64,000 nucleotides of DNA from Paraconexibacter antarcticus (lineage in GTDB: Bacteria; Actinomycetota; Thermoleophilia; Solirubrobacterales; Solirubrobacteraceae), in NCBI RefSeq assembly GCF_024220175.1, contig NZ_CP098502.1, forward strand, positions 3,724,514 through 3,788,513. Direction: 5' to 3'. How positions within the stretch are numbered: position 1 is the first letter of the stretch; the number at the start of each line of letters is the position of its first letter. Both the position numbers and the translations under genes were made by a program. Below, piece after piece: positions 1 to 64,000 of the stretch. The notes under the pieces are model-generated. The model was not told where the DNA came from. It did not search any database and saw nothing but the letters and a program-made list of their open reading frames with translations.

Positions 1-218
1 ACGCGGTCCGCGATCGCTCCGGTGTTCAGCAGCAACGCGGCGAGCGTCAGCGCGTAGGCGTCGACGATGAGCTGCATCGACTGGAGATCTCCGGAGAGGT
101 CTCGAGCGACGTCCGGCAAGGCGACGATCACGATCGTGACGTCCAGCATCAACAGCAACTGCGCGAGGCAGACCGCCGCTAGCGGTCCCCATCGCCACGT
201 CTCACGCTCCGCCATCAT
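1..218 (-). CDS. MFS drug transporter, N-terminal part (runs off the window)
   Basis: The reverse strand gives about 72 residues opening with MAERETW. A first membrane helix (LAAVCLAQLLLMLDVTIVIV) leads into ALPDVARDLSG, the conserved start of the 14-helix DHA2 (EmrB/QacA-type) group of the major facilitator superfamily. The LDVTIV-ALP signature at the end of helix 1 is the main evidence. Two ATG codons are adjacent (218 and 215) after a GAGGGAGAG ribosome site. The family exports hydrophobic compounds with proton antiport across the inner membrane. The rest of the gene lies upstream of base 1, so its specificity and integrity cannot be judged. Confidence 0.75.
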   Translation of the reverse strand, partial: MMAERETWRWGPLAAVCLAQLLLMLDVTIVIVALPDVARDLSGDLQSMQLIVDAYALTLAALLLNTGAIADR

Positions 219-333
219 CTCTCCCTCTCCGCCGGACGGGCAACCAGGCCTCGACGAGACTACACCAATCGGTGCGTTCAAGGTCGGGACCGCCCGCGCA
301 GTGGCCTGTTCGCACACCCCCCGCGGTCGGAGG

Positions 334-367
334 GTGTCGTCCCGGGGATTGCGCCCCGGGACGACAC
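334..367 (-). terminator. Hairpin after the acyl-CoA dehydrogenase pair
   Basis: A perfect 14-bp stem (GTGTCGTCCCGGGG with its complement) and a 6-base loop start 4 bases beyond the stop codon of the 371-1510 gene. No T-run follows, so it is terminator-like, as is common in high-GC actinobacteria, rather than a classical intrinsic terminator. Confidence 0.6.
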
Positions 368-370
368 GGT

Positions 371-1510
371 TCACCCTTGGGCTGCGTCGGCGACGAGCAG
401 CAACTCGCCGGCGACCCGGTCTGCCGCGTCCCCGTGTCCGCCGACCAGGCGGCGCGTGACCTGCGCGCGGCGGAAGTACAACGGCGCGTCGTGCTCCCAT
501 GTGGCACCGATGCCACCGTGGACGTTGATGTTCGCGCGGGCGGCCATGTCCAGCGCCCCCCCGGCCGAGGTCCTGGCTGCCGATGCGGCCAACGCGAACT
601 CCTCCGGACGACGCTCACCGGCCCACCCGGCGTAGAACAACAGCGAGCGCGCGTTCTCCAGCTGACGCAACACCTCGACGATCTCGTGCTTGACGGCCTG
701 GTAGGACCCGATCGCTCGACCGAACGTGAAGCGCTCCTTCGCGTAGGCCAGCATCATCTCGTGGGCTGCTGCCACCGTTCCGACCGCCTCCGCGGCGATC
801 AGCGCCTGGGCGAGGTGCCAAGCCCGGCCCATGTCCTCGGTGCTGCAGGACAGCGGCCGGGCCGGCGCCCCCTCGAGCGTCACATGCGCCAGCGAGCGCG
901 TGGCGTCGTACCGCTGGACGTGTTCGACCGCCACGCCCGATGCACCGGCCTCGACCACCGCTGCGACCGGCTCCCCGCGCTCGTCCACGGCGATCACCAC
1001 CAGCAGTTCCGCCCCGTGCGCGTCCGGGACGTAGGCCGCGCGGCCGCTGAGCGCAAGAGCACCTTCCGCACCGCCTGCCTGGAATGCGGGCCCGCGCCCG
1101 CCACCGGCCGCGTCCGTGGTCCACTCAGGCTCATCGAGGTCACCGGGCGGGCGCGCCGGCACGTACGCGACGCGCGTCTGGCCGCCGGCGACGGCCGCAA
1201 GGCGGTCATCGCCCCCCGCAGCGAGCAGGACCGTGGCGGGCAGCACGCCGAGGAAGGGGACTCCGGCGAGGGCGCGGCCGATCTCCTCGGCCACGAGCAT
1301 CGCATCGAACGGTGCCAGTCCGGCGCCACCGGCGTCCTCGGGGATCAGCATGCCCGGCCACCCGGCTTCGACCGCCGTCGGCCAGAGGTCGGGAAGGGTC
1401 GCGGCGTCCTCGAGACCGGTGCGGGCGGCCTCGAGGGTGTCGAACCGCGAGAGCGCGCCGCGAGCGGCGTCACGCAGGAACACCTGCTCGTCTGAGAGTG
1501 AGAGATTCAT
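371..1510 (-). CDS. Acyl-CoA dehydrogenase, second of a pair
   Basis: A 379-residue FAD enzyme that would desaturate an acyl-CoA between C2 and C3. It opens MNLSLSDEQVFLRDAARG; the longer frame upstream is out-of-frame reading of its neighbour and was discarded. FGRAIGSYQAVKH (FAD/tetramer loop) and HGGIGATWEHDAPLYFRRA (C-terminal region with a Glu where acyl-CoA dehydrogenases place the catalytic base) are visible. Its ATG overlaps the stop of the 1507-2724 dehydrogenase by four bases (ATGA), so the two are translationally coupled. In actinobacterial sterol and fatty-acid clusters such pairs form alpha2beta2 heterotetramers with one active site per dimer. I infer the same here; the substrate is unknown. 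Confidence 0.85.
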   Translation of the reverse strand: MNLSLSDEQVFLRDAARGALSRFDTLEAARTGLEDAATLPDLWPTAVEAGWPGMLIPEDAGGAGLAPFDAMLVAEEIGRALAGVPFLGVLPATVLLAAGGDDRLAAVAGGQTRVAYVPARPPGDLDEPEWTTDAAGGGRGPAFQAGGAEGALALSGRAAYVPDAHGAELLVVIAVDERGEPVAAVVEAGASGVAVEHVQRYDATRSLAHVTLEGAPARPLSCSTEDMGRAWHLAQALIAAEAVGTVAAAHEMMLAYAKERFTFGRAIGSYQAVKHEIVEVLRQLENARSLLFYAGWAGERRPEEFALAASAARTSAGGALDMAARANINVHGGIGATWEHDAPLYFRRAQVTRRLVGGHGDAADRVAGELLLVADAAQG

Positions 1511-2724
1511 GACGCCACCGCCTGCTTCTCCTTCGCGCGGAGTTCCGCGAATGGGATGCCCTTGTCCAGCCGCGGCTCGGGCGGCAGCCCGAGTACCCGC
1601 TCGCCGACCGTGTTGCGCAGGATGGCCTCGGTGCCACCGGCGCTCTTGAGCCCGGGCAGGAACGAGATCATGTACGCCCACTCGCCGCTCTCGTCAAGGG
1701 CATCGGGGCCCAGCACGTCCGCGAGCAGTTCGCCGGCCGCGATCGCCGCGTTGACCGTCGTGATCTTGCTCAGTCCGGCCTCCGGGCCCGGAATCTGGCC
1801 GTTCTCCAGTGCAGACAACGCCCGGAACCCGGCGAAGCGAATTGCCAGAAGCTCGGCAGAGAGCTGTCCGAAGCGCTTGCGGACCTCCTTGTCCGTGCGC
1901 GCATGCGGCACGGCGGCGAGTGCCGGCGCGAAGCGGTCCGCGCTGTATCCGAACCCCTCCGCGCTCAGCCCGATCATGACCCGCTCGAACATCAGCACGG
2001 TCAGGGCCGTCATCCACCCGTTGCCCACCCCGCCGACAACCATCTCGTCCCCGCCGACGACGACGCCGTCGAGGAAGACCTCGTTGAACTCCGCCTCCCC
2101 TGACACCTGCCGGAGGCCGTGCGTCGACACTCCCTCGGCGTCCATCGGCACGATGAACATCGTCAGGCCCTTGTGCTTCGGCACGTCGGCGTCGGTGCGG
2201 GCGAGGCACATGCCGTACGCGGAGAACTGCGCGTTGGTCGTCCACACCTTCTGGCCGGTGAGCGCCCAGTTCCCGTCCTCCTGCTTGACGGCGCGCGTCT
2301 GCACCGCCGCCAGATCGGAGCCTGCCCCCGGCTCGCTGAACAGCTGACACCAGACCTCGTCGGCGTGGAGCATCGGCGCCAGGTAGCGTGATTTCTGCTC
2401 CTCGCTTCCGTGGGCGATGATGCACGGCCCCATCAGGCCGATGCCGATGACGTCGATCACCCCCGGGGCATCGGCGGCGTTGAGTTCCTGATTGACGATC
2501 ACCTGCTCGAGCGGGCCGCGTCCCTGGCCCCCGAACTCCTTCGGCCAGGTGACGCCGACGAGGCCTTCTTCCGCCATCTCGCGCTGCCAGGTGCGACGGC
2601 GCTCGATGTAGGCGGCGTCCTCCGCGTCACCCCGCGCCGGTGGCGCGGACGAACGGTGCTGCTCGATCCAGCTGCGGACGGTCGCGCGGTACTGGGCCTG
2701 CTCAGGGGAGTCATCGAGATCCAT
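1507..2724 (-). CDS. Acyl-CoA dehydrogenase, first of a pair
   Basis: A 405-residue acyl-CoA dehydrogenase starting MDLDDSPEQAQYR after a GGAG ribosome site. Family hallmarks are WPKEFGGQGRG (N-terminal helical domain), CQLFSEPGAGSDLA and TGQKVWTTNAQ (FAD-binding beta domain), and a C-terminal GGTEAILRNTVGERVLGLP. The protein resembles the larger subunit of heteromeric actinobacterial FadE pairs. It is the first gene of a two-gene unit with the 371-1510 gene. A GAACGTTC palindrome lies 40 to 47 bases upstream of the start. I could not assign its catalytic base with certainty, which fits a pair in which one subunit may be non-catalytic. Confidence 0.87.
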   Translation of the reverse strand: MDLDDSPEQAQYRATVRSWIEQHRSSAPPARGDAEDAAYIERRRTWQREMAEEGLVGVTWPKEFGGQGRGPLEQVIVNQELNAADAPGVIDVIGIGLMGPCIIAHGSEEQKSRYLAPMLHADEVWCQLFSEPGAGSDLAAVQTRAVKQEDGNWALTGQKVWTTNAQFSAYGMCLARTDADVPKHKGLTMFIVPMDAEGVSTHGLRQVSGEAEFNEVFLDGVVVGGDEMVVGGVGNGWMTALTVLMFERVMIGLSAEGFGYSADRFAPALAAVPHARTDKEVRKRFGQLSAELLAIRFAGFRALSALENGQIPGPEAGLSKITTVNAAIAAGELLADVLGPDALDESGEWAYMISFLPGLKSAGGTEAILRNTVGERVLGLPPEPRLDKGIPFAELRAKEKQAVAS

Positions 2725-2763
2725 GTGTTCTCCGAGGTACGGTGATGTTATGACGGACGAAGT

Positions 2764-2771
2764 GAACGTTC
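2764..2771. promoter_or_regulatory. GAACGTTC palindrome upstream of the dehydrogenase pair
   Basis: An 8-base perfect palindrome sits 40-47 bases before the start at 2724. Related GAACG/CGTTC inverted repeats occur at 3715-3728, 20405-20415 and 26579-26588. I infer a repressor operator, possibly for the TetR protein at 25588-26223. Confidence 0.35.
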
Positions 2772-2775
2772 GGTT

Positions 2776-3633
2776 CTAGCGGGGCACGGGCGTGCTGTCG
2801 ACGACATCGGCAACGCGCTGGTCGTACGCGGAACGCGCCCCGTGGTCGATCTGCGTCAGTGCCTTGTTCGCGCCGAGCAGCCGGAGCGTGAGATCCTGGG
2901 TCGACCGGGGAAGAAGCCGCATGACGCGGAAGATCGGGCCCAGTGCCCGGGGCACGTAGACCTCGAAGCGCGGACGCTCCAGGGCGTCGGCGATGGCCGT
3001 CCCGACCTCGGCCGGCTCCGGCTTGCCGAGGATCGGCGTCGCGCCGACGCCTGAGCCCAGCTCGGTGTTGATGATGGTGGGCATCACCACCGAGATCTGA
3101 ACCCCACGGCTCCGGGCCTCTGCCCGCACGGCCTCAGAGAGGCCGACCACCGCGTGCTTCGTCGCACAGTACGTCGCCCCGCCGCCGGTCCCGACCTTGC
3201 CGGCCGCCGAGGCGATGTTGACGATATGGCCAGAACCGCGCTCCAGCATTGCCGGAAGGGCCAGCTTGGTCCCGAAGATAACGCCGGTGAGGTTGATCGC
3301 GATCTGGCGCGCAGCGACCTCATCGCTCTCGTCGACGAAGTCTCCGAGTGGCATGATGCCGGCGTTGTTGATGAGCACATCGAGCCGGCCGAAGTCCTCG
3401 GCCACGGCCTCCAGGAAGGTGCTGAACGACGCGCGATCCGTCACGTCCAGCGCGTAGCCGCGAACCCCGGACCCGAGCTCGGTGGCAGTCTGCTGCACCA
3501 GGTCCGCCTGCAGGTCGCCGATCGCTACCCGCGCGCCGCGCCGCAGCAGCTCCTGGGCGGTGGCTCGGCCAATGCCACGGGCTCCGCCGGTGATGGCGAC
3601 GACGCGACCGCGAACGGGAGTGATGGGTGCCAC
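2776..3633 (-). CDS. Short-chain dehydrogenase/reductase
   Basis: A 285-residue classical SDR, NAD(P)-dependent. The start is the GTG at 3633, preceded by GGAGG at good spacing; the open frame upstream is not coding. The Rossmann motif TGGARGIG lies near residues 15-22, followed by NNAG, a catalytic Ser in NIASAAGK, and YCATK with the Tyr-Lys pair. The C-terminus is longer than in FabG and ends with a helical extension (VMRLLPRSTQDL), as in many actinobacterial SDRs of lipid clusters. It lies between the dehydrogenase pair and a divergent acyl-CoA ligase. The reaction is probably oxidation of a hydroxyl or reduction of a keto group on the pathway substrate; which one cannot be told. Confidence 0.85.
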   Translation of the reverse strand: MAPITPVRGRVVAITGGARGIGRATAQELLRRGARVAIGDLQADLVQQTATELGSGVRGYALDVTDRASFSTFLEAVAEDFGRLDVLINNAGIMPLGDFVDESDEVAARQIAINLTGVIFGTKLALPAMLERGSGHIVNIASAAGKVGTGGGATYCATKHAVVGLSEAVRAEARSRGVQISVVMPTIINTELGSGVGATPILGKPEPAEVGTAIADALERPRFEVYVPRALGPIFRVMRLLPRSTQDLTLRLLGANKALTQIDHGARSAYDQRVADVVDSTPVPR

Positions 3634-3714
3634 GAGAGACCTCCGGAGAAGGGAATACGGTTGAGCACGCGCCGGCGGGCCCCGCCGCCCAGGAGCGACT
3701 TCGCCGATGGTAGC

Positions 3715-3728
3715 TGAACGATCGCTCA
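3715..3728. promoter_or_regulatory. Near-palindrome TGAACGATCGCTCA in a divergent promoter region
   Basis: Twelve of fourteen bases are symmetrical. It lies in the 225-base gap between the divergent SDR (start 3633) and acyl-CoA ligase (start 3859), where a shared operator is expected. It contains the GAACG half-site seen at three other positions in the catabolic region. Confidence 0.4.
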
Positions 3729-3858
3729 CGCGGATTGCAGCTGTCTCGTCCGGAGGAGAGATGTCCCTCGTTCCGCCTATGCCCGCAAGCGCCACGGGCT
3801 GCGACTCTCGGGTGACAGACGGCCACCCGGGCCTGTCCAGTCGAGAGAGCAGGCAGTC

Positions 3859-5409
3859 ATGGACTTCGGGGACATCCTGCGGCGAAGCGCACGGCACCAC
3901 GCCGAGCGCGTGGCCATCCGCTGCGACGCATCCGAGCTCACGTACGCCGAGCTCTACGCGCGCGCCTCCGCGCTCGCTGCCGGCCTCGTTGCGGCGGGGG
4001 CGCGCCCTGGGGACCGCATCGCCACCGTGGGCGACAACGCGCTCGACACCGCCGAGCAGCTCTGCGCGATTGCCCTCGGCGGCTTCGTCCGCTGCCCGCT
4101 CTACACGCACAACGCCAGCGACACACACGCGTACATGCTGAATCTCAGCGGAGCGCGGATCGTCCTGGCCGAGGACCAGTACGTGCAGACGATCCTCGCG
4201 TGCAGGGGCGCGCTGCAGCACGTGGAGCTCGTCGTCGGGACGACCACCGGCGAATGCTCGATCGCGGAGCTGGTGGCGCGCGGATCCGGTGCGGACCCCC
4301 AAGCGGCCGTCGCCGCCGCTGACGTGCACATCCTCCGCTTCTCGGCCGGAACGACGGGACGCCCGAAGGGCATCGCCCATTCGAATTTGGGCTGGCGACA
4401 GATGGCCGACGAGGTCTGCCTGTCTCTGGGTCGCCTGACCGAGGCCGACGTCCAGGTCGTCTGCGGGCCGATGTCGCACGCGTCCGGGCTTCTCTTCTGG
4501 CCGATGATCGCCCGCGGTGCCACCCAAGTGCTCTGCCCCGCCTTCGACGCCGGCGAGGTCCTGCGGCTCTTGGAGGCCGAGCGCGCCACCACGGTGCTGC
4601 TCGTCCCCACCATGATGCAACTGCTCGCCGCCCATCCGGACGCAGGGACGCGCGACCTCTCCCACCTGCGCCACGTCCTCTACACCGCCTCACCCGCCTC
4701 CGAGCGCACGTTGGAGGATGCCGCCGCGCTGTTCGGCCCCGTCCTGCACCAGTTCTATGGTCAGAGCGAGATCCTGCCGCTGACCGTGCTGCGTCCGGAC
4801 GAGCACGTGTTCTCCGGGGACCTCCGTCGCTGGCTGCGTTCGGCGGGCCGGCCGAGCCCGAACGCCTTCATCCGGATCGTGGACGACGAGGGACTCGACG
4901 TTCCTGCCGGGGAGATCGGCGAGGTCGCGGGCCGATCGCCTGGAGGGATGCTGGGGCTCTGGCAGGACCCCCAGGGAACCGCCGCGAGGACACTGCCGGG
5001 GGGTTGGATCCGCACCCGGGACCTTGGCCGCGTCGAGGACGACGGCTTCCTCTACCTCGCCGACCGCAAGGAGGACATGATCATCTCCGGCGGGTACAAC
5101 ATCTGGCCGGCGGAGATCGAGAACGCGCTCCACGCGCATCCGGCGGTCGCCGAAGCGGTGGTCGTCGGCGTGCCGCATCCCAAATGGGGTGAGACGCCCC
5201 ATGCGGCAGTGGTGGTGCGACCCGGAGCCGCCGTGACCGAGGCGGAACTGATCGAGTGGTGTCGCTCTGCGCTCGGCTCGGTGAAGAAGCCGACGACCGT
5301 GGAGTTCCGGAGCGGCCCACTGCCGAAGACGCCGATCGGCAAGGTCCTGCGCCGGGAGATCCGCGACCCGTTCTGGGAGCAGCGGCCGGCAGGCATCGGC
5401 GGTGCCTGA
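3859..5409 (+). CDS. Acyl-CoA ligase (AMP-forming)
   Basis: A 516-residue member of the ANL superfamily that would activate a carboxylic acid to its CoA thioester with ATP. In order: the ATP-binding loop SAGTTGRPKG (Ser-Ala instead of the common Ser-Ser/Thr-Ser), YGQSE (A5), TRDLGRVEDDGFLYLADRKEDMI (A7/A8 hinge), and the catalytic Lys in PKTPIGKVLRREI near the C-terminus. It starts MDFGDILRRSA and is the only plus-strand gene in the first 26 kb, divergent from the SDR. Three ligases of this type in one cluster suggest activation of several intermediates or of side-chain acids, not one fatty acid. Substrate unknown. Confidence 0.9.
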   Translation: MDFGDILRRSARHHAERVAIRCDASELTYAELYARASALAAGLVAAGARPGDRIATVGDNALDTAEQLCAIALGGFVRCPLYTHNASDTHAYMLNLSGARIVLAEDQYVQTILACRGALQHVELVVGTTTGECSIAELVARGSGADPQAAVAAADVHILRFSAGTTGRPKGIAHSNLGWRQMADEVCLSLGRLTEADVQVVCGPMSHASGLLFWPMIARGATQVLCPAFDAGEVLRLLEAERATTVLLVPTMMQLLAAHPDAGTRDLSHLRHVLYTASPASERTLEDAAALFGPVLHQFYGQSEILPLTVLRPDEHVFSGDLRRWLRSAGRPSPNAFIRIVDDEGLDVPAGEIGEVAGRSPGGMLGLWQDPQGTAARTLPGGWIRTRDLGRVEDDGFLYLADRKEDMIISGGYNIWPAEIENALHAHPAVAEAVVVGVPHPKWGETPHAAVVVRPGAAVTEAELIEWCRSALGSVKKPTTVEFRSGPLPKTPIGKVLRREIRDPFWEQRPAGIGGA

Positions 5410-5422
5410 CCAGGCCGCGTCA

Positions 5423-5617
5423 TCAGCCCCGCGAAAAGAGGCCGAACTTGCCGATCCTCTCCCAGCCGGCTCCGCTGAGGGTGCCCAGCAGGGTCGTCAG
5501 CTGGCTGCCGCAGCCGATGGCGAGCATGGCGGCGGTCGCGAAGAGGATGCGGCGGTGCGCACTCCAGCCGCCGGGACTTCCGACCGGCCCCGGTCGTCCG
5601 AGGGCCGCCGGCGTCAT
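5423..5617 (-). CDS. Small membrane protein
   Basis: A 64-residue ORF starting four bases inside the end of the 5614-7155 ligase (ATGA overlap). It has one clear membrane helix (ILFATAAMLAIGCGSQLTTLL) after a short positively charged stretch (HRR), then a short tail. The coupling and the helix argue for a real gene. I recognise no family. It could be an anchor or partner for the ligase, but this is inference. It ends facing the plus-strand ligase that stops at 5409. Confidence 0.4.
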   Translation of the reverse strand: MTPAALGRPGPVGSPGGWSAHRRILFATAAMLAIGCGSQLTTLLGTLSGAGWERIGKFGLFSRG

Positions 5618-7155
5618 CGGGCCACGGTCTCGGCGAGGAAGCGTTCGCGGAGCGCGCCCTTGGCGAGCTTGCCGGTCTCCATTCGCGGGAGGCTGTCGAT
5701 GAACGTCACCCGGCGGGGCACTTTGTAGCCGGCGAGGTGCTCACGCGCGTAGACCCGGAGCTCCTCGGCCAGCGCGTCGGACCCCGCGGTGCCGAGTGGC
5801 TCGACGATCGCGACGACCTCCTCACCCATCTCCGCGTGGGGGACGCCGAAGACCGCCACGTCGCCGACCGCCGGATGGCCGACGAGCACGTGCTCGATCT
5901 CCTGCGGGTAGATGTTCACGCCACCGGAGATGATCATGAACGCCTTGCGATCGGTGAGGTAGAGGTAGCCCTCCCGATCGACGTAGCCGATATCGCCGAC
6001 CGTCGTCCAGTTGGCGTGGGCGGGGTGCCGCGAGGCTGCCGTCTTCTCGGCGTCGCCGTGGTACTCGAATGGCGCCTCGGGCAGCTCGGAGTAGATCAGG
6101 CCGGGCGTACCGGTCGGGACCTCGCTGCCGTCGTCGTCGCAGATATGCAGGACGCCGAGCACGGGCCGCCCGACCGTTCCGGGATGCTCGAGCCAGTCCT
6201 CGCTCGTCACGTGCGTCATCGAGTGAAGCTCCGTCGCACCGTAGTACTCGTGCAGGATCGGCCCCCACCACTCCACCATGTCGACCTTCACCTGCGGCGG
6301 GCAGGGCGCCGCGGCGTGGATCGCGACACGATGTGTCGAGAGGTCATAGGCGCTGCGCCGGTCGTCGGGGACGCGCAGCAACCGGATCAGCATCGTGGGC
6401 ACCCACTGGCTGTGCGTCACCCCGTACTGCTCGATGGCGCGCAGGCACGCTTCCGGTTCGTATTTCGGCATGAGGACGACCGTGCCGCCGAGCGCCATCG
6501 TCCCGGTCGAGAACGCCAACGGCGCCGAGTGGTAGAGGGGCGCCGGCGAGAGGTACACGGTGTCAGCGCCAACGCCGAAGATCCCGGCGAGCAACGGCTC
6601 CAGGACCGTCGGCTCGGCGAAGTCCTGATCACGGAGCGGGCGGCGGATGCCCTTCGGCCGTCCGGTCGTGCCTGAGCTGTAGTTCATGAAGTCGCCGAGG
6701 GGCTGCAGCGCCGGCGGGGTGGTCGACTGTGCGGCGATCGCCTCCTCGTAGTCCGTGAAGCCTGGGGCGCCGTGGTCGAGGCAGAGGCGGACCGCACAGG
6801 ACGGGGCGTTCGTCAGCGCGGCCTCGGCGAGCGGCGCCAGCGTCCCGGACGTGATGATCGCCGAGGCCCAGCTGTCGCTCAGGATGTAGGCGACCTCCTC
6901 GGCCGCGAGGTGCGTGTTGACCGGGGTGACGAGCAGCCCCGACCGCATGGCTGCCCAGAAGACCTCGTAGAACTCCAGGCGGTTCTCGATGAGCAGCGCG
7001 AGGCCGTCGCCCGGCGCCAACCCCTGATCCTGGAGGTACCGCGCAAGCTGGATCGAACGGTCGTTGATCTCCGCGAACGTCATCGATCGACCGCTGTCGC
7101 CCATCACGGCGGCGATCTTGTCGGGAGTCAAGGCGGCGTGCTGGGCAAATGGCAT
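5614..7155 (-). CDS. Acyl-CoA ligase (AMP-forming)
   Basis: A 513-residue ANL-superfamily enzyme starting MPFAQHAALTPDK. The ATP loop is NYSSGTTGRPKG, A5 is YYGATE, the hinge region is GDIGYVDREGYLYLTDRK, and the C-terminal Lys lies in PRMETGKLAKGAL. This organisation matches medium/long-chain FadD-like enzymes of actinobacterial clusters. It is followed directly by a small membrane protein with overlapping codons and preceded by another ligase 77 bases away, so the genes are probably co-transcribed. It makes an acyl-AMP and then an acyl-CoA in the cytoplasm. Substrate not deducible. Confidence 0.9.
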   Translation of the reverse strand: MPFAQHAALTPDKIAAVMGDSGRSMTFAEINDRSIQLARYLQDQGLAPGDGLALLIENRLEFYEVFWAAMRSGLLVTPVNTHLAAEEVAYILSDSWASAIITSGTLAPLAEAALTNAPSCAVRLCLDHGAPGFTDYEEAIAAQSTTPPALQPLGDFMNYSSGTTGRPKGIRRPLRDQDFAEPTVLEPLLAGIFGVGADTVYLSPAPLYHSAPLAFSTGTMALGGTVVLMPKYEPEACLRAIEQYGVTHSQWVPTMLIRLLRVPDDRRSAYDLSTHRVAIHAAAPCPPQVKVDMVEWWGPILHEYYGATELHSMTHVTSEDWLEHPGTVGRPVLGVLHICDDDGSEVPTGTPGLIYSELPEAPFEYHGDAEKTAASRHPAHANWTTVGDIGYVDREGYLYLTDRKAFMIISGGVNIYPQEIEHVLVGHPAVGDVAVFGVPHAEMGEEVVAIVEPLGTAGSDALAEELRVYAREHLAGYKVPRRVTFIDSLPRMETGKLAKGALRERFLAETVAR

Positions 7156-7232
7156 GGCGGGCTTTCTGGGACACGGGAGGGGCTGACGGAGTCGGCGGCG
7201 AGCTGCACGCCCGCCGCCTGTCTGGGAGGCGC

Positions 7233-8873
7233 TCAGGCCGGGGTGACGGCGCGAAGGCGCGTTCGCAGGTCCTTCTTGAGGATCTTCCCGACGGGGTTGC
7301 GCGGGATCTCGGCGACGATCTCCAGCCGCTCCGGGAGCTTGTAGATCGCGATGCCCTCGCCCCGCATGAAGGTCACGATGCCTTCGAGCGACGGCGGCGC
7401 GGAGCTGTCCTGCGCGACGACGAACAGGCAGACGCGCTCGCCGAGGACCTCGTCCGGTGCGGCGACGGCGGCCGCGTCGGCGATGCCAGGGTGGCCTTGA
7501 GCCACGGTCTCGACCTCGGCCGCGCTGACGTTGAATCCGCCGCGGATGATGATGTCCTTCTTGCGGTCCACGAAACCGATGTGCCGGTCGTCGAGGATCT
7601 TGAACAAGTCACCGGTCCGGACGTGCCCCTCCGCGGTGAACGCCTCGAGGTTGAGCTCATCCGCCTTGAAGTAGCCGGGGAAGACGTTCGGGCCGCGGTA
7701 CGCGAGTTCGCCGATATCGCCGACCTCCGCGCAGACGCTGCCGTCGTCGGCCAACAGCTTGACGTCGATGCCGTCGACCCCCGACGCCCACGCGGCGGCG
7801 GCCTTCCCCCACCAGGGGAAGTGGCTGGACCGCATCACCGAGTCGGGGACGTCGGCCGCGCCGGCAGCGAGAATCGTGCCCTCGTTCTGGCCGAAGACGT
7901 TGACCACCTCCACCCCCCAGCGGCGACGGAACTCCTCGATCGCCCACGGCGACGGTGGGGCGGACCCGGTGGCGATGGCTTCGACCGTCGAGAAATCCGG
8001 CTGCTGGGCCTCGGGCAGCTTGAGGAGCATCGTCAGGATCGCGGGCACGAGCATCGTGAACTCCGCGTCGGGGATCTGCCGCAGCAGCGCCGGAAGGTTC
8101 AGCGGCTGGTGCAGCATCAGCCGGCCACCGCTGAGCAGCCACATGACCATGATGCCCACCCCCGTCATGTTCACGATCGGGGCAGGGCCGAGAATGCGGT
8201 AGTTGTCGCGCAGGTTGGTGGCGCGGCGGAAGCTCTGGCCCTGGAAGATCCAGTTGTTGTGACTCAGCGGGCAGCCTTTCGGCTGCGCCTCGGTCCCGGA
8301 GGTCCAGCACAAGGTGAAGACGTCGTTAGCGTCGACCGTGGGGTACGCGATCGTCGGCGGCGCCGGTGTGGCGGCCAAGGCGGCGACGTCACGCAGCTCC
8401 AGCCGCTGCACCGTGCCGGGCAACGCGGCGTCGGCGTACGGCATCAGCGCAGCGCCCTTGAGCTCGTCCACACCGATGTACAGGACCGCCTCGGTCAGAC
8501 TGACGATGTGACGAAGCTCTCGCTCGCGCCACTGGACGGGCATCGGGGCGATGACCGCACCGGTGCGGGCGATCGCGAAGTACAGCGCCGGAAGCTCCCA
8601 GACGTTCGGGAGCTGGACGACTACGACGTCGTCCTTCCCCACCCCGCGGGCGTGCAGCCCAGCGGCGATGCCGTCCACGGCGGTCCCGAACTCGCGCCAC
8701 GTGAGGGTCCGCCCCGGGCTCCCGACGAGCTCCTCGCGATCCGGTGGATCCTCCAGGGCGATTGCGTCGCCCAGACGTGCCACCGTAGCGTCCAGGATGC
8801 CGAGCACGGTCTGGTCACCCCAATGGCCTTGGTCGGTGAACTCGGTGATGAGCGCTTCGCTGTGCAGTCGCAT
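7233..8873 (-). CDS. Acyl-CoA ligase (AMP-forming)
   Basis: A 546-residue ANL enzyme, the third ligase of the cluster. The ATP loop is WTSGTEAQPKGCPLSH, a variant with Glu-Ala-Gln where TTGRP or TTGxP is usual; similar variants occur in cyclohexanecarboxylate-, benzoate- and steroid-type ligases. A5 is FGQNEG, the hinge is TGDLFKILDDRHIGFVDRKKD, and the acyl/adenylate Lys lies in PRNPVGKILKKDLR. It starts MRLHSEALITEF. Upstream on the minus strand lies a strong hairpin, so it may start a separate transcript from the MaoC operon. Confidence 0.9.
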   Translation of the reverse strand: MRLHSEALITEFTDQGHWGDQTVLGILDATVARLGDAIALEDPPDREELVGSPGRTLTWREFGTAVDGIAAGLHARGVGKDDVVVVQLPNVWELPALYFAIARTGAVIAPMPVQWRERELRHIVSLTEAVLYIGVDELKGAALMPYADAALPGTVQRLELRDVAALAATPAPPTIAYPTVDANDVFTLCWTSGTEAQPKGCPLSHNNWIFQGQSFRRATNLRDNYRILGPAPIVNMTGVGIMVMWLLSGGRLMLHQPLNLPALLRQIPDAEFTMLVPAILTMLLKLPEAQQPDFSTVEAIATGSAPPSPWAIEEFRRRWGVEVVNVFGQNEGTILAAGAADVPDSVMRSSHFPWWGKAAAAWASGVDGIDVKLLADDGSVCAEVGDIGELAYRGPNVFPGYFKADELNLEAFTAEGHVRTGDLFKILDDRHIGFVDRKKDIIIRGGFNVSAAEVETVAQGHPGIADAAAVAAPDEVLGERVCLFVVAQDSSAPPSLEGIVTFMRGEGIAIYKLPERLEIVAEIPRNPVGKILKKDLRTRLRAVTPA

Positions 8874-8947
8874 GGTGCCTTTCGACGGGCGGGTGAGGTC
8901 GAGGTGATTGTCGAGCGGGTGGGTCGGTGCGGCATCCCCATAAGGGG

Positions 8948-8979
8948 GTCTGCCCCTCTCACTGGTGAGAGGGACAGAC
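8948..8979 (-). terminator. Hairpin between the MaoC operon and the third ligase
   Basis: Fifteen-base arms (GTCTGCCCCTCTCAC and GTGAGAGGGACAGAC) pair with a single mismatch around a two-base centre. It begins six bases after the stop of the 8986-9417 gene. It would end or attenuate the long carboxylase/hydratase operon before the ligase gene. No T-run follows. Confidence 0.6.
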
Positions 8980-8985
8980 CTGCTT

Positions 8986-9417
8986 TCAGCGCGCGCGGAC
9001 CTCGCCCTTGAGGGCCACGTCGCCGTTCTGGCGCTCCACGAGCAGCGAGCAGATGATCAACCGGCCGTCCGCGTGCTCCTCGATGTCGTCCACACGTGCG
9101 TGCAGGCTCAGCACATCGCCCGGCCAGACCTGTCCGGTGAAGCGCAGCTTCAGTGCCGTGACGTGTTCCAGTCCGAGCCATGCCGCCAGCCAGCCGCCGG
9201 CGACACCGCCATGGAAGAGGCCCATCGAGAAGACGCCCGGCATGCCGGCCGACTTCGCGAACTCCTCGTCGTGGTGGATCGGGTTGAAGTCGCCGCCGGC
9301 GCCGGCATAGCGCACAAGCTGGGTACGCGTGATCGGGCCGAACTGCCCGTGGATCTCGTCGCCCACGGTCAGCGCCGTGAGGTCGGCCGGGGCCGGAGCC
9401 AGGTCCGGAGCGCTCAT
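8986..9417 (-). CDS. MaoC-type enoyl-CoA hydratase, catalytic subunit
   Basis: A 143-residue hot-dog-fold protein starting MSAPDLAPAPADL; its ATG overlaps the stop of the 9414-9860 gene (ATGA). It carries the R-hydratase signature with the catalytic Asp and His (AGAGGDFNPIHHDEEFAKSAG), then a conserved FSMGLFHGG segment. Single-hot-dog MaoC proteins work as dimers, commonly with a sister subunit that lacks the motif. The gene just upstream is such a sister, as in the actinobacterial HadA/HadB and ChsH1/ChsH2 pairs. It would hydrate a 2-enoyl-CoA to a 3-hydroxyacyl-CoA. Confidence 0.87.
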   Translation of the reverse strand: MSAPDLAPAPADLTALTVGDEIHGQFGPITRTQLVRYAGAGGDFNPIHHDEEFAKSAGMPGVFSMGLFHGGVAGGWLAAWLGLEHVTALKLRFTGQVWPGDVLSLHARVDDIEEHADGRLIICSLLVERQNGDVALKGEVRAR

Positions 9418-9860
9418 GCCGCCCGCTCGATGATCGTGTCGCTCTGCCGGATGGCGAGCGCACCGTCCGCGGTGGTGAAGTCGGTACGGATGATGATCAT
9501 CGTCATCCGGCCGCCGCGGCCACCCTCGCGCTGGATCACGTCGGCCACCTCGCGATGTGCGGTCAGGACGTCTCCGGCCACGACCGGCTTGAAGAACTCC
9601 CACGCGGCCTCACCGTGGAGCACGCGACGCAGATCCAGGCCGAGTGCCGAGGCCTCGTCGACGGTGCGGTGGTGCGCGACGGAAACCGCGAACGTCGGCG
9701 GTGCGGGCACTGCGGCGAAGCCCCGCTCGGCGGCCGACTGCGGATCCTCGTGGATGGGGGACGTGGCGAGGGTGGCGCGGGCGAACTCGCGGATCTTCCC
9801 GGCTTCGACGGGGAAGGTGACGGTGTCCAACACGCGTCCCTTCAACTCTTCGTGTGGCAT
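9414..9860 (-). CDS. MaoC-like N-terminal-type dehydratase subunit
   Basis: A 148-residue protein of the FAS1-like dehydratase/MaoC N-terminal family, starting MPHEELKGRVLDTVTF after an AGGAG site. EAGKIREFARATLA and HEDPQSA near the N-terminus and a long hydrophobic beta segment (MTMIIIRTDFTT) are typical. It lacks the catalytic Asp/His motif of its partner at 8986-9417 and would supply the substrate-binding half of a heteromeric hydratase. Translational coupling to the partner supports a 1:1 complex. Confidence 0.82.
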   Translation of the reverse strand: MPHEELKGRVLDTVTFPVEAGKIREFARATLATSPIHEDPQSAAERGFAAVPAPPTFAVSVAHHRTVDEASALGLDLRRVLHGEAAWEFFKPVVAGDVLTAHREVADVIQREGGRGGRMTMIIIRTDFTTADGALAIRQSDTIIERAA

Positions 9861-9905
9861 CTGACTCCTGGGTTCGGGGTTTGGCGAAAAGCTCTGGCGC
9901 CGCGC

Positions 9906-10676
<771 letters not shown>

Positions 10677-10677
10677 C

Positions 10678-12699
10678 TCAGCGGTCCTCGGTTTCAGGGT
10701 CGGCGATCACCGCGACGACGGCGCCGGCGTCGACCTGCGCTCCTTCGTCGACGAGCAGTTGCGTGACGGCACCGGCAGCCGGCGCCACGATCTCGTGCTG
10801 CATCTTCATCGCCTCGATGACGAGCACGACGTCCCCGGCGACCACGACCTCGCCGACAGCGCACGCCAGGCGGATGACCTTCCCGGGAACAGGCGAGGTC
10901 AGTGACCCGGGGGCCTGTTCATCCTCCGCGCCGGGGAAGCGCGGCTGCGCGCGGAACAGCAGCTGTCCGGTCGGGAGGTTGACGTAGACGTCCTCACCGT
11001 AGATCGCAACGCGGAGCGTCATGCGACGACCGTCGACCTGCAGATCGACCCGGTCCTCACGCGCATCGTAGACCCGACAGCCGTCCAGACCGACGCCATC
11101 GACGGTGATCTCATCGGGGTCCAGTCGGTAGCCGACCGCGAAGTCCTGGTCGCCATGGCGCACGGTACGCCGTTGGAGGGTGGAACGGTTGTTGCGCCAC
11201 CCCGACGGAAGCGAGCGTCCGTTCACCACGCCCGCGCGCTGGCACGCCTGCAACGCGAGCGCGGCGGCAGCAGCGGCGAGGCGCAGTTGTCCAGGGTCAT
11301 CCACGAGCGCGCCCGTCAGCGACGCCGCGGCCGGCGCGTCCAGGAACTGCGTGTCGAACCGGCCCGCGACGAAGTCCGGGTGCTCGAGCAGATGGACGAG
11401 GAAATCGCGGTTCGTCGTCAGTCCGTGGATCTCCGCATCGCGCAGCGCGGCTGCGAGCGTCCGGATCGCCTGGGCGCGAGTGGCCGCGTGCGCGATCACC
11501 TTGGCGATCATCGGGTCGTAGTCCGCCGTCACGGCGTCGCCCGCGACCGGCCCGGGGTCGACCCGGATCCCGGGCAGCGCCGGGATGCGGAATCGCTCCA
11601 GCGTGCCCGTCGCGGGAAGGAACCCGGTCGCGGCGTCCTCCGCGTAGAGACGCACCTCGACCGCGTGTCCGGTGATCTGCGGCTCGCCGATGACCTCGCT
11701 GAGGTGGCTCCGCTCCGCGATCGCGATCTGGGCCGCGACGAGGTCCAGCCCGGTGATCGCCTCCGTGACGGGATGCTCGACCTGGAGCCGGGTGTTGATC
11801 TCCAGGAAGAAGATCTCGTCCGTCGCCTCCGCGTAGAGGAACTCCACCGTGCCGACTCCCCGATAGTGCAGCGCGTTGCCGGCGTCGACCGCCACCTGCG
11901 TGAACCGGTCTCGCAACCCGGGACTCATCACCATGCAGGGTGCTTCCTCGAGGACCTTCTGGTGGCGTCGCTGGATCGAGCATTCCCGTTCGAAGAGGTG
12001 ACGCACATCGCCGTGGCAATCACCGATGATCTGCACCTCGATGTGCCGCGCCCGTTCGACGTACCGCTCCACGAACACGGTGTCGTCACCGAACGTGCTC
12101 AGCGCCTCGCTACGGGCACCGGCCAGCGCTGCCGCGAAGTCCTCGGCATGCCGGACGACCCGCATACCCTTCCCGCCGCCGCCCGCCGACGCCTTGATCA
12201 TGAGCGGCAGGCCGAGCCGGTCCGGGATCGAGGCAGTCTCCTCCTCGGAGGCCCCGTCGAGCGTCATCGCCGGGGCCACCGGGACGCCGGCAGCGATCAT
12301 CATCTCGCGTGCGCGTACCTTGGATCCCATCGCCTCGATGGTGGCCGGCGTCGGTCCCAGGAAGATGAGCCCGGCCTCCTCGCAGGCGCGGGCGAAGTCA
12401 GCGTTCTCGGCGAGGAACCCGTATCCGGGATGGACCGCATCCGCACCGGTGCACTGCGCCGCGCCGACGATCGCGTCGATCCGCAGATAGGATTCCGCCG
12501 CGCTCCGCCCCCCGAGGGCGAAGGCTTCGTCCGCCTCGTGGACGAACGGAGCGTCAGCGTCGACCTCGGAGAACACTGCCACGGTCCGGATACCCATCTC
12601 ACGGCAGCTGCGCTGAATCCGCCGGGCGATCTCGCCGCGGTTGGCGATGAGGATCTTGCGGACCACCGTCTCGGTCCGATCTTCAGGGTCATGGCTCAC
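10678..12699 (-). CDS. Acyl-CoA carboxylase alpha subunit (biotin carboxylase + biotin carrier)
   Basis: A 673-residue protein. The most likely start is the GTG at 12699, whose GTGA overlaps the beta-subunit stop; MVRKILIANRGEIARRI begins the conserved part about ten residues later. In order: the biotin carboxylase N-domain (HPGYGFLAENADFA), the ATP-grasp glycine loop (KASAGGGGKGMR), the active-site region FLEINTRLQVEHPVTE, and a C-terminal biotinyl domain with the biotinylated Lys in VIEAMKMQHE. It carboxylates biotin with ATP and bicarbonate for the partner beta subunit. Architecture and partner match methylcrotonyl- or geranyl-CoA carboxylases (LiuD/AtuF type). Confidence 0.9.
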   Translation of the reverse strand: MSHDPEDRTETVVRKILIANRGEIARRIQRSCREMGIRTVAVFSEVDADAPFVHEADEAFALGGRSAAESYLRIDAIVGAAQCTGADAVHPGYGFLAENADFARACEEAGLIFLGPTPATIEAMGSKVRAREMMIAAGVPVAPAMTLDGASEEETASIPDRLGLPLMIKASAGGGGKGMRVVRHAEDFAAALAGARSEALSTFGDDTVFVERYVERARHIEVQIIGDCHGDVRHLFERECSIQRRHQKVLEEAPCMVMSPGLRDRFTQVAVDAGNALHYRGVGTVEFLYAEATDEIFFLEINTRLQVEHPVTEAITGLDLVAAQIAIAERSHLSEVIGEPQITGHAVEVRLYAEDAATGFLPATGTLERFRIPALPGIRVDPGPVAGDAVTADYDPMIAKVIAHAATRAQAIRTLAAALRDAEIHGLTTNRDFLVHLLEHPDFVAGRFDTQFLDAPAAASLTGALVDDPGQLRLAAAAAALALQACQRAGVVNGRSLPSGWRNNRSTLQRRTVRHGDQDFAVGYRLDPDEITVDGVGLDGCRVYDAREDRVDLQVDGRRMTLRVAIYGEDVYVNLPTGQLLFRAQPRFPGAEDEQAPGSLTSPVPGKVIRLACAVGEVVVAGDVVLVIEAMKMQHEIVAPAAGAVTQLLVDEGAQVDAGAVVAVIADPETEDR

Positions 12700-14306
12700 G
12701 GGCGGAACACCCCGAAGCCCGCCGCGCCCTCGACGGGTGCCGAATGGCAGACCGACAGGGCCAGGCCGAGGACGGTTCGCGTGTCCCGCGGGTCGATGAC
12801 CGCGTCGTCGTAGAGGCGACCGCTCATGATCGGCGCGAGGGACTCGGACTCGATCTGCTCCTCCACCGCGGCTGCCTGACGGCGGTCCTCCTCCGCGTCG
12901 AACGGGATGCCGCGCGCCTCCGCGCCGGCTCGCGCGACGATGCTGAGAACACCGGCGAGCTGGGCCGGACCCATCACGGCGCTCTTCGCGTTGGGCCAGC
13001 TGAACATGAAGCGCGGGTTGAACGCCCGCCCGCTCATGGCGTACACGCCGGCACCGTACGCGGCACCGAGCACGACCGTGATGTGCGGCACCGTGCTGTT
13101 GGAGACGGTGTGGATCATCTTGGCGCCGTCCTTGATGATGCCGCCCTGCTCGTACTCCTTGCCGACCATGAAACCGGTGGTGTTCTGGAGGAAGATCAGG
13201 GGGACGTCTATCTGGTTGGCCAGCTGGATGAACTGCGTCGCCTTGCGCGCCTCCTCCGAGAAGAGGATGCCGCGGTGGTTGGCGAGCACGCCGACGCGAA
13301 AGCCGTGGATGCTCGCCCACCCGGTCACCAGGTTCGCGCCGTAGCGCGGCTTGAACTCGTCGAAGCGCGACCCGTCGACCATCCGGGCCAGAACCTCGCG
13401 CGGGTCGAACGGCACCGTCAGGTCGGCGGGGGCGATCCCGAGCAGCTCCTGCGGGTCGTGGAGCGGCGGATCCGGAGACTCGACCGGCCCCGGCCCCTGC
13501 TTCTGGCGGTTGAGGTTGCGCACGATCTGGCGGCCCAGGCGCAGGCAGTCGACCTCGTCGCTCGCCATGTAGTCGGCGAGACCGGAGACTCGTGAGTGCA
13601 TGTCGGCGCCGCCGAGGGACTCATCGTCGGAGATCTCGCCTGTCGCCATCTTCACCAGCGGCGGACCGCCGAGGAAGACCTTCGCCTGCCCTTTGACGAA
13701 GACGGTGTAGTCGCACATGCCGGGGAAGTAGGCGCCGCCAGCAGTCGCGTTGCCAAACACCAGCGCGATGGTGGGAATCGAGGCGCGCGACAACTTGGCC
13801 AGGTCGCGGTACATGGCGCCACCAGGGATCGCGACATCGAGCTGCGACGGCAGGTCCCCTCCACCGGATTCCACGAGATTGATCAGCGGCAGATGGTTCT
13901 CACGCGCGATGACCATCGTCCGCATGAGCTTCTTGAACGAGACGGGGTTCAGCGAGCCACCGCGAATCGTGGCATCGTGGGCGATGACCGCGCACTCGAC
14001 GTCCTCCACATACCCGATGCCCGTCACCACGTTGCCGCCGACCGGGAACTCGGTTCCCCATCCGGCCAGCGGCGAGAGCTCAAGGAACGGGCTGTCCGGA
14101 TCGAGGAGGAGCTCGAGCCGGTCACGCACGACGAGCTTGCCCCGCTCCACATGCCGCGCGACGTACCGCTCGCCCCCACCGGCGCGCACACCGGCGTGCG
14201 CCGCATCGAGCTCGGCGAGCCGCTCGAGCATCGCCGAACGGTTGCGGTGGAAGAGGTCCTCGCGACCGGTGATCTGCGTCGGCAACGCCGTGGCGGTCAT
14301 CAGCAT
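12696..14306 (-). CDS. Acyl-CoA carboxylase beta subunit (methylcrotonyl/geranyl-CoA type)
   Basis: A 536-residue carboxyltransferase. N- and C-terminal crotonase-like halves are visible: GNATAGGAYFPGMCDYTVFVKG in the first, and LQNTTGFMVGKEYEQGG with GAAYGAGVYAMSGRAFNPRF in the second. The QNTTGFMVG signature and the fusion of both halves place it with methylcrotonyl-/geranyl-CoA carboxylase beta, not acetyl- or propionyl-CoA types. The neighbouring AtuA-like genes favour an AtuC-like role, carboxylating a gamma-methyl group of a branched enoyl-CoA. That is inference: the methylcrotonyl/geranyl choice depends on a pocket residue I cannot place without an alignment. The start overlaps the upstream stop by one base. 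Confidence 0.88.
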   Translation of the reverse strand: MLMTATALPTQITGREDLFHRNRSAMLERLAELDAAHAGVRAGGGERYVARHVERGKLVVRDRLELLLDPDSPFLELSPLAGWGTEFPVGGNVVTGIGYVEDVECAVIAHDATIRGGSLNPVSFKKLMRTMVIARENHLPLINLVESGGGDLPSQLDVAIPGGAMYRDLAKLSRASIPTIALVFGNATAGGAYFPGMCDYTVFVKGQAKVFLGGPPLVKMATGEISDDESLGGADMHSRVSGLADYMASDEVDCLRLGRQIVRNLNRQKQGPGPVESPDPPLHDPQELLGIAPADLTVPFDPREVLARMVDGSRFDEFKPRYGANLVTGWASIHGFRVGVLANHRGILFSEEARKATQFIQLANQIDVPLIFLQNTTGFMVGKEYEQGGIIKDGAKMIHTVSNSTVPHITVVLGAAYGAGVYAMSGRAFNPRFMFSWPNAKSAVMGPAQLAGVLSIVARAGAEARGIPFDAEEDRRQAAAVEEQIESESLAPIMSGRLYDDAVIDPRDTRTVLGLALSVCHSAPVEGAAGFGVFRP

Positions 14307-14611
14307 CAGGTGTCGACCGCCATGCGGGACAGCACGGCGCCCATCGACTTCCCGGTCTCGTCGAAGCGCAAGGTCCGCGTCGCGCCACCGCCGAGGGCGC
14401 CGTGCATGACGACCTCGAAAGCGTGCAGGTTCGGAAGGGCGTGGACGACCACCGGGCCGCTCACCAGCCCATCGAGGTGCTGGAGGATCCGCTCGGGAAC
14501 GAGCGCGTCCTCGAGCAGCGCGTAGGCGTCGGCGTTGCGGGCCATCACCGCCACGTTGGACACGTCGCCCTTGTCGCCGGAGCGCAGGTACGCGAGATCA
14601 TGCACGTGCAT
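14306..14611 (-). CDS. AtuA-like C-terminal domain, stand-alone
   Basis: A 101-residue protein starting MHVHDLAYLRSGDKGDVSN. In longer AtuA proteins this RSGDKGD segment forms the small C-terminal domain; here it is a separate gene overlapping the main AtuA-like gene by 14 bases. It ends one base into the carboxylase beta start. The tight overlap on both sides and the matching families indicate that the two parts work together. The molecular function of the domain is not known to me. Confidence 0.75.
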   Translation of the reverse strand: MHVHDLAYLRSGDKGDVSNVAVMARNADAYALLEDALVPERILQHLDGLVSGPVVVHALPNLHAFEVVMHGALGGGATRTLRFDETGKSMGAVLSRMAVDT

Positions 14612-16007
14612 GGGACACCACCTCATCGGCGCGGAGGACGGCGACGCGGACGTCGACCTGGTCACGGGGCACCAGGGTCGGCCAGAGCGCGATCACCTTG
14701 CGCACCGGCGGCGGCAGGTTCACGGCCGTTCCCACCGGCCCGGCTGTGGCCAGGTGCACGATAGTCCGCCGGGCGAGCTCGGCCTCGGCGCGGGTATCGG
14801 TGCGGACCGCCACGCGCAGTTCGATCTCGTTGATGTCACGGTCACCGGTGGCCCCGGGGGCCGACGGGCCGGCCAGCGTATTGCGGCCGACGTGATCGAG
14901 CTGGATCTCCCGCACGTTCACGTTCAGGTACTCGAGCCGCCGGCGGACGAAGCGCTCGCACCACTCGGCCTTCTCGAACGCGTCAGGCCAGGGAAGCAGC
15001 ACGCGGCCCTCGCCGATGAAGCCGTCCTCGTAGCCGATCTGGACCTTGAGCAGCTCCGGTGGCGGGCCCGCCGACATGCCCGCCACGAGCATCCGGTTTT
15101 TCTCGAGCTCGGTGACGGTGACGCCGGAGAGGTCGACGACGCCGTCCGGAAGCCGGTAGTCGCGCGGGTCGTGGACTTCGTAGAGCATCTGCTCCTTGAT
15201 GGTCCACTCGTTGACGATGCCGCCGCTGCCCGGGAGCTTGGTGATCACGGCGCTGCCGTCGTCGGCCACCTCCGCCAGGGGATAGCCGATCCGCCACGGC
15301 TCCTCGGACTCCCGCCACTGCGATGTCATGCCGCCGCTCGAGGCGCCGCCGCACTCGAGCAGGTGGCCGACCGTCAGCGCCGCGCCGCGCTGGGCGTCGG
15401 TGCAGCTCTGCGGGGTCCAGCCGTAGTGGTGCATCAACGGCCCGGAATACAGCGCCGAGTCCGCGAGCCGCCCACCGACGACGACGTCGGCGCCGCCGCC
15501 GAGGGCCTCGATGACCCCATCGCATCCGAGGTAGGCGTGTGCCGCGACGATCTGGTCGGCGATCGAGTCGACGTCTTCCTCCCCCGTGTCCATGTTCGTG
15601 AAGCGCCAGCCAGACCGCCGGATGGCGTCAAGGCGCTCGGTCAGGTCGTCGCCCTCGATGACGCCGAGCCGCAGCTCGGCGTCGCCCTGCTCGCAGGCAA
15701 CCCCGGCGATCGCCCGGGCGGCGGCCTGCGGGTTGGCGCCCCCGGCGTTGGTCACGATCGTGACGCCGTTGCGGCGGGCCGGCGGCAGGCACTGGGCGAA
15801 GATCCCGGCAGTGTCGGGGATATGGCCCTTCTCCGGGTTCCGCAGGCGTGCCCGCTGAAGCGCAGCCACGCTGAGCTCCGCGAGCAGGTCGAAGCCCATC
15901 GCGTCCAGCTCGCCGTGCTCGAGCAGCTCGAGCGCGGGATCGACCATGTCTCCCCAGTAGCCGGTGCCGGCGCCGAGCCGGCATGGATTGGTCGCCGTGC
16001 TGCTCAT
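14598..16007 (-). CDS. AtuA-like acyclic terpene utilisation protein (DUF1446)
   Basis: A 469-residue protein starting MSSTATNPCRLGAGTGYWGD. Conserved DUF1446 features include GAGTGYWGD, FDLLAELSVAALQRA, VTNAGGANPQAAA, GADVVVGGRLADSAL and GSGGIVNEWTIKEQMLYEVHDP. AtuA is essential for citronellol/geraniol catabolism in Pseudomonas, but its biochemical role is not established to my knowledge. Association with a carboxylase of the geranyl/methylcrotonyl class repeats the atu context. The C-terminal domain is encoded separately by the next gene. The start lies one base after the thiolase stop, so it is co-translated with the thiolase. Confidence 0.85.
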   Translation of the reverse strand: MSSTATNPCRLGAGTGYWGDMVDPALELLEHGELDAMGFDLLAELSVAALQRARLRNPEKGHIPDTAGIFAQCLPPARRNGVTIVTNAGGANPQAAARAIAGVACEQGDAELRLGVIEGDDLTERLDAIRRSGWRFTNMDTGEEDVDSIADQIVAAHAYLGCDGVIEALGGGADVVVGGRLADSALYSGPLMHHYGWTPQSCTDAQRGAALTVGHLLECGGASSGGMTSQWRESEEPWRIGYPLAEVADDGSAVITKLPGSGGIVNEWTIKEQMLYEVHDPRDYRLPDGVVDLSGVTVTELEKNRMLVAGMSAGPPPELLKVQIGYEDGFIGEGRVLLPWPDAFEKAEWCERFVRRRLEYLNVNVREIQLDHVGRNTLAGPSAPGATGDRDINEIELRVAVRTDTRAEAELARRTIVHLATAGPVGTAVNLPPPVRKVIALWPTLVPRDQVDVRVAVLRADEVVSHARA

Positions 16008-16008
16008 G

Positions 16009-17196
16009 TCAGTTCGGTTCCCGTCCGACGATGGAGATGAACGACACGCAGGCTCCCGGCTGCCCGCCGAGGTTCTGCGTGAGGCCGAGCCGCGGGTTCT
16101 CGAGCTGGCGCTCACCGGCCTCCCCCCGGAGCTGCAGCCACATCTCGAACAGCATCCGCAGGCCGCTGGCCCCGATCGGATGCCCGAACGACTTCAGACC
16201 TCCGTCGGGGTTGACGGGCAGACGCCCGTCCAGGTCGAAGTGCCCGTCGAGGACGTCTTGCCAGCCGGCCCCCCGTTCGGAGAAGCCGAGATCCTCCATC
16301 AGCACGAGCTCAGTCGGCGTGAAGCAGTCATGGACCTCGGCCATCGAGATCTGCGTGCGCGGATCCGTCACGCCCGCCTGGGCGTACGCATCTTTGGCGC
16401 ACGCCACCACCTCCGTGAACGACGTGAAATCGTAACGCGGGTCCTGGGAGCCCTGCCCCGGTCCGGCGATCAGCGACAGCGCCTTGACGTAGATCGGGTT
16501 GTCGGAGTACCGGTGCGCGTCCTCCGCGCGGACGATCAGCGCCGCGGCCGCGCCGTCGGCGACGCCCGAGCAGTCGAAGATACCCAGCGGCCCCGCCACC
16601 AGCGGCGAACAGGCGATCGTCTCCTCCGAAACCACCTTGCGGAACTGCGCGCGCTCGTTCTTGGCCCCGTTCGCGTGGTTCTTGTAGGCGATCCGCGTCA
16701 TCACGCGCTTCATGACGTCCTCGTCGACGCCGTACGCCTGGGAATACGCCGGAACCAGCAACGAGAACAGCGCCGGCGCCGTCAGGTCGCTCTCGGTGCC
16801 GTCCCCGGGGAGCGCCGGCAGCACGAGCCCGGAGAAACCCGAGTCCTTCAGCTTCTCGGCCCCGACGGCCATCACGCAGTCGTAGGCGCCGGACGCCACC
16901 GCGTAGCAGGCGTTGCGGAACGCCTCCGATCCGGTGGCGCAGAAGTTCTCCACCCGGGTGACCGGCTTGTGGTCGATCTTGAGCGGACGCGAGAGCGTCA
17001 TGCCCGAGGAGCCAGAGCCCATCGTCCCGAGCCAGTAGGCGTCGACCGATTCGCGGGTGAAGTCGGGGACCGAACCCACGCACTCCTGCACGGCGTCGAC
17101 CATCAGGTCGTCGACCGAACTGTCCCAGTGCTCGCCGAAGGGCGTGCAGCCCATGCCGACGATCGCCACGCGGTCGCAGATCCCGTTACTGGCCAT
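16009..17196 (-). CDS. Thiolase (SCP2/acetyl-CoA acetyltransferase-like)
   Basis: A 395-residue thiolase-fold enzyme starting MASNGICDRVAIVGMG. The nucleophilic Cys is in ENFCATGSEAF, the general-base His in EVHDCFTPTEL, and GHPIGASGLRM is the C-terminal His motif. The CxH arrangement matches SCP2-type thiolases of actinobacterial sterol and branched-chain degradation, not FadA. It would cleave a 3-ketoacyl-CoA. It overlaps the HMG-CoA-synthase-like gene by 11 bases; in this enzyme class an OB-fold (DUF35) partner is usual, and here that partner is fused to the neighbouring protein. Confidence 0.88.
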   Translation of the reverse strand: MASNGICDRVAIVGMGCTPFGEHWDSSVDDLMVDAVQECVGSVPDFTRESVDAYWLGTMGSGSSGMTLSRPLKIDHKPVTRVENFCATGSEAFRNACYAVASGAYDCVMAVGAEKLKDSGFSGLVLPALPGDGTESDLTAPALFSLLVPAYSQAYGVDEDVMKRVMTRIAYKNHANGAKNERAQFRKVVSEETIACSPLVAGPLGIFDCSGVADGAAAALIVRAEDAHRYSDNPIYVKALSLIAGPGQGSQDPRYDFTSFTEVVACAKDAYAQAGVTDPRTQISMAEVHDCFTPTELVLMEDLGFSERGAGWQDVLDGHFDLDGRLPVNPDGGLKSFGHPIGASGLRMLFEMWLQLRGEAGERQLENPRLGLTQNLGGQPGACVSFISIVGREPN

Positions 17197-18613
17197 GAGC
17201 CGCCTCCGTCGCTCCGGTAGCGGCCACGTCCAGCGGACGCGCCTTCCAGAAGTAGTTGTGAATGCCGCCGGCAGTGAAGAGCCGGCGGAAGGTGAGGTCC
17301 ATGCGGTCGCCGAGCGCGACGGATCCGAACGCCGCATCTGCCACCTGGCAAGCGAAGCGTCCGCCGCCGTCGAAGTCCAGGACCACGTTGGTGACCGGCG
17401 GCGCCAGTGAGTAGGCCAGGCGGTCGACCGTCAGGTTCGCGACGGTCGCAGGCCGGTCGGCCATCCGCACGTCCTCCATCGCGTCGACGACCCCGCATCC
17501 GGTGCAGACCCGCTGCGGTGGAAGGTGGACGTGGTCGCAGGCAGTGCAGCGCGAGCCGACGAAGCCGAACTTCCAGCTCGCGTTGCGGGCGACCGGCGGC
17601 CCCGCGGGTGGGGTCGGCTCCGGCCGCCGGGGCGGCTCTCGGTCGAGCCGGCCTCGCCAGGTCAGATAGGCCGGGTACGGCACCGGCTCGCCCCCGGCCA
17701 GCGCAACCGCGAGCTTGCCGCGGTTCGGCGCCTGAAGGGCACCCGGCAGCACCCGGAGCACGAGCGCGTCGCAGCCGTCCGAGATCTGCACGGCCAGGAT
17801 CGTGTCACCAGGCGCGGCGCGATCCAGCGCCGCGATCAGCTGCAGGCCGATGTCGGCGGTCCCGGCGTGCCCGCCGGCGAGCACCGGACCATCGACGATC
17901 GCCTCCTTCGCAAACCCCCGGCGTACCTGGGCGGCCGCCCGCGTGTGCGGGCTGGACACGACGACGTGCTCGGGAGCGCCCGTGATACCCGCCTCGCCGA
18001 GGACCGCCGCGGTGGCCTTGGTGGCCGCCGCAGTCAGAAAGCCGACGGCAAAGCGCTCCTCCCAGGTGTGGCTGCTGCTCTCCCCCGGGAGTCGCCACCG
18101 GTCGTGTACCTCACCCGAGATGCTCACGGTCGCCAGGATCTCGGCGATCGCCTGCTCGTCGGACGCGTGGCCAAACGCGAGAGCCACGGCCGCATCGGCG
18201 CCGTCGCGCTCGTCGGCGGAGCCCGGGCGCCCGCCGCGGACATCCGCGAAGACCGCCAGTCCGTGATCCAAGGCCGCGGCCCGCAGCGCCGCCGTGGCCG
18301 AACGCACGGCGCCGCCGGTGTCGGCGGCCAGGCACCGCTCCCCGAGCCCCAGCGCAGCGTGGACGATCGCGGCGTTGGACTTGTCGACGTAGGCTGGTGC
18401 CGTGGTGGCGAAGTACAGCGCGCCGAGATCACGGGACCCCCCGAGCGTCGCCCGCGCTGCCTCGACTGCCATCGAGGTGGAGTCCTCGTCGTAGGAGGCG
18501 ACGAGACGTGCTCCGCGGCCGGGTGGGGTGCCCAGGGTCGCGGCGATGTCGCTTCGCTTCAGGCGGTAGCGCGGCACGTAGGCGCCATATCCGACAATCG
18601 CGGTGGTACTCAT
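17186..18613 (-). CDS. HMG-CoA synthase-like protein fused to a zinc-ribbon/OB-fold domain
   Basis: A 475-residue fusion starting MSTTAIVGYGAYVPRYRLKR. Residues 1 to about 330 have the ketoacyl-synthase III/HMG-CoA synthase fold. The nucleophile region reads AADTGGAVRSATAAL, with no Cys where HMG-CoA synthases have one. After a Pro-rich linker, a DUF35 unit follows: the zinc ribbon CTACDHVHLPPQRVCTGCG (two CxxC pairs) and an OB fold. DUF35 proteins assist SCP2 thiolases, and the thiolase gene follows directly. I infer a structural or acyl-transfer partner of that thiolase, as in archaeal thiolase/HMGS/DUF35 complexes. Confidence 0.8.
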   Translation of the reverse strand: MSTTAIVGYGAYVPRYRLKRSDIAATLGTPPGRGARLVASYDEDSTSMAVEAARATLGGSRDLGALYFATTAPAYVDKSNAAIVHAALGLGERCLAADTGGAVRSATAALRAAALDHGLAVFADVRGGRPGSADERDGADAAVALAFGHASDEQAIAEILATVSISGEVHDRWRLPGESSSHTWEERFAVGFLTAAATKATAAVLGEAGITGAPEHVVVSSPHTRAAAQVRRGFAKEAIVDGPVLAGGHAGTADIGLQLIAALDRAAPGDTILAVQISDGCDALVLRVLPGALQAPNRGKLAVALAGGEPVPYPAYLTWRGRLDREPPRRPEPTPPAGPPVARNASWKFGFVGSRCTACDHVHLPPQRVCTGCGVVDAMEDVRMADRPATVANLTVDRLAYSLAPPVTNVVLDFDGGGRFACQVADAAFGSVALGDRMDLTFRRLFTAGGIHNYFWKARPLDVAATGATEAAHGQ

Positions 18614-19374
18614 AGTTCCGTGTCCTCTTCGTGGGGTATCTCGACGCTGAGCGCAGCGTGAACGCAGACCCCGTCGGGGCCACTGACCTGCGCGTCGACG
18701 TCGACGACGTCGTGCTCGTCGGCTGCCCGCCGGTCGCGGACCCAGCCGGTGACCACGGCGTCTTGGCCGGCGCACAGCGAGCCGGAGATCCGGATGTCGC
18801 GGCTGCGGATGAACGCGCCGGGACCCGCCCAGTCGGTGATCAGGCGGTCCACAAGGCCCTGGAAGAAGAGCGTGGAGACGTAGATGGTCGGCTGGCCCTG
18901 CGCGCGAGCGTAGCCCGGATCATGGTGGCCCGGGAACCAGTCCCACGTGGCGGCGGCGTTCTGGCACACCCGCCGATGGTCGACGTGAAGGCGCACCGGC
19001 GGCAGGATTTCCGCGCCCGCGGGGCCGGTCGCCGCGGGGTCCGGCGCCGCGGGCTCACCGCCCGCTCCCCCGACGGCGTCGAACCGCAGCAGGACGTGTT
19101 CGGTGACGGTCGCCAGATGCTCATGTTGGTCGAAGTAGGACGTCCGCGTCCGGACGACGTGCCCGGGTCCGAGCCGTGTCTGCTTCAGCCCGCTGACGTC
19201 GACGATCTGTTCCTCGTGTGAGACCAGGTCCCCGACGGCCAACAACCGGTGGAACGCCGTCTGACAGGCCACGTTGATCAATGACCGCCCGCCGGACCGC
19301 CCGATCCACGCCCGCCCCGCGGCCTCGGAGCCGACTGCGATGTCCCTGCCGTCCAGCACTGCTGCCGAGCTCAC
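18610..19374 (-). CDS. MaoC-like acyl dehydratase
   Basis: A 254-residue double-hot-dog candidate. Start chosen at the GTG at 19374, just before conserved sequence (VLDGRDIAVGSEAAGRAWIGR); no good ribosome site decides it. The N-terminal half has SYFDQHEHLATVTEHVLLRF, and the C-terminal half has HVDHRRVCQNAAATWDWFPGHHD. The layout resembles mesaconyl-/FAS1-like dehydratases, where two hot-dog folds are fused and only one is catalytic. It overlaps the HMGS-like gene by ATGA coupling. It probably hydrates or dehydrates an unsaturated or carboxylated acyl-CoA in the same pathway as the carboxylase. Confidence 0.68.
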   Translation of the reverse strand: MSSAAVLDGRDIAVGSEAAGRAWIGRSGGRSLINVACQTAFHRLLAVGDLVSHEEQIVDVSGLKQTRLGPGHVVRTRTSYFDQHEHLATVTEHVLLRFDAVGGAGGEPAAPDPAATGPAGAEILPPVRLHVDHRRVCQNAAATWDWFPGHHDPGYARAQGQPTIYVSTLFFQGLVDRLITDWAGPGAFIRSRDIRISGSLCAGQDAVVTGWVRDRRAADEHDVVDVDAQVSGPDGVCVHAALSVEIPHEEDTEL

Positions 19375-19444
19375 GAATGAGCCCGGCCCACTGCACCGTC
19401 GGCGCCGGCCGGCAGCCTGCGGTTGTGACCATGCCGCGGCACGG

Positions 19445-20362
19445 TCAGCCTCCGACGGTGAGCCCGAGATCGGGGAAGGGCGCCGGCCCAGCCTCGGAGC
19501 CCAGGCTGTCGCCCAGGAACGCCTCGAGCTCTTCCGTCGACGGGGTCTGATCGAAGTGCACCTCAGCGGCCACGGAGTAGGGGGCGATGACCTGCGCCAC
19601 GCCGCCACCGCACACGAAGACCTGACCGCTGTAGCGCGCGCCCTGTGGGCCGGCGAGGACCGCCACCAGGGGGGCGACGTTGGCGGGGCTCCAGACATCG
19701 GCGCCGTTCGGGCCGGTCGGCAGCTGCCCGAAGGTCCCTTCGGTCATGCGGGTCCGTGCCCGCGGCGCGATCGCGTTCGAGGTGACGCCGTAGCGCTGCA
19801 TCTCACGAGCGACCGTCACCGCGAATGAGGCGATGCCCGCCTTGGCCGCCGCGTAGTTGGCCTGGCCGACGTTGCCGTACAACCCCGCCTCCGAACTCAT
19901 GCATACGATGCGGCCGTCGACCGGGGCGCCGGTCTGCTTGGCCACCGCGCGCCAGTTGGCGCACGCGGCGCGGGTGACGAGGAAGTGACCGCGCAGATGG
20001 ACCTGGAGGACCGCGTCCCAATCGGCCTCCTCCATCGAGAAGATCATCCGGTCGCGGAGGATCCCCGCGTTGTTCACCACGATGTCCAGATGGCCGAACT
20101 CGTCCAGCGCCCGCTGGACCATCGCCTGCGCGTCGGCCGCGTCCGAGACGCTGCCGCCGTCCGCGACGGCGACACCGCCGGCAGCGCGAATCTGCTCGCA
20201 GACCTCCCCCGCCGGCGTGGCATCCGCGCCTTCGCCGCGCCAGTCACCGCCGATGTCGTTGACGATGACGCTCGCTCCGCGAGCCGCCAGCAACTGCGCG
20301 ATCTCGCTGCCGATGCCGCGCCCTGCGCCCGTGACCAGGGCCACCCGTCCGTCAAGCTCCAT
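19445..20362 (-). CDS. SDR, 3-hydroxyacyl-CoA dehydrogenase-like
   Basis: A 305-residue SDR. ATG at 20362 is preferred to that at 20368 because GGGAGG precedes it by six bases. The NAD site is TGAGRGIG, then NNAG in VVNNAGILRDRMI, catalytic Ser in CMSSEAG, and YAAAK. The RDRMIFSMEEADWDAV block and the C-terminal FVCGGGVAQVIAPY are shared with the dehydrogenase part of MFE-2/17beta-HSD4 enzymes. That points to oxidation of a branched 3-hydroxyacyl-CoA. It probably starts the long operon running down to the MaoC genes; a GAACG-type palindrome lies 43 to 53 bases upstream. Confidence 0.87.
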   Translation of the reverse strand: MELDGRVALVTGAGRGIGSEIAQLLAARGASVIVNDIGGDWRGEGADATPAGEVCEQIRAAGGVAVADGGSVSDAADAQAMVQRALDEFGHLDIVVNNAGILRDRMIFSMEEADWDAVLQVHLRGHFLVTRAACANWRAVAKQTGAPVDGRIVCMSSEAGLYGNVGQANYAAAKAGIASFAVTVAREMQRYGVTSNAIAPRARTRMTEGTFGQLPTGPNGADVWSPANVAPLVAVLAGPQGARYSGQVFVCGGGVAQVIAPYSVAAEVHFDQTPSTEELEAFLGDSLGSEAGPAPFPDLGLTVGG

Positions 20363-20404
20363 CTCCATCCTCCCTGCCGATCGCGCGTGGCGACCGGCGC
20401 CTTT

Positions 20405-20415
20405 GAACGCCGTTC
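20405..20415. promoter_or_regulatory. GAACGCCGTTC palindrome upstream of the SDR operon
   Basis: GAACG and CGTTC arms around one C form a perfect 11-base inverted repeat, 43-53 bases before the SDR start at 20362. Position and sequence match the palindrome before the dehydrogenase pair (2764-2771), suggesting a common regulator. Confidence 0.42.
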
Positions 20416-20456
20416 CCGGACGCTAGCCGCCGTCCGAGGCCCCAGACAACCGAGCA

Positions 20457-20480
20457 AAGGGGGCATAAGTCTCCCCCCTT
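20457..20480. terminator. Weak hairpin AAGGGGG...CCCCCTT
   Basis: Seven base pairs with a ten-base loop between the SDR and the flavoprotein gene. It could end transcription of the flavoprotein operon, though it is over 200 bases after that stop codon. Confidence 0.35.
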
Positions 20481-20697
20481 CCAGAGAGGTCCCGAGAGAC
20501 CCGATGAGGACGCGCCCGACATCCTCGCGCCGTAGGCCGGCAGACGGATCAGCGGGGACGCGAGACGGTGTGATGAGGACCGGTCCCACGATGGTGGTCA
20601 GCGACGCCGACGTCGCGGCAAGCGCGGACCCAACCCGGCGGGGACACCATGGGCGACACAGGACCCGCATCTGTTCGTCGCGATCACCAGCCACGCC

Positions 20698-22251
20698 TCA
20701 CACGGCGGCACCGATGGTTTCCGCGGGGGCGTCGCGGCGCGTGCCTGGGGGGTCGAACCGGTAGTCCCCGAGGTCGTAGCGGGCGCTGCGCCAGGCGGCT
20801 TCCAGCGTGCTGGCGGGCCGGAACGGGGCGTCGCCGTTGACGTCGAAGTAATAGCTGTTGGCGGTCCCGCAGCTTCCCTGGAAGAAGACCTGCCGATCAC
20901 GCCGGCCGAGGACTTCGGCGAAGAAGCGGTCGTTGGCTTCGCGGGTCACCTCGACCCGGCTGGCGCCCTGCCGCCGCGCGTGCTTGAGGCAGCGGACGAT
21001 GTGGCGCATCTGGTTCTCGATAAGCGTGAAGTACGACGCACCGTTGTACGCGTAGGGGCCCAGGATCGTGAAGTAGTTGGGAAAACCGGGGACGCTGACG
21101 CCCTGATAGGCCTGGAAGCGATTCTCGGCCCAGAACTCATCGAGGTCCGCGCCGTCTGCGCCCGTGACCGGGAAGGGGGGCATGTTGCCCGCTTCGAAGA
21201 CCTTGAAGCCCGTGGCGAGGACGAGCACGTCGACCGGGTGCTCGACTCCGTCGCTCGTCTGCACCCCCTCGGGAGTGACCCGGGCGATGGGGGTGGTTTC
21301 AAGGGCGACGTTCTCACGGTTGTACGTCGCCAGGTACTCGTTGTGGAAGCTTGGCCGCTTGCATCCGAGGCTGTAGCTCGGTGTGAGCTTCGCTCGGACC
21401 TCAGGGTCCTGAACCTGCCGGCGCAGTTGTCGGCGCCCCAGCCGCTCGCCGTGCGAGGCGACCGGGACCAGGTCGGGGTAGTGCGCGGCGATCGGAAAGG
21501 TGAGCTCGACCAGGGTCTGGCTCACCGCGCGGAGCGCCCGGCGCGTGCCGGGAACCCATCGCATCGCTGCGCGCAGCGGACCGGCCAGCGGCAGATCCAG
21601 TTTGGGCAGGCACCAGATCGGCGTGCGCTGGAAGACGGTCAGCGCTGCAACCTCCGGGGCGATCGCCGGGATCAGCTGCACCGCTGAGGCACCGGTCCCG
21701 ATCACGGCCACGCGCTTGCCGCGCAGGTCCACGGCGTGGTCCCATCGGGAGGTGTGCATCGTCGTGCCGGCGAAGTCCTCGAGCCCGTCGATCTCCGGTG
21801 GCTTGGGCTGCGTCAGCACACCGGTGGCACCGACGACGTGCCGGGCGGTGATCGTGTCCCCACCGGCGGTGCTGAGACTCCACACGTGGCGAACGTCGTC
21901 GAATGCCGCGCCGGTCACGCGAGTGTTCAGCCGGATCCGCGGGCGCAGCCCGTAGCGGTCGACCAGAGACTCCGCGTATGCCTTGAGCTCCCGGCCCGGG
22001 GCGTAGACGCGCGACCAGTCCGAGCGCTGCTCGTAGGAGAACTGATAGCTGAAGGACGGGATATCGACGGCGACGCCCGGGTAGGTATTCCAATGCCAGG
22101 CGCCGCCGACACCGCTGCCCTCTTCGATCACGACGAAATCATTCATGTGCGCCCGGGTGAGCGCGATGGCCGCGCCGATGCCGGAGAAGCCGCCGCCGAT
22201 GATGACGACCTCGTGGTCAGGAGCCGGTGCGGATGAGGCTGTTTCGAGCAT
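20698..22251 (-). CDS. Flavin-binding monooxygenase, Baeyer-Villiger type
   Basis: A 517-residue two-dinucleotide-domain flavoprotein. The FAD loop is IIGGGFSGIGAA near residue 15, followed by GGAWHWNTYPG (class B monooxygenase block). The Baeyer-Villiger fingerprint appears as FAGTTMHTSRWDH; a standard fingerprint ends in W-P or W-D. The NADPH loop is VIGTGASAVQ. Family members insert oxygen next to a ketone or oxygenate N/S atoms using NADPH and O2. Beside a lipid/terpenoid catabolic cluster, ring opening or oxidation of a cyclic ketone is plausible. It follows an SDR (22380-23237) that could make the ketone. Confidence 0.86.
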   Translation of the reverse strand: MLETASSAPAPDHEVVIIGGGFSGIGAAIALTRAHMNDFVVIEEGSGVGGAWHWNTYPGVAVDIPSFSYQFSYEQRSDWSRVYAPGRELKAYAESLVDRYGLRPRIRLNTRVTGAAFDDVRHVWSLSTAGGDTITARHVVGATGVLTQPKPPEIDGLEDFAGTTMHTSRWDHAVDLRGKRVAVIGTGASAVQLIPAIAPEVAALTVFQRTPIWCLPKLDLPLAGPLRAAMRWVPGTRRALRAVSQTLVELTFPIAAHYPDLVPVASHGERLGRRQLRRQVQDPEVRAKLTPSYSLGCKRPSFHNEYLATYNRENVALETTPIARVTPEGVQTSDGVEHPVDVLVLATGFKVFEAGNMPPFPVTGADGADLDEFWAENRFQAYQGVSVPGFPNYFTILGPYAYNGASYFTLIENQMRHIVRCLKHARRQGASRVEVTREANDRFFAEVLGRRDRQVFFQGSCGTANSYYFDVNGDAPFRPASTLEAAWRSARYDLGDYRFDPPGTRRDAPAETIGAAV

Positions 22252-22379
22252 GCGAGGTCCTGTCGGTTCGAGATGCAGTGCGTGATCAGGTGTGTCGACG
22301 AATCAGAGGGTGGTGCGCGCGGCCGCGAGCAGCGGGCCACCGCCGAGCGGGGTCCGCCGGCACCGCAGCGGCGCGCCCG

Positions 22380-23237
22380 TCAGCGCAAAGCACCCACCTC
22401 GTCGGCAGAGTGGTCGTCGCTGCGTCGCCGCTCCGCCGCCGACCGGGGGATGTTCGCGCAAGCCTTGCCCAGTAGCCGCTGGAACGGCATGTTCACCCAG
22501 TAGATCGGGAAGGCGCGGCGCGGCTTGACCACCGCCGCCTTGTCCTGCTCGATCCCCCGGACGATCGCCTCAGCCGCGTCCTGCGACGAGACCAGCGGGC
22601 TCACCCCGAGCCGTTGCAGCCGGCCGAGGACGTCGCGGACCCCGGCAACCTGGGGGTCGGCCATGCCGTGGCTGAGCAACGGCGTGTCGATCGTGCCGAA
22701 GTAGACCGTCGTCACGCCGATGTCGTAGGGCTTCAGCTCGATCCGCAGCGTCTCGTTGAGCGCCGCGACTCCAGCCTTGGTCGCGTTGTAGTGGCCGAGC
22801 AGAGGCGCCCAGATGCGCGCGGCCAGCGAGGCCACGGTCACTACGTGCCCGCCCGTGCGCTTCAGCTGCGGGAGCGTCGCCTGGACCATGCGGAACGGGC
22901 CGGTGAGGTTGACGTCCAGCGTGCGCTGCCAGACCTCCTCGTCCAGGTGCTCGATCAGATGGCCCTCGCCGATCCCCGCGTTGTTGACGAGGATCGCGAT
23001 GTCACCGAGCTGCTCAGCCACCTGGGCGACCGCGGCCTGGATCGACTCATTGTCGGTGACGTCGAGATGGACGGCCATCCCGGGGACGGCGAGCGATGCA
23101 GCCACGCGCTGCGCCTTCTCAAGCTGCACGTCCGCCACCACCACCCGGCCGCCGCGGCGCGCCAGTGCTTCGGCCGTCGCCTGCCCGATGCCCTGCGCAC
23201 CACCGGTGACCAGGCAGACGCGATCACGAATATCCAT
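22380..23237 (-). CDS. Short-chain dehydrogenase/reductase
   Basis: A 285-residue SDR starting MDIRDRVCLVTGG after an AAGGAGG site. Motifs are TGGAQGIG, NNAGIGEG, catalytic Ser in VASLAAR and YNATK. A C-terminal extension with a hydrophobic PIYWVNMPFQRLLG segment may associate with the membrane. It overlaps the upstream anchored-protein gene by 14 bases, so all genes from about 25.5 kb down to the monooxygenase may form one transcript. The likely role is alcohol/ketone interconversion for the monooxygenase. Confidence 0.85.
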   Translation of the reverse strand: MDIRDRVCLVTGGAQGIGQATAEALARRGGRVVVADVQLEKAQRVAASLAVPGMAVHLDVTDNESIQAAVAQVAEQLGDIAILVNNAGIGEGHLIEHLDEEVWQRTLDVNLTGPFRMVQATLPQLKRTGGHVVTVASLAARIWAPLLGHYNATKAGVAALNETLRIELKPYDIGVTTVYFGTIDTPLLSHGMADPQVAGVRDVLGRLQRLGVSPLVSSQDAAEAIVRGIEQDKAAVVKPRRAFPIYWVNMPFQRLLGKACANIPRSAAERRRSDDHSADEVGALR

Positions 23238-23904
23238 GGGATCCTCCTTGGGAGACTGTACGAGCACCGGCCGCCGGGATCGTCGATCCCGCGTCCCGGA
23301 TGAGCCGCGCCACGTACATGGCGAGCATGAGGGCAACGAGTCCGACCGCGATGATGATCACGTAAGCCGTTGGCCTGGCCCACGAGGGCGGGTTTCCTGG
23401 TGCCGCCTCATCCACGAGATGCACGCGCATCACCTTCGGGGCGGTCAACAGCGGGCCGTTCTCACGCACGTAGACGCGCTCGCGGAACGCCCAGACCTTG
23501 TTGTCGAGGAAGAACCTCGGGGTCGTCCACCAGCTTCCCTCCTTCGGCCAGCTGAAGGTCGCCGTCTCGTAGCTCCGAGGCCCGGTCCTCCGCAACGGGA
23601 TGTAGAGGCGCTTTCCCCCGCGGAGCGTGTAGATGTCCGGAGCCCGGCTTGCGTGCGCGAGAAACGGGGCAGGGTCTGACGTCTGCCTGATCTTCTCCGT
23701 GAAGGGAAGTTTGGGCGTCACCTGCTGCACGTCGCGGAACGCATCCACGCGGATCTTCACCGGGTCCCCGATGCGCGGGTTTCCGGGAATGACGGTCATG
23801 TTGACATCCACGAGGATGCGCGCGCCGGCAGTACTGGGAACGAAGAAGCCCGCTCCGATCACCGCGCTCAGCGCGAGGGCAAGCGTACGACCGCGCACGA
23901 TCAT
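23224..23904 (-). CDS. Exported, C-terminally anchored protein of unknown function
   Basis: A 226-residue protein. Start MIVRGRTLALALSAVIG at 23904, where ATGA couples it to the upstream gene. It has a clear signal peptide (hydrophobic run, then PSTAGARI), about 150 residues outside the membrane rich in beta-type sequence (VDVNMTVIPGNPRIGDPVKIRV; GSWWTTPRFFLDNKVWAFRERVYV), and a C-terminal membrane helix (AYVIIIAVGLVALMLAMYVA) with a basic cytoplasmic tail. The external part looks like an immunoglobulin- or cupredoxin-like beta sandwich, but no metal-ligand set is obvious. Always coupled here to the polytopic protein; I infer a complex. Confidence 0.7.
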   Translation of the reverse strand: MIVRGRTLALALSAVIGAGFFVPSTAGARILVDVNMTVIPGNPRIGDPVKIRVDAFRDVQQVTPKLPFTEKIRQTSDPAPFLAHASRAPDIYTLRGGKRLYIPLRRTGPRSYETATFSWPKEGSWWTTPRFFLDNKVWAFRERVYVRENGPLLTAPKVMRVHLVDEAAPGNPPSWARPTAYVIIIAVGLVALMLAMYVARLIRDAGSTIPAAGARTVSQGGSHGYS

Positions 23905-25094
23905 CGTCCCACCCCCGCGACGGCAGCGGGACGCTCTGCGACGCCGTCGGCGACAGGCTCGACCAGGTCGTCCGAGGGACGCAGCATCCGGCCGGTCCGC
24001 ACGCCGACGTACCCGGCGAGCGCCCCGAGAGCCACCACGGCGATCCACACGCCGGGAGTCGAGAGCGTGCCGGTCCAAACGGGCTGGCTGCGGAAGGTCT
24101 GCTGCACTGCCTCGCTGCCCACGACGAGCGCCGGGAAGGCGCCTAGCGCGATCGCCAGCGGCCGACCACGCAGGCGGCCGCCCGTCGCGATGAAGAACCC
24201 GTCGAGGATCAGAGCGGGAATCACGAGCACGACGAAGTCGGCGTGCGGGACGTTGACGAGATCGTTGATGCCCACGAAGGCGAGCCGCGCGATCGTGACG
24301 AGCCCCATGACGATCGTCGTGCTCCACCGGCGCCCGATGAGCGTCAGCGCGAGAAACGCCGGGAAGGCCGCGAGGATGGCCATGAGCGGCGCACCCAGCC
24401 GGAGATCCCACTGCGGGATGTCGAAGTCGTACTCGGCCAGCGTCCCCATGCTGACGAGCGTCATCGAACCCATCGCCACGCAGGCCAGGAGCTCTCCGCG
24501 CGATATGGAGCGCAGTGGCCGCAGCACCGACAAGCGGCGACTGCGGTCGTGGATGTTGGCCTCACCGGCGATGATCGCGGTGATCGCAAAGAGGGCAGCG
24601 GCGGCGCTGATGATGATCAGCAGGTGCGGCGGGCTCCACAGCGTGACGTCGAGACCGAAGGTGCGATGCCACAGTTCGTCGAGGCCGAACGCGGCCTGAG
24701 GGGTGGCCATCATCGCCAGGGCGATCACGAGGATCGGCGAGTACGGCAAGCCCCGCCACATCCGCATCGGCGTGGACACTGGGCGCCCCTCGATCGCCGC
24801 GGCCGACGACATCGCCGTGAACAGGGAGAGGATCACAGCGACGAGTCCGAGCCCCGTGAGGATGAAGACATGTGGAGGCGAAAGCAGCGTGTCGCGTCCC
24901 CTCAGGATATGCCAGCCGATGTCCCAGTACCCGCCGGCGAACGCGATATACACCACCGCCACCATCACCAAGGTCAGCGGCCACTGGTGGATCAGACCCA
25001 CCTGCTGCGGGAGCAACGGCCTCAGCCGCTCCTCGTAGAACTGCGTCCCGCGTGCGGGACCCGCAGCGCGCGGGTCCCGCGTCGTCATCGCCAT
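23901..25094 (-). CDS. Polytopic membrane protein with duplicated WH...SPPH motif
   Basis: A 397-residue protein with about nine to ten membrane helices. Start MAMTTRDPRAAG is supported by AAAGGA upstream. Two related blocks appear: DIGWHILRGRDTLLSPPH and DELWHRTFGLDVTLWSPPH. Each has Asp, Trp-His, a second Asp and Pro-Pro-His at nearly equal spacing, which implies an internal duplication and perhaps a paired His/Asp metal site at the membrane. I do not recognise the family. It is coupled to the exported protein and lies upstream of the SDR and monooxygenase. A transport or oxidative membrane function is possible. Confidence 0.72.
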   Translation of the reverse strand: MAMTTRDPRAAGPARGTQFYEERLRPLLPQQVGLIHQWPLTLVMVAVVYIAFAGGYWDIGWHILRGRDTLLSPPHVFILTGLGLVAVILSLFTAMSSAAAIEGRPVSTPMRMWRGLPYSPILVIALAMMATPQAAFGLDELWHRTFGLDVTLWSPPHLLIIISAAAALFAITAIIAGEANIHDRSRRLSVLRPLRSISRGELLACVAMGSMTLVSMGTLAEYDFDIPQWDLRLGAPLMAILAAFPAFLALTLIGRRWSTTIVMGLVTIARLAFVGINDLVNVPHADFVVLVIPALILDGFFIATGGRLRGRPLAIALGAFPALVVGSEAVQQTFRSQPVWTGTLSTPGVWIAVVALGALAGYVGVRTGRMLRPSDDLVEPVADGVAERPAAVAGVGR

Positions 25095-25264
25095 CTCGTG
25101 TCCTTTCGTCGTAGGACGACTTGCTGCCGTCCTCACCGAACATTTAGGTGCTCACAAGACCCCTGCGGTCTCGGCAACAAAGATACACAAATCAACTGTC
25201 CGTAACAAGGACCGGCTGTCGACGCGCGCCCCCAGCGCCAGTGCCCGAAGCCGAGGTTGGTCGG

Positions 25265-25504
25265 TCAATCGGACCCGCCCTCAGTCCCCCCGGGCCCGGC
25301 GCCGGACACCGCCGACGGGGCCTCCTGTTCCAGGCGACGTCCCCCGACCTGGGAGAGGATCTTGAGGAACACGATCAACGCGAAGATGGGCACGGCGAAG
25401 AGTGCTGCACCCAGCCAGCCCGCGGCGTGCGCCATCGGCAGCACCACCGCTGCGCCGTGCGCGTTGATCGTCGCGGTTTGCGGCAGCAGGAGTCGACCAA
25501 GCAT
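25265..25504 (-). CDS. Small single-helix membrane protein
   Basis: A 79-residue ORF starting MLGRLLLPQTAT. One membrane helix (AAGWLGAALFAVPIFALIVFL) and a Gly/Glu/Ser-rich cytoplasmic tail follow. It has the same orientation as the polytopic protein gene 170 bases downstream and lies 83 bases after the TetR gene. No family recognised. Composition and helix support a real protein, but start and function are uncertain. Confidence 0.45.
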   Translation of the reverse strand: MLGRLLLPQTATINAHGAAVVLPMAHAAGWLGAALFAVPIFALIVFLKILSQVGGRRLEQEAPSAVSGAGPGGTEGGSD

Positions 25505-25587
25505 CGCAACAATGTAACAGCGAGCAACGCTGCGTAACTCGCCCTCCTCCGCACGCCCCCCCACGCGGCCGCGGCGGCGTCAGTGCC

Positions 25588-26223
25588 TCATCGGCCCGCG
25601 CGAGGGCGGCGTTTCGCGGCACCCTCGGGTGGAGTGCCGATCAATGCCGGGGCAACGTACCGGCGCGCGAAGCGCCGAATATCGTCGGGGCGATCCAGAG
25701 GGACCACACTCGTCGGCGTGAGGATGAACGAGAGCACGAGGCGCACGATGATCTCGCCCGTGGCCTCCACGTCGAGCGGCGGAAGACGACCGGCGCGCAC
25801 CTCGACGCCGAGGCGTTCGGCGACGAGACGGGAGGCGGCGGCGATCACCGGCCCCCCAAGCGTCGTGAGATGCGGGACGACCGATTCGGGTTCGGTGGTG
25901 ACCAGCCGGTTGAAGAGCAGGTGTGCGCGCAGGAACTCGAGCGCGAACACGAAGCTCTCAGCAGCACGTTCCTCGAAGGTGTCACGCTGCCCGACGGCCA
26001 CGTCGAGCGCCTCGAAAAAGCGACGTGCCTCGCGGAGGATCACGGCCTCCGTCAACGAATCCTTCCCGGCAAACCGCCGGTAGATCGTCACCCGCGAGAC
26101 GCCCGCTGCCCGCGCAACGTCGTCCATCGTCGTCCGTCGAAACCCGAAACCCTCGAAAGTCTTGAGAGCGGCGTCGAGGATGCGCTCGACGCCCTCGTCC
26201 GGCTCCCCCACGGCGTCAAGCAC
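25588..26223 (-). CDS. TetR-family transcriptional regulator
   Basis: A 211-residue repressor. GTG at 26223 is chosen because GGAGG precedes it by about ten bases. The N-terminal helix-turn-helix is typical: ILDAALKTFEGFGFRRTTMDDVARAAGVSRVTIYRRFAGKD. The remaining 140 residues are the ligand-binding helical domain. It is divergent from the BadH-like SDR, and the gap between them has AACG/CGTT inverted repeats resembling those before other operons of the region. I infer control of these operons by an acyl-CoA or pathway intermediate, as is usual for TetR proteins of lipid catabolism. Confidence 0.85.
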   Translation of the reverse strand: MLDAVGEPDEGVERILDAALKTFEGFGFRRTTMDDVARAAGVSRVTIYRRFAGKDSLTEAVILREARRFFEALDVAVGQRDTFEERAAESFVFALEFLRAHLLFNRLVTTEPESVVPHLTTLGGPVIAAASRLVAERLGVEVRAGRLPPLDVEATGEIIVRLVLSFILTPTSVVPLDRPDDIRRFARRYVAPALIGTPPEGAAKRRPRAGR

Positions 26224-26315
26224 ACGAATCAGCACCCTCCGAGAGTACCGCCACGGGAAGCGGCCCGGCCTCTTCCTGCGGTTCGGGAAGCGACGAGCGG
26301 GCATGATGCGTGGCC

Positions 26316-26538
26316 TCGGACTGGCCGACCACGAGGGCCGAGCTGTGCCGCGAGCACGACATCGCCGACAGCCTCCTTCGCAAGGGGCGGAGCAGTTCCT
26401 CGCCACGGGCGCCGAGCGGTTGTCGAGCGCACCGAGGCCGACGAGCTCCGCCAGCGGGTGGCGAAGCTCGAGCGCGCGCTGGGGCGCATGACACTGGAGG
26501 TCGAGGTCGCGTGGGAACTCTTGCGGGGATGGGAGTGA
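26316..26538 (+). pseudogene. Fragment of an IS3-type transposase orfA
   Basis: Three short stretches in three frames read like consecutive pieces of one IS3-family OrfA: ELCREHDIADSLLRKG, then EQFLATGAERLS, then EADELRQRVAKLERALGR followed by a helical end and a stop at 26536-26538. At least two frameshifts separate them, and no OrfB follows. An old insertion has decayed in the regulatory gap. Confidence 0.6.
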
Positions 26539-26578
26539 GCATGCGCGTCGCCCCTTCCCGAACGTGACTCCCGTTGGC

Positions 26579-26588
26579 AACGCTCGTT
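26579..26588. promoter_or_regulatory. AACGCTCGTT palindrome before the BadH-like SDR
   Basis: A symmetrical AACG-CT-CGTT lies 71-80 bases before the SDR start. A second, wider AACG...CGTT pair sits at 26561-26575. Candidate operator of the divergent TetR regulator. Confidence 0.38.
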
Positions 26589-26658
26589 CACTCGTGCTTC
26601 ACCCGCGCACGCGCCTTGGTAGCGTCCGCCGGGAAACTGCAACGGAGCGGAGAAAACG

Positions 26659-27414
26659 ATGTCTGAGCGAGTAGCCCTGGTCACCGGTGGAGCGCGGGGA
26701 ATCGGCCGGGCGATCGCCCAGGCCCTGGCTGCAGACGACCGGGCGGTCGCCGTCGCCGACCTGTTGGAGGACGGTGCAGCCGAGACGGTCAAGCTCATCG
26801 AGGCTGACGGCGGGCGGGCCGTTGCCGTTTCACTGGACGTGACCTCGGCGGCATCCGTCGCGACGGCATTCGCCCGCGTGACCGCAGAACTCGGGCCGGT
26901 CGACGTCCTCGTCAACTGCGCCGGATGGGATGTCCTGATGCCGTTCGTCGAGACCGACGAGGAGTTCTGGCAGAAAGTCATCGAGATCAACTACAAGGGC
27001 GTCCTCCGCACGACGCACGCCGCGCTCCCGGGGATGATGGAACGGGGCTTCGGCCGGATCGTGAACATCGGCTCCGACGCCGGCCGCGTCGGATCTTCAC
27101 TTGAGGCTGTTTACGCGGGGACCAAGGGCGGCGTGATCGCCTTCACGAAGACGATCGCCCGAGAGGCAGCCCGCAAGGGCGTCACCGCCAACACGGTGTG
27201 TCCGGGCCCTACCGACACACCGCTGCTCGGTGCGATCGTCGACGCCGCCGAGGACGCCGACAAGGTCATTGGCGCGATGACCCGCGCGGTGCCGATGAAA
27301 CGCCTTGGACAGCCGGAAGAAGTCGCCGCCGCCGTTGCGTTCCTGGCGGGCGAGTCTGCCGGCTTCATCAGCGGGCAGACCTTGTCCGTCAGCGGCGGCC
27401 TCACCATGGCCTGA
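26659..27414 (+). CDS. SDR, 2-hydroxycyclohexanecarboxyl-CoA dehydrogenase-like (BadH type)
   Basis: A 251-residue SDR starting MSERVALVTGG. Motifs are TGGARGIG, NCAGWD instead of NNAG, catalytic Ser in IVNIGSDAGRVG, and YAGTK. The blocks NCAGWDVLMPF, VCPGPTDTPLL and the terminal GQTLSVSGGLTM follow BadH of Rhodopseudomonas, which oxidises 2-hydroxycyclohexanecarboxyl-CoA to the ketone in alicyclic acid degradation. It is divergent from the TetR gene. Other FabG-like roles remain possible, but the similarity suggests cyclic or branched hydroxyacyl-CoA as substrate. Mobile elements begin 270 bases downstream. Confidence 0.82.
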   Translation: MSERVALVTGGARGIGRAIAQALAADDRAVAVADLLEDGAAETVKLIEADGGRAVAVSLDVTSAASVATAFARVTAELGPVDVLVNCAGWDVLMPFVETDEEFWQKVIEINYKGVLRTTHAALPGMMERGFGRIVNIGSDAGRVGSSLEAVYAGTKGGVIAFTKTIAREAARKGVTANTVCPGPTDTPLLGAIVDAAEDADKVIGAMTRAVPMKRLGQPEEVAAAVAFLAGESAGFISGQTLSVSGGLTMA

Positions 27415-27751
27415 TATGGGGATCCGGTTGTCGAGTGGGCGTGTGGTGTCGCCGGCCGCCGGCGGTCGGTTTGCGTGGTGTGTGGGCCGGGTTCTCGGGG
27501 CGGGCCGCCGCTGCGCGACGACTGATCTGCCTGATATTCGCGGGCTGGGTACCGCTGGACCGTTGTTCGTCGCTGGCTGACCCGTCTGATGATCGAGCGC
27601 GCCCCGCGTGCGGGGTGCTCACAGGCCAGTGGTCAGCCATGTTGCGCGACGGGGCGGCCGGCCCCGACAGCCCGGCCGGGCTGTTTGGAGTTCCCCCGGT
27701 TTCGTGGACATCTGATGGCTGAGGTTGCTCAGCCCGAGAGGATGTCTGCAT

Positions 27752-28042
27752 ATGCCCAAGGTCCCGCCGTACTCGTTGGAATTCCGCCTGGAGGCCGTTC
27801 GGCTCCTGCGGTCCAGCGGCCGCACCGTCCCGCAGCTGGCGAAGGAGCTCGGAGTCTCGGAAGGGTCGCTGCGCAGCTGGCGCGAGCAGCTTGACGCTGA
27901 CGAAGGTCGCTCGGAGGGCCTGAGCACCAGCGAGCGCGAGGAGCTGCGGCGCCTGCGCAAGGAGAACCGGATCCTCGCGGAGGAGCGTGAGATCCTAAAA
28001 AAAGCAGCGGCCTTCTTCGTGGCAGAGAACAAGAACCGGTGA
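27752..28042 (+). CDS. IS3-family transposase OrfA
   Basis: A 96-residue protein starting MPKVPPYSLEFRLEAVRLL. It has a helix-turn-helix (VPQLAKELGVSEGSLRSW) followed by a Leu-rich coiled coil (EELRRLRKENRILAEEREILKK) for multimerisation and DNA binding. The run CTAAAAAAAG at 27995-28004 is a classic -1 slippery site (A-AAA-AAA), and the -1 frame stays open into OrfB. A fused OrfAB transposase should therefore be made by programmed frameshifting. Confidence 0.88.
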   Translation: MPKVPPYSLEFRLEAVRLLRSSGRTVPQLAKELGVSEGSLRSWREQLDADEGRSEGLSTSEREELRRLRKENRILAEEREILKKAAAFFVAENKNR

Positions 28043-28977
28043 TCGCCTTCCGGTTCGTTCTGGCGAACAAGGCCTGCCACTCGATCAGCCTGATGTGCCG
28101 TGTGCTCGCGGTCTCGCGCTCGGGCTATCACGCCTGGATCGTTCGGCCGCCGTCGGCCCGGGCCGTCGCTGACGCGGCGCTCACCGACCAGATCTCGGTC
28201 ATCCACACGGACGCGCTGAAGACCTATGGCTCCCCGCGGATCCATGCCGAGCTGCGGCTGCAGCACGACGTTCTGGTCGGCCGCAAACGCGTGGAGCGGC
28301 TGATGCGCAACGCCGGCCTCTCGGGCCTGCACAAACGACGGCGCGGACGCACCACGATCCGCGTGCAGGGCGTGCGGACCGCACCCGATCTGGTGGAGCG
28401 CGACTTCAACCCGACCCGGATCAACCAGCTGTGGGTCGCCGACATCACCTACATCCGCACGTGGGAAGGGTGGCTCTACCTGGCGTCGGTGATGGACTGC
28501 TACAGCCGCCGGATCGTCGGCTGGGCGATGGCCGATCACATGCGCGCCGAGCTCGTCATCGACGCGCTGGAGATGGCCGTCGCCAGGCGCCGGCCCGACG
28601 GGCGGCCGATACATCACAGCGACCAGGGCGGGCAATACACGTCTCTGATCTTCACCCAGCGCTGCCGCAGCGTGGACATCGACATCTCGATGGGATCCAA
28701 GGGCGACTGCTACGACAACGCCGCGATGGAGAGCTTCCACGCGAGCCTGAAGAAGGACCTCATCCACCGCCGCTCGTGGCCGACCAAGACCGAGGCGCGA
28801 ACAGCGGTGTTCGGCTACATCGAGACGTTCTACAACCGCCGCCGACGCCACTCCCGCCTCGGGATGCTCAGCCCCGTGGACTACGAGAACACCCCTCTAC
28901 GCGATACGGGAACGGCTTTCTCCCCCTCCCCCGACCAGACCCTGTTGACTACAACAACGGCCGCTCACGCGGCCTAA
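28039..28977 (+). CDS. IS3-family transposase OrfB (integrase catalytic domain)
   Basis: A 312-residue DDE protein whose GTG overlaps the OrfA stop. An HTH_21 segment (YGSPRIHAELRLQ) precedes the rve core. The catalytic acids are in VADITYIRT (D), HHSDQGGQY (D) and DNAAMESFHASLKKD (E, 35 residues later), followed by the usual ETFYNRRRRHSRLG and SPVDYE. All parts look intact, so the element is probably active. Confidence 0.9.
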   Translation: MIAFRFVLANKACHSISLMCRVLAVSRSGYHAWIVRPPSARAVADAALTDQISVIHTDALKTYGSPRIHAELRLQHDVLVGRKRVERLMRNAGLSGLHKRRRGRTTIRVQGVRTAPDLVERDFNPTRINQLWVADITYIRTWEGWLYLASVMDCYSRRIVGWAMADHMRAELVIDALEMAVARRRPDGRPIHHSDQGGQYTSLIFTQRCRSVDIDISMGSKGDCYDNAAMESFHASLKKDLIHRRSWPTKTEARTAVFGYIETFYNRRRRHSRLGMLSPVDYENTPLRDTGTAFSPSPDQTLLTTTTAAHAA

Positions 28978-29133
28978 CCCCGACCTGTCCACCAGACCGG
29001 GGGACTTCCAGAGTGCCGCTGCGCAAGCATCAGCCGCGACTGTGAGCCGCGCCTGACGGGACGCGCATGCACGTGGTCCATCGCGTGTTCGGGACAGGGT
29101 CATGGAGGAGTTCCCCGAGCGAACTCAGCTAAG

Positions 29134-30726
29134 CCTCGATCCACCGTTCGCCTTGATGTGGGCCGCGTCAGCGGCCGAGTGGGTCAGCTCGGGGTGGCGG
29201 CGCGGGTGATCGAGCGCGCTGAGGGATTCGCAGTGCGGGTGGGGCCAGTTGAGGCCGTCGCGGTGGCGTGAGTTTGGGTGGTCGCGGGCAGGCCGAGGCC
29301 AGCGGTCCTGCGGCTGAACGTCGGGAGCCCCTGGTGTCAGGCGGGTGGCGGCAGCGCCCGGATCAGGTCTAGGGCGGTGAGGAAGTCCTGTCGCCAGGGC
29401 CAGCGGGCGGGCATCCGCAGCAGCGTGCGGCGGCCGCTGCGGGCGAGTCGTCCGGGGACCTGAAGCAGCCGCCGGCGGAGGGTCCGCGCGGTGCGGGTGG
29501 TGGCGTCCGGGAGGGCGATCTTCTGGGTCCAGCGCAGCAGGTTGTGCGCGAGCGCGGCGATCACGGTCCAGGCGGCGTTGGCGTGGTACTTGCCCGAGGG
29601 GAAGTGCGCGAGCGCCTGATCTTTGAGGTCGCGGATCGCGAGCTCAACGACGGCGTGCTGGCGATGCTCAGCCTCGACAATCTGGAGGTCGTCGGTGCGG
29701 TTGGTCGCGAACGGGTAGTGCTCCCAACTCGGGAGCAGCTCGCCTTGCTGGGAGAGCGTCCTGACTCGGCGGATGATCATGCGGAAGTCGCCGATCGTGG
29801 TCTCGGCGATCTGCGCGACAGAGGTCTTGGGGTAGTCCTCCAAGGTCACCCAGGCGTCCTCGTCGATCGCGTCGACGAGCGCGCGAACGTGAGGCTGCAT
29901 GCGGATCCCGATCGAGAACTGCCAGCCGGCCCGGTCAAGCCGCACGAACGTCTTCTTCGCCCAGAACCCCGAGTCGGTGCGCAGCAGCTTCGGGCCTGTG
30001 GCGCCGGCGCGATCAACGCGGGCGATGAGCTCCTCGCAGAAGCGGAGCATGCCGCGGGAGGTGTTCGCCGAGCCCTTCCGCAGCCGGATGTGGAGGACCT
30101 CACCGGTGTCCGCGCGGGTCGCGAGCAGTGGGTGGTAGCCGAGCTTTCGGGTGTAGCCGTAGCCCGCGCCCTGCTTCTTGTAGCCGTGGACCTCGCCGAC
30201 AAACGAATCAACGTCGATCACCAGCCGCTCGTCGCCCGGGCCGGCGCCCGCGGCCCACGCGCGTTCAAGCGCGAGGCCAAGCACGCGGTCTAGCTGCCTG
30301 ACGTGCCCGAACGTGAACGCCCGCAGGAACGTGCCGAGCGTTGACGGCGCCGCAACGCGATGCCCGAGTACCGCGCCGGTCTGTCCTGAGCGCAGCAGAT
30401 CGCAGTCGTCGATGCAGTCCGCACCGAGGACCATCGCCGAGCACATCGTCATGACCTTGCGGCCCGGATTCGCCGCGCCAGGACGGTCGCCGAGATCCAC
30501 GCACTCTTCGATGAGTTGCTCAAGCCCGAGGCGCTGCGCGAGGAGCGCGGGGAGCATCACCCCAGCGTTCGCGACCGCCCGCGCATCATCGAACACCACG
30601 ACCGCCGACTCGTTCACCATGAGGGTGACCTCCTGAGCAGAGCCGCGGTCGCCGCGAACGACCGCTTTCAAGCCCTGCTTGGGAGGTCACTCCACTTCAG
30701 ACCCCGGATGGATCGGTGGATCGAGG
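29134..30726 (-). mobile_element. IS1380-family insertion sequence
   Basis: A 1,593-bp element with 13-base perfect terminal inverted repeats (CCTCGATCCACCG at 29134-29146; its complement at 30714-30726) and a directly repeated CTAAG at both edges. The CCT tip and the size fit the IS1380 family. Ends, duplication and transposase are all intact, so the insertion looks recent. Confidence 0.88.
29337..30620 (-). CDS. IS1380-family transposase
   Basis: A 427-residue DDE transposase from the ATG at 30620 (MVNESAVVVFDD); 17 more codons are open upstream. The first catalytic Asp is in RLVIDVDSFVGEV, the second in KLLRTDSGFWAKK, and the C-terminal block AVVELAIRDLKDQALAHFPSGKYHANAAW carries the catalytic Glu (YREG/E-type region). 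ANAAWTVIAALAHNLLRW is a strong IS1380 signature. It moves its own element by cut-and-paste transposition. Confidence 0.9.
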   Translation of the reverse strand: MVNESAVVVFDDARAVANAGVMLPALLAQRLGLEQLIEECVDLGDRPGAANPGRKVMTMCSAMVLGADCIDDCDLLRSGQTGAVLGHRVAAPSTLGTFLRAFTFGHVRQLDRVLGLALERAWAAGAGPGDERLVIDVDSFVGEVHGYKKQGAGYGYTRKLGYHPLLATRADTGEVLHIRLRKGSANTSRGMLRFCEELIARVDRAGATGPKLLRTDSGFWAKKTFVRLDRAGWQFSIGIRMQPHVRALVDAIDEDAWVTLEDYPKTSVAQIAETTIGDFRMIIRRVRTLSQQGELLPSWEHYPFATNRTDDLQIVEAEHRQHAVVELAIRDLKDQALAHFPSGKYHANAAWTVIAALAHNLLRWTQKIALPDATTRTARTLRRRLLQVPGRLARSGRRTLLRMPARWPWRQDFLTALDLIRALPPPA

Positions 30727-30731
30727 CTAAG

Positions 30732-31630
30732 AAGCTGTTTCGGAATGAAGGGTTATGTCTCCTGATCTGGAATCTGTCGGCGGTGTCGTTGAGGATTGGA
30801 GGTCGTGGAGGTGCCCTCTCGCTTTGAAGTCAGCGATGAGCTGTGGGCGGAGATCGAGCCGTTGATCCCCGTCCGCGTGCGTCGCCGTCGTCACCCGGGC
30901 CGCAAGGCGATCGATGACCGGCTGGTCCTCAACGGCATCCTGCACGTGCTGCACACCGGCATCGCGTGGACGGATCTGCCGCGCGAGTATGGCTACGGCT
31001 CCGGGGTCACGTGCTGGCGACGACTTCGCGATTGGCAGCAGGCCGGCGTCTGGGAGGCGCTGCACCAGAAGCTGCTGGTCAAGCTCAACGCCGCGGGCGT
31101 GATCGACTGGTCTCGCGCCTCCGTTGACGGCTCTCATGTGCGTGCGCTTTTGGGGGGCTCCACACCGGGCCATCCCCAGTAGATCGCGGGCGCAACGGCT
31201 CAAAGCACCACCTCCTGGTCGACGCCGGCGGGATCCCCCTGGCCGTCTCGCTGACCGGCGGCAACCGCAACGACGTCACTCAGCTGATCCCGCTGCTTGA
31301 GGATCTGCACGCCCGTCCGGTCGCCGGCAAGGTCGGCCGACCACGCCAAAAGCCCGACGTCGTGCTCGCCGACCGAGGCTATGACCACGACAAGCACCGC
31401 CGTCTGGTCCGGGCCCGCGGAATCACCCCCGTGATCGCCCGCCGCGGCGTCGCACACGGCTCCGGCCTCGGTCGTCAGCGCTGGGTCGTCGAACGCGGCT
31501 TCGCGCACCTGCACAACTTCCGCCGGCTGAGGATCCGCTACGAACGCCAGCCCGAGATCCACGAGGCGTTCCTCAAGCTCGCTTGCGCGATCCTCTGCTT
31601 CAGGCGCCTGCCGTCATTTTGAAAGACCTT
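30732..31630 (+). mobile_element. IS5-family (IS427-type) insertion sequence
   Basis: An 899-bp element. The left end (AAGCTGTTTCGGAATGAAGG, 30732-30751) and the complement of the right end (AAGGTCTTTCAAAATGACGG, 31611-31630) agree at most positions and resemble IS427-group ends. CTAAG flanks both sides. Its left flank is also the right flank of the IS1380 element. Confidence 0.82.
30796..31622 (+). CDS. IS5-family transposase in two frames with a programmed frameshift
   Basis: Frame 1 (to 31182) carries the DUF4096-like N-terminus (FEVSDELWAEIEPLIPV) and the first acid in SVDGSHVRALL. Reading then has to slip -1 at CTTTTGGGGGGC (31148-31159) to give HTGPSPVDRGRNGSKHHLL, the second Asp in VVLADRGYDHDKH, and the Glu in WVVERGFAHLHNFRRLRIRYE. 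The two-frame design with a T/G slippery run is normal for the IS427 group, so this is not a broken gene. The N-terminal start is ambiguous (TTG 30796, GTG 30805 or GTG 30811). Confidence 0.85.
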
Positions 31631-31635
31631 CTAAG

Positions 31636-33565
31636 GCCACCGGTGGTGTTCGCCCCGACAGGGAGCGGAGCATTTCCGGAGGACCGCGTGTGGGCTCTGC
31701 TGGGCCTGGGCTTTATCGCGAGCTACATGGCCGACAGCATGTCGCTCCTAGAGGTCGCCGAGGGCGATACCCGCACCAGCGCAGGAGCCACGCTCCTCTA
31801 CCTGTCGGGTGTGGCGCTGCTGGCGATGGCCGCTTGGCAGCCGGTGTCGCCCCGCGAGGCTCCGGGACAGGATCGGTGGTCGGTGCTCCTCGGGCCGAGC
31901 GCGTTCATCTCGACGTCGATCGGGTTGCTGCTCTACGACCACTTCTCACCGCTCACGCTGTCGGCGGTGCTGCTCGCCGGCGCGACGCTGATCGCCGGGG
32001 TCACCCGAGCTGCGTTCACATTCCACGACGTGCGCACGTTGGCAGTCACCCGCGTGCAGGCCGTCACCGATGAGCTGACGTCGCTGCCCAACCGGCGGCT
32101 GTTCATGACGACGCTCACCGAGGCGATCGCCGCAGCCGCGACCGCAGGGCGCCCGGCATCGGTCCTGCTCATCGACATCGACCAGTTCAAGCAGCTCAAC
32201 GACACACTCGGCCACCGAGCAGGCGACCTGCTCCTACGCCAAGTCGGCCCGCGCGTTCAGGACGCGCTGCGCGAGAACGACATGCTCGCGCGACTGGGCG
32301 GCGATGAGTTCGCTGTCGTGCTGGGCTCACCCTGCGACGCCGACGCCGCCGTGCGGGTCGCCGAACGCATCGGCGTCTGCTTCAGCCGGCCGTTCGAGAT
32401 CGAGAGCCTGCAGCTGCGCGTCGCGGCGAGCGTCGGGATCGCCCTCTATCCGCTCCATGCCCGCGACGCAGAGCAACTGCTGTCGCGCGCGGACGTAGCG
32501 ATGTATCAGGCCAAGCGCGACCGCGCCGGCCACGCCCTCTACGCCTCATCGCGCGACGACAACTCGCGCGACAACCTCACCCTGGCCTCCGAGCTTCCCG
32601 GCGCGATCAACTCCGACCAGATCGAAGTGCACTTCCAGGCGAAGGCCGACGCCGCAACGGGTCGCGTGGTCGGCATGGAAGCTCTCGCGCGCTGGAGCCA
32701 CCCCCACCGTGGGCTCCTCCCGCCCGGGGCCTTCATCGGGCTTGCCGAACAGGCCGGGATGATGCGCGAGCTCACTCGCGCCGTCATCGGCGCGGCTCTC
32801 GCCGCCTGTCGCGATTGGCACGACGCAGGTCACCCCATCCAGGTGGCGGTGAACGTCACGTTCACCGATCTGATGGACGCCACCTTCCCCGCCGAGGTCG
32901 CCTTTGCCCTCGCGCGCCACGGTCTCGAACCGTCGTACCTGACGCTCGAGGTCACCGAGAGCTCGACCATGTCCGACGCCGAGCAGATCGCCGACGTGCT
33001 CACCCAACTGACCGAGACGGGTGTCCGGATCTCGCTGGACGACTTCGGGACGGGGTACTCCTCGCTGTCGCACCTGCGAACCCTCCCGGTCAGCGAGATC
33101 AAGATCGATCGCTCGTTCGTCGCTCGTATGCGGTCGGACGGCGTGGACGAAGCCATCGTCCGGTCGACCATCCAACTCGCGCACAACCTCGGCACGCGCG
33201 TCGTGGCCGAAGGCGTGGAGGATGACGCCACGTGGACCGCTCTGGGGCACCTGGGTTGCGATGTCGTGCAGGGCTACCTCATCTCTCGGCCCTTGCCTCC
33301 CCCAGCCGCCATCGCCTTCTTGGACTCCCATCCCGGGCGTCGTTTCGACAACTGCCCTCGCGTCGCGCAGACGCAGAACGGAGGCCGCTCCCGTCCACAC
33401 TCGACGACCGAAGCCGTGCCGTCGCGGCATGCCGGCCCGGGGCGCTGTGGAGTTCTCCCCGTTTCGGTGGACAGGGTGATCTACCCCTGCTTTTTCGAAC
33501 CCGGGAGGATCGTGACTCTCCGCGAGCTGAGGCGTCCGGCCATCGAGGAACTCCGCGACCTGTAG
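31636..33565 (+). pseudogene. Diguanylate cyclase/phosphodiesterase (GGDEF-EAL), 5'-truncated
   Basis: The open frame begins inside the IS5 end and enters the host gene at 31636. The remaining part has about three or four membrane helices (LLGLGFIASYMADS; GVALLAMAAW; FISTSIGLLLYDHF; LSAVLLAGATLIAG). A GGDEF domain follows with RLGGDEFAVVLG, then an EAL domain with MEALARW, LDDFGTGYSSL and VVAEGVED. Catalytic motifs of both domains look intact. FQAK stands where EAL domains have YQPK. The 5' part was lost at the IS junction. After the EAL domain the frame runs into an IS-end fragment (33446-33473), so the C-terminus is also foreign. GTG at 31689 could restart translation. Confidence 0.75.
33446..33473 (+). 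repeat. Solo IS3-type terminal repeat fragment
   Basis: A TGTGGAGTTCTCCCCGTTTC block followed by GGTGGACA closely matches the left inverted repeat of the IS3 element at 27684-27710. No transposase follows. It lies in the tail of the GGDEF-EAL frame and marks a further, mostly deleted insertion. Confidence 0.6.
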
Positions 33566-33693
33566 AGCGAGCGTCCATGCCCCCGGGGGCGGCCGGCGCT
33601 GCCGCGTAGGCTCGAGGTCGTCGCGTAGGGCACCGCCACGGTCCGGCGTGAGCGTTGGCTGCTGGGGCGGGCCGGCCTCGTCCCGGCGGCCGA

Positions 33694-34128
33694 TCAGCCC
33701 GCGCTGTCGACCACCGTCAGGGGGACCTTCAGGTGGGCCAGGCGGTGCGGGAGATCGACGTGGAACCATCGCTCGATCGGGTGCGACGCCTGCGAGAGGA
33801 TGATCTCGTCGATCGGCTCGTGGAACATCACGCCGTCCACGACGTCCATCGGGTCGTGGCGGATCGACACCGAAGCGATCACCGGGCCACCGGCGGCCTC
33901 CTCGATGGCGGGCAGCGCCTCGGTCAGCGCTCGCTCGGCTTCGGCGGCCTTGTCGCGCCGCTCGGGGTGCATCGGGTGCCACTCGGCCGGGGCCGGGTTG
34001 GGGACGACGAAGCGGAACTGCGCCGGGCCGCGCGCGGCACGCTCGCGCATCGCTTCCAGCAGGGCCGGGTCGGTCGCGGTGCGGTCGGCGAGGACGAGGA
34101 TACGCGCGGGTTTCTCGGTGGTGCTCAC
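33694..34128 (-). CDS. Small stress-type protein, unknown function
   Basis: A 144-residue protein starting at GTG 34128 after AAGGAG. The pattern RILVLADRTATDPALLEAMRERA...FRFVVPNP resembles a Rossmann-like alpha/beta protein of universal-stress type seen widely in actinobacteria. Later come SVSIRHDPMDVVDG and DEIILSQASHPIERWFHVDLPHRLAH, the latter reminiscent of UspA C-termini (GS-x-RWxxxDLxxR). I infer a small nucleotide- or stress-related protein; no ligand site can be assigned. Confidence 0.65.
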   Translation of the reverse strand: MSTTEKPARILVLADRTATDPALLEAMRERAARGPAQFRFVVPNPAPAEWHPMHPERRDKAAEAERALTEALPAIEEAAGGPVIASVSIRHDPMDVVDGVMFHEPIDEIILSQASHPIERWFHVDLPHRLAHLKVPLTVVDSAG

Positions 34129-34516
34129 GGCGGGACTCCTTCACGCGCGTGCTCCGCTTGAGTCGATCCGGGTGAGGGTGCGCAGGTCGATGGTGATCTG
34201 GCGACGCTCGTGGCGGGTGATGCGGTCAAGCTCTGGCTGCAGCTGCGCGATGGTGGCGACCACGAGCTCACCGCGCACGCCGATCACCCGTGCTGGCGGC
34301 GGCTATTCCGTGGTGACGCGGAACGTCGGTCGTGGGGCAGCGTTGCGGGAGGGCATACGCGACATCGACCTCACGTAGGACGACAACACTCGTCGCGTCT
34401 CGGAACACGGCCGCAAGCCGCCGCGCCGGCACCCGAGAGCTCATTGCACGGGGCTTGCACGCGCCGACCGTCGACGTCGTGAGCTGGCCGCGGACTCCGG
34501 CGATAGGTGGACGTGG
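34129..34516. other. Intergenic stretch, no gene supported
   Basis: 388 bases between two minus-strand genes. Short open frames exist on both strands, but none shows a recognisable motif or ribosome site. Confidence 0.4.
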
Positions 34517-34930
34517 TCATGCCGGCGGGTTTTCGAGATCGGCTGGACGCGGGGTGCCGTCGGCGGGCGAGAGGGCGGCCACTGCTCCGGCGATGGAAGG
34601 GCTGACGCCAAGGGCCGGCTCGAGGCCGGCGAGGGCGAGGATTCGTGCCACACGGCCGCCGGGTCTGACGCAGGTCGCCAGCCGACCTCCGCGGTGGCGT
34701 CGCTGCGCGATCAGGAGGACCGCGATGCCCGACGAGTCGAGGAAGCTCAGCTCCCGCAGATCGAGCACGAGGCACGGCGCGGTGACCTGCATAACGGCCT
34801 GACGGCACACCATCATCGAGGTGATGTCGAGCGCGCCGAAGCACCGCAACACATGAGTTCGGGCGTCGAACGTCTCAAGGTCTGTCCGGAACTCTCCGGG
34901 CGTCATCGGTCTTGCCAACTCCTGAACCAC
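34517..34930 (-). CDS. STAS-domain anti-sigma-factor antagonist
   Basis: A 137-residue protein, start GTG 34930 or ATG 34906. The STAS fold is recognised by CLVLDLRELSFLDSSGIAVLLIAQRR, with the phosphorylatable Ser in DSSG and a C-terminal helix. Proteins of this kind bind an anti-sigma kinase when unphosphorylated and so free a sigma factor. A second STAS gene lies 2 kb away with its phosphatase, so this one may be a paralogous input to the same switch. The C-terminal Pro/Ala-rich tail is not part of the fold. Confidence 0.8.
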   Translation of the reverse strand: MVQELARPMTPGEFRTDLETFDARTHVLRCFGALDITSMMVCRQAVMQVTAPCLVLDLRELSFLDSSGIAVLLIAQRRHRGGRLATCVRPGGRVARILALAGLEPALGVSPSIAGAVAALSPADGTPRPADLENPPA

Positions 34931-35077
34931 CTTGGAAACAGAAGCCGTCCGACGAGAGACTGATCAGAATCCCACGAGTCCGGCACGACCGACCCTATCG
35001 CGGCCGCTCCCCGAACTCGAGCACCACCGCTGGGCGCGATGGTGCTCGCAGTCTGCTGTCGGCCGGCCTGCGGGGTG

Positions 35078-35707
35078 TCAGTTCTGGTTGGTCCAGTCGA
35101 AGTCGTAGAGGATCCAGTTGCTGTCCTTGAAGGACATGTGGATGCCCTCGGCCTCGACCTCGAAGGTGCCCTGGCCGCAGTCGCCCTGCTTCCAGATGAA
35201 GCCCTGGTTCAGGACGATCGAAACGAGGTGGTCCTCGCCGGTGACGGGGTTCTTCAGCGTCGTGCCCCGGGCCTCACCCACGCCCTCGACCCGGAACCCG
35301 CTGTGCATGCCGTCCTCGTCGACGTCGATGTCGGCGCGGACCACGCCGGCGACCTCGAAGGTCGTGCCGAGGATCTCCCAGGGCATGCCGCCGAGCTGTC
35401 CGGTGTAGATCTGGGCCAGGGCGCCGAGCTGCTCGTCGGTGACCGCCGGCGGGGCGACCATGACCGCCTTGCCGCCCCCGTCGTGGATCGCCTTGGGCCA
35501 GTCGAGGATCGCGAGGGTCGTCACGCCGGCCAGGTCCACGTCGCCGCAGTGGCCCGACGCGATCTGGTTTATGACCGCGGCTTTGCAGCTGCCGTCGGGC
35601 GAGGTCGGGAAGCCGTTGAAGTTGCAGGTGCAGCCGGGCTGGCAGTTGCAGAACTCATAGCCCTTTCCGGCGATGCGCCAGGCGGTCCGGGTCTCGGTGG
35701 TCGTCAT
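35078..35707 (-). CDS. DUF1326 family protein
   Basis: A 209-residue protein starting MTTTETRTAWRIAGKG after AGGAGA. Near the N-terminus lies a Cys cluster FCNCQPGCTCNFNGFPT (CxC-x3-CxC) typical of DUF1326. It has a later single Cys in DCGQGTFEVE. Family function is not known to me; metal binding is plausible from the Cys pattern. It lies eight bases after a DUF2182 membrane protein gene. These two families are regularly neighbours, so they probably act together. Confidence 0.83.
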   Translation of the reverse strand: MTTTETRTAWRIAGKGYEFCNCQPGCTCNFNGFPTSPDGSCKAAVINQIASGHCGDVDLAGVTTLAILDWPKAIHDGGGKAVMVAPPAVTDEQLGALAQIYTGQLGGMPWEILGTTFEVAGVVRADIDVDEDGMHSGFRVEGVGEARGTTLKNPVTGEDHLVSIVLNQGFIWKQGDCGQGTFEVEAEGIHMSFKDSNWILYDFDWTNQN

Positions 35708-35715
35708 GCCTTCTC

Positions 35716-36492
35716 CTAGGTGATGTGCGTGATCAGGGACGGTGCGATGAGCAGCGCGGCGCCGAGCGCGGCCAGCGCGCAAGCCGCGGCGAGCGCGAAC
35801 CGCTCGCCTGAGGGCAGGTTCTTCTCGGCGAAGATCAACACGGTGAAGACCACGAGCCACACGACGCTCATGCTGGCGGCGGCGACGAGAACCGCGAAGA
35901 GCGCCCAGCAGCAACCGATGCAGTAGGCGCCGTGGACGAAGCCCATCCGCATCGCCCCGGCGGGCCGGCGGGCGTCGCCGCCGAAGCGCAGGAACACGCC
36001 CATCGGGGAGCGGCAGTGGCGCAGGCAGGCCGACTTCACGGGACTGACCTGCCACACGGCGGCGGCCAGCAGCGTGGCGCCGGCGACGCGGCCCGCCCAG
36101 GCGGCCCCGTCGGCCAAAGGCATCTCGAGCGCGCGCCACGCGACAAAGGCGGGGAGCGCCAGTGTCGTCCACAGCACGAGGTACCCGGCGACGAACAAGG
36201 GGGCCGGTGCGACGGTCCCGCGTGCAGCGGCCAGCCCGTAGAGCTTCACGACCGGCAGCACAGCCGGCAGCATCATCGCCGCCATCATCGCCAGCCACGC
36301 CACGACGAACGCGCCGAGCGACATCGGACCGGCCATCGCGTCCATCCCGCCGCCGGACATGTCGCCGGCGACCTTGACCGACCACCACCACCCGACCGCG
36401 GCCAGCGCGAGCAGGACCATGGGAACCGTCCGCCGCGCGACGCCGTCGCGGATCGCGGGACTGGGTGAGACCTGGACTCCAGCGTCGGGCAT
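35716..36492 (-). CDS. DUF2182 predicted metal-binding membrane protein
   Basis: A 258-residue protein with about seven membrane helices, starting MPDAGVQVSPSPAIRDG. Hallmarks are a Met/Ala-rich second helix (LAMMAAMMLPAVLPVV), SPVKSACLRHCRSPMGVFLRF, and GFVHGAYCIGCCWALFAVL with paired Cys. Met, Cys and His in membrane helices suggest copper or another soft metal, as the family name implies. It is the first gene of a two-gene unit with DUF1326. Role unproven. Confidence 0.85.
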   Translation of the reverse strand: MPDAGVQVSPSPAIRDGVARRTVPMVLLALAAVGWWWSVKVAGDMSGGGMDAMAGPMSLGAFVVAWLAMMAAMMLPAVLPVVKLYGLAAARGTVAPAPLFVAGYLVLWTTLALPAFVAWRALEMPLADGAAWAGRVAGATLLAAAVWQVSPVKSACLRHCRSPMGVFLRFGGDARRPAGAMRMGFVHGAYCIGCCWALFAVLVAAASMSVVWLVVFTVLIFAEKNLPSGERFALAAACALAALGAALLIAPSLITHIT

Positions 36493-36910
36493 GCGCTGAC
36501 TCCTCGCGTTGTCGGCACTAGCATGCCATTTTCTGGCTTATCGATCAAGCGCCAGGGGCACATCAACACCTCCCGAGTCACACGTGGAAACCGAACGCGC
36601 TCGTCAGGGACGGGACCTGCACAAGGCACGCCGGCGGATCAAGCGGTTCGCCGTCCCGAATCGATGGGGATGGACGGCCGGCTGCAGGTGGCCGCGCTAT
36701 TCCGGGAGGGGGCTCGGCGAGGCGACGGAGACCACCCGAATGCCCGGACCCGGGCAGCGCCCAGCCTGCTCGGCAAGGCGCTGCTGGCCGAGGACCACGG
36801 AGCTGGATGCCCGTCGTCTCGCATGGTCGCGCCGGCAAGCGCCCGCCGCACTGCCAATGAGTGGCTGCCCGCCGGACAGGCAGGGACCGACGGTGAGCGC
36901 AGCTGTGTGG
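36493..36910. other. Intergenic stretch, no gene supported
   Basis: 418 bases between the STAS gene end and the DUF2182 start. Open frames here lack recognisable protein features. An AT-richer part at about 36520-36550 may hold the promoter of the DUF2182 unit, but no convincing -35/-10 pair was assigned. Confidence 0.4.
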
Positions 36911-37288
36911 TCAGTCTCCGTCGGCCGGCCGGTACGGGCCTCCGACGGCCTGCTGAATCAGCTTCCGAGCCTCCTCGACCGACCCGACGACGCGCAGGGT
37001 CTGGGTGAGGGCGGTGAGCTCGAGCAGACGCAGGACCGGGCCCGAGCGGCACACGACGACGAAGTGCCGTCCTCCGGCGACGCGGCGGCGGGCGGCGTTC
37101 AGCAGGATGGACAAACCGGTCGAGTCGGCGAACTCGACCTCCCGCAGGTCGACGATGAGGTGCGTGTCGGCCTCGGTCGGATCCTGGGCCAGCGATGACT
37201 TGAGCCTAGGGCCTCCGGCGATGTCCAGCGGCCCGGTGGCCGTCACCACGCGGATCGACAGCTCGGGGCCACCGGCCGTCGTCATCAC
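36911..37288 (-). CDS. STAS-domain anti-sigma-factor antagonist (RsbV-like)
   Basis: A 125-residue STAS protein starting MMTTAGGPELSIRV. Conserved blocks are GPLDIAGGPRLKSSL and LIVDLREVEFADSTGLSILLNAARR, with the phosphoacceptor Ser in DSTG. Its start codons overlap the stop of the phosphatase gene. The phosphatase next to it would dephosphorylate this Ser and activate it, the standard RsbP/RsbV relation. No anti-sigma kinase or sigma factor gene is nearby. Confidence 0.85.
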   Translation of the reverse strand: MMTTAGGPELSIRVVTATGPLDIAGGPRLKSSLAQDPTEADTHLIVDLREVEFADSTGLSILLNAARRRVAGGRHFVVVCRSGPVLRLLELTALTQTLRVVGSVEEARKLIQQAVGGPYRPADGD

Positions 37289-38442
37289 AGCTCCCGCCCG
37301 GGTGGAGTGGATAGGCCCCCGTCCAGGCCGTACCTCATCGCCAGCAGGCAGACGTCGTCGGCGTCGTCGTCTCCGGCCATCCGGTCGGAGGTAGCCTGGG
37401 TGAAGCGCGCGAGGTCGAGGTCGCGGAGATCGTGCGCAGCCGAGCCGAGGCGCGCGAGCCCGGTGTCGAGCGGCTCACCCCGCCGCTCGATGAGTCCATC
37501 CGAGAAGAACAGGACCGTCGTTCCGCGGGCCAGCGACCAGTGACCCTCGCTCCGGCGCCGCACGCCCCTGGCCGCGTCGAGCGGCGGGCTGCGACCGGCC
37601 CAGAGCAAGACCGGATCCCCGTCCGGCGGCAGCACCATCGGCGGAGGGTGGCCCGCGCACGCATACGTGAACTCACCGCTGGGCAGCACCAGCTGCCCGT
37701 AGGCGACGGTGCAGTACCGGCCCACGTCGTGCCGGCGCGCGTACCGCTCCACCCCGTCGAGGACCGCCGCGGGGCCGCTCGCGTCCGCGGCGATCGCCCG
37801 GACGGCGCTTCGCAGCTGGCCCATCGCCGCCGCCGCTGGGATGCCCCGTCCCACGACGTCGCCGACGACCAAGGCCAGGGAGCGACCTTCCTCGAGCCAG
37901 AAAGCGTCATACCAGTCCCCGCCGACCGCCAGGCCCGTCACCGCTGGCCGGTAAACGATGTCGACCTGGACGTCCGCCGCGGCGGGAAGCGCGCCGGCGA
38001 GCAGACCTGCCTGTAGCTCGCGGGCGATGCCCTCCTCGCGTGTCCGCGACCGCATGAGCTCCTCCTCGTACCGGCGGCGGTCCGTCGCGTCGAAGACCAC
38101 CGTCCGCATCCGCGGGTCGTCGAGGCCAGGGCTGATCGTCGCGTTGACGAGCGTCGACATCCTCGACCCGTCGGCCCGGACGACGTCCAGCGCGATCTCG
38201 CTCACGCGCCCGTGCATCTGCAGCAGCGGCGCGAAGTGCGTCTCGTAGTAGATGCGAGCGCCTTGGCTGAGGAGCTCTTGGAACCGGCGGCCGACCAGCT
38301 CGGGTTGCGCGTACCCCGTCCAGGTCTGGAACGTGCGGTTCGCCCGGACGATGCGACCATCCAGATCACTGGTGAGGTACCCGCACGGAGCTTCCTCGAA
38401 GAGATCCTCGAGCTGTCGCTCAGGCGCGCGCGGCCCGTTCAC
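37285..38442 (-). CDS. PAS-domain PP2C phosphatase (RsbP/RsbU-like)
   Basis: A 385-residue protein starting MNGPRAPERQLEDLFEEAP. Residues about 10-125 form a PAS sensor (GYLTSDLDGRIVRANRTFQTWTGY; VVFDATDRRRYEEEL). A short coiled coil leads into a SpoIIE-type PP2C domain with VGGDWYDAF and LALVVGDVVGRG (metal-binding Asp residues), then CAGHPPPMVL and FFSDGLIERR. B. subtilis RsbP has this same PAS-PP2C layout, and its partner RsbQ is encoded just upstream here. It would relay energy or redox stress to the STAS protein. Confidence 0.87.
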   Translation of the reverse strand: MNGPRAPERQLEDLFEEAPCGYLTSDLDGRIVRANRTFQTWTGYAQPELVGRRFQELLSQGARIYYETHFAPLLQMHGRVSEIALDVVRADGSRMSTLVNATISPGLDDPRMRTVVFDATDRRRYEEELMRSRTREEGIARELQAGLLAGALPAAADVQVDIVYRPAVTGLAVGGDWYDAFWLEEGRSLALVVGDVVGRGIPAAAAMGQLRSAVRAIAADASGPAAVLDGVERYARRHDVGRYCTVAYGQLVLPSGEFTYACAGHPPPMVLPPDGDPVLLWAGRSPPLDAARGVRRRSEGHWSLARGTTVLFFSDGLIERRGEPLDTGLARLGSAAHDLRDLDLARFTQATSDRMAGDDDADDVCLLAMRYGLDGGLSTPPGREL

Positions 38443-39245
38443 CGCTCAAGCCACTCCCAGATCGCGGCGTTGACCTCGTCGGGAGCGCTCACGTTCGGGC
38501 AGTGCCCGGTCGCCTCGAGCAGGACGAGCTCACCTCCAGCCAGGGCGTCGGAGACGAACTTCCCGACGTTTGTCGGTGCGATCACGTCTTCGCGGCACTG
38601 GAGCACGAGACTCGGGATGGTCACCCGCTGCAGGTCTGCGCGGTTGTCCGAGAGGAACGTCAGCCGGGCGAAGTGGCGTGCGATCGCGGGATCGGCACGG
38701 CAGAAGCTCTCGGTGAGCTCATTCCGCAGCGCCTCGGGCTGATCGGATCCCATGATCGCCGGTGCCATGACGCTCGACCATCCGAGGTAGTTACTCTCCA
38801 TCGCCCGCAGCATGTCCTCGATGTCCGGCCGGGTGAAGCCGCCCTCGTAGTCGACGTCGTCCAGGTACCGAGCCGAAGGTCCGACGAGGACGAGACGCGC
38901 AATGCGGTCCGAGCGGGCGGCGGCGAGCACCCCGATCATCGCGCTGACGGAGTGCCCCACGAAGATGACATCGCGAAGATCGAGTTCCTCGCAGATCGCG
39001 ATGACGTCGTCCGCGTACCCCTCGAGCGACGAGTAGCGGTCCGGATCAAACGCACGGACATCCGAGCCACCCGCGCCGACGTGGTCGAACAGCACGAGGC
39101 GGTAACGCTCCTCGAACGCGGGCCAGACCCGGCGCCACATCTGCTGATCGCAGCCGAACCCGTGCGCCAGCAGCATCGGTCGACCGTCAGGTCGGCCGCG
39201 AACGTGCACGTTGTTGCGATGAGTGGCGCTCACCGGACAGGACAA
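38439..39245 (-). CDS. Alpha/beta hydrolase, RsbQ-like
   Basis: A 268-residue hydrolase starting MSCPVSATHRNNVHVRG. It has HGFGCDQQMWRRVWP (oxyanion region), the nucleophile elbow GHSVSAMIG, an Asp in QCREDVIAP, and the catalytic His in EATGHCPNVS. HGFGCDQ and GHSVSAMI are characteristic of RsbQ and the related strigolactone/karrikin receptor group. RsbQ supplies a signal to the PAS domain of RsbP. The ATGA overlap with the PAS-PP2C gene fits that pairing well. Confidence 0.85.
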   Translation of the reverse strand: MSCPVSATHRNNVHVRGRPDGRPMLLAHGFGCDQQMWRRVWPAFEERYRLVLFDHVGAGGSDVRAFDPDRYSSLEGYADDVIAICEELDLRDVIFVGHSVSAMIGVLAAARSDRIARLVLVGPSARYLDDVDYEGGFTRPDIEDMLRAMESNYLGWSSVMAPAIMGSDQPEALRNELTESFCRADPAIARHFARLTFLSDNRADLQRVTIPSLVLQCREDVIAPTNVGKFVSDALAGGELVLLEATGHCPNVSAPDEVNAAIWEWLER

Positions 39246-39333
39246 CGTGGCACGAACACACTCACCACCCTAGAGCAAACAGGAAGGGGCGAACGCGGCT
39301 GCGGCTCGGGGCGCAGCGTGAGGACGCTTCGGC

Positions 39334-40290
39334 TTACGCCTCCGTCGTCGGTCCGACGTCGGGCATGAGGTCGATGGCGGCCCGCGCCGCCTCGGCGAAC
39401 GGGGTCGGCGTCACGGCGAACACCGTCGCCAGGGCGTTCGACCGGGTCGTGAGGTCCCCGTGCATGCCCGCCATGAGGGGTTCGAGGAGTTCGGAGTCCT
39501 CCCCGGTGATGAGCGCGGCGGCGACGCCCTCGAGCTTGGCGTTGCTGAACGGGAGCGCGAACGACCGGTGGCGCCTGCCCATGATCCCGGCGATGATCTC
39601 GGTCATCTCCTGGAAGCTGAGCGTGTCGGGCCCGGCGATGTCATATGTGCCCGGCTCGACCGTCTGGGCGGTGACGAGGGCGGCCACGACATCGGCGACG
39701 GCGATCGGCTGCGTCCGGCGGTCGCGCCAGGTGGGCATCGCCAGGACCGGCAGCCGGTCGACGATGCGCGCCAGCGTCCCGAACGACGCGCTGCGCGCAC
39801 CGACGATCATCGACGCCCGCAGCGCGACGAACTCGGGGCCGGCGGTCGAGAGCACATCCTCGACCTCACGACGGGACACCAGGTGCTCGCTCGAGTTATC
39901 GTCGCCTCCGGCGATGCCGCCGAGATACGTGGTGCGCCTGACCCCGCACTCCCGCGCGACGTCCGTGTAGGTCTGGGCCGCAAGACGGTCCCGCTCGACG
40001 TAGGACGTGTCGCCGCCCGGCTCCATCGAGTGGACGAGGTAGTACACCGCGTCGGTCCCGGTAAGCGCGCTGCGCAGGGAGTCGACCTCCGTCAGGTCGC
40101 CGACATGCACGCTCGCAGAGCCCGCGTCGCCGAGGCGCCCGGCGTCGCGCACAAAGCAGCGAAGCTGACCCGAACGCTGCAGCTCGGGCATCAACTCGCT
40201 CCCCACGAATCCCGAGGCCCCGGTCAGCAGGATCGTCGCCGTACGCGAGGAGGATGCGCAGGACGGAAGCGGCGGCGGTGCAGAGGGCAT
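39334..40290 (-). CDS. NAD(P)-binding atypical SDR (NmrA/YwnB-like)
   Basis: A 318-residue protein; start ATG 40290 (MPSAPPPLPS) is tentative because no ribosome site decides it. The Rossmann loop is ILLTGASGFVGSELMPEL. Next come VYYLVHSMEPGGD, LGGIAGGDDNSSEHLVSR and RASMIVGARSASFGTL, as in extended or atypical SDRs related to NAD(P)H-binding DUF2867-like proteins. The YxxxK pair is absent, so it may be a sensor or reductase. Downstream gene RsbQ is 88 bases away, so co-transcription is possible but not coupled. Confidence 0.78.
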   Translation of the reverse strand: MPSAPPPLPSCASSSRTATILLTGASGFVGSELMPELQRSGQLRCFVRDAGRLGDAGSASVHVGDLTEVDSLRSALTGTDAVYYLVHSMEPGGDTSYVERDRLAAQTYTDVARECGVRRTTYLGGIAGGDDNSSEHLVSRREVEDVLSTAGPEFVALRASMIVGARSASFGTLARIVDRLPVLAMPTWRDRRTQPIAVADVVAALVTAQTVEPGTYDIAGPDTLSFQEMTEIIAGIMGRRHRSFALPFSNAKLEGVAAALITGEDSELLEPLMAGMHGDLTTRSNALATVFAVTPTPFAEAARAAIDLMPDVGPTTEA

Positions 40291-40773
40291 CCCGTCGTGG
40301 TACCCGGCGCACCCGGTTCGCATCCGGGCCGAGCGGGTCGCGACGAAATACGGGGACAAGGCGCCCTGCCCAACCCGCGGACCTTCCACGACGAACGATC
40401 GCAAGCGGACCGACTTCCGCAGACGCCTACCCAGGTCGCGGTGGCAGCCCGTGGCAGTCGACGACCTGCTGGCTAAACCCGGCGAGGTGAAGTCGGTAAG
40501 TTGTGGTGTAGCTCGCTCCGCGGCCCGGTGATGGTTCCGGCCACCGTGGTGCTCATCATCGTCGGGTCTTGTCTAAGGATCCGAAGGGAGTCACACCACG
40601 ATGGCCGGATGTCCCGCGTCCAGATCTTCCGCACAGTCATTAGTTGGGGCTCGGCGGTGGGGCGAGGCCGAGCGGTGACGCAGGTCGTGACGTGAGCCCG
40701 TAGGGCGAGCGGCGCGATCTGCGTCACCGCTCGCGTGCGGCCCGCGCCGGCCCCCGCCCAAGGAGATCCGATC
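40291..40773. other. Intergenic stretch with a large hairpin before an IS
   Basis: 483 bases without a supported gene. The left end of the next IS probably falls near 40567-40590, where AAGGATCCG resembles the complement of the right end (AAGGAATCCG). The hairpin at 40669-40733 lies inside the element. Confidence 0.4.
40669..40733. repeat. 19-base inverted repeat before the transposase
   Basis: CGAGCGGTGACGCAGGTCG (40669-40687) and its near-complement (40715-40733) pair with one mismatch around a 27-base loop. They lie 41 bases upstream of the orfA start, so the structure may regulate transposase expression by forming an mRNA hairpin. Confidence 0.6.
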
Positions 40774-41085
40774 GTGGCCAGACCGCCGAAGCACCCTGTC
40801 GATGTGAAGCTGAAGATCGTGTTGTCCGTCCTCTCGGGCGAGAGCACGCAGGCCGAGGCCGCGCGCCGGCACGGGGTGTCGGAGACGTCGATCGGCAAGT
40901 GGAAGGACCAGTTCGTGCTCGGCGGCCGCAGCGGCCTTGAGCACGGCCCGACCGCCGGGAAGCCGACCGGCCGCGAGGCTCGCCTTGAGGAGCAGGTCGA
41001 CGACCTGACCCGTGCCCTCGGCGAGGCTCACGTGGAGCTGCGGGCGATCAAGCGCGGCGGCGCCGCCGGGATGGGGTTTCGCTGA
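40774..41085 (+). CDS. IS transposase OrfA (helix-turn-helix)
   Basis: A 103-residue protein from GTG 40774 after AAGGAG. The HTH is VKLKIVLSVLSGESTQAEAARRHGVSETSIGKWKDQF, followed by a coiled coil (ARLEEQVDDLTRALGEAHVELRAIK). This is the typical DNA-binding subunit of an IS3-like element. It overlaps OrfB, which is read in the +1 frame relative to it. Confidence 0.78.
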   Translation: MARPPKHPVDVKLKIVLSVLSGESTQAEAARRHGVSETSIGKWKDQFVLGGRSGLEHGPTAGKPTGREARLEEQVDDLTRALGEAHVELRAIKRGGAAGMGFR

Positions 41086-42054
41086 GCTCGAGCAGCTCCG
41101 CCTCGATCATGGACTGACGATCGCCGGGTTCTGCCGGGCGGTCGGGCTGCCCGAGCGCACGTACTACGACCGCCGTTCCCGCCATCACGCCGGACACACG
41201 GTGCGGGGTCCGTGGCCGACCCCGGCCCGCGACGGGATCCGCGCGGTGATCACCGAGCTCGCGTTGAAGTACCCGATGTGGGGGCACCGCAAGATCGCCT
41301 GGCTTGCCGAGCACGAGCACGGCCTCCTGGTCGCCGAAGCGACGTGTTTGCGGATCCTCCGCGAGGCCGGCCTGGTGTTGCCGATCGACTACGCCCGCGA
41401 GCGCCACGACCTCGCCGGCGCTCGCCGCGAGGCGTTCCTCGATCCGCCGACGCGCCGCAACCGGGTCTGGCAGATGGACTTCTTCGAGCTCGAAACGGCG
41501 GGCGGCGGCACCTGGCGCTCCGGCGACGTGGTCGACTACTGGGTCAAGCTCGTGCTCGCCGGGCCGGTCATTACAACCCAGACACACCGCGACGCGATCG
41601 CCTCCGTCCTCGCCGCGATCGAACAGGCCGAGACCCTCCTCGGCCGGCCGCTGCTGCAAGACCTCACCGACCCGCTCACGGGCGAGCTCACGCCGATCTA
41701 CCTCGTCTCCGACAACGGCCCGTGCTTCAAGGCCGCCGCGTTCACGAGGTTCATCGCCTCCCGGCAGGAGGTGACGCACATCCGCACCCGCAAGAAGAGC
41801 CCGCAGACCAACGGCGTGATCGAGCGCTACCACGGCGCGATCAAGATCGAACAGCTCTGCGCGAACTCCCGGCCGACGGCACCGAGATGACCCGGATGGT
41901 CGACGACTTCCGCCAGCTCTACAACGAGGTACGGCCACACGAGGCGCTCGGCGGCGAACGGCCACTCGACCGCTACCTCGCCGACCCCGCGATCACGCCG
42001 TCAGACCCGAAGCCCGTCACACTCCCAACGCGCCAAACCATGCGGATTCCTTGA
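41012..42054 (+). pseudogene. IS transposase OrfB with a frameshift
   Basis: Frame 1 (to 41890) has an HTH_21 part (KYPMWGHRKIAWLAEHEHG) and the rve core: VWQMDFFELET (D), YLVSDNGPCFKAAAF (D) and QTNGVIERYHGAIK (E). It then ends in an abnormal SRPTAPR. The expected tail DGTEMTRMVDDFRQLYNEVRPHEALGG with RPLDRYL continues in another frame up to 42054. The shift falls at about 41860-41885. Either the copy is dead or an indel is a sequencing error. Confidence 0.75.
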
Positions 42055-42382
42055 CGCGGGATACTCCGGCGCTGACCTCCGGGACGCTCACGGTGAGTGG
42101 GCATTCACGTGACGGCCTCGACGATGAGTAGTGCTGTCGAGCTGGAGGTACGACGGTTCCCCTCGCGTGCCAGCGAGCGCCCGATCCAAAGTGCTGGTTT
42201 GCGCGGCGAGCGGCACGGCGCTGCATTCCCTCCGACGTCGACGCTCGGCGCTCGGCGCTTGGATTTACGCGTAGCCAGACGTCTGCCCGCCGCCACGACC
42301 GGAAGCCACCGAGGTGACCTCAGCGATAACGCAGGGCCAGCGCTGGCCAGCAGAGCCTTCGGGTTCTCGCCGTGCGGGTCGC
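42055..42382. other. Intergenic stretch, no gene supported
   Basis: Short frames only. The AGGAATCC-type end of the IS lies at its left. The imperfect island repeat begins at its right edge. Confidence 0.4.
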
Positions 42383-42493
42383 GAACAAGACCAATTGAGA
42401 CCTCAACCGCGCTGCGAACCAGGTCGCAATCCACGAAGTCACCTGCCCGCGACGGGCCACAAAGATGCTGATTTGCAGGGCTTCTTTAAGCAC

Positions 42494-42520
42494 GAAACCC
42501 CCCTGGCGAGAGGGGGCTTC
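42494..42520 (-). terminator. tRNA terminator hairpin, copy 1
   Basis: On the minus strand GAAGCCCCC and GGGGGGTTTC pair around TCTCGCCA, five bases after the tRNA end, followed by TTTCG. A normal intrinsic terminator carried along with the tRNA fragment. Confidence 0.75.
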
Positions 42521-42524
42521 GAAG

Positions 42525-42566
42525 TAGCGGGGGCAGGATTCGAACCTGCGACCTTCGGGTTATGAG
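42525..42566 (-). pseudogene. tRNA(CAU) 3' half, attachment site copy 1
   Basis: On the minus strand it reads CTCATAA (anticodon loop, CAU), CCCGA, a variable loop, the T-arm GCAGG-TTCGAAT-CCTGC, then CCCCGCT and discriminator A. The 5' half is missing: bases before the anticodon loop cannot pair with CCCGA. The identical 42 bases recur at 49745-49786. The break inside the anticodon loop is a usual crossover point for tyrosine integrases, and the integrase gene begins 220 bases away. Confidence 0.88.
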
Positions 42567-42785
42567 CGCGACCTTTGCCGGTCTGCTCAGGCTTGTGGGC
42601 AGCGTTTGAGCTGTTGTCGGGTGGTCTCCGACCCGGAGGTGTTCCCTCATGAAGAGACCCAGAATGAGCAGTCGGCCCGAAGTTGGGCCTGGGGTGTTTC
42701 CGATCTCGCACGACAAGATGTGCATGACCTTTTCCATGCACGCGAGCACGCTGACCCGGACCGCTGGCCCGAAGCGGGTGATCTC

Positions 42786-44027
42786 ATGAGCGCCGAGAGG
42801 CCGCGCAGGTCGTACGGGACCGGCAGCCTGGAGATCCGCACCGACAAGCATGGACGTGAGGTGTACTACGGCCGCCTCTACGCCGGGCACCGTCAGGTCC
42901 GTCGCAAGCTCGGCCTCAAGCGCCAGGCCGGGCAGGCGACCGGGCTGACCAAACCGGCCGCCGAGCGTGCGCTGCAGAAGCTCATCGACGAGCAGATCCG
43001 CCTGGTGCCCGTGGCTGAGCGGGTGGACCTGAAGACCGCCGGCGAGCGCTACATCCTGCACCTGACGGAGGTGATGAAGCGCAAGCCGTCCACGACGCAG
43101 GACTACGAGATCATGCTGCGCAAGCACCTAGTCCCGTTCTTCGGCACCCGGTCGATGGACCGCATCGACACGCCCCTCGTCGCCGAGTACCTGGTGACCA
43201 AGCAGCGTGGTGGCCTGGCGTCCAAGACCGTCGGAAACCAGCTCACGTTCCTGCACGGCCTGTTCCGCCACGCGATGAAGAAGGGCTGGGTTTACGCAAA
43301 CCCCGTCGCCGCCGTGGACCGGCCTCGGGATCCGGACACGGACGCGGACATCCGCTTCCTCACCCATGAGGAAGTCGAAGCCCTGCTGCGCGCCGTCCCC
43401 GCCGAGGGTGACTTCGGCGGCGTTGACAGGCCGCTCTACCTGACCGCGATCACTACCGGCCTGCGGCAAGGTGAGCTCGTCGCCCTGCGCTGGCGCGACG
43501 TGGACTGGTCAGCCGGCGTCATCCGGGTCCGCGTCAGCTACTCGCGTGGTGAGTGGGGCACCCCGAAGTCACGGCGCTCCAGCCGCGCGGTGCCGATCAT
43601 CGACCGGACCGCCGCCGCCTTGGGCCAGCGCTACAAGCAGACGGTGTTCCGCCACGACGACGACCTCGTCTTCGGCCACCCCGTCCTGGGGTCCGTCCTG
43701 GATACCTCCAAGCTCCGCAAGCGCTTCAAGGGCACCCTTACCAGGGCCGGGGTCAGGCAGGTCCGCTTCCACGACCTGCGGCACACATTCGGCACCCAGG
43801 CAGCAGCGGCCGGCGTCCCCCTCCGCACCCTGCAGGAATGGATGGGGCACCGCGACTACAAGACCACGCTCATCTACGCCGACTACGCACCCCGCACCCA
43901 CGAGAAGGCGCTGATGGAACGTGCGTTCCAGCTGGATCCGCTGGACTTCCGACGGCACGAGACCTTCGGCCCGGCGCCGGATGACTCAGGATGGGAGCGT
44001 CCCGAGGACGGTGATGCCGAGCGCTGA
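42786..44027 (+). CDS. Tyrosine-type site-specific integrase
   Basis: A 413-residue recombinase from ATG 42786 (MSAERPRRSYGTGSLEIR). It has an N-terminal AP2-like arm-binding region (GRLYAGHRQVRRKLGLK), a SAM-like core-binding domain (SASK-like GGLASKTVGNQLTFLHGLFRHAM), and the catalytic domain. The Arg is in TTGLRQGEL near residue 226, HxxR in HDLRHTFG near 328, and the nucleophilic Tyr in TTLIYADYAP near 364. It lies next to the tRNA fragment at 42525-42566, the expected place for the integrase of an element that inserts in a tRNA 3' end. Probably functional. Confidence 0.92.
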   Translation: MSAERPRRSYGTGSLEIRTDKHGREVYYGRLYAGHRQVRRKLGLKRQAGQATGLTKPAAERALQKLIDEQIRLVPVAERVDLKTAGERYILHLTEVMKRKPSTTQDYEIMLRKHLVPFFGTRSMDRIDTPLVAEYLVTKQRGGLASKTVGNQLTFLHGLFRHAMKKGWVYANPVAAVDRPRDPDTDADIRFLTHEEVEALLRAVPAEGDFGGVDRPLYLTAITTGLRQGELVALRWRDVDWSAGVIRVRVSYSRGEWGTPKSRRSSRAVPIIDRTAAALGQRYKQTVFRHDDDLVFGHPVLGSVLDTSKLRKRFKGTLTRAGVRQVRFHDLRHTFGTQAAAAGVPLRTLQEWMGHRDYKTTLIYADYAPRTHEKALMERAFQLDPLDFRRHETFGPAPDDSGWERPEDGDAER

Positions 44028-44669
44028 GGCGGTGACGAGGAGATCGGGGAGGACGGCCGGTGAGAGCACGGGCTCGTCGAAGAGCACCGTAAACGCGCCA
44101 GCGGCGCGTTCCCAGAAGGCGCATGCGGGCTGCGAGGTGTGGCTGCTGGGAAAGCGGATCCCGTGAAGCGCTTGGAACTGCGGATGCTCATACCAGTGGC
44201 GTCCCCAGTCCTGGGTGACGTGCCGGTCTCCGTCCATCGTGACCGCCGCGAGCGTGCCGACCGCCGTCGCATCGGAGCCCATGAGGCTGAGGAGTTGCAG
44301 CTCGCGGTCAGCGCGGAGCACCGCCAGGCGGGCGGGGCCTGGGGTGATGAGCCAGTCATCGCCCCAGAACTCCGCCACGCAGCACCCGAACGCTTCAGCC
44401 GCGTAGAAGATGCCGCGGGAAGGGTCCTCGGCGGCCTGGGGGAACGGGCCGGGGCGCCGGTGGTGGTCAAACCGTGCCCGTGGCCCGTCGGTGCGAAAGG
44501 CCGTGGCGGACGGCGTGTAGCCGGCCGGCGGCGGGACGTAGATACGACGAAGCTCCGTCCCTGCCGCGACGGTGCGGACGACCCCACGCGGGTACCTCGT
44601 CGGAAGTGTCGGAGGCCCCGCCAGTCCGAGTGCGCCGGTCGGTCTGACGGTCCTGCGCGCCGGCGTCAC
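43986..44669 (-). CDS. RES-domain toxin
   Basis: A 227-residue protein starting at GTG 44669, directly after the antitoxin stop. RES features include RIYVPP, AFRTDGPRARFD, GIFYAAEAFGCCVAEF (the conserved Tyr and Glu) and FPSSHTSQPACAFWERAAG. RES toxins degrade NAD+ with an ADP-ribosyltransferase-like fold and stop growth when the partner is lost. Here the toxin follows its antitoxin, the usual xre-res order. Its 3' end overlaps the convergent integrase gene by 42 bases, an arrangement that may tie expression of the two. Confidence 0.85.
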   Translation of the reverse strand: MTPARRTVRPTGALGLAGPPTLPTRYPRGVVRTVAAGTELRRIYVPPPAGYTPSATAFRTDGPRARFDHHRRPGPFPQAAEDPSRGIFYAAEAFGCCVAEFWGDDWLITPGPARLAVLRADRELQLLSLMGSDATAVGTLAAVTMDGDRHVTQDWGRHWYEHPQFQALHGIRFPSSHTSQPACAFWERAAGAFTVLFDEPVLSPAVLPDLLVTASALGITVLGTLPS

Positions 44670-45305
44670 CTACTTGGCGTAGACCGCTTGGGCCTCGGCT
44701 ACCACACGATCCACATCGCCATCCTGGAGCACCTGGATCGGAGCGCGTCCCTGCAGCTGCGGCTTCGGCGTCATGAACCACAACACGCGACCGAGCGGCT
44801 GCGTGATCGGCAACGCCGCCAGCACCCGGTCAAGTCCTTCCACGACACCATCCGCGGCTTGCGGATCGAACTGCCACAGCGGGAACCGCAACTGCCCCCG
44901 GTCCTTGATCGCCAGCAACGTGCCCGCCCGGAACCGATCATGCGGGGTCTGGCGCGAAGCACCGAACATCGCTGCGACATCCGCCGCCGACAGACACGCC
45001 TCGATCACCCGCCGACGCAGCGCAAACTCCTTGAGCATGTTGTCCTTCAGCGCCGCGACGGTCTCCTCGGCCGTCGGCTGCGCCTCCCCGGTCACCGGCG
45101 AGATCGTCCGGGCGGTGGCGTCATCGATTCCGTCGCGCGCGCCGAGGACCTTGTCCCAGAGCACGTCGACCTGCGCACGCGGGAGCTGCCCGATCACCCG
45201 CTGCTCGCTCTCCATGATCTGACTGACCGCTTCCTGCTTGGTCCGCGGGCGCCGCCGCGCCGGGCTCGGGAGCATCACGAACCGAGAGATCAGGTCGTCA
45301 GTCAT
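44670..45305 (-). CDS. Xre/MbcA/ParS-type antitoxin
   Basis: A 211-residue protein from ATG 45305 (MTDDLISRFVMLP); an ATG at 45323 would add six residues. An internal HTH-like segment (LSAADVAAMFGASRQTPHDRFRAG) and the C-terminal toxin-binding domain are seen (RVLWFMTPKPQLQGRAPIQ, DGDVDRVVAEAQAV). It neutralises the RES protein and usually represses its own promoter. It is longer than typical partners because of about 90 extra N-terminal residues. Confidence 0.82.
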   Translation of the reverse strand: MTDDLISRFVMLPSPARRRPRTKQEAVSQIMESEQRVIGQLPRAQVDVLWDKVLGARDGIDDATARTISPVTGEAQPTAEETVAALKDNMLKEFALRRRVIEACLSAADVAAMFGASRQTPHDRFRAGTLLAIKDRGQLRFPLWQFDPQAADGVVEGLDRVLAALPITQPLGRVLWFMTPKPQLQGRAPIQVLQDGDVDRVVAEAQAVYAK

Positions 45306-45409
45306 ACCGGCAGTGTAAGGCATGTAAGAGACATCAGGACCAGAGCACCCTTTCCGGGGTAGCCCCGGGCAAGGTCCGACCGCTCAAGCAGTCCGCGCGA
45401 TCCACGAGC

Positions 45410-47734
45410 ATGCACGCTGCGATGATCGTGCCGCCTGAGGAGCAGCTCCGCGACGCACGCGCGCGTCTGGTCGTCCTGGATCGCGAGCGCGCCGAGCTGC
45501 GCGCCGGCATCACGGAGCTCGAGCGCCACCTTGGTGGACCTCAGACCGGCACTGCGGAGGGCCGTGTGGCGTTGTTCGCGAGCCTGTTCCGCGGCCGGGC
45601 GGACGTGTTCGCGACGCGCTGGCAGAGCCGGACCAAGCCTGGCAGCTCGGGGTGGGCACCCAAATGCTCGAACGAGTGGAAGCCCGGGGTCTGCGAGAAG
45701 CCGAGGGTGAAATGCGCCGTCTGCGCGCACCGCCGATTCGTGGCCTACTCCGAGGCCGAGGTACGCCGGCACCTGGAAGGGCATCAGACGATCGGCATCT
45801 ATCCGCTGCTCGCCGACGAGACCTGCTGGCTGCTGGCCATCGACCTCGACGGGCCAAGCTGGAAGGAGGACGCAGGCGCGCTGCGCGAGGTCGCCGCCGA
45901 CGCCGAGGTCCCCGTACTGGTGGAGCGCTCGCGATCGGGGCAAGGCGCTCACGTGTGGCTGCTGTTCGCCAAGCCCGTCGCCGCGCGCGTCGCGCGGACG
46001 ATCGGGTCCTGGCTGCTGACGCAGGCGATGAGCCGTCGCTCAATCTCGATGGCCTCCTATGACCGGCTGTTCCCCAACCAGGACACGATGCCGGCCGGCG
46101 GCTTTGGGAACCTGATCGCACTACCGCTGCAACGCGACCGTCGCCCGGACGGATGCACGCTGTTCCTCGACGCGAACCTGACGCCCTATGCCGACCAGTG
46201 GAGCGCTCTCGCTGAGGCGAAACGACTGGACGCCGACCGAGCTGGACTCCTGGCCGCCGAAGCCGAAAAGGCCGGCGGCACACTCGCCTTGCCGCATTGG
46301 GCGGACACGAAGACGCGATCACCAGCCCGCCCTCTCCCGTCCGGCACAGCCGCCCCGGAGACGCTCACCGCTCGGCTGCGCGGACGGCTGGAGATCGCTA
46401 CCACCGACCTGCCGGCCGGCGTGCGGGACCGACTGCGGCGAACCGCCGCGTTCGCCAACCCCGTTTTCTACGAACGTGAAGCAGCGCGCCTGTCCACCCA
46501 CAACACCCCACGCGTGATCGCCTGCCACGAGGACACCGGTGAGCATCTGCTGCTGCCGCGGGGCTGCCTGGACGCGGTCCGCGATGAGCTTGAGACGGTC
46601 GGCACCACGCTGGCCATCGACGACGCCCGCACCGACGGCAACGCGATCGGCGCCACGTTCACCGGGACCCTGTCCACCGCTCAACAGGCAGGCGTCGACG
46701 CGCTCGCCAAGCACGACGCGGGCGTGCTGGTCGCGCCGCCGGGGTCGGGCAAGACCGTGATGGCCACCGCCCTGATCGGCACCCGCGGCCGCTCCACGCT
46801 CGTGCTCGTGCACCGCCGGCCGCTGCTGGAGCAGTGGATCCAGCGCCTGACGCAGTTCCTCGACCTCGAGCCAGGTCAGATCGGCTCGCCCGCCACCACA
46901 CCGGGGACCAGCGGAATCGACGTCGCGATGATCCAGACGCTCACCCGGCGAGACACCACCACACTCCTGGACCGCTACGGCCACGTGGTCATCGACGAAT
47001 GCCACCACGTCCCCGCCGTCTCCGTCGAGCGACTCCTGCGCGACCTCCCCGCCCGCCACATCACCGGCCTGACCGCGACGCCTCGTCGCCGCGACGGCCA
47101 CCAGCCGATCATCGCCATGCAGTGCGGCCCGGTCCGCCACACCATCACCGTCACGCACGCCACCGAGACCGCCGTACGCCGCGTCCTGATCGAGCGCCGC
47201 ACCGCCTTCGACGCCAGCGCGCTGCCGACCGATCCGGGCATCCAAGAGATCCTCGGCGCGGTCGCCACCGACCCACACCGAACCAAGCAGATCGCCGACG
47301 ACGTCCTCGCCGAACTGGCCGCCGGCCGCTACCCCCTCGTCCTCACCGAACGCCGCGAGCACCTCGACGCCCTCGCCGCGCTGCTCAAACCCACGATGCC
47401 AGGACTCATCGTGCTCAGCGGCGGCATGGGCGCACCCGCCCAGCGCCGCGCAGACGCAGCCCTCGCCGACACCGACGGGCCGCGCGTCATCCTCGCAACT
47501 GGCCGCTACATCGGCGAAGGCTTCGACGACCCACGCCTGGACACGCTCGTACTCGCGATGCCGATCGCCTGGAAGGGCACCATGACCCAATACGCCGGCC
47601 GGCTGCACCGCCACCACGACGACAAGCACGAGATCCGGATCCTCGACTACGTCGACCACGAGATCCCCGTCCTGCGCCGCATGTACGCCAAACGCCAGCG
47701 CGCCTACACCGCACTCGGGTACCAGCCCGGCTGA
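45410..47734 (+). CDS. Primase-helicase fusion (AEP domain + SF2 helicase)
   Basis: A 774-residue protein. Residues 8-42 form a coiled coil. Residues 50 to about 260 are an archaeo-eukaryotic primase domain of the TOTE conflict-system type, with a Cys cluster (KCAVCAHRRF), the catalytic DLD in LAIDLDGPSW (145-147), RSGQGAHVWLLF, and GNLIALPLQ. A SF2 helicase follows with APPGSGKT (about 443-450), DECHHV (about 529), LTATPRR and YAGRLHRHH. It ends after the helicase, with no nuclease domain. TOTE-type fusions are proposed in biological conflict; the missing nuclease may be supplied in trans or lost. Confidence 0.82.
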   Translation: MHAAMIVPPEEQLRDARARLVVLDRERAELRAGITELERHLGGPQTGTAEGRVALFASLFRGRADVFATRWQSRTKPGSSGWAPKCSNEWKPGVCEKPRVKCAVCAHRRFVAYSEAEVRRHLEGHQTIGIYPLLADETCWLLAIDLDGPSWKEDAGALREVAADAEVPVLVERSRSGQGAHVWLLFAKPVAARVARTIGSWLLTQAMSRRSISMASYDRLFPNQDTMPAGGFGNLIALPLQRDRRPDGCTLFLDANLTPYADQWSALAEAKRLDADRAGLLAAEAEKAGGTLALPHWADTKTRSPARPLPSGTAAPETLTARLRGRLEIATTDLPAGVRDRLRRTAAFANPVFYEREAARLSTHNTPRVIACHEDTGEHLLLPRGCLDAVRDELETVGTTLAIDDARTDGNAIGATFTGTLSTAQQAGVDALAKHDAGVLVAPPGSGKTVMATALIGTRGRSTLVLVHRRPLLEQWIQRLTQFLDLEPGQIGSPATTPGTSGIDVAMIQTLTRRDTTTLLDRYGHVVIDECHHVPAVSVERLLRDLPARHITGLTATPRRRDGHQPIIAMQCGPVRHTITVTHATETAVRRVLIERRTAFDASALPTDPGIQEILGAVATDPHRTKQIADDVLAELAAGRYPLVLTERREHLDALAALLKPTMPGLIVLSGGMGAPAQRRADAALADTDGPRVILATGRYIGEGFDDPRLDTLVLAMPIAWKGTMTQYAGRLHRHHDDKHEIRILDYVDHEIPVLRRMYAKRQRAYTALGYQPG

Positions 47735-47882
47735 TCCCGGGCCCGCGGCAGGCCTGGCACAAGCTCGCGCCCACAGCACGCAGCACGGCTTGAACTTCAG
47801 GCCGCCCCTCTCTGCCAAGGTGACGTGAGACAGGTTCTACCGTTGTATTTACTGAGCCTGAGGGCGAGAACGGACGTGCGTT

Positions 47883-48395
47883 GTGTCGCAGTTCTCTGCA
47901 GGGATGAAGGACGAGCTGGAGGGTTCCGCCGGCGGTGTGCCGGAGGGAGCCGAAGGCGAGCGTAGGCACATCGCCGGCGGCGCGTCGTCGCTGGTGGGGG
48001 TCCCGGATCCCGAGCTCGTGCCGCGGGCGACGCGCCGCAGGTTCACCGCGGCGTACAAGCTGAAGATCGTGCTCGCCGCCGAGGCGTGCACCAAGCCCGG
48101 CGAGATCGGCGAGGTGCTGCGCCGCGAGGGCTTGTACTCCTCGCTGCTGACGGAGTGGCGGCGGGCCCGCGACAGCGGCGCGCTCGGGGCGCTGGAGCCT
48201 CGCCAGCGTGGCCCCAAGCCGCCGAGCGCCGAGCGGATGGAGAACGCGGCGCTGCGTCGCCAGCTGGAGCGCTCGCAGGCCGATCTGGTGACGGCGCGTC
48301 GGGTGATCGAGGTGCAGGGAAACGTCTCCGCGCTCTTGGAAGAACTGCTGGCCAAGAGCGCGCCGGAGACCGACGAGCAGCCGCCGCGATCATGA
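47883..48395 (+). CDS. IS3-like transposase OrfA
   Basis: A 170-residue protein with GTG 47883 or the ATG seven codons later (MKDELEGS). After an N-terminal 45 residues, the HTH region is RRRFTAAYKLKIVLAAEACTKPGEIGEVLRREGLYSSLLTEWRRAR, then a coiled coil (RMENAALRRQLERSQADLVTARRVIE). It binds the element ends and acts with OrfB. Its stop overlaps the OrfB start (ATGA). Confidence 0.82.
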   Translation: MSQFSAGMKDELEGSAGGVPEGAEGERRHIAGGASSLVGVPDPELVPRATRRRFTAAYKLKIVLAAEACTKPGEIGEVLRREGLYSSLLTEWRRARDSGALGALEPRQRGPKPPSAERMENAALRRQLERSQADLVTARRVIEVQGNVSALLEELLAKSAPETDEQPPRS

Positions 48396-49402
48396 TCGAT
48401 CAGGCCGTCATTGAGATCGAGCCGCTGGTCGGCATCCTGCCCGCGTGCCGCGCCCTCGGCGCGTCCAGGGCGTCGTTGTATCGCCGACGCAGCCCGCCGC
48501 CCGCGCGCGCGTCAGTGCCGCGCAGGCGGCCCGGCCGGGCGCTGTCGGATGAGGAGCGTGCCGCGGTGCTCGAGCAGTTGCACAGCCCGCGCTTTCAGGA
48601 CGCCTCCCCTGCCGAGGTCTGGGCGACGCTGCTGGATGAGGGGATCTACCTTGCGTCGCAGCGCACGATGTACCGGATCCTCGCCGCCGAGTACGGCGGC
48701 GTCACCGAGCGCCGCGCGCAGCTGACCCATCCGCCCTACGCCGCACCGGAACTGCTCGCCGAGCGGCCGAACGAGATTTGGTCCTGGGACATCTCGAAGT
48801 TGAAGGGTCCGGCGAAGTGGACCTACTACTACCTCTACGTCATTCTCGACGTCTACAGCCGCTACGCCGTCGGCTGGACGGTGCAGCACCGCGAGAACGC
48901 GCACCTGGCCAAGGCGCTGATCGGCCAGGCGTGCGAGCAACAGAACATCGTCCGTGGCCAGTTGACGGTGCACGCCGACCGCGGCCCGGCGATGACGTCC
49001 AAGCCCGTCGCGTTCCTCCTCGCCGACCTCGGCGTCCTGCGCTCGCATAACCGGCCGTACACGTCGACGGACAACCCGTACTCCGAGTCACAGTTCAAGA
49101 CGATGAAGTACCGGCCCGGGTTCCCCGCACGGTTCGACCACATCGACCACGCCCGCGCCTTCTGCCGCGACTTCTTCGGCTGGTACCACCACGCTCACCG
49201 CCACGCCGGCATCGGCCTGATGACCCCACACGACGTCCACCACGGCCACGCTCCGGCCGTCCACGCCGCCCGCACCACCGTCCTCGACGCGGCCTACGCC
49301 GCCACGCCCGAACGCTTCGTCCGGCACCCGCCCCGACCGCCCGCGCTGCCGACCGCCGCCTACATCAACAAGCCCAAGCCCGAGGAGCCCGCCGCTCACT
49401 AA
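48392..49402 (+). CDS. IS3-like transposase OrfB
   Basis: A 336-residue DDE protein starting MIDQAVIEIEPLVGI; longer frames upstream are OrfA read out of frame. Catalytic acids are in WSWDISKLKGP (D), HADRGPAMTSK (D) and NPYSESQFKTMKYRP (E). The tail FFGWYHHAHRHAGIG is typical of the IS3/ISAs1-like OrfB group. All motifs are intact. Confidence 0.87.
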   Translation: MIDQAVIEIEPLVGILPACRALGASRASLYRRRSPPPARASVPRRRPGRALSDEERAAVLEQLHSPRFQDASPAEVWATLLDEGIYLASQRTMYRILAAEYGGVTERRAQLTHPPYAAPELLAERPNEIWSWDISKLKGPAKWTYYYLYVILDVYSRYAVGWTVQHRENAHLAKALIGQACEQQNIVRGQLTVHADRGPAMTSKPVAFLLADLGVLRSHNRPYTSTDNPYSESQFKTMKYRPGFPARFDHIDHARAFCRDFFGWYHHAHRHAGIGLMTPHDVHHGHAPAVHAARTTVLDAAYAATPERFVRHPPRPPALPTAAYINKPKPEEPAAH

Positions 49403-49423
49403 ATTCGCCCCGACACTGTCTCA

Positions 49424-49602
49424 TCCGGCTTGACAGGTTCCGCGCCGCCCACGAACTGGGGGCGTTTCGAGCCGTCTTCGCGGTAGCCGGAACGCTCCCG
49501 GCTGCAGCCGACGACATGCGCGCCCGACCACAGGCGCCGGTCAGCACAGCCCCGACGCGACAACCGCGTCACCAACCTTCGTGGCCGCGCGAAGCGGTCC
49601 GT
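49424..49602. other. Spacer between the IS and island repeat copy 2
   Basis: No gene seen. With the repeat that follows (49603-49786) this forms a stretch of over 300 bases without coding sequence. Confidence 0.4.
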
Positions 49603-49712
49603 GAACAAGACCTATTGAGACCTCAACCTTGAGGCCAACCACGACCGGACCAGAGAGGACCCACCCTTGCGGACACGCGCAAAGATACCGCTTTGCAGGC
49701 CTTCTAAAGCAC

Positions 49713-49740
49713 GAAACCCCCCTGGCGAGAGGGGGGCTTC
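49713..49740 (-). terminator. tRNA terminator hairpin, copy 2
   Basis: Same hairpin as at 42494-42520 with one extra G in the arm, making a six-pair GC stem. Confidence 0.75.
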
Positions 49741-49744
49741 GAAG

Positions 49745-49786
49745 TAGCGGGGGCAGGATTCGAACCTGCGACCTTCGGGTTATGAG
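49745..49786 (-). pseudogene. tRNA(CAU) 3' half, attachment site copy 2
   Basis: Identical in all 42 bases to 42525-42566. Again the sequence beyond the anticodon loop does not complete a tRNA. It marks the junction of units I and II. Confidence 0.88.
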
Positions 49787-50187
49787 GCGTCTCCGTGGGC
49801 TATCCGGGGCTACTCCACGGCCTGGAATACCCCGCAAGTCGGTATCTTTCGGCACAAGAGGCGTCCGCCGAACTTCGCTGGAATGTGTGGGGCGTGTTGC
49901 CCCATTGTTGCCCCATCGACGAGGCGCACGGGCCGATTCCGACCTTCGGGTTTCCGCCTCGACGATCTAGGGCGGAAACGACTTCCGCGACGGATCTGGT
50001 CGCAGACCGCCACGCGCAGTCTGCAACCGGCGCTCGCGAAATCCACCCGACCGCCCATCATCGACGGCCGCCGGACGACGGGCGCCGTGCTGACGCCGAG
50101 CGCGACCTGGCTCAGCAAGATCGGGGCTCCGTCCGACGAATGCTGCACGCTATCCAAGCTCCCGTATTTTCAGAAGGAGATCTTCGC
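49787..50187. other. Junction region of unit II, no gene supported
   Basis: 401 bases after the tRNA half. It contains a tandem GTTGCCCCATTGTTGCCCC at 49898-49916, resembling sequence near tyrosine-integrase att sites in actinobacteria. Only short unconvincing frames occur. Confidence 0.4.
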
Positions 50188-50610
50188 ATGAAGATGTTCG
50201 CACTCGCAGCAAACGAGAAGGTCGGGAACCCAACCTGCCCGGTGATGAGCCGTACCGTACTGGCGATTGGCGGGTTCTCCATACGGCTGCATCGCTTCGT
50301 CCCGGGGTATGAAGATGTTCATTCTCACTCCCACCCATGGTCGTTTGCGACGCTGGTGCTCCGTGGCGGCTACGTCGACCAATCGGAGACTGGCGGCGCC
50401 GATAGGCTGCGGTTCGCGAGTGTCCGGGTACGTCGTTCAGACCACACTCATCGGCTGAGCGTGGGACCCGACGGGTGCACTACGCTCGTGGTGACAGGGC
50501 CCCTCGTGAACAACTGGGGCTTCTGGGTCGATCAGCGGTTCTATCCGTGGGCGCGGTACCGTGATCGATTCCCTGCCGCACCATGCGCCCCGTCCGGGCG
50601 CGACGACTAG
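50188..50610 (+). CDS. Cupin-like protein
   Basis: A 140-residue protein starting MKMFALAANEKVGN, with AGAAGGAG eight bases upstream. The cupin motif 1 is RFVPGYEDVHSHSHPWSFA with three His residues in HSHSHPW. Motif 2 is seen in RSDHTHRLSVGPDGCTTLVV, ending GPLVNNWGFWV. A small metal-binding beta barrel, possibly an isomerase, dioxygenase or sensor. It converges with the HIT operon, stopping seven bases from it, and lies on the opposite strand. Membership of the same system is possible but not shown. Confidence 0.65.
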   Translation: MKMFALAANEKVGNPTCPVMSRTVLAIGGFSIRLHRFVPGYEDVHSHSHPWSFATLVLRGGYVDQSETGGADRLRFASVRVRRSDHTHRLSVGPDGCTTLVVTGPLVNNWGFWVDQRFYPWARYRDRFPAAPCAPSGRDD

Positions 50611-50617
50611 CGGCCGG

Positions 50618-51040
50618 TCAAACATCAGTCGGCCCAGACGCCGCCCAGTCTTGCTTTAACGGGATGACGCCGCGCACACCACCGCGGGGGTTAGCGACGT
50701 CGCCGACGACACGCGGGATCACATGGACGTGCGCGTGAGCGACAGTCTGACCCGCGGCTCGCCCGACGTTAGCGCCGACGTTCACGCCATGGTCGGCACC
50801 CCGAGATAGGTCGCGACATTCCTCAGCGATCAAACGCCACATCGCTTGCAGCACTGCTGGGGCCAACGAGAACAGGTCGTCGTGATGCTCGCGCGGCACG
50901 ATCAACCTGTGCCCTGGCGCAACTGGGAACGCGTCTTCCAACACGACCGCGAGTTCGGTCCCGCGGCATGCAGGAGTCTGAGCGATCTCGGTGCAGAAGC
51001 GGCAGCCGTCAGCGTCGGTTTCGCCCCCGGTCAAAGGCAT
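50618..51040 (-). CDS. HIT-family nucleotide hydrolase/transferase
   Basis: A 140-residue protein. ATG 51040 overlaps the kinase stop; an in-frame GTG at 51043 is also possible. CRFC at residues 13-16 fits the zinc site of branch HIT proteins. The histidine triad is H102-A-H104-V-H106 in VAHAHVHVIPR, and DVANPRGGVRGVIP follows, as in bacterial diadenosine-tetraphosphate-type HIT enzymes. HIT enzymes cleave nucleotide phosphoanhydride or phosphoramidate bonds via a His-NMP intermediate. It is the last gene of a four-gene overlapping operon. Confidence 0.88.
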   Translation of the reverse strand: MPLTGGETDADGCRFCTEIAQTPACRGTELAVVLEDAFPVAPGHRLIVPREHHDDLFSLAPAVLQAMWRLIAEECRDLSRGADHGVNVGANVGRAAGQTVAHAHVHVIPRVVGDVANPRGGVRGVIPLKQDWAASGPTDV

Positions 51041-51798
51041 CACCTCAGGAGGAGGTCTGGGGATGCCGCTCGGTCAGGCCGGTGCGACGGCTCCAGATAG
51101 ACCGATGCCCTGGTCCAGCCGAGACGGTACTCAACAATGCGGCTAATCGCGAGCGCCACAGCTTGTTGGCTTAGGAAAGTCGTATCGATCGACAGGTCGA
51201 ACCGCGAGTCATTCGCTAAGAGCCTGACGTCGTCGGCCCACTTCGGGCGCAGACCCGCCTGCCGGAGTTGGGTCATTTTCCGGATCCGGCGGACGTCGGA
51301 TCGCGCGGTCAACAAGATCTTCAATCCAGCTTCCGGGCATAGAATCGTCCCCGCCTGCCGGCCCGAAAGCAAGGTACGGCGTCCGGTGATTCTCGAACGC
51401 GTCATTGCGGCGAGCAGATCTACTATCGCAGGAGTTGACGACGCCGTCGCCAGGGCTTCCTGAATGTTCGCTGCAAAAATGATCTGCCTGTATGGCGTGC
51501 CGTCGACCGTGAGCTCCGATGCCGCTAAACCACTCGACGATTCACCCGCTAGTTCGACGCACCCCCGGCGCTCAAGCGCGGCCAGAAGAGCCGCCGCATC
51601 AAGTGCAGTGAATCGACGCTCGCGAGCTATGTAAGCCACTGTTCGCATCAATGGGCCGAACTCGATCGGGAGTGCGCCGTACGCGCAACTCAGGGCACCT
51701 ATCGCTCCTGACTTACCGCTACCGCTGGCGCCGTCGATGGTCACCACGTCAGAGAACGGGCCTCGGTATCGCGCCGACGTCGCGTGGATGCAAGTCAT
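51040..51798 (-). CDS. Cytidylate-kinase-like P-loop protein
   Basis: A 252-residue protein from ATG 51798 (MTCIHATSARYRG), coupled to the membrane protein gene by ATGA. Walker A is GASGSGKS at residues 23-30, then GPLMRTVAYIARE in place of the Cmk monophosphate-binding region. RSRITGRRTLLSGRQAGTIL with LKILLTARSDVRRIRKMTQL gives a Cmk-like pattern (GRxxGT, lid with several Arg). It is longer than Cmk and its middle section is different. It probably phosphorylates a nucleotide or a nucleotide-like ligand; the two HIT proteins beside it could act on the product. Confidence 0.72.
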   Translation of the reverse strand: MTCIHATSARYRGPFSDVVTIDGASGSGKSGAIGALSCAYGALPIEFGPLMRTVAYIARERRFTALDAAALLAALERRGCVELAGESSSGLAASELTVDGTPYRQIIFAANIQEALATASSTPAIVDLLAAMTRSRITGRRTLLSGRQAGTILCPEAGLKILLTARSDVRRIRKMTQLRQAGLRPKWADDVRLLANDSRFDLSIDTTFLSQQAVALAISRIVEYRLGWTRASVYLEPSHRPDRAASPDLLLR

Positions 51799-53456
51799 CG
51801 GTCGCCCCAAAGCCACCCGACGAGCCCGTGGCCGACGACGGCGGCGAGCATGGAAGCGAAGATACCGAAGAGAAAGCCATTCGCTGACGAGTGCACCAGG
51901 CTGGCAACCGTAAACGCGATACCGCCGATGAGCACGAACATGGCCAACACTGTCAGTCGGCCCCAGTCAGCGAGAAAGCCGCCGAAGTGTCCGCTAATGC
52001 GCGTCCAGAATTCACCGCTGATCGCCTCACCCGCGCGCGAGATTTCGGCGCTCGCTTCGTGGTAATAAGACAGGTTGACCACGCCGTCTTCAGTTGAAAG
52101 TTGATGGGGGCGTGCGGCGAACACGCTGATCCGCTCGACGGGCAACACACATGACTCGAGGAGGTCGAGAACCGAGCGGCGAGACAGAAATGTCGGCGCG
52201 TAGCGCGCCGACAGGCTGAGCACCAGCGGTACGACAGGTGTCACTAGATGGTCGCTCTTGTAGTCGGCCTCAGCAGGCCCCGTGACAAAGTAGTAGGGCG
52301 AGCTGGTGTCGGCCAGGCTCGCCTCTCGCTCTAGCAAGGCCGCGCAGACGCCCCGGACCTGACCCGCGCACCACCGGACATCGGCGCTATGAAACTCGCC
52401 GGTCGCTAGGAACGTGACCCCGATGCCTGTCTGCGACAGCGGCCCACCGGCGGTCATCCGGTCAAGATGGCTCAGGGCCCAGAGACCCAGGAGCCGTGCC
52501 CGCGGGTCAAGCTCTTCCGGAGGGTCTTCGAGCACGTGTCGCAGAGCCGCCACTGACTCCCCTGGGAGCACTCTCTTCGCGAGCTCGTGATCCGTCAGCA
52601 CCTGAGAGGTCCAACACCGGACAACCGTCGTCAGTACTGAGGACTGCAGGAAGACCCAATCGTTCACGTCGCTAGGAAAATCGACCGCTCTCTGTGTGAA
52701 CGCGTAGAGAGGCGTGCTCGGAGTGACCTTCGTCGGCCTGAACGCCTCCTTGGGCGCATCTGCGCTCGAGCGCTGTGCTTTGGCTAGACCTTCCATCAGG
52801 ATACGAACGTTCCGCTTGCTCACATCGTGCAGGTTGAACGACAGGTCTTTGAGCACAGCGGGTTCCATCAACTTGGCAATATGACCCACAGGCTCACGGA
52901 GCTTGTCGAGTACCGGCGCTGCACTGGCAAACGCCTTAGCCGCCTGGCACGCACGAAGAGAAATCTCAACTTCGGTCGCGACCGGTGGCGGGTTTGGCGA
53001 CAGCGATGCCTGAACAACAAAGTCGAGGAAGTTGACGGTGCGAAGGTAGACGGGTACCCACTCCGCGAGGGTGCCACCCGACTCACCAGCCTTCAACGAA
53101 TCCGCCCAATGACTTTGGCTCAATATCTGCAGAGCCGCCGACGTTCCGAAAATGCCGAACTGCGCATTGTTCTCTTGGCCTTCCGGCACTTGCGTCGCCC
53201 ACCTGCCAAAGGCGACGCATCGCGATAAGCGTGGGGACGGCTGGCAGCCCGGCGAAGAGTACTTAGGCAATTCCCGGAGGCTTTTGTCGGGGGCTCGCTT
53301 GCTGCGCAAAACGGCGCGGTCAATCGCGATCCGGTCCTGCTCCATCGCGAGGCTCCGCTTGGTCCACTTGTCTGGGTGCCGCGGCACCATGCCGATGTCG
53401 AGCACGGTGCGCCGCCAGAGGCCAGGGGTGGCGGCTATGGATGCCGATGGGGTCAC
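51795..53456 (-). CDS. Helical protein with two C-terminal membrane helices, unknown
   Basis: A 553-residue protein. GTG 53456 is chosen because it overlaps the HIT gene stop (GTGA). The long N-terminal part is mostly helical, with short repeats such as FGIFGTSAALQILSQS and LLGLWALSHLD that recall alpha/alpha-barrel or solenoid proteins. The last about 65 residues hold two membrane helices (LTVLAMFVLIGGIAFTVASLV and LFGIFASMLAAVVGHGLVGW) and end WLWGDR. I do not recognise a family. The arrangement is that of a cytoplasmic sensor or effector platform anchored at the inner membrane. Confidence 0.75.
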   Translation of the reverse strand: MTPSASIAATPGLWRRTVLDIGMVPRHPDKWTKRSLAMEQDRIAIDRAVLRSKRAPDKSLRELPKYSSPGCQPSPRLSRCVAFGRWATQVPEGQENNAQFGIFGTSAALQILSQSHWADSLKAGESGGTLAEWVPVYLRTVNFLDFVVQASLSPNPPPVATEVEISLRACQAAKAFASAAPVLDKLREPVGHIAKLMEPAVLKDLSFNLHDVSKRNVRILMEGLAKAQRSSADAPKEAFRPTKVTPSTPLYAFTQRAVDFPSDVNDWVFLQSSVLTTVVRCWTSQVLTDHELAKRVLPGESVAALRHVLEDPPEELDPRARLLGLWALSHLDRMTAGGPLSQTGIGVTFLATGEFHSADVRWCAGQVRGVCAALLEREASLADTSSPYYFVTGPAEADYKSDHLVTPVVPLVLSLSARYAPTFLSRRSVLDLLESCVLPVERISVFAARPHQLSTEDGVVNLSYYHEASAEISRAGEAISGEFWTRISGHFGGFLADWGRLTVLAMFVLIGGIAFTVASLVHSSANGFLFGIFASMLAAVVGHGLVGWLWGDR

Positions 53457-54124
53457 GCTGCGCGCACGGTCGTAGCGGCCCCGCACTCCGAGTCGGCGAG
53501 CCTGAACTCAGCAAAGAGCTTGAACGTCTGACCAACCGCCGCTTCATGTTGATGTTGCTGAGCACCATGCGGTATCCACGCGTGACGGCGTTCGGCCATC
53601 GCTCGCGAAAGCAGCCGACGCACGAAATGCGGTGGCACCACCGCCGGCAGCATGGAAGCTTCGAGTTCGTTGCTGAAGTCGAGGGAACCGGAATGTAGTT
53701 CCTGAAGCAAGTAGTGCTCCATCGGGCGAGCCGAAACAAGTGGCCGCGTGGCATAGGTCTGCCGTACCTCATCACGCCAAATCGACGAAATGTCTTCGGC
53801 AAACGGCAGCACGTGCAGGTGAGCGTGTATTGGTCCGGTACGGCACGACCCAGGACGGCAAATCGGGTGTCCGCCGTGCTCATAAATCCCAGCCTCGCCA
53901 GTGATCTGCTGCATCGCGGTCGCCACGCGGCGGCCGACCTCAAGGACCCCCTGCGCGCCTGTACTCAGCGCTGCTCGAACGTGTTGTTTCGGAGTTACCA
54001 GGACGTGGCCCACACACAGCGGACGAATGTCGGCGAGCACGAAGGCGTTCTCGGTCTCTAGCAGGACCTCGTGATGGGCCGGCGCGCAGAACTGACAGCC
54101 AGTGACATTCCGGAGTGAAGTCAT
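53453..54124 (-). CDS. HIT-domain protein with C-terminal extension
   Basis: A 223-residue protein starting MTSLRNVTGCQFCAPAHHE. C10 and C13 form a CxxC, then GHVLVTPKQH. The histidine triad is H100-A-H102-L-H104 in GPIHAHLHVLPF. About 110 further residues follow that are not part of the HIT fold (from SIWRDEV to the stop), making it longer than usual HIT proteins. It is the first gene of the operon. Two different HIT proteins in one operon are unusual and suggest two consecutive or opposing nucleotide reactions. Confidence 0.82.
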   Translation of the reverse strand: MTSLRNVTGCQFCAPAHHEVLLETENAFVLADIRPLCVGHVLVTPKQHVRAALSTGAQGVLEVGRRVATAMQQITGEAGIYEHGGHPICRPGSCRTGPIHAHLHVLPFAEDISSIWRDEVRQTYATRPLVSARPMEHYLLQELHSGSLDFSNELEASMLPAVVPPHFVRRLLSRAMAERRHAWIPHGAQQHQHEAAVGQTFKLFAEFRLADSECGAATTVRAA

Positions 54125-54451
54125 TCAGGCGCCACTCGATCTCTCAGAGGACTTGAACAACTGTGCTGGACGATCCGAATGACGGACGTAGCTGGCGACA
54201 TAGCGCTAGAGCTTGCTTGACCCTCCGGACGATGTCTAGCGGGAAATCCCGGCGGCCGGCACCGCCGACGCAGGCGCACAGGCGAAGGTATGCCTGCGGA
54301 AGCAACCGGAGGCAGGTCCGACGCCTGCGGCAAAATAACACGCAGCACCTTTGCGGAGCGGCCCTCGCCTCGCCCGTTGAGACTCGCGCGCCGAAACATG
54401 CGCTGCGGCGGACGACATGCGAGCGCCGTGGTCCCGGACGAGGGCACGTGT
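54125..54451. other. Gap between HIT operon and methyltransferase end
   Basis: 327 bases upstream of the HIT operon start. No gene supported. It probably holds the promoter of the HIT operon; no clear -35/-10 pair was assigned. Confidence 0.4.
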
Positions 54452-56491
54452 CTACTCCGCTGACCCAATCAGCACCGCGTTCGCCGCCGTCGCGGCGAAG
54501 GTGGCGCTCTGTAGCGCCCTCGCGTTCAGCAGAGCGCGGTGGTCGGCGGCGACCATCGGAAGATCGGCGGCGGCAAGCTTGCGGGCCATGTTCGCGACCG
54601 TGTCCTGTCGAGCTGGCGTCAGGATGCCGGCGGCTCGGTTAGCGCAGACAAAGACGACGTCGAGGTGGCCGTTGTGCTCCTTGCCGATGATCGGCATGGC
54701 GCTCTCCATCTCGGCGAACACGGGCCACCACCGCTCGACAACGAACTCGGCGTCGATGAGTGCCGCCTCCAGATGATGCCAGGCGCCCTTGTTGGCGTGG
54801 TGGAATGTGAAGGTCATGCGGCCGTCATCCTTGAGCACTCTGGCCACTTCGTTGAACACGTCGGCGAGGAGCTGGGCGTAGTCGTCGCCGTCGCGGCCGC
54901 GGTGGCGATTCTGGACGGCCTCCTGGGTGTCGTCGACGAGTTCGGTCTGGAAGGAAGGATGGTCGGGGAGCATCTGGCGCAGCCAGATGTAGAAGTAGTC
55001 CGACAGTTCGGCGTACATGACGTTGTCGGCGTACGGCGGATCGGTGACGCACAGGTCGACGCTGCCATCAGGGATCTGCGGCAGCGACGCGGAGGACTGG
55101 TTGAGCAGCAGCACGTCGGCGGTGTCGTCGAGCAGATCCTGGAACGTCTCGGCGGGGCGGCCGGCCAGGCGTTCTCCGTCGACGGCGGCTCGGACGCGCT
55201 GCCCGTCGACGATCGTCGTCTCGTGCGTGGCGGCCATCCACCGGCGGGCCGCTTTCAGCCGGGTGCCGTACAGCGAGGCGAACCCGCCGGACGATCCGCC
55301 GGACGCGCTGCCGACACCCCACAGGTGCGCTTCGAGCGGAGCCTTGGCCGGGATGAACGCGTGATGGCTGAACACCTGGCGGATCGCGCCGGTCCCCAGC
55401 CCCTTGGAGCTGGCGAACATCGAATGGAACTCCAGCACCGACGACAGGTGCAGGCTGAGCGTCTCGCGGCTGGCCTGGTCAGTGACGGCGCCGACGGCGC
55501 GCACGAGCGCATCGAGGCCGAGCAGCTGCCGGGCGTTGAACATCTCGTGCCAGTGCTCGTAGCCGTAGCGGAGCATCTGGTTGGTGTTGCGCCCGACGGG
55601 GATCGTCCCGCGCGGCACCTTCAGCCGGTTCAGGGTCTTGGCCGCCAGGGCCTGGTGTGCGGCGTCGAGGTCGAGGTCGGCCTGGTCGGGCGCTTTGAAG
55701 CCGCGTCCGCAGTCCTCGCAGTGGGTGACGATGCAGGTCATCCGGTGCGCCGGCGGGCTGGAGGCCCGGGAGACGACGTCGAGGATCTGGCCGTGATGCC
55801 CGCAGCCGCAGCGATACTCCTTGGCCGACGCCGGGCGCTTGGCGGGCACGAAGCGGTGATGGCAGCCGGGGCACCGCACCCGCGCTTTGACGCTGCGCAC
55901 CCGCCACGGGTGATCGCAGGCCGGGCACTGCACGAGGCCTCCGCCGGGGTTGGTGAAGTCGGCCATCACCACGCGGCTGGTGATCAAGTCGACCGGGTCC
56001 TCGCACGCCTGGCAGCTGATCTGCTTGACCCAGCTGGTGTACTGCGCCTGCGCGGGCTGGTCGCACGTCGGGCAGGCCGTCACGTACATGGCCCGCAGCG
56101 ACTGCTCGGCGGCGGCGCGGACCTGGGCGAAGGCGGCGTCGAGCGCGGCGTCGTCGAGGTCGCGGACCATCTGGGTGACCAGGAACGAGGCGACGGGGTT
56201 CAGCTCGGAGCCGACGACCTTGCAGCGCAGGCGCAGCGCTTCGCCGATCGTCGTGCCGCCGCCGTGGAAGCAGTCGAGCACGACCTTGTCAGAGAAGTCG
56301 TGCGACCGGGCCATCGCGGCCATGCGGTCCTCGTCGCCGTCCAGCAACTGGTCGAGAAGGATCGCCCGGAACACCGACCCGGTTCGTCGCGCCCACCACT
56401 TATGGACGTAGTAGGCGGGACGGTGAGCGGCCTTACGATGAGCTTCGTGCCTGGAAAGCGCAGAAATCTCGGGGTAAGGCGGAAGTCCCAC
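54452..56491 (-). CDS. Amino-group DNA methyltransferase with Zn-binding domain
   Basis: A 679-residue methylase from GTG 56491 (MGLPPYPEISALSRHEAHRK). Motif I-like LDCFHGGGTT is at 72-81 (SAM binding). Four or more CxxC pairs lie between about 115 and 260 (CPTCDQ, CQACED, CPACDH, CPGCHH, CGCGHH, CEDCGR), a large zinc-ribbon insert. The catalytic motif IV DPPY is at about 484-487 in CVTDPPYADNVMYAELSDYF. DPPY marks N6-adenine or N4-cytosine methylation, not C5. In DISARM terms it corresponds to an amino-methylase (DrmMI-like role), protecting host DNA. It is the last gene of the drm locus. Confidence 0.83.
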   Translation of the reverse strand: MGLPPYPEISALSRHEAHRKAAHRPAYYVHKWWARRTGSVFRAILLDQLLDGDEDRMAAMARSHDFSDKVVLDCFHGGGTTIGEALRLRCKVVGSELNPVASFLVTQMVRDLDDAALDAAFAQVRAAAEQSLRAMYVTACPTCDQPAQAQYTSWVKQISCQACEDPVDLITSRVVMADFTNPGGGLVQCPACDHPWRVRSVKARVRCPGCHHRFVPAKRPASAKEYRCGCGHHGQILDVVSRASSPPAHRMTCIVTHCEDCGRGFKAPDQADLDLDAAHQALAAKTLNRLKVPRGTIPVGRNTNQMLRYGYEHWHEMFNARQLLGLDALVRAVGAVTDQASRETLSLHLSSVLEFHSMFASSKGLGTGAIRQVFSHHAFIPAKAPLEAHLWGVGSASGGSSGGFASLYGTRLKAARRWMAATHETTIVDGQRVRAAVDGERLAGRPAETFQDLLDDTADVLLLNQSSASLPQIPDGSVDLCVTDPPYADNVMYAELSDYFYIWLRQMLPDHPSFQTELVDDTQEAVQNRHRGRDGDDYAQLLADVFNEVARVLKDDGRMTFTFHHANKGAWHHLEAALIDAEFVVERWWPVFAEMESAMPIIGKEHNGHLDVVFVCANRAAGILTPARQDTVANMARKLAAADLPMVAADHRALLNARALQSATFAATAANAVLIGSAE

Positions 56492-56529
56492 TGCCGCAAC
56501 TGTAGGCCTTCTCCGGGCCCCGTGTCGAC

Positions 56530-57348
56530 CTAGACCTCCACCAGCAGCTTCGCTTCGACCAGCAGGTCGACGAGCCACCAGACCCGTTCGACGTCGTGAT
56601 CGCGCAACGGCAGGCCGACTTCGACATGGCGTTCCAGCCCAGCGACGGTCAGGTTGCCCGATCCGAGGTACCCGGTGCGCCCGCAGACCGCCTTGGCGTG
56701 ACAGATCGAGTCCGGGTGCGGCGGCGCGAACTCGTAGACGGTGACCCGCCGGAACCCGTCCGCGCGCAGCCGGGCGCCGAACGCCGTCATCGCGCTGTGA
56801 TGGGTGCTGTCGCGCGGGCGCGCGCCGGCCAGCGTGACCGGCAGGTGCTGGGCCAGCGCGCGGTCCATCGCCGGGCGCAGCGCCTGGCAGCCCTCCCTCG
56901 ACCAGTACGGCGACATCAGAAGCAGCGGCTGCTCCTCGGCGGAGCGCAGCGAGTCGGCGACCAGCGTCGACAGGCTGCGGGCCAGCGGCCGCAGCCTCGG
57001 CGGCAGCACGACCTGCGGCGGGACGGTGCAAACCAGGGCGCTGACCGGGTCGGGGATCCGGGCCTGCTCGGCGGCGCGGACGAACGGCAGCAGCTGGAAG
57101 ACCTGGTCCATGTCGTCCAGGCGGTACTCGTCGACGGTGCCGTCGTCATGCACGACGCCCGCGGTCGTCATCTCCCCCACCAGCAGCGCGACGTTCGCCG
57201 GGGTCATGTGCGTCGGCGCGGCCGCCGTGAACGTGCCGGCGCTGTCCAGGCGCTTGAGCCACTCGCGCGCCCGGGCTTCGCCACCGAACAGCTCGGATAC
57301 CAGGTACGCGGCGTCGACGAGCTGCTGGGCGGATTGCAGCTGGCGCAC
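56530..57348 (-). CDS. drmC: DISARM phospholipase-D-like protein DrmC
   Basis: A 272-residue PLD-family protein from GTG 57348, three bases after the drmB stop. The HxK motif is H217-A-K219 in CHAKAVCGRTGYLGSGNLT, with Ser/Asn at about 230-232. DrmC proteins have one such motif and would work as dimers. The N-terminal half (about 1-140) is helical and family-specific. DrmC is part of the DISARM core, though in some systems it is dispensable. Context (drmA-drmB-drmC in order) is the best evidence. Confidence 0.88.
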   Translation of the reverse strand: MRQLQSAQQLVDAAYLVSELFGGEARAREWLKRLDSAGTFTAAAPTHMTPANVALLVGEMTTAGVVHDDGTVDEYRLDDMDQVFQLLPFVRAAEQARIPDPVSALVCTVPPQVVLPPRLRPLARSLSTLVADSLRSAEEQPLLLMSPYWSREGCQALRPAMDRALAQHLPVTLAGARPRDSTHHSAMTAFGARLRADGFRRVTVYEFAPPHPDSICHAKAVCGRTGYLGSGNLTVAGLERHVEVGLPLRDHDVERVWWLVDLLVEAKLLVEV

Positions 57349-57351
57349 CGG

Positions 57352-59127
57352 TCAGGCCCAGTAGCCGTGGGCGACCGCCGTCGCCCGGGTCGGCTCGGCG
57401 GTCCCGTACAACAGCGAGCGGTCCAGGTCCTGGTTGCGGTGCTCGCAGCCGAACGCCAGGTGCAGGCAGTTGGCGCAGGCCCCGTCGTGCTCGGAGCAGC
57501 GCGGATCCCAGGTGCATGTCTCGGTGCCGCGGACGGCCGCGCGCAGCCAGGTGGACAGGTGATGCTCGACCAGGGAGACCAGCGCGCCGAGCGTGAACTC
57601 CTGGTGGACGTTGGCGTACAGGCCGATCGTCAGCGCCTGCGGGATCAGGTACTCGGCCATTGTGTCCTCGCCGAACCCCGACAGCTCGCCGAGGTTGCGG
57701 ATCAGGCTGTGCGACACCGTGTGGCAGAGGTTGCTGGTGGCCTGGGCGACCGCTCCCTCGGCGGCGTTCTCCCGCAGGATCAGCAGCCGGGCCTCCCGCG
57801 GGTCGGTCGGGGCGGGCTCGGTCAGCAGGTCGTTCTCGGCCAGCCACGCGCAGACGCGCACCGGGTCCAGTTCCAGGAACACCGCCTCGGTGTTCGACGT
57901 GGACACGTACAGCGGGGTCTTGTCGTTCTTCAGCTGTGGGAACGGGTTCAGGCGCGCTTCGCTGTCCTTGTTGCTCAGGCGCGTCCAGCCGTAGGCGACC
58001 AGGGCGATCGGGAAGTTCTCCACGACCACCGCCCGGGCGAACCCGGCGTCCAGCAGCGCCTGCTGCTCGCCCTGCAACCGGCGGACGGTGGCTTGCTGGC
58101 CCAGGCGCCGGGCGATCTCCTCGAAGTGCTCCAGGCGGCGCACCCGCAGGTCGCCGGCCCCGGAGAAGATCATCGCCCGTTCCTGCAGGCGCTGGGAGAT
58201 GCCCAGCTCGCCGGCGGCGTGCGCGCCGACCTGGTCCTCGATCTCCGACCACTTGTCGTCGCCGCCGCCGACCAGGTCCTTCATCGCCTGCTCGCGCAGC
58301 GCCTCGGGGAGGCTGGCCATCCCCTGGCGCATCAGCTCGATCTCCTCGGGCGTGTACTTCGACCCCTTGCGGACCGAGGCCGCGGCGTCGAGTTCCTCTT
58401 CGAGGTCGCGGACATCGTCCAGGTAGGTGGCCAGCACGACGGCCGGGCCGGCGGCGTCGCGCTTGAGGCGCTGCAGCGGGCCGCTCTTGAGCGTCACCAG
58501 CGGGAAGCTCTGGGTGAAGAACCGGCCGGGGGCGCGGACCGGCAGCGAGCGCATGTAGCGGTCGCCGGGCAGGTTGCAGCCGGTGCAGCCGCGGTACCCC
58601 AGGCCCTTGACGGGCACGCCGCAGTCCAGGCAGCGCAGCTGGGCGTCGGCGAAGTTTCCGGGGTCGTCGAGCACGAGGCTCTTGAAGCCGTGGATGTTGC
58701 AGCGCTGGATCAGCAGCGGCTTGAGCTCGCCGCACTGATGGACTTGCAGGAACGGCAGCTGCTCCAGGTGCCCGGGGCAGCCGTTGCGCCCGCACCGCGG
58801 CGACTTCGGGATGTCGGTGATGTCGTTGAAGATCTTGATGACGCCGCAGCGCTTGCAGCGCATGTTCAGCGGCCACAGGTCGTAGACGACCTCGTCGACC
58901 GGCTCGACCAGCGAGTAGCGGTCGGGGTTGACCAGCGGCGGGCGGAAGCCCGTCTGGTGCGTCCAGCGATGCAGCTCACGGTCCAGGGCGTCGAAGACGA
59001 GCTGCGAGTTGATCTCGTAGGACGGTTCGGTGGCCACGCGCTGGACCTGCGCGATCAGGCCGTTCTCGTGACGGAACACCTGCCCGGGCAGGTGGTTGAA
59101 CATGACCTGGGTCTTTGATCGCTGCAT
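57352..59127 (-). CDS. drmB: DISARM protein DrmB (DUF1998)
   Basis: A 591-residue protein starting MQRSKTQVMFNHLPGQ. It is rich in zinc-ribbon Cys: MRCKRCGVIKIF, RCGRNGCPGH, VHQCGELKP, RCLDCGVPV and GCTGCNLPG. The C-terminus has the DUF1998 signature CTWDPRCSEHDGACANC then HLAFGCEHRNQDLDRSLL. DrmB forms a complex with DrmA that recognises and unwinds incoming DNA. It starts five bases after the drmA stop. Length and order are those of known DISARM loci. Confidence 0.92.
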   Translation of the reverse strand: MQRSKTQVMFNHLPGQVFRHENGLIAQVQRVATEPSYEINSQLVFDALDRELHRWTHQTGFRPPLVNPDRYSLVEPVDEVVYDLWPLNMRCKRCGVIKIFNDITDIPKSPRCGRNGCPGHLEQLPFLQVHQCGELKPLLIQRCNIHGFKSLVLDDPGNFADAQLRCLDCGVPVKGLGYRGCTGCNLPGDRYMRSLPVRAPGRFFTQSFPLVTLKSGPLQRLKRDAAGPAVVLATYLDDVRDLEEELDAAASVRKGSKYTPEEIELMRQGMASLPEALREQAMKDLVGGGDDKWSEIEDQVGAHAAGELGISQRLQERAMIFSGAGDLRVRRLEHFEEIARRLGQQATVRRLQGEQQALLDAGFARAVVVENFPIALVAYGWTRLSNKDSEARLNPFPQLKNDKTPLYVSTSNTEAVFLELDPVRVCAWLAENDLLTEPAPTDPREARLLILRENAAEGAVAQATSNLCHTVSHSLIRNLGELSGFGEDTMAEYLIPQALTIGLYANVHQEFTLGALVSLVEHHLSTWLRAAVRGTETCTWDPRCSEHDGACANCLHLAFGCEHRNQDLDRSLLYGTAEPTRATAVAHGYWA

Positions 59128-59132
59128 GCGGG

Positions 59133-62100
59133 CTACCTCAGGATCGCTTCGGCGGCGTTGTTGGTGAAGGTCCGCCCGGCGAAGCCGAGCGAGGCGTCGA
59201 CGTCGCGGAAGCTGGTCAGCGGCGGCGGGTTGAGCATCTTGATCAGCGCCCGGTCGCGCGGGGACTTGAGGTCCTGGATCAGCGCGGTGATCTCGGTGCG
59301 CACGTCCTGGCGCATCGTCTCGACCATGCCGGGGTCGTAGATCTCCGCGGTGCTGCCGTCGCGGGCCAGCAGGTGCCGACTGAGGCCCAGCGCGTCGAAG
59401 ACCCGCTCGACGATCGCCTCCTCCGACGCCTCCGTGTTCCACCACTCCACGAACCCCTTGCCGTAGTCCAGGGCCAGCGGGGCGGGCGCGCCGCGCTCGC
59501 GGTCGGGGCGGCCGTAGCCCTGCAGGATGATCGCGGTGATCAGCCCCGGCGCCGTCCGGCCGATCGCGAACTTCGCGAAGCGGTTGACCGGCACCGGCGC
59601 GACCAGCTCTTGCAGGAAGCGGTGGTGGGGCAGGAAGTAGTGGAACATCGAGCGGTCGCGCAGCTTGATGCGGTCGTAGCCGGAGACGACCAGGCCGACG
59701 TGCAGGCGCCCCGACCGCGACGTCGCCTGGATGTAGGCGGCGATGTTCGACGGCATCCAGTTCATGATCAGCAGGTTCAGGCGGTCCAGGTCCACGCCGT
59801 GCGAGACCACCGACGTGCCGACGTTCGCGCGCAGCCGCTGGTCTCGCGGGTCGGTCAGCTTCTGCTCCTCGATCAGCCGCAGCGCCTCGGCGATCTCGTT
59901 GAGGCTGGAGTCCCCCGACAGGAAGCGGACCAGCAGCCCGTCGCCGCCGAAGTCCTTGGCGTACGCGTCCAGCTTGTTGGTGATCGCGTCGCCGTCGCGC
60001 TTGCTGTTGACGTAGCCCAGCGACAGCTCGTAGCTGAACAGCTCGGCCTGCAGCTGCTCGGGCGTGGTGATCGACTGCAGGCCCAGGCGGGCCAGCGCGC
60101 CGTCGGGGTCGTCGGCGAGCCGCTCGACCTCGCGGTGCAGCAGCGCCTGCACCCGGGAGCCGAACTCGGTGACCTCGCGGAGCATCGGCATCGCGCCGAC
60201 GTAGATCCGCTGCGTGTCGACCGACAGGCGCGTGTAGAAGGACTCCTCCAGCGACCAGCCCGGGGCCGGGAACACGCAGGCGCGGCGGGCGTACAGGTGA
60301 CGGACCTGGGCCTCGTAGCGCTCGACGGTCGCGGTGGCGGCCAGCAGCTTGGTCGGCTTCTTGGTGCCGACCTGGCGCTGCAGGTGCTCGAACAGGGTCT
60401 CGTAGTGCGCGTTGAAGGTGCCCAGCTCCTCCTGCAGCAGGTGCATCTCGTCCTGGACCTGCAGGGCCGGCACCGGGTCGTAGATCTGCACGGAGGTGTG
60501 GTCGCGCTTGGTGCGCTTGCACTTACCGCCCGCCAGGCACTTGTCGCGCGTCTGGCTGGGACGGCCGTCCTTCCAGACGGGCTGGTAGTGGGTGAAGTAC
60601 CCGTGGTCGGGGCAGCAGTACGCCGGGCCGGCGGTGAAGTGCGACACCTCGGGGACGCGGCCGACGGCGGCGAGCTTGTCGACGGTCGCGACGGTCACCG
60701 CGGGCAGGTACCGGAAGACCTCCTCGTCGGTGACGCAGACCGGCATGTCGCCGCAGCTGCTGCACGTGTGCAGCAGGCGCACCCCGGGCACGTCGGCGCG
60801 GAGCGTCAGCTCGCCGCCCGGGCAGTCGGGGTTCAGGCACTCGGTGATCGTCCGCTCGCTGACGGCCAGGTCGGGGTCGCGGGACAGCTCCCGGGCCCAC
60901 CAGTCGATGCTGTCGCGCTCCCGGGTGATGTCGTTGGACAGCCGGTTCGGCGTGTTCGAGCTGCCGACGAAGAAGCCCAGGCGGAACGGGTCGCCGGCGA
61001 AGTCGGTGTCGCCGTCGGCTTCCAGCTTGCTGCGCAGGTCCTCGGCGGCGTAGACGATCCGGCCGACGCGGACTAGCTGCTGGACGGACAGCATGCGCAG
61101 CGGGAAGCGCAGCAGCGCGGTGATGCCGAGCTTCTTGCCGCGCAGGCGGTCGTAGAACATCGCGATCGCGATCAGGCCCAGGTACGCCTCGGTCTTGCCG
61201 CCGCCGGTCGGGAAGTACAGGACGTCGGCGGTGTCCAGCTCCGACAGGTAGGCCGGGTCGTTGACCTCGCGGGCGCGCAGCGCCGACAGGTGGATGACCT
61301 GGAAGACCAGCTGGAACAGGCGCCAGGTGCGGATGTTGCGTCCGCGGGCCTGGCCGACGCGGGCGAAGACCTTGTTGGCCGCGGTGAACGCGATCCGCAG
61401 GTGCGGGTCCTGCTGCAGGGCTCGCAGCCCGAGGTCGAAGCGGTCAGCCTCGGCCTGGAAGACGGCCCGGGCGTCCTGGCAGGCGGCCAGGCGGTCGGGG
61501 TCGTTCTGCCACTGGGGGTTGGCCAACTCGACGTCCCAGCGGCGCAGGAAGTCCTGCATCCCGGTTTGGACCTTCACCAGCTCGCCCATCATCTTGCCGG
61601 GGTCGGCCAGGTCGGTAAAGGCCAGCTCCAGGTCGGGGTTGGTGACCAGCTTGCGCTGGGCGAACAGCGGCCAGGTCGTGGTGCGGACCTCGTCTGGGGT
61701 CTGGTCGGGCGGGCACTGCTCCCCGGCCTCGGTGAACCCGTCGGCGGCGGCGTTGCGCCCGTGCGCCCAGACCAGGCGCAGGTGGTCGTAGCGGAAGTCC
61801 TCGGGGGCGCGCTCGAACTCGATCGCCGTCAGCTGCCCGGCGCGCGACGCGGACCGCAGCTGGCAGTTGAACAGGTGCATGTCGCGCTGCAGTTCCTTGG
61901 CGTCGCCGTCCTTGCCCTTGCGCGGCGCGACCGAGTCGTTGGACAGCGTCAGGCTGACGTTCATCTCGCCCTGGCGCGTCATACGGGTCTGCAGCGTCAG
62001 CGACACCTGATGGGCGCGCAGCGCGCGCTTGCTCCGAGCGGCGCCCTCGCCGGCCTTCAGCGCCTGCCTCCACAACCCCTCGTCGCCGTCGAGCGCGGTG

Positions 62101-62900
62101 ACCGGCACCGTCTGGTTGCCCTCGAAGGCGTGCACGGTCCGGTCGTCGGTCAGCACCGAGGTCAGGCGCGCGTCGACGGCGGCCTGCGCGACCGTCGTCA
62201 GGTCGATCGTGTCGTGGACCTTGGTGGAGTCCAGCGGCACCAGGGTCGCCGGGATCGCGATGTCGATCCGCTCGTACCGCGGGAACAGGCTCATCCCCTG
62301 CACCCGTCCGCGCCGGGCCGCAGGGGCCGGCGGAGGCGCTGCGGCCGGGACGGCAGCGGCCGCGGCCGTGCCGTCGTCGCCGTCGCCGGTCGTTGCGTCG
62401 TCGCCGTCCGCGGCGACCGGTGTCGTGGCGGGGGCGGCCGTGGCCGCGCCGTTGGTCGCGTCCTGCTCGGCGGCGGCCGACGCGGCGCCCGCCGCTTCGT
62501 CGTCGGCGTCGTGCGCGACCTCGGTGAGCCAGAACGCGCGCTGCTCCTCGATGGTCGGGTAGCGCTGGACGTAGACGCTGAAGCCGCCGCTGACCTCGAC
62601 CGCGGGCTGCCCGTCGGCCGGCGGCGTGATGACGAAGTCCAGGCCCATCGTCGGCGGGCGCCCGCCGAAGTCGCCGTCCTCGGGCACGTTCGGCGCCGGG
62701 TCAGCGGCCGCGGACGCCGGGTCCGGCGGCGGGTCGATCGGGTCCAACGGCGGCAGGATCCCCAGCTGCAGGGTACGCGACGGACGCACCCGCTCGATGT
62801 ACGGCTGCGCCTCCCCGGCCAACTGGCGGCGGACGTACTCGGACAGGTGCCGGACGATCCGTTCCTGGTCGGCGTTGCGGACGGACTGCGAAGAACTCAT
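59133..62900 (-). CDS. drmA: DISARM helicase DrmA
   Basis: A 1,255-residue SF2 helicase starting MSSSQSVRNADQERIVRHL at 62900; open sequence beyond this is its neighbour read out of frame. After an Ala/Asp/Thr-rich linker (about 130-200), Walker A is FPTGGGKTEAYLGL. Then come the DrmA-type Walker B DEMHLLQEELG, GTSVVSHGVDLD, and motif VI QATSRSGR. Several CxxC pairs precede Walker B. ATGA overlap couples it to the upstream partial gene. In DISARM the DrmA-DrmB complex senses 5' overhang DNA and blocks phage replication. Confidence 0.93.
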   Translation of the reverse strand: MSSSQSVRNADQERIVRHLSEYVRRQLAGEAQPYIERVRPSRTLQLGILPPLDPIDPPPDPASAAADPAPNVPEDGDFGGRPPTMGLDFVITPPADGQPAVEVSGGFSVYVQRYPTIEEQRAFWLTEVAHDADDEAAGAASAAAEQDATNGAATAAPATTPVAADGDDATTGDGDDGTAAAAAVPAAAPPPAPAARRGRVQGMSLFPRYERIDIAIPATLVPLDSTKVHDTIDLTTVAQAAVDARLTSVLTDDRTVHAFEGNQTVPVTALDGDEGLWRQALKAGEGAARSKRALRAHQVSLTLQTRMTRQGEMNVSLTLSNDSVAPRKGKDGDAKELQRDMHLFNCQLRSASRAGQLTAIEFERAPEDFRYDHLRLVWAHGRNAAADGFTEAGEQCPPDQTPDEVRTTTWPLFAQRKLVTNPDLELAFTDLADPGKMMGELVKVQTGMQDFLRRWDVELANPQWQNDPDRLAACQDARAVFQAEADRFDLGLRALQQDPHLRIAFTAANKVFARVGQARGRNIRTWRLFQLVFQVIHLSALRAREVNDPAYLSELDTADVLYFPTGGGKTEAYLGLIAIAMFYDRLRGKKLGITALLRFPLRMLSVQQLVRVGRIVYAAEDLRSKLEADGDTDFAGDPFRLGFFVGSSNTPNRLSNDITRERDSIDWWARELSRDPDLAVSERTITECLNPDCPGGELTLRADVPGVRLLHTCSSCGDMPVCVTDEEVFRYLPAVTVATVDKLAAVGRVPEVSHFTAGPAYCCPDHGYFTHYQPVWKDGRPSQTRDKCLAGGKCKRTKRDHTSVQIYDPVPALQVQDEMHLLQEELGTFNAHYETLFEHLQRQVGTKKPTKLLAATATVERYEAQVRHLYARRACVFPAPGWSLEESFYTRLSVDTQRIYVGAMPMLREVTEFGSRVQALLHREVERLADDPDGALARLGLQSITTPEQLQAELFSYELSLGYVNSKRDGDAITNKLDAYAKDFGGDGLLVRFLSGDSSLNEIAEALRLIEEQKLTDPRDQRLRANVGTSVVSHGVDLDRLNLLIMNWMPSNIAAYIQATSRSGRLHVGLVVSGYDRIKLRDRSMFHYFLPHHRFLQELVAPVPVNRFAKFAIGRTAPGLITAIILQGYGRPDRERGAPAPLALDYGKGFVEWWNTEASEEAIVERVFDALGLSRHLLARDGSTAEIYDPGMVETMRQDVRTEITALIQDLKSPRDRALIKMLNPPPLTSFRDVDASLGFAGRTFTNNAAEAILR

Positions 62901-64000
62901 GAAGATGCCTTGGTCACGATCGAGTCGTCGAGGGCCAGGAAACGCCCCAGCCGTGACGCGGGGACGTCGCGCACGATCGTCGTGCCGACGACGGTGAACA
63001 CCTGCAGGGCCGCGAAGAAGTCCGTCAGGTCCATGTGCGTCAGCTCCTGCAGCTCGCGCTGCTGCGGGCCGTCGTCGGTGACGAGCGTCTCGGCGACCGC
63101 CTCGTTGAGAACGCGGCCGATCAGCCGGTGCATCCCGCGGACCGTCCGCAGGTACAGGCGGATCTGCGGGAAGTGGGTGACCGCGCTCTCGTTGCCCGAC
63201 AAACGCAGCAGCTCCTTCAGCGGCGCGTCCTGCTGCGGAGCGAGGTTGTCGCGCCGGCGCCACGCGCGAACGGTCCCGGCGTGCACGCCGAGCTTGGCGG
63301 CCAGCGCGGCGTCGGTGCCGCCGGACGCCTCGTACGCGGCCGCAAACGCCTGCAGGTACAGGTCGTAGAAGACGCGGGCCGGGCCGAACGTCTCGTCCCA
63401 CGCCTCCATCAGGTCGTGCACGAGCGTGCCGCGGTCGTTGCCGTCGACCAGCGCGACGTGGTGGCCCTCGGCCAGCTGGGCCACCGTCGTGGCCACCAGC
63501 TTGCCGTCGACCAGGCGGTCGACCTTCGCGTCGGCGGGCAACGCGATCGAGGTGCGCTGCCGCGTGGAGATCAGGACCGCTTCGGCGGCGACCTGCGGCG
63601 AGGCGTCGCCGTCGGCGGGAGCGCCGGGGGCCTGGACGTCGGGCAGGTCGCCGTCTCCGAGCTCGGCGATCTTGGCGAAGAAGTCCATCATCCGCGAGAC
63701 GGAGTCGCTCGGCGGCTCGGCCTCCTTGACGGTCTTGCGGCCGCCGAAGCCGATCGGCTCCAGCGCCTGGACGGTGAAGTCCACCACACCGGTGACCGGG
63801 ACCAGCGTGCCGCCGTAGGCGTCGGTGACGATCGCCGCGTTGCTGGCGCCGCCGACGCACGACGCGGCCGCCCGGCGGGCGTTGATCGGGAACCAGCGGG
63901 CCTGGCTGGGGTACAGCAGCGCCTCGATCGCGCCCTCTTCTGCGGAGCAGTACATGCTGGCCCGGTACGGCGGCGGCGGCTCAGTGACGATCGTCAGGCG
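62897..64000 (-). CDS. First gene of the drm locus, partial, unrecognised (DrmE position)
   Basis: At least 367 residues. The frame is open beyond ATG 63955 up to base 64000 (it reads RLTIVTEPPPPYRAS before that Met), so the gene continues past the window. A small alpha/beta part (KLVATTVAQLAEGHHVALVDGNDRG) is followed by helices with an HTH-like segment (ALAAKLGVHAGTVRAWRRRD) and a mostly helical C-terminus. It is coupled to drmA by ATGA. In class 2 DISARM the gene in this place is drmE, whose activity is unknown. I place it there by position only. Confidence 0.6.
   Translation of the reverse strand, partial: RLTIVTEPPPPYRASMYCSAEEGAIEALLYPSQARWFPINARRAAASCVGGASNAAIVTDAYGGTLVPVTGVVDFTVQALEPIGFGGRKTVKEAEPPSDSVSRMMDFFAKIAELGDGDLPDVQAPGAPADGDASPQVAAEAVLISTRQRTSIALPADAKVDRLVDGKLVATTVAQLAEGHHVALVDGNDRGTLVHDLMEAWDETFGPARVFYDLYLQAFAAAYEASGGTDAALAAKLGVHAGTVRAWRRRDNLAPQQDAPLKELLRLSGNESAVTHFPQIRLYLRTVRGMHRLIGRVLNEAVAETLVTDDGPQQRELQELTHMDLTDFFAALQVFTVVGTTIVRDVPASRLGRFLALDDSIVTKASS

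What the first reader, a model, noticed from the sequence alone, without database searches (positions are those of the whole stretch)
23224..25094. Unrecognised membrane pair with a duplicated WH...SPPH motif
The polytopic protein has two blocks with Asp, Trp-His, Asp and Pro-Pro-His at nearly equal spacing, which indicates internal duplication. Its coupled partner is exported and anchored by one C-terminal helix. The pair precedes an SDR and a Baeyer-Villiger-type enzyme. It may be a membrane-bound metal oxidase or a transporter for the substrate of this cluster.
Basis: partly seen in the sequence, partly recalled or inferred. Interest (0 to 1): 0.55.

Follow-up and report, generated by a model that had tools for sequence, protein, structure and literature searches.

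The report
Hidden relative of copper membrane oxygenases
Two adjacent unannotated genes look like a stripped-down, partly fused relative of the copper enzymes that bacteria use to oxidise methane and ammonia, and the same family turns up in many soil actinobacteria; its activity is untested.

Summary
P0001 (23901-25094, minus) is polytopic with two blocks, D58-x3-H62-x12-H75 and D139-x3-H143-x13-H157. They are a real tandem duplication: hhalign P 6e-8, 0 of 150 shuffles as high. P0002 (23224-23904) overlaps it by ATGA, is exported and ends in one helix.

Block 1 matches the CuC copper site of methane/ammonia monooxygenase subunit C, including its arginine (D156, H160, R165, H173); block 2 has the CuD spacing with D for N. 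Profile comparison of hairpin 1 with PmoC puts the ligands in register: P 1e-4, 0 of 150 shuffles. The C-terminal half of the P0001 model matches subunit A: the top eight aligned PDB entries are all PmoA/AmoA, Z 12.7-13.7, next 9.4. P0002 equals the C-terminal domain of one-piece homologues (P 1e-6). Order C-A-B is that of xmoCAB operons.

I read it as a distant, C-A-fused relative of copper membrane monooxygenases, probably hydroxylating a hydrophobic substrate for the downstream SDR, Baeyer-Villiger-type and AtuA genes. It is not a member as defined: no CuB histidines, no Pfam match. Homology is well supported, chemistry inferred. A copper-handling role is the main rival.

The parts
23901..25094 (-). 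P0001: polytopic protein, 397 aa; PmoC-like N-terminal half and PmoA-like C-terminal half in one chain
24870..24923 (-). Block 1, residues 58-75, D-x3-H-x4-R-x7-H: same spacing as the CuC site of PmoC
24624..24680 (-). Block 2, residues 139-157, D-x3-H-x13-H: same spacing as the CuD site of PmoC (N there, D here)
23952..24521 (-). Residues 192-381: fold of PmoA/AmoA, with outward loops EYDFDIPQ and NVPHAD
23224..23904 (-). P0002: exported beta domain with C-terminal anchor helix, 226 aa; equals the C-terminal domain of one-piece homologues; no CuB-type histidines
22380..23237 (-). Short-chain dehydrogenase, start overlaps the end of P0002
20698..22251 (-). Flavin-dependent monooxygenase of Baeyer-Villiger/FMO type
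25588..26580 (-). TetR-family regulator upstream (start codon uncertain)
25265..25564 (-). Small ORF (99 aa) with a hydrophobic stretch between the regulator and P0001; no Pfam match; may not be a gene
14601..16115 (-). AtuA (acyclic terpene utilisation) protein of the same-strand catabolic cluster
10681..14306 (-). Biotin carboxylase and carboxyl transferase of the same cluster

Best explanation
P0001 and P0002 form a membrane complex distantly homologous to the copper membrane monooxygenases (pMMO, AMO, HMO). P0001 fuses the parts of subunits C and A: two helical hairpins carry D/H/H ligand sets on the outer face, and a PmoA-like helical domain follows. P0002 takes the place of subunit B as an outward beta domain with a membrane anchor. 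Inferred: copper sits at block 1, perhaps also at block 2, activates O2 near the outer leaflet and hydroxylates a hydrophobic substrate; the SDR then makes a ketone or aldehyde, the Baeyer-Villiger-type enzyme an ester, and the AtuA/carboxylase cluster degrades the branched acid. Shown by computation: duplication, ligand spacing, conservation, PmoA fold match, the fused/split relation, gene order. Not shown: metal, oxygen chemistry, substrate, complex.
For: CuC ligands of PmoC are D156, H160, H173 with R165 close by, CuD ligands N227, H231, H245 (passages). P0001 has D58, H62, R67, H75 and D139, H143, H157. Real PmoC/HmoC: QDGTWHMTVIRDTDFTPSH (4phz), DGSWHQTAVRDTALTPSH (L140). Hairpin 1 against PmoC hairpin 1: score 25.5, P 1e-4, ligands in register, 0 of 150 shuffles (maximum 17.6); the four AmoC windows that hold the motif score 25.4-27.1, the next 15.0, best AmoA window 13.5. 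VIA-align of the P0001 model: rows 1-8 of the 50 shown are all PmoA/AmoA entries, Z 12.7-13.7, row 9 Z 9.4 (chains identified as A subunits through). Second model, a one-piece homologue with pLDDT 93: top three rows PmoA/AmoA, Z 9.7-10.5, two of them at rmsd 3.1-3.3. P0002 matches the C-terminal domain of one-piece homologues (P 1e-6; genome-wide hits inside the family ORFs of G297 and G233). Positively charged loops alternate so that both motif loops face outward. The operon holds SDR, flavin monooxygenase, AtuA, carboxylase, hydratase, acyl-CoA dehydrogenases. A cupredoxin-like gene lies beside the core in L170 (PF13473, PF00127 above cut-off).
Against: No sequence-database detection: no Pfam or NCBIfam match for P0001, and AmoC not among the weak matches of 26 members; 0 PDB hits up to E 10 with the N-half profile; Foldseek has nothing under 1e-3. 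Hairpin 2 against PmoC hairpin 2 is not significant (P 0.14). C-half against AmoA by profile is marginal (21.15, shuffle maximum 20.55). P0002 does not match PmoB (P 0.2, and 0.17-0.39 for the domain profile) and lacks the three CuB histidines. PmoA rmsd to the P0001 model is 4.6-7.7, and Z near 13 can occur among helical models (note). Nearness of flavin monooxygenases to the family is not significant overall: 6 near and 3 far, p 0.23, 67 loci. Some relatives sit among copper-handling genes.
Confidence: 0.5

Rival explanations
1. Same ancestry, but not an oxygenase: the family binds copper at the outer face for homeostasis, delivery to cytochrome oxidase or sensing, and the window copy was drawn into a catabolic operon.
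For: Plasmid homologues lie beside heavy-metal P-type ATPases, a multicopper oxidase and a four-helix copper protein (L150) or CopC, oxidase subunit III and an oxidase assembly protein (L151). The beta domain gives weak YtkA/FixH matches (best 0.021) and a structural match to copper protein CrdA (Z 6.8). MerR-type regulators are the commonest neighbour (18 of 94 adjacent ORFs).
Against: The window operon and L129 are catabolic with SDR and flavin monooxygenase. Of 94 adjacent ORFs only 2 are cupredoxin-like and no copper transporter is among the 25 families shown.
Confidence: 0.27
2. A membrane metalloenzyme of another kind (hydrolase, dehydratase, desaturase) whose D/H hairpins arose independently of PmoC.
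For: Sequence searches find no known relative, and hairpin 2 has no significant match to PmoC.
Against: Arg in the same place, Trp-His, Arg-Asp and Pro-x-His shared with PmoC, profile match above all shuffles, and a PmoA-like fold following directly.
Confidence: 0.15
3. A transporter for the substrate of the cluster.
For: Polytopic, in a catabolic operon.
Against: Invariant Asp/His/His sets with oxygenase-like spacing; no transporter stands out in the structure comparisons, though transporters occur at insignificant scores.
Confidence: 0.05

Closest known systems
Subunit C of copper membrane monooxygenases (PmoC/AmoC/HmoC, PF04896)
   Same: Block 1 ligands and Arg at the same spacing; block 2 spacing as CuD; hairpin 1 profile match
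   Different: Asp instead of Asn in block 2; no Pfam match; a second copy of the hairpin recognisable by sequence; fused to the next domain
Subunit A (PmoA/AmoA, PF02461)
   Same: Fold of P0001 residues 192-381 and of the homologue's residues 217-401
   Different: Only marginal profile similarity; fused behind the C-like part
Subunit B (PmoB/AmoB)
   Same: Third place in the gene order, exported, beta domain and membrane anchor
   Different: No detectable sequence relation, one domain only, no CuB histidines
Actinobacterial hydrocarbon monooxygenases (HmoCAB of M. chubuense NBB4, Rhodococcus and M. dioxanotrophicus plasmids)
   Same: Same phylum, C-A-B order
   Different: Separate genes, annotated as such, with the AHGE start of mature PmoB
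YtkA/FixH-like and CrdA copper domains
   Same: Weak similarity of the beta domain in one-piece homologues
   Different: Not significant in Pfam; no shared metal site seen

Membership tests
Copper membrane monooxygenase (CuMMO) | CuC site in subunit C: Asp and two His at fixed spacing | tested here: met
   D58, H62, H75 with Arg67; hairpin profile match to PmoC
Copper membrane monooxygenase (CuMMO) | CuD site N-x3-H-x13-H (kept in bacterial lineages only, PMC9038741 passage) | tested here: inconclusive
   Both His and spacing present, Asp for Asn; profile match not significant
Copper membrane monooxygenase (CuMMO) | Subunit A fold | tested here: met
   Top eight VIA rows PmoA/AmoA, Z 12.7-13.7; top three in the second model
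Copper membrane monooxygenase (CuMMO) | CuB site in subunit B, three histidines | tested here: not met
   P0002 has three His in all, none in the PmoB pattern HG...H-x-H of A8
Copper membrane monooxygenase (CuMMO) | Match to the curated subunit models | tested here: not met
   P0001 no Pfam/NCBIfam match; PF04896 and PF02461 silent in the whole genome; PF04896 rings in 3 of 296 genomes of the phylum, so that model works
Copper membrane monooxygenase (CuMMO) | Three separate genes xmoC, xmoA, xmoB | tested here: not met
   C-like and A-like parts are one ORF; most homologues also include the third part
Copper membrane monooxygenase (CuMMO) | Copper content and monooxygenase activity | not testable with these tools
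   needs purified protein

The most novel reading that the evidence does not exclude
A deep, unannotated sister lineage of the copper membrane monooxygenases, with C and A parts fused (and in most members the outer domain too), widespread in actinobacteria including mycobacteria, Nocardioides and Solirubrobacterales, oxidising larger hydrophobic compounds; its two near-symmetric Asp-His-His hairpins keep the state from which the CuC and CuD sites of PmoC arose by duplication.
Probability: 0.4. Interest if true: 0.9.

Novelty: new variant of a known kind. Interest (0 to 1): 0.72.

Why it matters
Copper membrane monooxygenases control methane and ammonia oxidation, and which of their copper sites is the active one is still argued (recalled). 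A one-piece relative without the CuB site, in culturable actinobacteria, would give a simpler test object for CuC and CuD and would move the known reach of this chemistry. In the 296 genomes sampled from the phylum the family appears in 35, own genome included, against 3 with a canonical subunit C.

Tried and rejected
Sequence-only routes gave nothing: Pfam, NCBIfam, PDB phmmer, PDB profile. Foldseek gave nothing below 1e-3 in PDB or BFVD. A viral-contig scan with HmoC found no relative; phage records none. PmoC does not appear in the VIA lists, which only re-align Foldseek's top 1000. PmoB was tried as the relative of P0002 and not supported. Two partner-like hits in the P0002 search (L162, L163) match only its last helix and belong to other polytopic proteins (CbtA by resemblance, recalled). 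Enrichment of flavin monooxygenases or SDRs near the family was tested and is not significant (p 0.23 and 0.36), so the oxidation pathway rests mainly on the window operon and L129. In the tree P0001 is a lone long branch (3.5) whose place is unsure; no closer relative in 232 genomes of the order.

Selection: of 139 loci held, 126 gave a protein with a strict motif and 13 needed a looser one; alignment A4 holds 79, near-copies above 85% identity and short pieces left out, so motif invariance in A4 is partly by construction. The hairpin comparison was made after the motif had been seen. In one search near-copies were merged (67 loci), which dropped L087 and L118 beside L189. The neighbour survey took 94 ORFs from 58 loci, chosen by a home-made gene caller that also picks false ORFs.

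Full report
What is there. P0001 (window 23901-25094, minus strand, 397 aa) and P0002 (23224-23904, 226 aa) overlap by the four bases ATGA. A short-chain dehydrogenase begins at 23237, inside the end of P0002, and a flavin monooxygenase of Baeyer-Villiger/FMO type follows at 20698-22251. On the same strand further on lie an AtuA protein (1.4e-122) with its ferredoxin-like domain, a carboxyl transferase, a biotin carboxylase, an enoyl-CoA hydratase, thiolase-like proteins, CoA ligases and acyl-CoA dehydrogenases. Upstream are a small ORF and a TetR regulator.

The duplication is real. In a 79-sequence alignment (A4) residues 36-104 and 112-186 match each other with P 6.3e-8, the Asp and His in register; none of 150 column shuffles comes near (40.1 against at most 20.1). 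In the model (pLDDT 77, pTM 0.77) D58 and H62 lie in helix 38-65 and H75 at the start of helix 73-101; D139 and H143 lie in helix 132-146 and H157 at the start of helix 155-185. Over 79 sequences the loops alternate in positive charge (mean K+R 1.29, 3.03, 0.81, 2.92, 0.58, 1.96, 0.27, 2.57, 0.34 for successive loops), which puts both motif loops on the outer face, together with the conserved loops EYDFDIPQ and NVPHAD.

What it resembles. The copper sites of PmoC are CuC (D156, H160, H173; R165 near) and CuD (N227, H231, H245), as given in passages of PMC12576850. That is D-x3-H-x4-R-x7-H and N-x3-H-x13-H. P0001 has D-x3-H-x4-R-x7-H exactly and D-x3-H-x13-H. Real sequences show further shared letters: QDGTWHMTVIRDTDFTPSH in 4phz, DGSWHQTAVRDTALTPSH in an actinobacterial HmoC (L140), against DIGWHILRGRDTLLSPPH here and DVSWHIDFGRDEFLFTPSH in a homologue (L041), which has one residue more. 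Hairpin 1 against PmoC hairpin 1 scores 25.5 (P 1e-4, ligands aligned); shuffles reach 17.6, and windows of PmoA or of the second half of P0001 reach 13.5. Hairpin 2 gives no significant match to PmoC.

The second half. When the 1000 PDB chains ranked best by Foldseek for the P0001 model are aligned by VIA-align, the first eight rows are all PmoA or AmoA (7s4h, 9cl2, 9cl1, 9leg, 9cl6, 3rfr, 9pxf, 7s4l; Z 12.7-13.7, 178-192 residues aligned, rmsd 4.6-7.7), six of them within model residues 192-393; row nine is vinculin at Z 9.4. One search identifies these entries' chains as A subunits by sequence. The better model of a one-piece homologue (L012, pLDDT 93, pTM 0.92) again has PmoA/AmoA in its top three rows (Z 9.7-10.5; rmsd 3.1-3.3 for two). 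The tool warns that helical models can reach such Z by chance; that one family fills all first rows in both models, in the order C then A, is the argument. The profile match of this half to AmoA is marginal.

The partner. Most homologues are one chain of about 600-700 aa: PmoC-like hairpins, PmoA-like domain, a helix, a beta domain and a last helix. P0002 matches that beta domain and last helix (hhalign P 1e-6, 108 columns); in a search of 296 genomes its best non-self hits lie in family ORFs (G297, 39% over 99 residues; G233). So the pair in the window is the two-gene form of a one-gene family. P0002 shows no sequence relation to PmoB and lacks the CuB histidines. In AmoB the B-site is described as required for activity (PMC9038741, passage), which speaks against a standard mechanism.

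Spread. The genome has three paralogues: L002 and L003 (one-piece) and L004. The family occurs in 37 of 61 relatives, 83 of 232 genomes of the order at E 1e-10 and 35 of 296 genomes across the phylum, the own genome counted in each; canonical subunit C is in 3 of the 296. Named carriers include Mycobacterium gordonae, M. szulgai, Gordonia amicalis, Nocardioides, Blastococcus, Solirubrobacter soli, Svornostia abyssi and one contig binned as Chloroflexota. P0001 is a lone long branch among them.

Context as evidence. Flavin monooxygenases lie next to the core in the window, L019, L028, L055, L087, L118, L129 and L198; in L129 the order is core, flavin monooxygenase, SDR (by eye), alpha/beta hydrolase. 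Against the flanking DNA this is not a significant excess: 6 near and 3 far in 67 merged loci, p 0.23. Other neighbours are MerR regulators (18 of 94 adjacent ORFs), cupredoxin-like lipoproteins in mycobacteria (PF13473 below cut-off), a plastocyanin-type protein in L170 (above cut-off), and copper-handling genes on two plasmids. The copper surroundings fit a copper protein of either kind.

Most likely working. Copper at block 1 on the outer face, block 2 as a second site or electron/proton partner, an A-like helical domain for substrate, and the beta domain as outer support; O2 and two electrons give a hydroxylated hydrophobic compound that the SDR and the flavin monooxygenase carry on, with the AtuA/carboxylase genes for the branched remainder. 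The homology part I hold at about 0.75, oxygenase activity at about 0.5, the isoprenoid substrate at about 0.25; the last steps are inference from gene content.

Known or not. Papers seen: passages of PMC12576850, PMC9038741, PMC12533140 and PMC6215863; the rest as search listings only. Searches list no paper whose title or abstract start reports a fused C-A form or this family; the library lacks most subscription journals and all bioRxiv preprints, so absence is weak evidence.

Noticed in passing
window 371-20368, minus strand: Large cluster with AtuA, biotin-dependent acyl-CoA carboxylase, two acyl-CoA dehydrogenases, CoA ligases, HMG-CoA-synthase-like and thiolase-like proteins: looks like a branched-acid or terpenoid degradation cluster.
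   Followed up: partly
L105 10048-11349, L066 9984-11321, L102 9753-11195: A polytopic protein of about 430-480 aa lies one or two genes downstream of the one-piece homologues in Mycobacterium, Gordonia and Blastococcus; the L105 copy has no Pfam match.
   Followed up: partly
L087, L118, L189: The one-piece gene follows what look like the last membrane subunit genes of a complex I operon and is followed by a flavin monooxygenase.
   Followed up: partly
window 35078-36492; L192 3566-4940: A pair of genes that looks like DUF1326 and DUF2182 (recalled names) occurs in the window about 10 kb from P0001 and again three to four genes from a family member in L192.
   Followed up: no
L004 1177-2403: Own-genome paralogue with a short cysteine- and histidine-containing tail, next to a TetR-like gene and an insertion-sequence gene; may be cut short.
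   Followed up: no
window 27725-28977, 29337-30671, 41012-41890, 48086-49402: Several transposase-like genes (by eye) surround the cluster region.
   Followed up: no

Follow-up and report, generated by a model that had tools for sequence, protein, structure and literature searches.

Which kind of DISARM is present when a DrmE-like gene and an amino-methylase stand beside the same drmA, drmB, and drmC genes? This question is raised by a locus of Paraconexibacter antarcticus, which we analyzed in a stretch of 64,000 nucleotides (hereafter, the window) corresponding to positions 3724514-3788513 of a single 5.14-Mb contig; sequence past 64 kb was taken from the same contig. Type definitions followed PMC9252829, according to which PADLOC type I consists of DrmA, DrmB, DrmC, DrmD, and DrmMI, and type II of DrmA, DrmB, DrmC, DrmE, and DrmMII, with DrmE being prohibited in type I (PMC9252829). 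The locus fits neither type I, as DrmD and DrmMI are absent, nor type II, as DrmMII is absent. It comprises five minus-strand genes running in one direction, with short gaps or overlaps between them, in the order drmE-like first gene, drmA, drmB, drmC, and amino-methylase gene. All five reading frames are open and intact, and none contains an internal stop.

The first-pass annotation had described drmA, drmB, and drmC as clear and in canonical order. The order was confirmed, and the identities are well above chance. The drmA gene (59133-62900, minus strand) encodes a YprA-type SF2 helicase of 1255 residues (PADLOC DrmA, 3.1e-101), drmB (57352-59127, minus strand) a protein of 591 residues with a DUF1998-type C-terminal zinc region (PADLOC DrmB, 1.1e-37), and drmC (56530-57348, minus strand) a PLD-like nuclease of 272 residues (PADLOC DrmC, 9.9e-7). 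"Clear" was, however, too strong a word with regard to the curated NCBIfam models, none of whose cut-offs was reached: the scores were 331 of 950 bits for DrmA, 70.5 of 240 for DrmB (1.3e-19 with NF038324), 28.4 of 133 for DrmC, and 14.7 of 80 for DrmE. These cut-offs define canonical equivalogs and also shut out a haloarchaeal DrmA (405 of 950 bits). With scores this far below the cut-offs, automatic annotation would name none of the core genes. The helicase motifs GGGKT, DEMH, and SRSGR of DrmA are intact, and its only match in the PDB was the Serratia DrmA (7s9v/7s9w, 3e-44). As is general for DISARM, drmA and drmB are two separate, adjacent genes, and drmC follows drmB directly, though the aspartate of its HKD motif is absent. 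In an alignment of 48 DrmC ORFs, the window copy keeps the histidine and the lysine (HAK) and lacks the conserved aspartate (HAKAVCGRTGYLGSGN), which the other aligned copies retain. The window DrmC may be weak or dispensable.

The gene directly before drmA (62897-65341, minus strand, of which 62897-64000 lies in the window) encodes 814 residues and had been taken as unrecognized. It proved to be recognizable. Pfam DrmE_C matches the protein at 2.3e-5, just below the gathering score, and NF038316 (DrmE_fam) at 0.0066, corresponding to the 14.7 bits given above; no PADLOC DrmE model matches it. A Streptomyces homolog (L011), which can be aligned with it from end to end (residues 41-801), itself matches DrmE_C at 1.2e-14. 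Iterated profiles seeded with the window gene and L011 reached 28 loci, in nearly all of which the gene is located directly before drmA; counted without the window, homologs hold this position in about 26 other loci. Among the loci reached were two annotated by NCBI as "DrmE family" (L012 and L013) and the canonical DrmE of Planomicrobium (L067; NF038323, 975 bits). Iterated searches can drift, but the operon position and the collinearity speak against it. In an independent comparison, the window-side family was aligned HMM to HMM with the canonical L067 DrmE, which had been left out of its profile; the E-value was 3.7e-5 over 462 collinear columns, with 13% identity and an hhalign probability of 71%. 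A single-sequence tblastn search of the first gene against plasmids returned nothing, and the relation emerged only with drmA as a landmark and with profiles. Based on the Pfam match, the HMM-HMM alignment, and the position of the homologs before drmA, we call the first gene, at the level of sequence, a distant DrmE, whose homology to canonical DrmE is remote.

A sequence search of the PDB with the DrmE profile gave chance-level matches only, and structural information was obtained from predicted folds. The full-length model is that of a homolog (L016) folded with 18 relatives, and not of the window's own protein; its mean pLDDT was 76.6. Residues 28-525 of this model resemble SF2 helicases and translocases with two RecA lobes (Z 12-13.7), among them INO80 (Z 13.7) and RIG-I (Z 13.6), with an rmsd of 3.8-3.9 over approximately 320 residues, and FANCM (Z 12.7). 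The Walker A lysine is absent from the first-gene family, which has no GKT/S at the position of motif I and mostly a single aspartate in motif II. The C-terminal 234 residues of the window protein itself (62900-63601, minus strand) were modeled at a pLDDT of 89.6. They are predicted to form a half-HINT or intein-like beta module (Z 8.0 to mini-inteins, rmsd 1.9 over 60 residues) that is interrupted by an inserted XRE/Cro-like helix-turn-helix (HTH) domain (Z of about 6 to XRE proteins over approximately 73 residues). Z values of this size are modest, and the resemblance to HINT may reflect no more than a common arrangement. The models suggest that DrmE joins a DNA-binding domain to an inactive motor and occupies the place in the operon that is filled in class 1 by the active SNF2 protein DrmD. 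As an inactive helicase with an HTH domain, the first-gene family would gain a structural identity that can be tested.

At the other end of the locus, the amino-methyltransferase gene (54452-56491, minus strand) encodes 679 residues. Its ORF had been listed from 57031 on, which places the start too far upstream; translation probably begins at a GTG at 56491 behind GGAGAAGG. In agreement with the first-pass annotation, which had noted DPPY and a large zinc-ribbon insert, the protein contains motif I (DCFHGGGT), motif IV (TDPPY), and six family-invariant cysteines between them. It matches PF06634 (DUF1156) with 24.3 bits at a gathering score of 24 and PF01555 above the cut-off (3.4e-10). With its DUF1156 N-terminus, motif I, zinc ribbon, and DPPY, it belongs to the DUF1156/COG1743-like DNA methyltransferases. 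The antiphage DUF1156 family NF042963 was matched at 9.4e-37, with 126.6 bits versus the 1000 required, and phrog_10183 with 317 bits. Despite the latter strong profile match, no full-length relative was found in phage records. HmaB of the Hma system, the "anti-phage-associated DUF1156" family NF042963, and phrog_10183 belong to the same methylase superfamily, with a DUF1156-like N-terminus, zinc ribbons, and DPPY. Compared to Hma and NF042963, however, the window enzyme is shorter (679 versus approximately 960 residues), and its partners are DISARM genes instead of HmaA and HmaC. No DrmM model was among its best 25 PADLOC matches, whereas the DrmMI and DrmD of a canonical control locus (L036) scored 1505 and 1321 bits, respectively; the library recognizes DrmD, DrmMI, DrmMII, and DrmE in canonical control loci. 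Profile searches revealed no C5-methylase ORF in the extended window locus. Judged by these matches, the methylase is neither DrmMI nor DrmMII. Its predicted target is adenine N6 or cytosine N4, and the sequence alone is compatible with either.

We also inspected the sequence past the end of the window for drmD and a class 1 gene order. Neither drmD nor drmMI is present in the 17 kb past the window end, and the downstream genes do not include drmD either. Besides insertion sequence (IS) copies, the 17 kb upstream of the locus carry genes for DUF3892, Schlafen/AlbA_2, and DUF4238 proteins, an integrase, and a truncated N6/N4 methylase, as well as an 83-aa ORF. We considered the DUF3892 gene and the 83-aa ORF (65592-66142) as parts of the system and rejected them, since the ORFs of the related loci include no relative of either.

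The comparison with known systems places the locus on the class 2 side. Class 2 loci have drmE, to which the window's first gene is remotely related, right before drmA, followed by drmB, drmC, and a methylase adjoining drmC; their DrmMII, however, is a C5-methylase, whereas the window has a DUF1156-like DPPY amino-methylase. With class 1, the locus has the DrmA-DrmB-DrmC core and an amino-methylase in common, but it contains a distant DrmE-family gene and no DrmD, and the methylase is not the PglX-like DrmMI of approximately 1400 residues. ARMADA, Druantia, and Dpd (PMC12458937) likewise possess a central YprA-type helicase; in the window, by contrast, the helicase and the DUF1998 part are encoded by separate genes, as in DISARM, the PLD nuclease is separate, and there is no BrxHII-like helicase. 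Further relatives are DrmE-type loci of haloarchaea and cyanobacteria (for example, Halobacterium salinarum, L013; Allocoleopsis, L014), in which a DrmE-family gene precedes DrmA and DrmB of the same deep DrmA clade and DrmC is present. They differ by a C5-methylase that is not DUF1156-like, encoded divergently after drmC in L013 and before drmE together with drmC in L014. In the literature searched, outside which most subscription papers lay, DrmE loci with DUF1156-type methylases were not described; a published one is possible.

The locus could be a canonical class 2 DISARM that merely diverged in sequence, so that a separate variant would be unwarranted. The gene order E-A-B-C-M is indeed identical in the canonical class 2 locus of Planomicrobium, and PADLOC already calls haloarchaeal relatives DrmE (408 bits for L013), in line with their NCBI annotation. 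A scan of one genome per species, based on a DrmA alignment, yielded 80 loci. In the DrmA tree, the window falls into a clade of 30 rows with a support of 100, whereas the other 58 rows include both class 1 (L036) and canonical class 2 (L067); an IQ-TREE analysis of 33 DrmA rows agreed with the larger tree. Members of this deep clade with readable context nearly all carry a DrmE-family gene. The separate, strongly supported DrmA clade, the different chemical class of the methylase (DPPY, not C5), and the failure of every PADLOC DrmE model to match the first gene argue against simple divergence, which we consider an unlikely explanation. The DrmA tree also supports the variant class that the first-pass annotation had suggested.

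The window-type methylase recurs beside the DrmE-A-B(-C) core in 13 loci, 11 among the loci read and two others (G382 and G116, the contig of the latter stopping before drmE). They originate from actinobacteria of several families, the beta-proteobacterium Albitalea, and Calidithermus of the Deinococcota. The methylase gene does follow drmC in the window, as had been pointed out, and so it does in L009, L016, L019, L107, and L139. This position is nevertheless not special: the gene is found after drmB in L018, where drmC was undetected, before drmE in L010, L020, L045, and L050, and in divergent orientation in L011 and L017, and canonical drmMII also adjoins drmC. Of 396 genomes sampled evenly across the phylum, four were matched by the drmE profile, all four with the methylase adjoining the core. 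Within the deep DrmA clade, two subclades (support of 100 each) are distinguished by the methylase, and each complete locus in them has it. At least two changes are needed on the DrmA tree, so that a single origin of the methylase is not demonstrated. Other deep-clade loci carry C5-methylases (L013 and L014) or, in two further drmE loci, short N6/N4 methylases (L022 and L024). The notion that class 2 loci lack amino-methylases is therefore not a rule, and neither is the pairing of DrmD with an adenine methylase and of DrmE with a C5-methylase, given that one entire branch of the DrmE-type loci has amino-methylases.

The methylase family is wider than these loci. At 1e-20, relatives occur in 37 of the 396 phylum genomes, the top four matches being the four drmE loci, and several relatives lie beside other genes, which ruled out the methylase as a DISARM-specific protein. 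Such relatives outside DISARM would suit the view that the window methylase is an independent neighbor, either an orphan or of type II, that happens to lie beside an ordinary class 2 locus from which drmMII was lost. Against this stand the recurrence of the same family at the same core in several phyla and its presence in every complete locus of the two subclades, in which no C5-methylase was found, and we regard an independent neighbor as very unlikely.

The locus is bracketed by inverted 1.64-kb IS copies with 100% identity (47806-49442 and 69736-71372). The second of these copies, a third one (76827-78469), and a tyrosine integrase (approximately 74344-75666) are located outside the window, and the three IS copies are 99.9-100% identical. 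A search for an att site at a tRNA revealed no tRNA within 20 kb. The seven further genomes sampled from the genus contained no DrmA match at 1e-20, which is consistent with gain by transfer. Although the lost HKD aspartate of DrmC and the three near-identical IS copies around the region might point to a decaying, non-functional DISARM remnant, this is highly improbable in view of five open frames with overlapping or closely spaced ends, intact DrmA helicase and methylase motifs, and a nuclease that is reportedly non-essential in a tested DISARM (Ofir 2018, quoted in PMC9142583), so that loss of the aspartate need not inactivate the system. Approximately 7 kb from the DISARM locus, a gene at 45413-47734 encodes a 773-aa protein that joins an AEP-TOTE primase to a ResIII-type helicase, the combination seen in TOTE conflict systems.

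We conclude, with a probability of roughly 0.8 for the joint reading, that the locus is a chromosomal, horizontally acquired, and intact DISARM of a deep DrmE-type (class-2-like) branch, in which a DUF1156/COG1743-like amino-methyltransferase replaces the C5-methylase DrmMII. Gene content and order, catalytic motifs that are intact in both DrmA and the methylase, the DrmE homology, the recurrence of the methylase with the core, and the separate DrmA clade are the computed features on which we base it. The locus is a real and recurrent new variant of DISARM, best filed on the DrmE side. It widens a known defence family and founds no new one, its branch being deep and rarely recognized. Curated annotation models fail to detect this branch, so that DISARM counts are too low, at least for actinobacteria.

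Sharing the DISARM core, the locus is predicted to work like DISARM. Host DNA would be marked by the methylase on adenine N6 or cytosine N4 within a short motif, which is probably recognized by the cysteine-rich stretch that separates motif I from DPPY. The Serratia DrmAB structure (PMC9142583) provides a model for the loading of DrmA-DrmB on 5'-overhang or unmethylated DNA; by analogy, DrmA and DrmB of the window would together act as a translocating helicase, loaded on incoming DNA that is unmarked or has single-stranded ends. DrmE, with an SF2 fold devoid of the Walker A lysine and a Cro-type HTH domain, might bind DNA and act, without catalysis of its own, as scaffold, loader, or gate in the place that DrmD has in class 1. 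The PLD nuclease DrmC may cut, albeit this copy is the one without the HKD aspartate. As DrmE-type loci contain amino-methylases and other modification genes, the distinction of self from non-self by DrmAB may not depend on a single kind of mark.

A more far-reaching and rather doubtful proposal is that the branch represents a third major DISARM lineage with its own DrmA clade, a DrmE made of a dead SF2 motor and a Cro-type HTH reader, and a freely exchangeable modification module. The modules would then comprise the DUF1156-like amino-methylase, the short N6/N4 methylase, the C5-methylase, and even a GNAT/ABC-ATPase fusion that marks with a non-methyl group, and it would be DrmE, and not DrmAB alone, that couples recognition to the particular mark.

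Several of the related loci and methylase relatives showed additional gene arrangements. In one subclade of the deep branch, a fusion of a GNAT acetyltransferase and an ABC ATPase directly upstream of drmE replaces the methylase (L021, 4945-6858; L023, 5367-7235), and the same ABC part occurs in L033 (2-1171), where drmE was undetected. The fusion gave weak PADLOC matches to the mad3 and mad8 ATPases and could be a non-methyl DNA-modifying gene. In Desulfuromonas (L025, 2-6388) and a Rubrivivax MAG (L030, 2-6364), an ORF of more than 2100 residues with a Walker A motif lies directly before drmE and no methylase was found; the L025 ORF has no Pfam, PHROG, or PADLOC match. In Halorubrum aquaticum (L034, 1853-9412), two drmE-like paralogs precede drmA, one on either side of an uncharacterized 810-aa ORF. 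Two Streptomyces loci (L028 and L029) contain deep-clade DrmA and DrmB without drmE, with MzaB- and MzaC-like genes following them in L029. Finally, in three other genomes of the phylum (L145, L146, and L147), relatives of the methylase adjoin a Walker A protein of approximately 1430-1465 residues, a pair that possibly represents another two-gene system.
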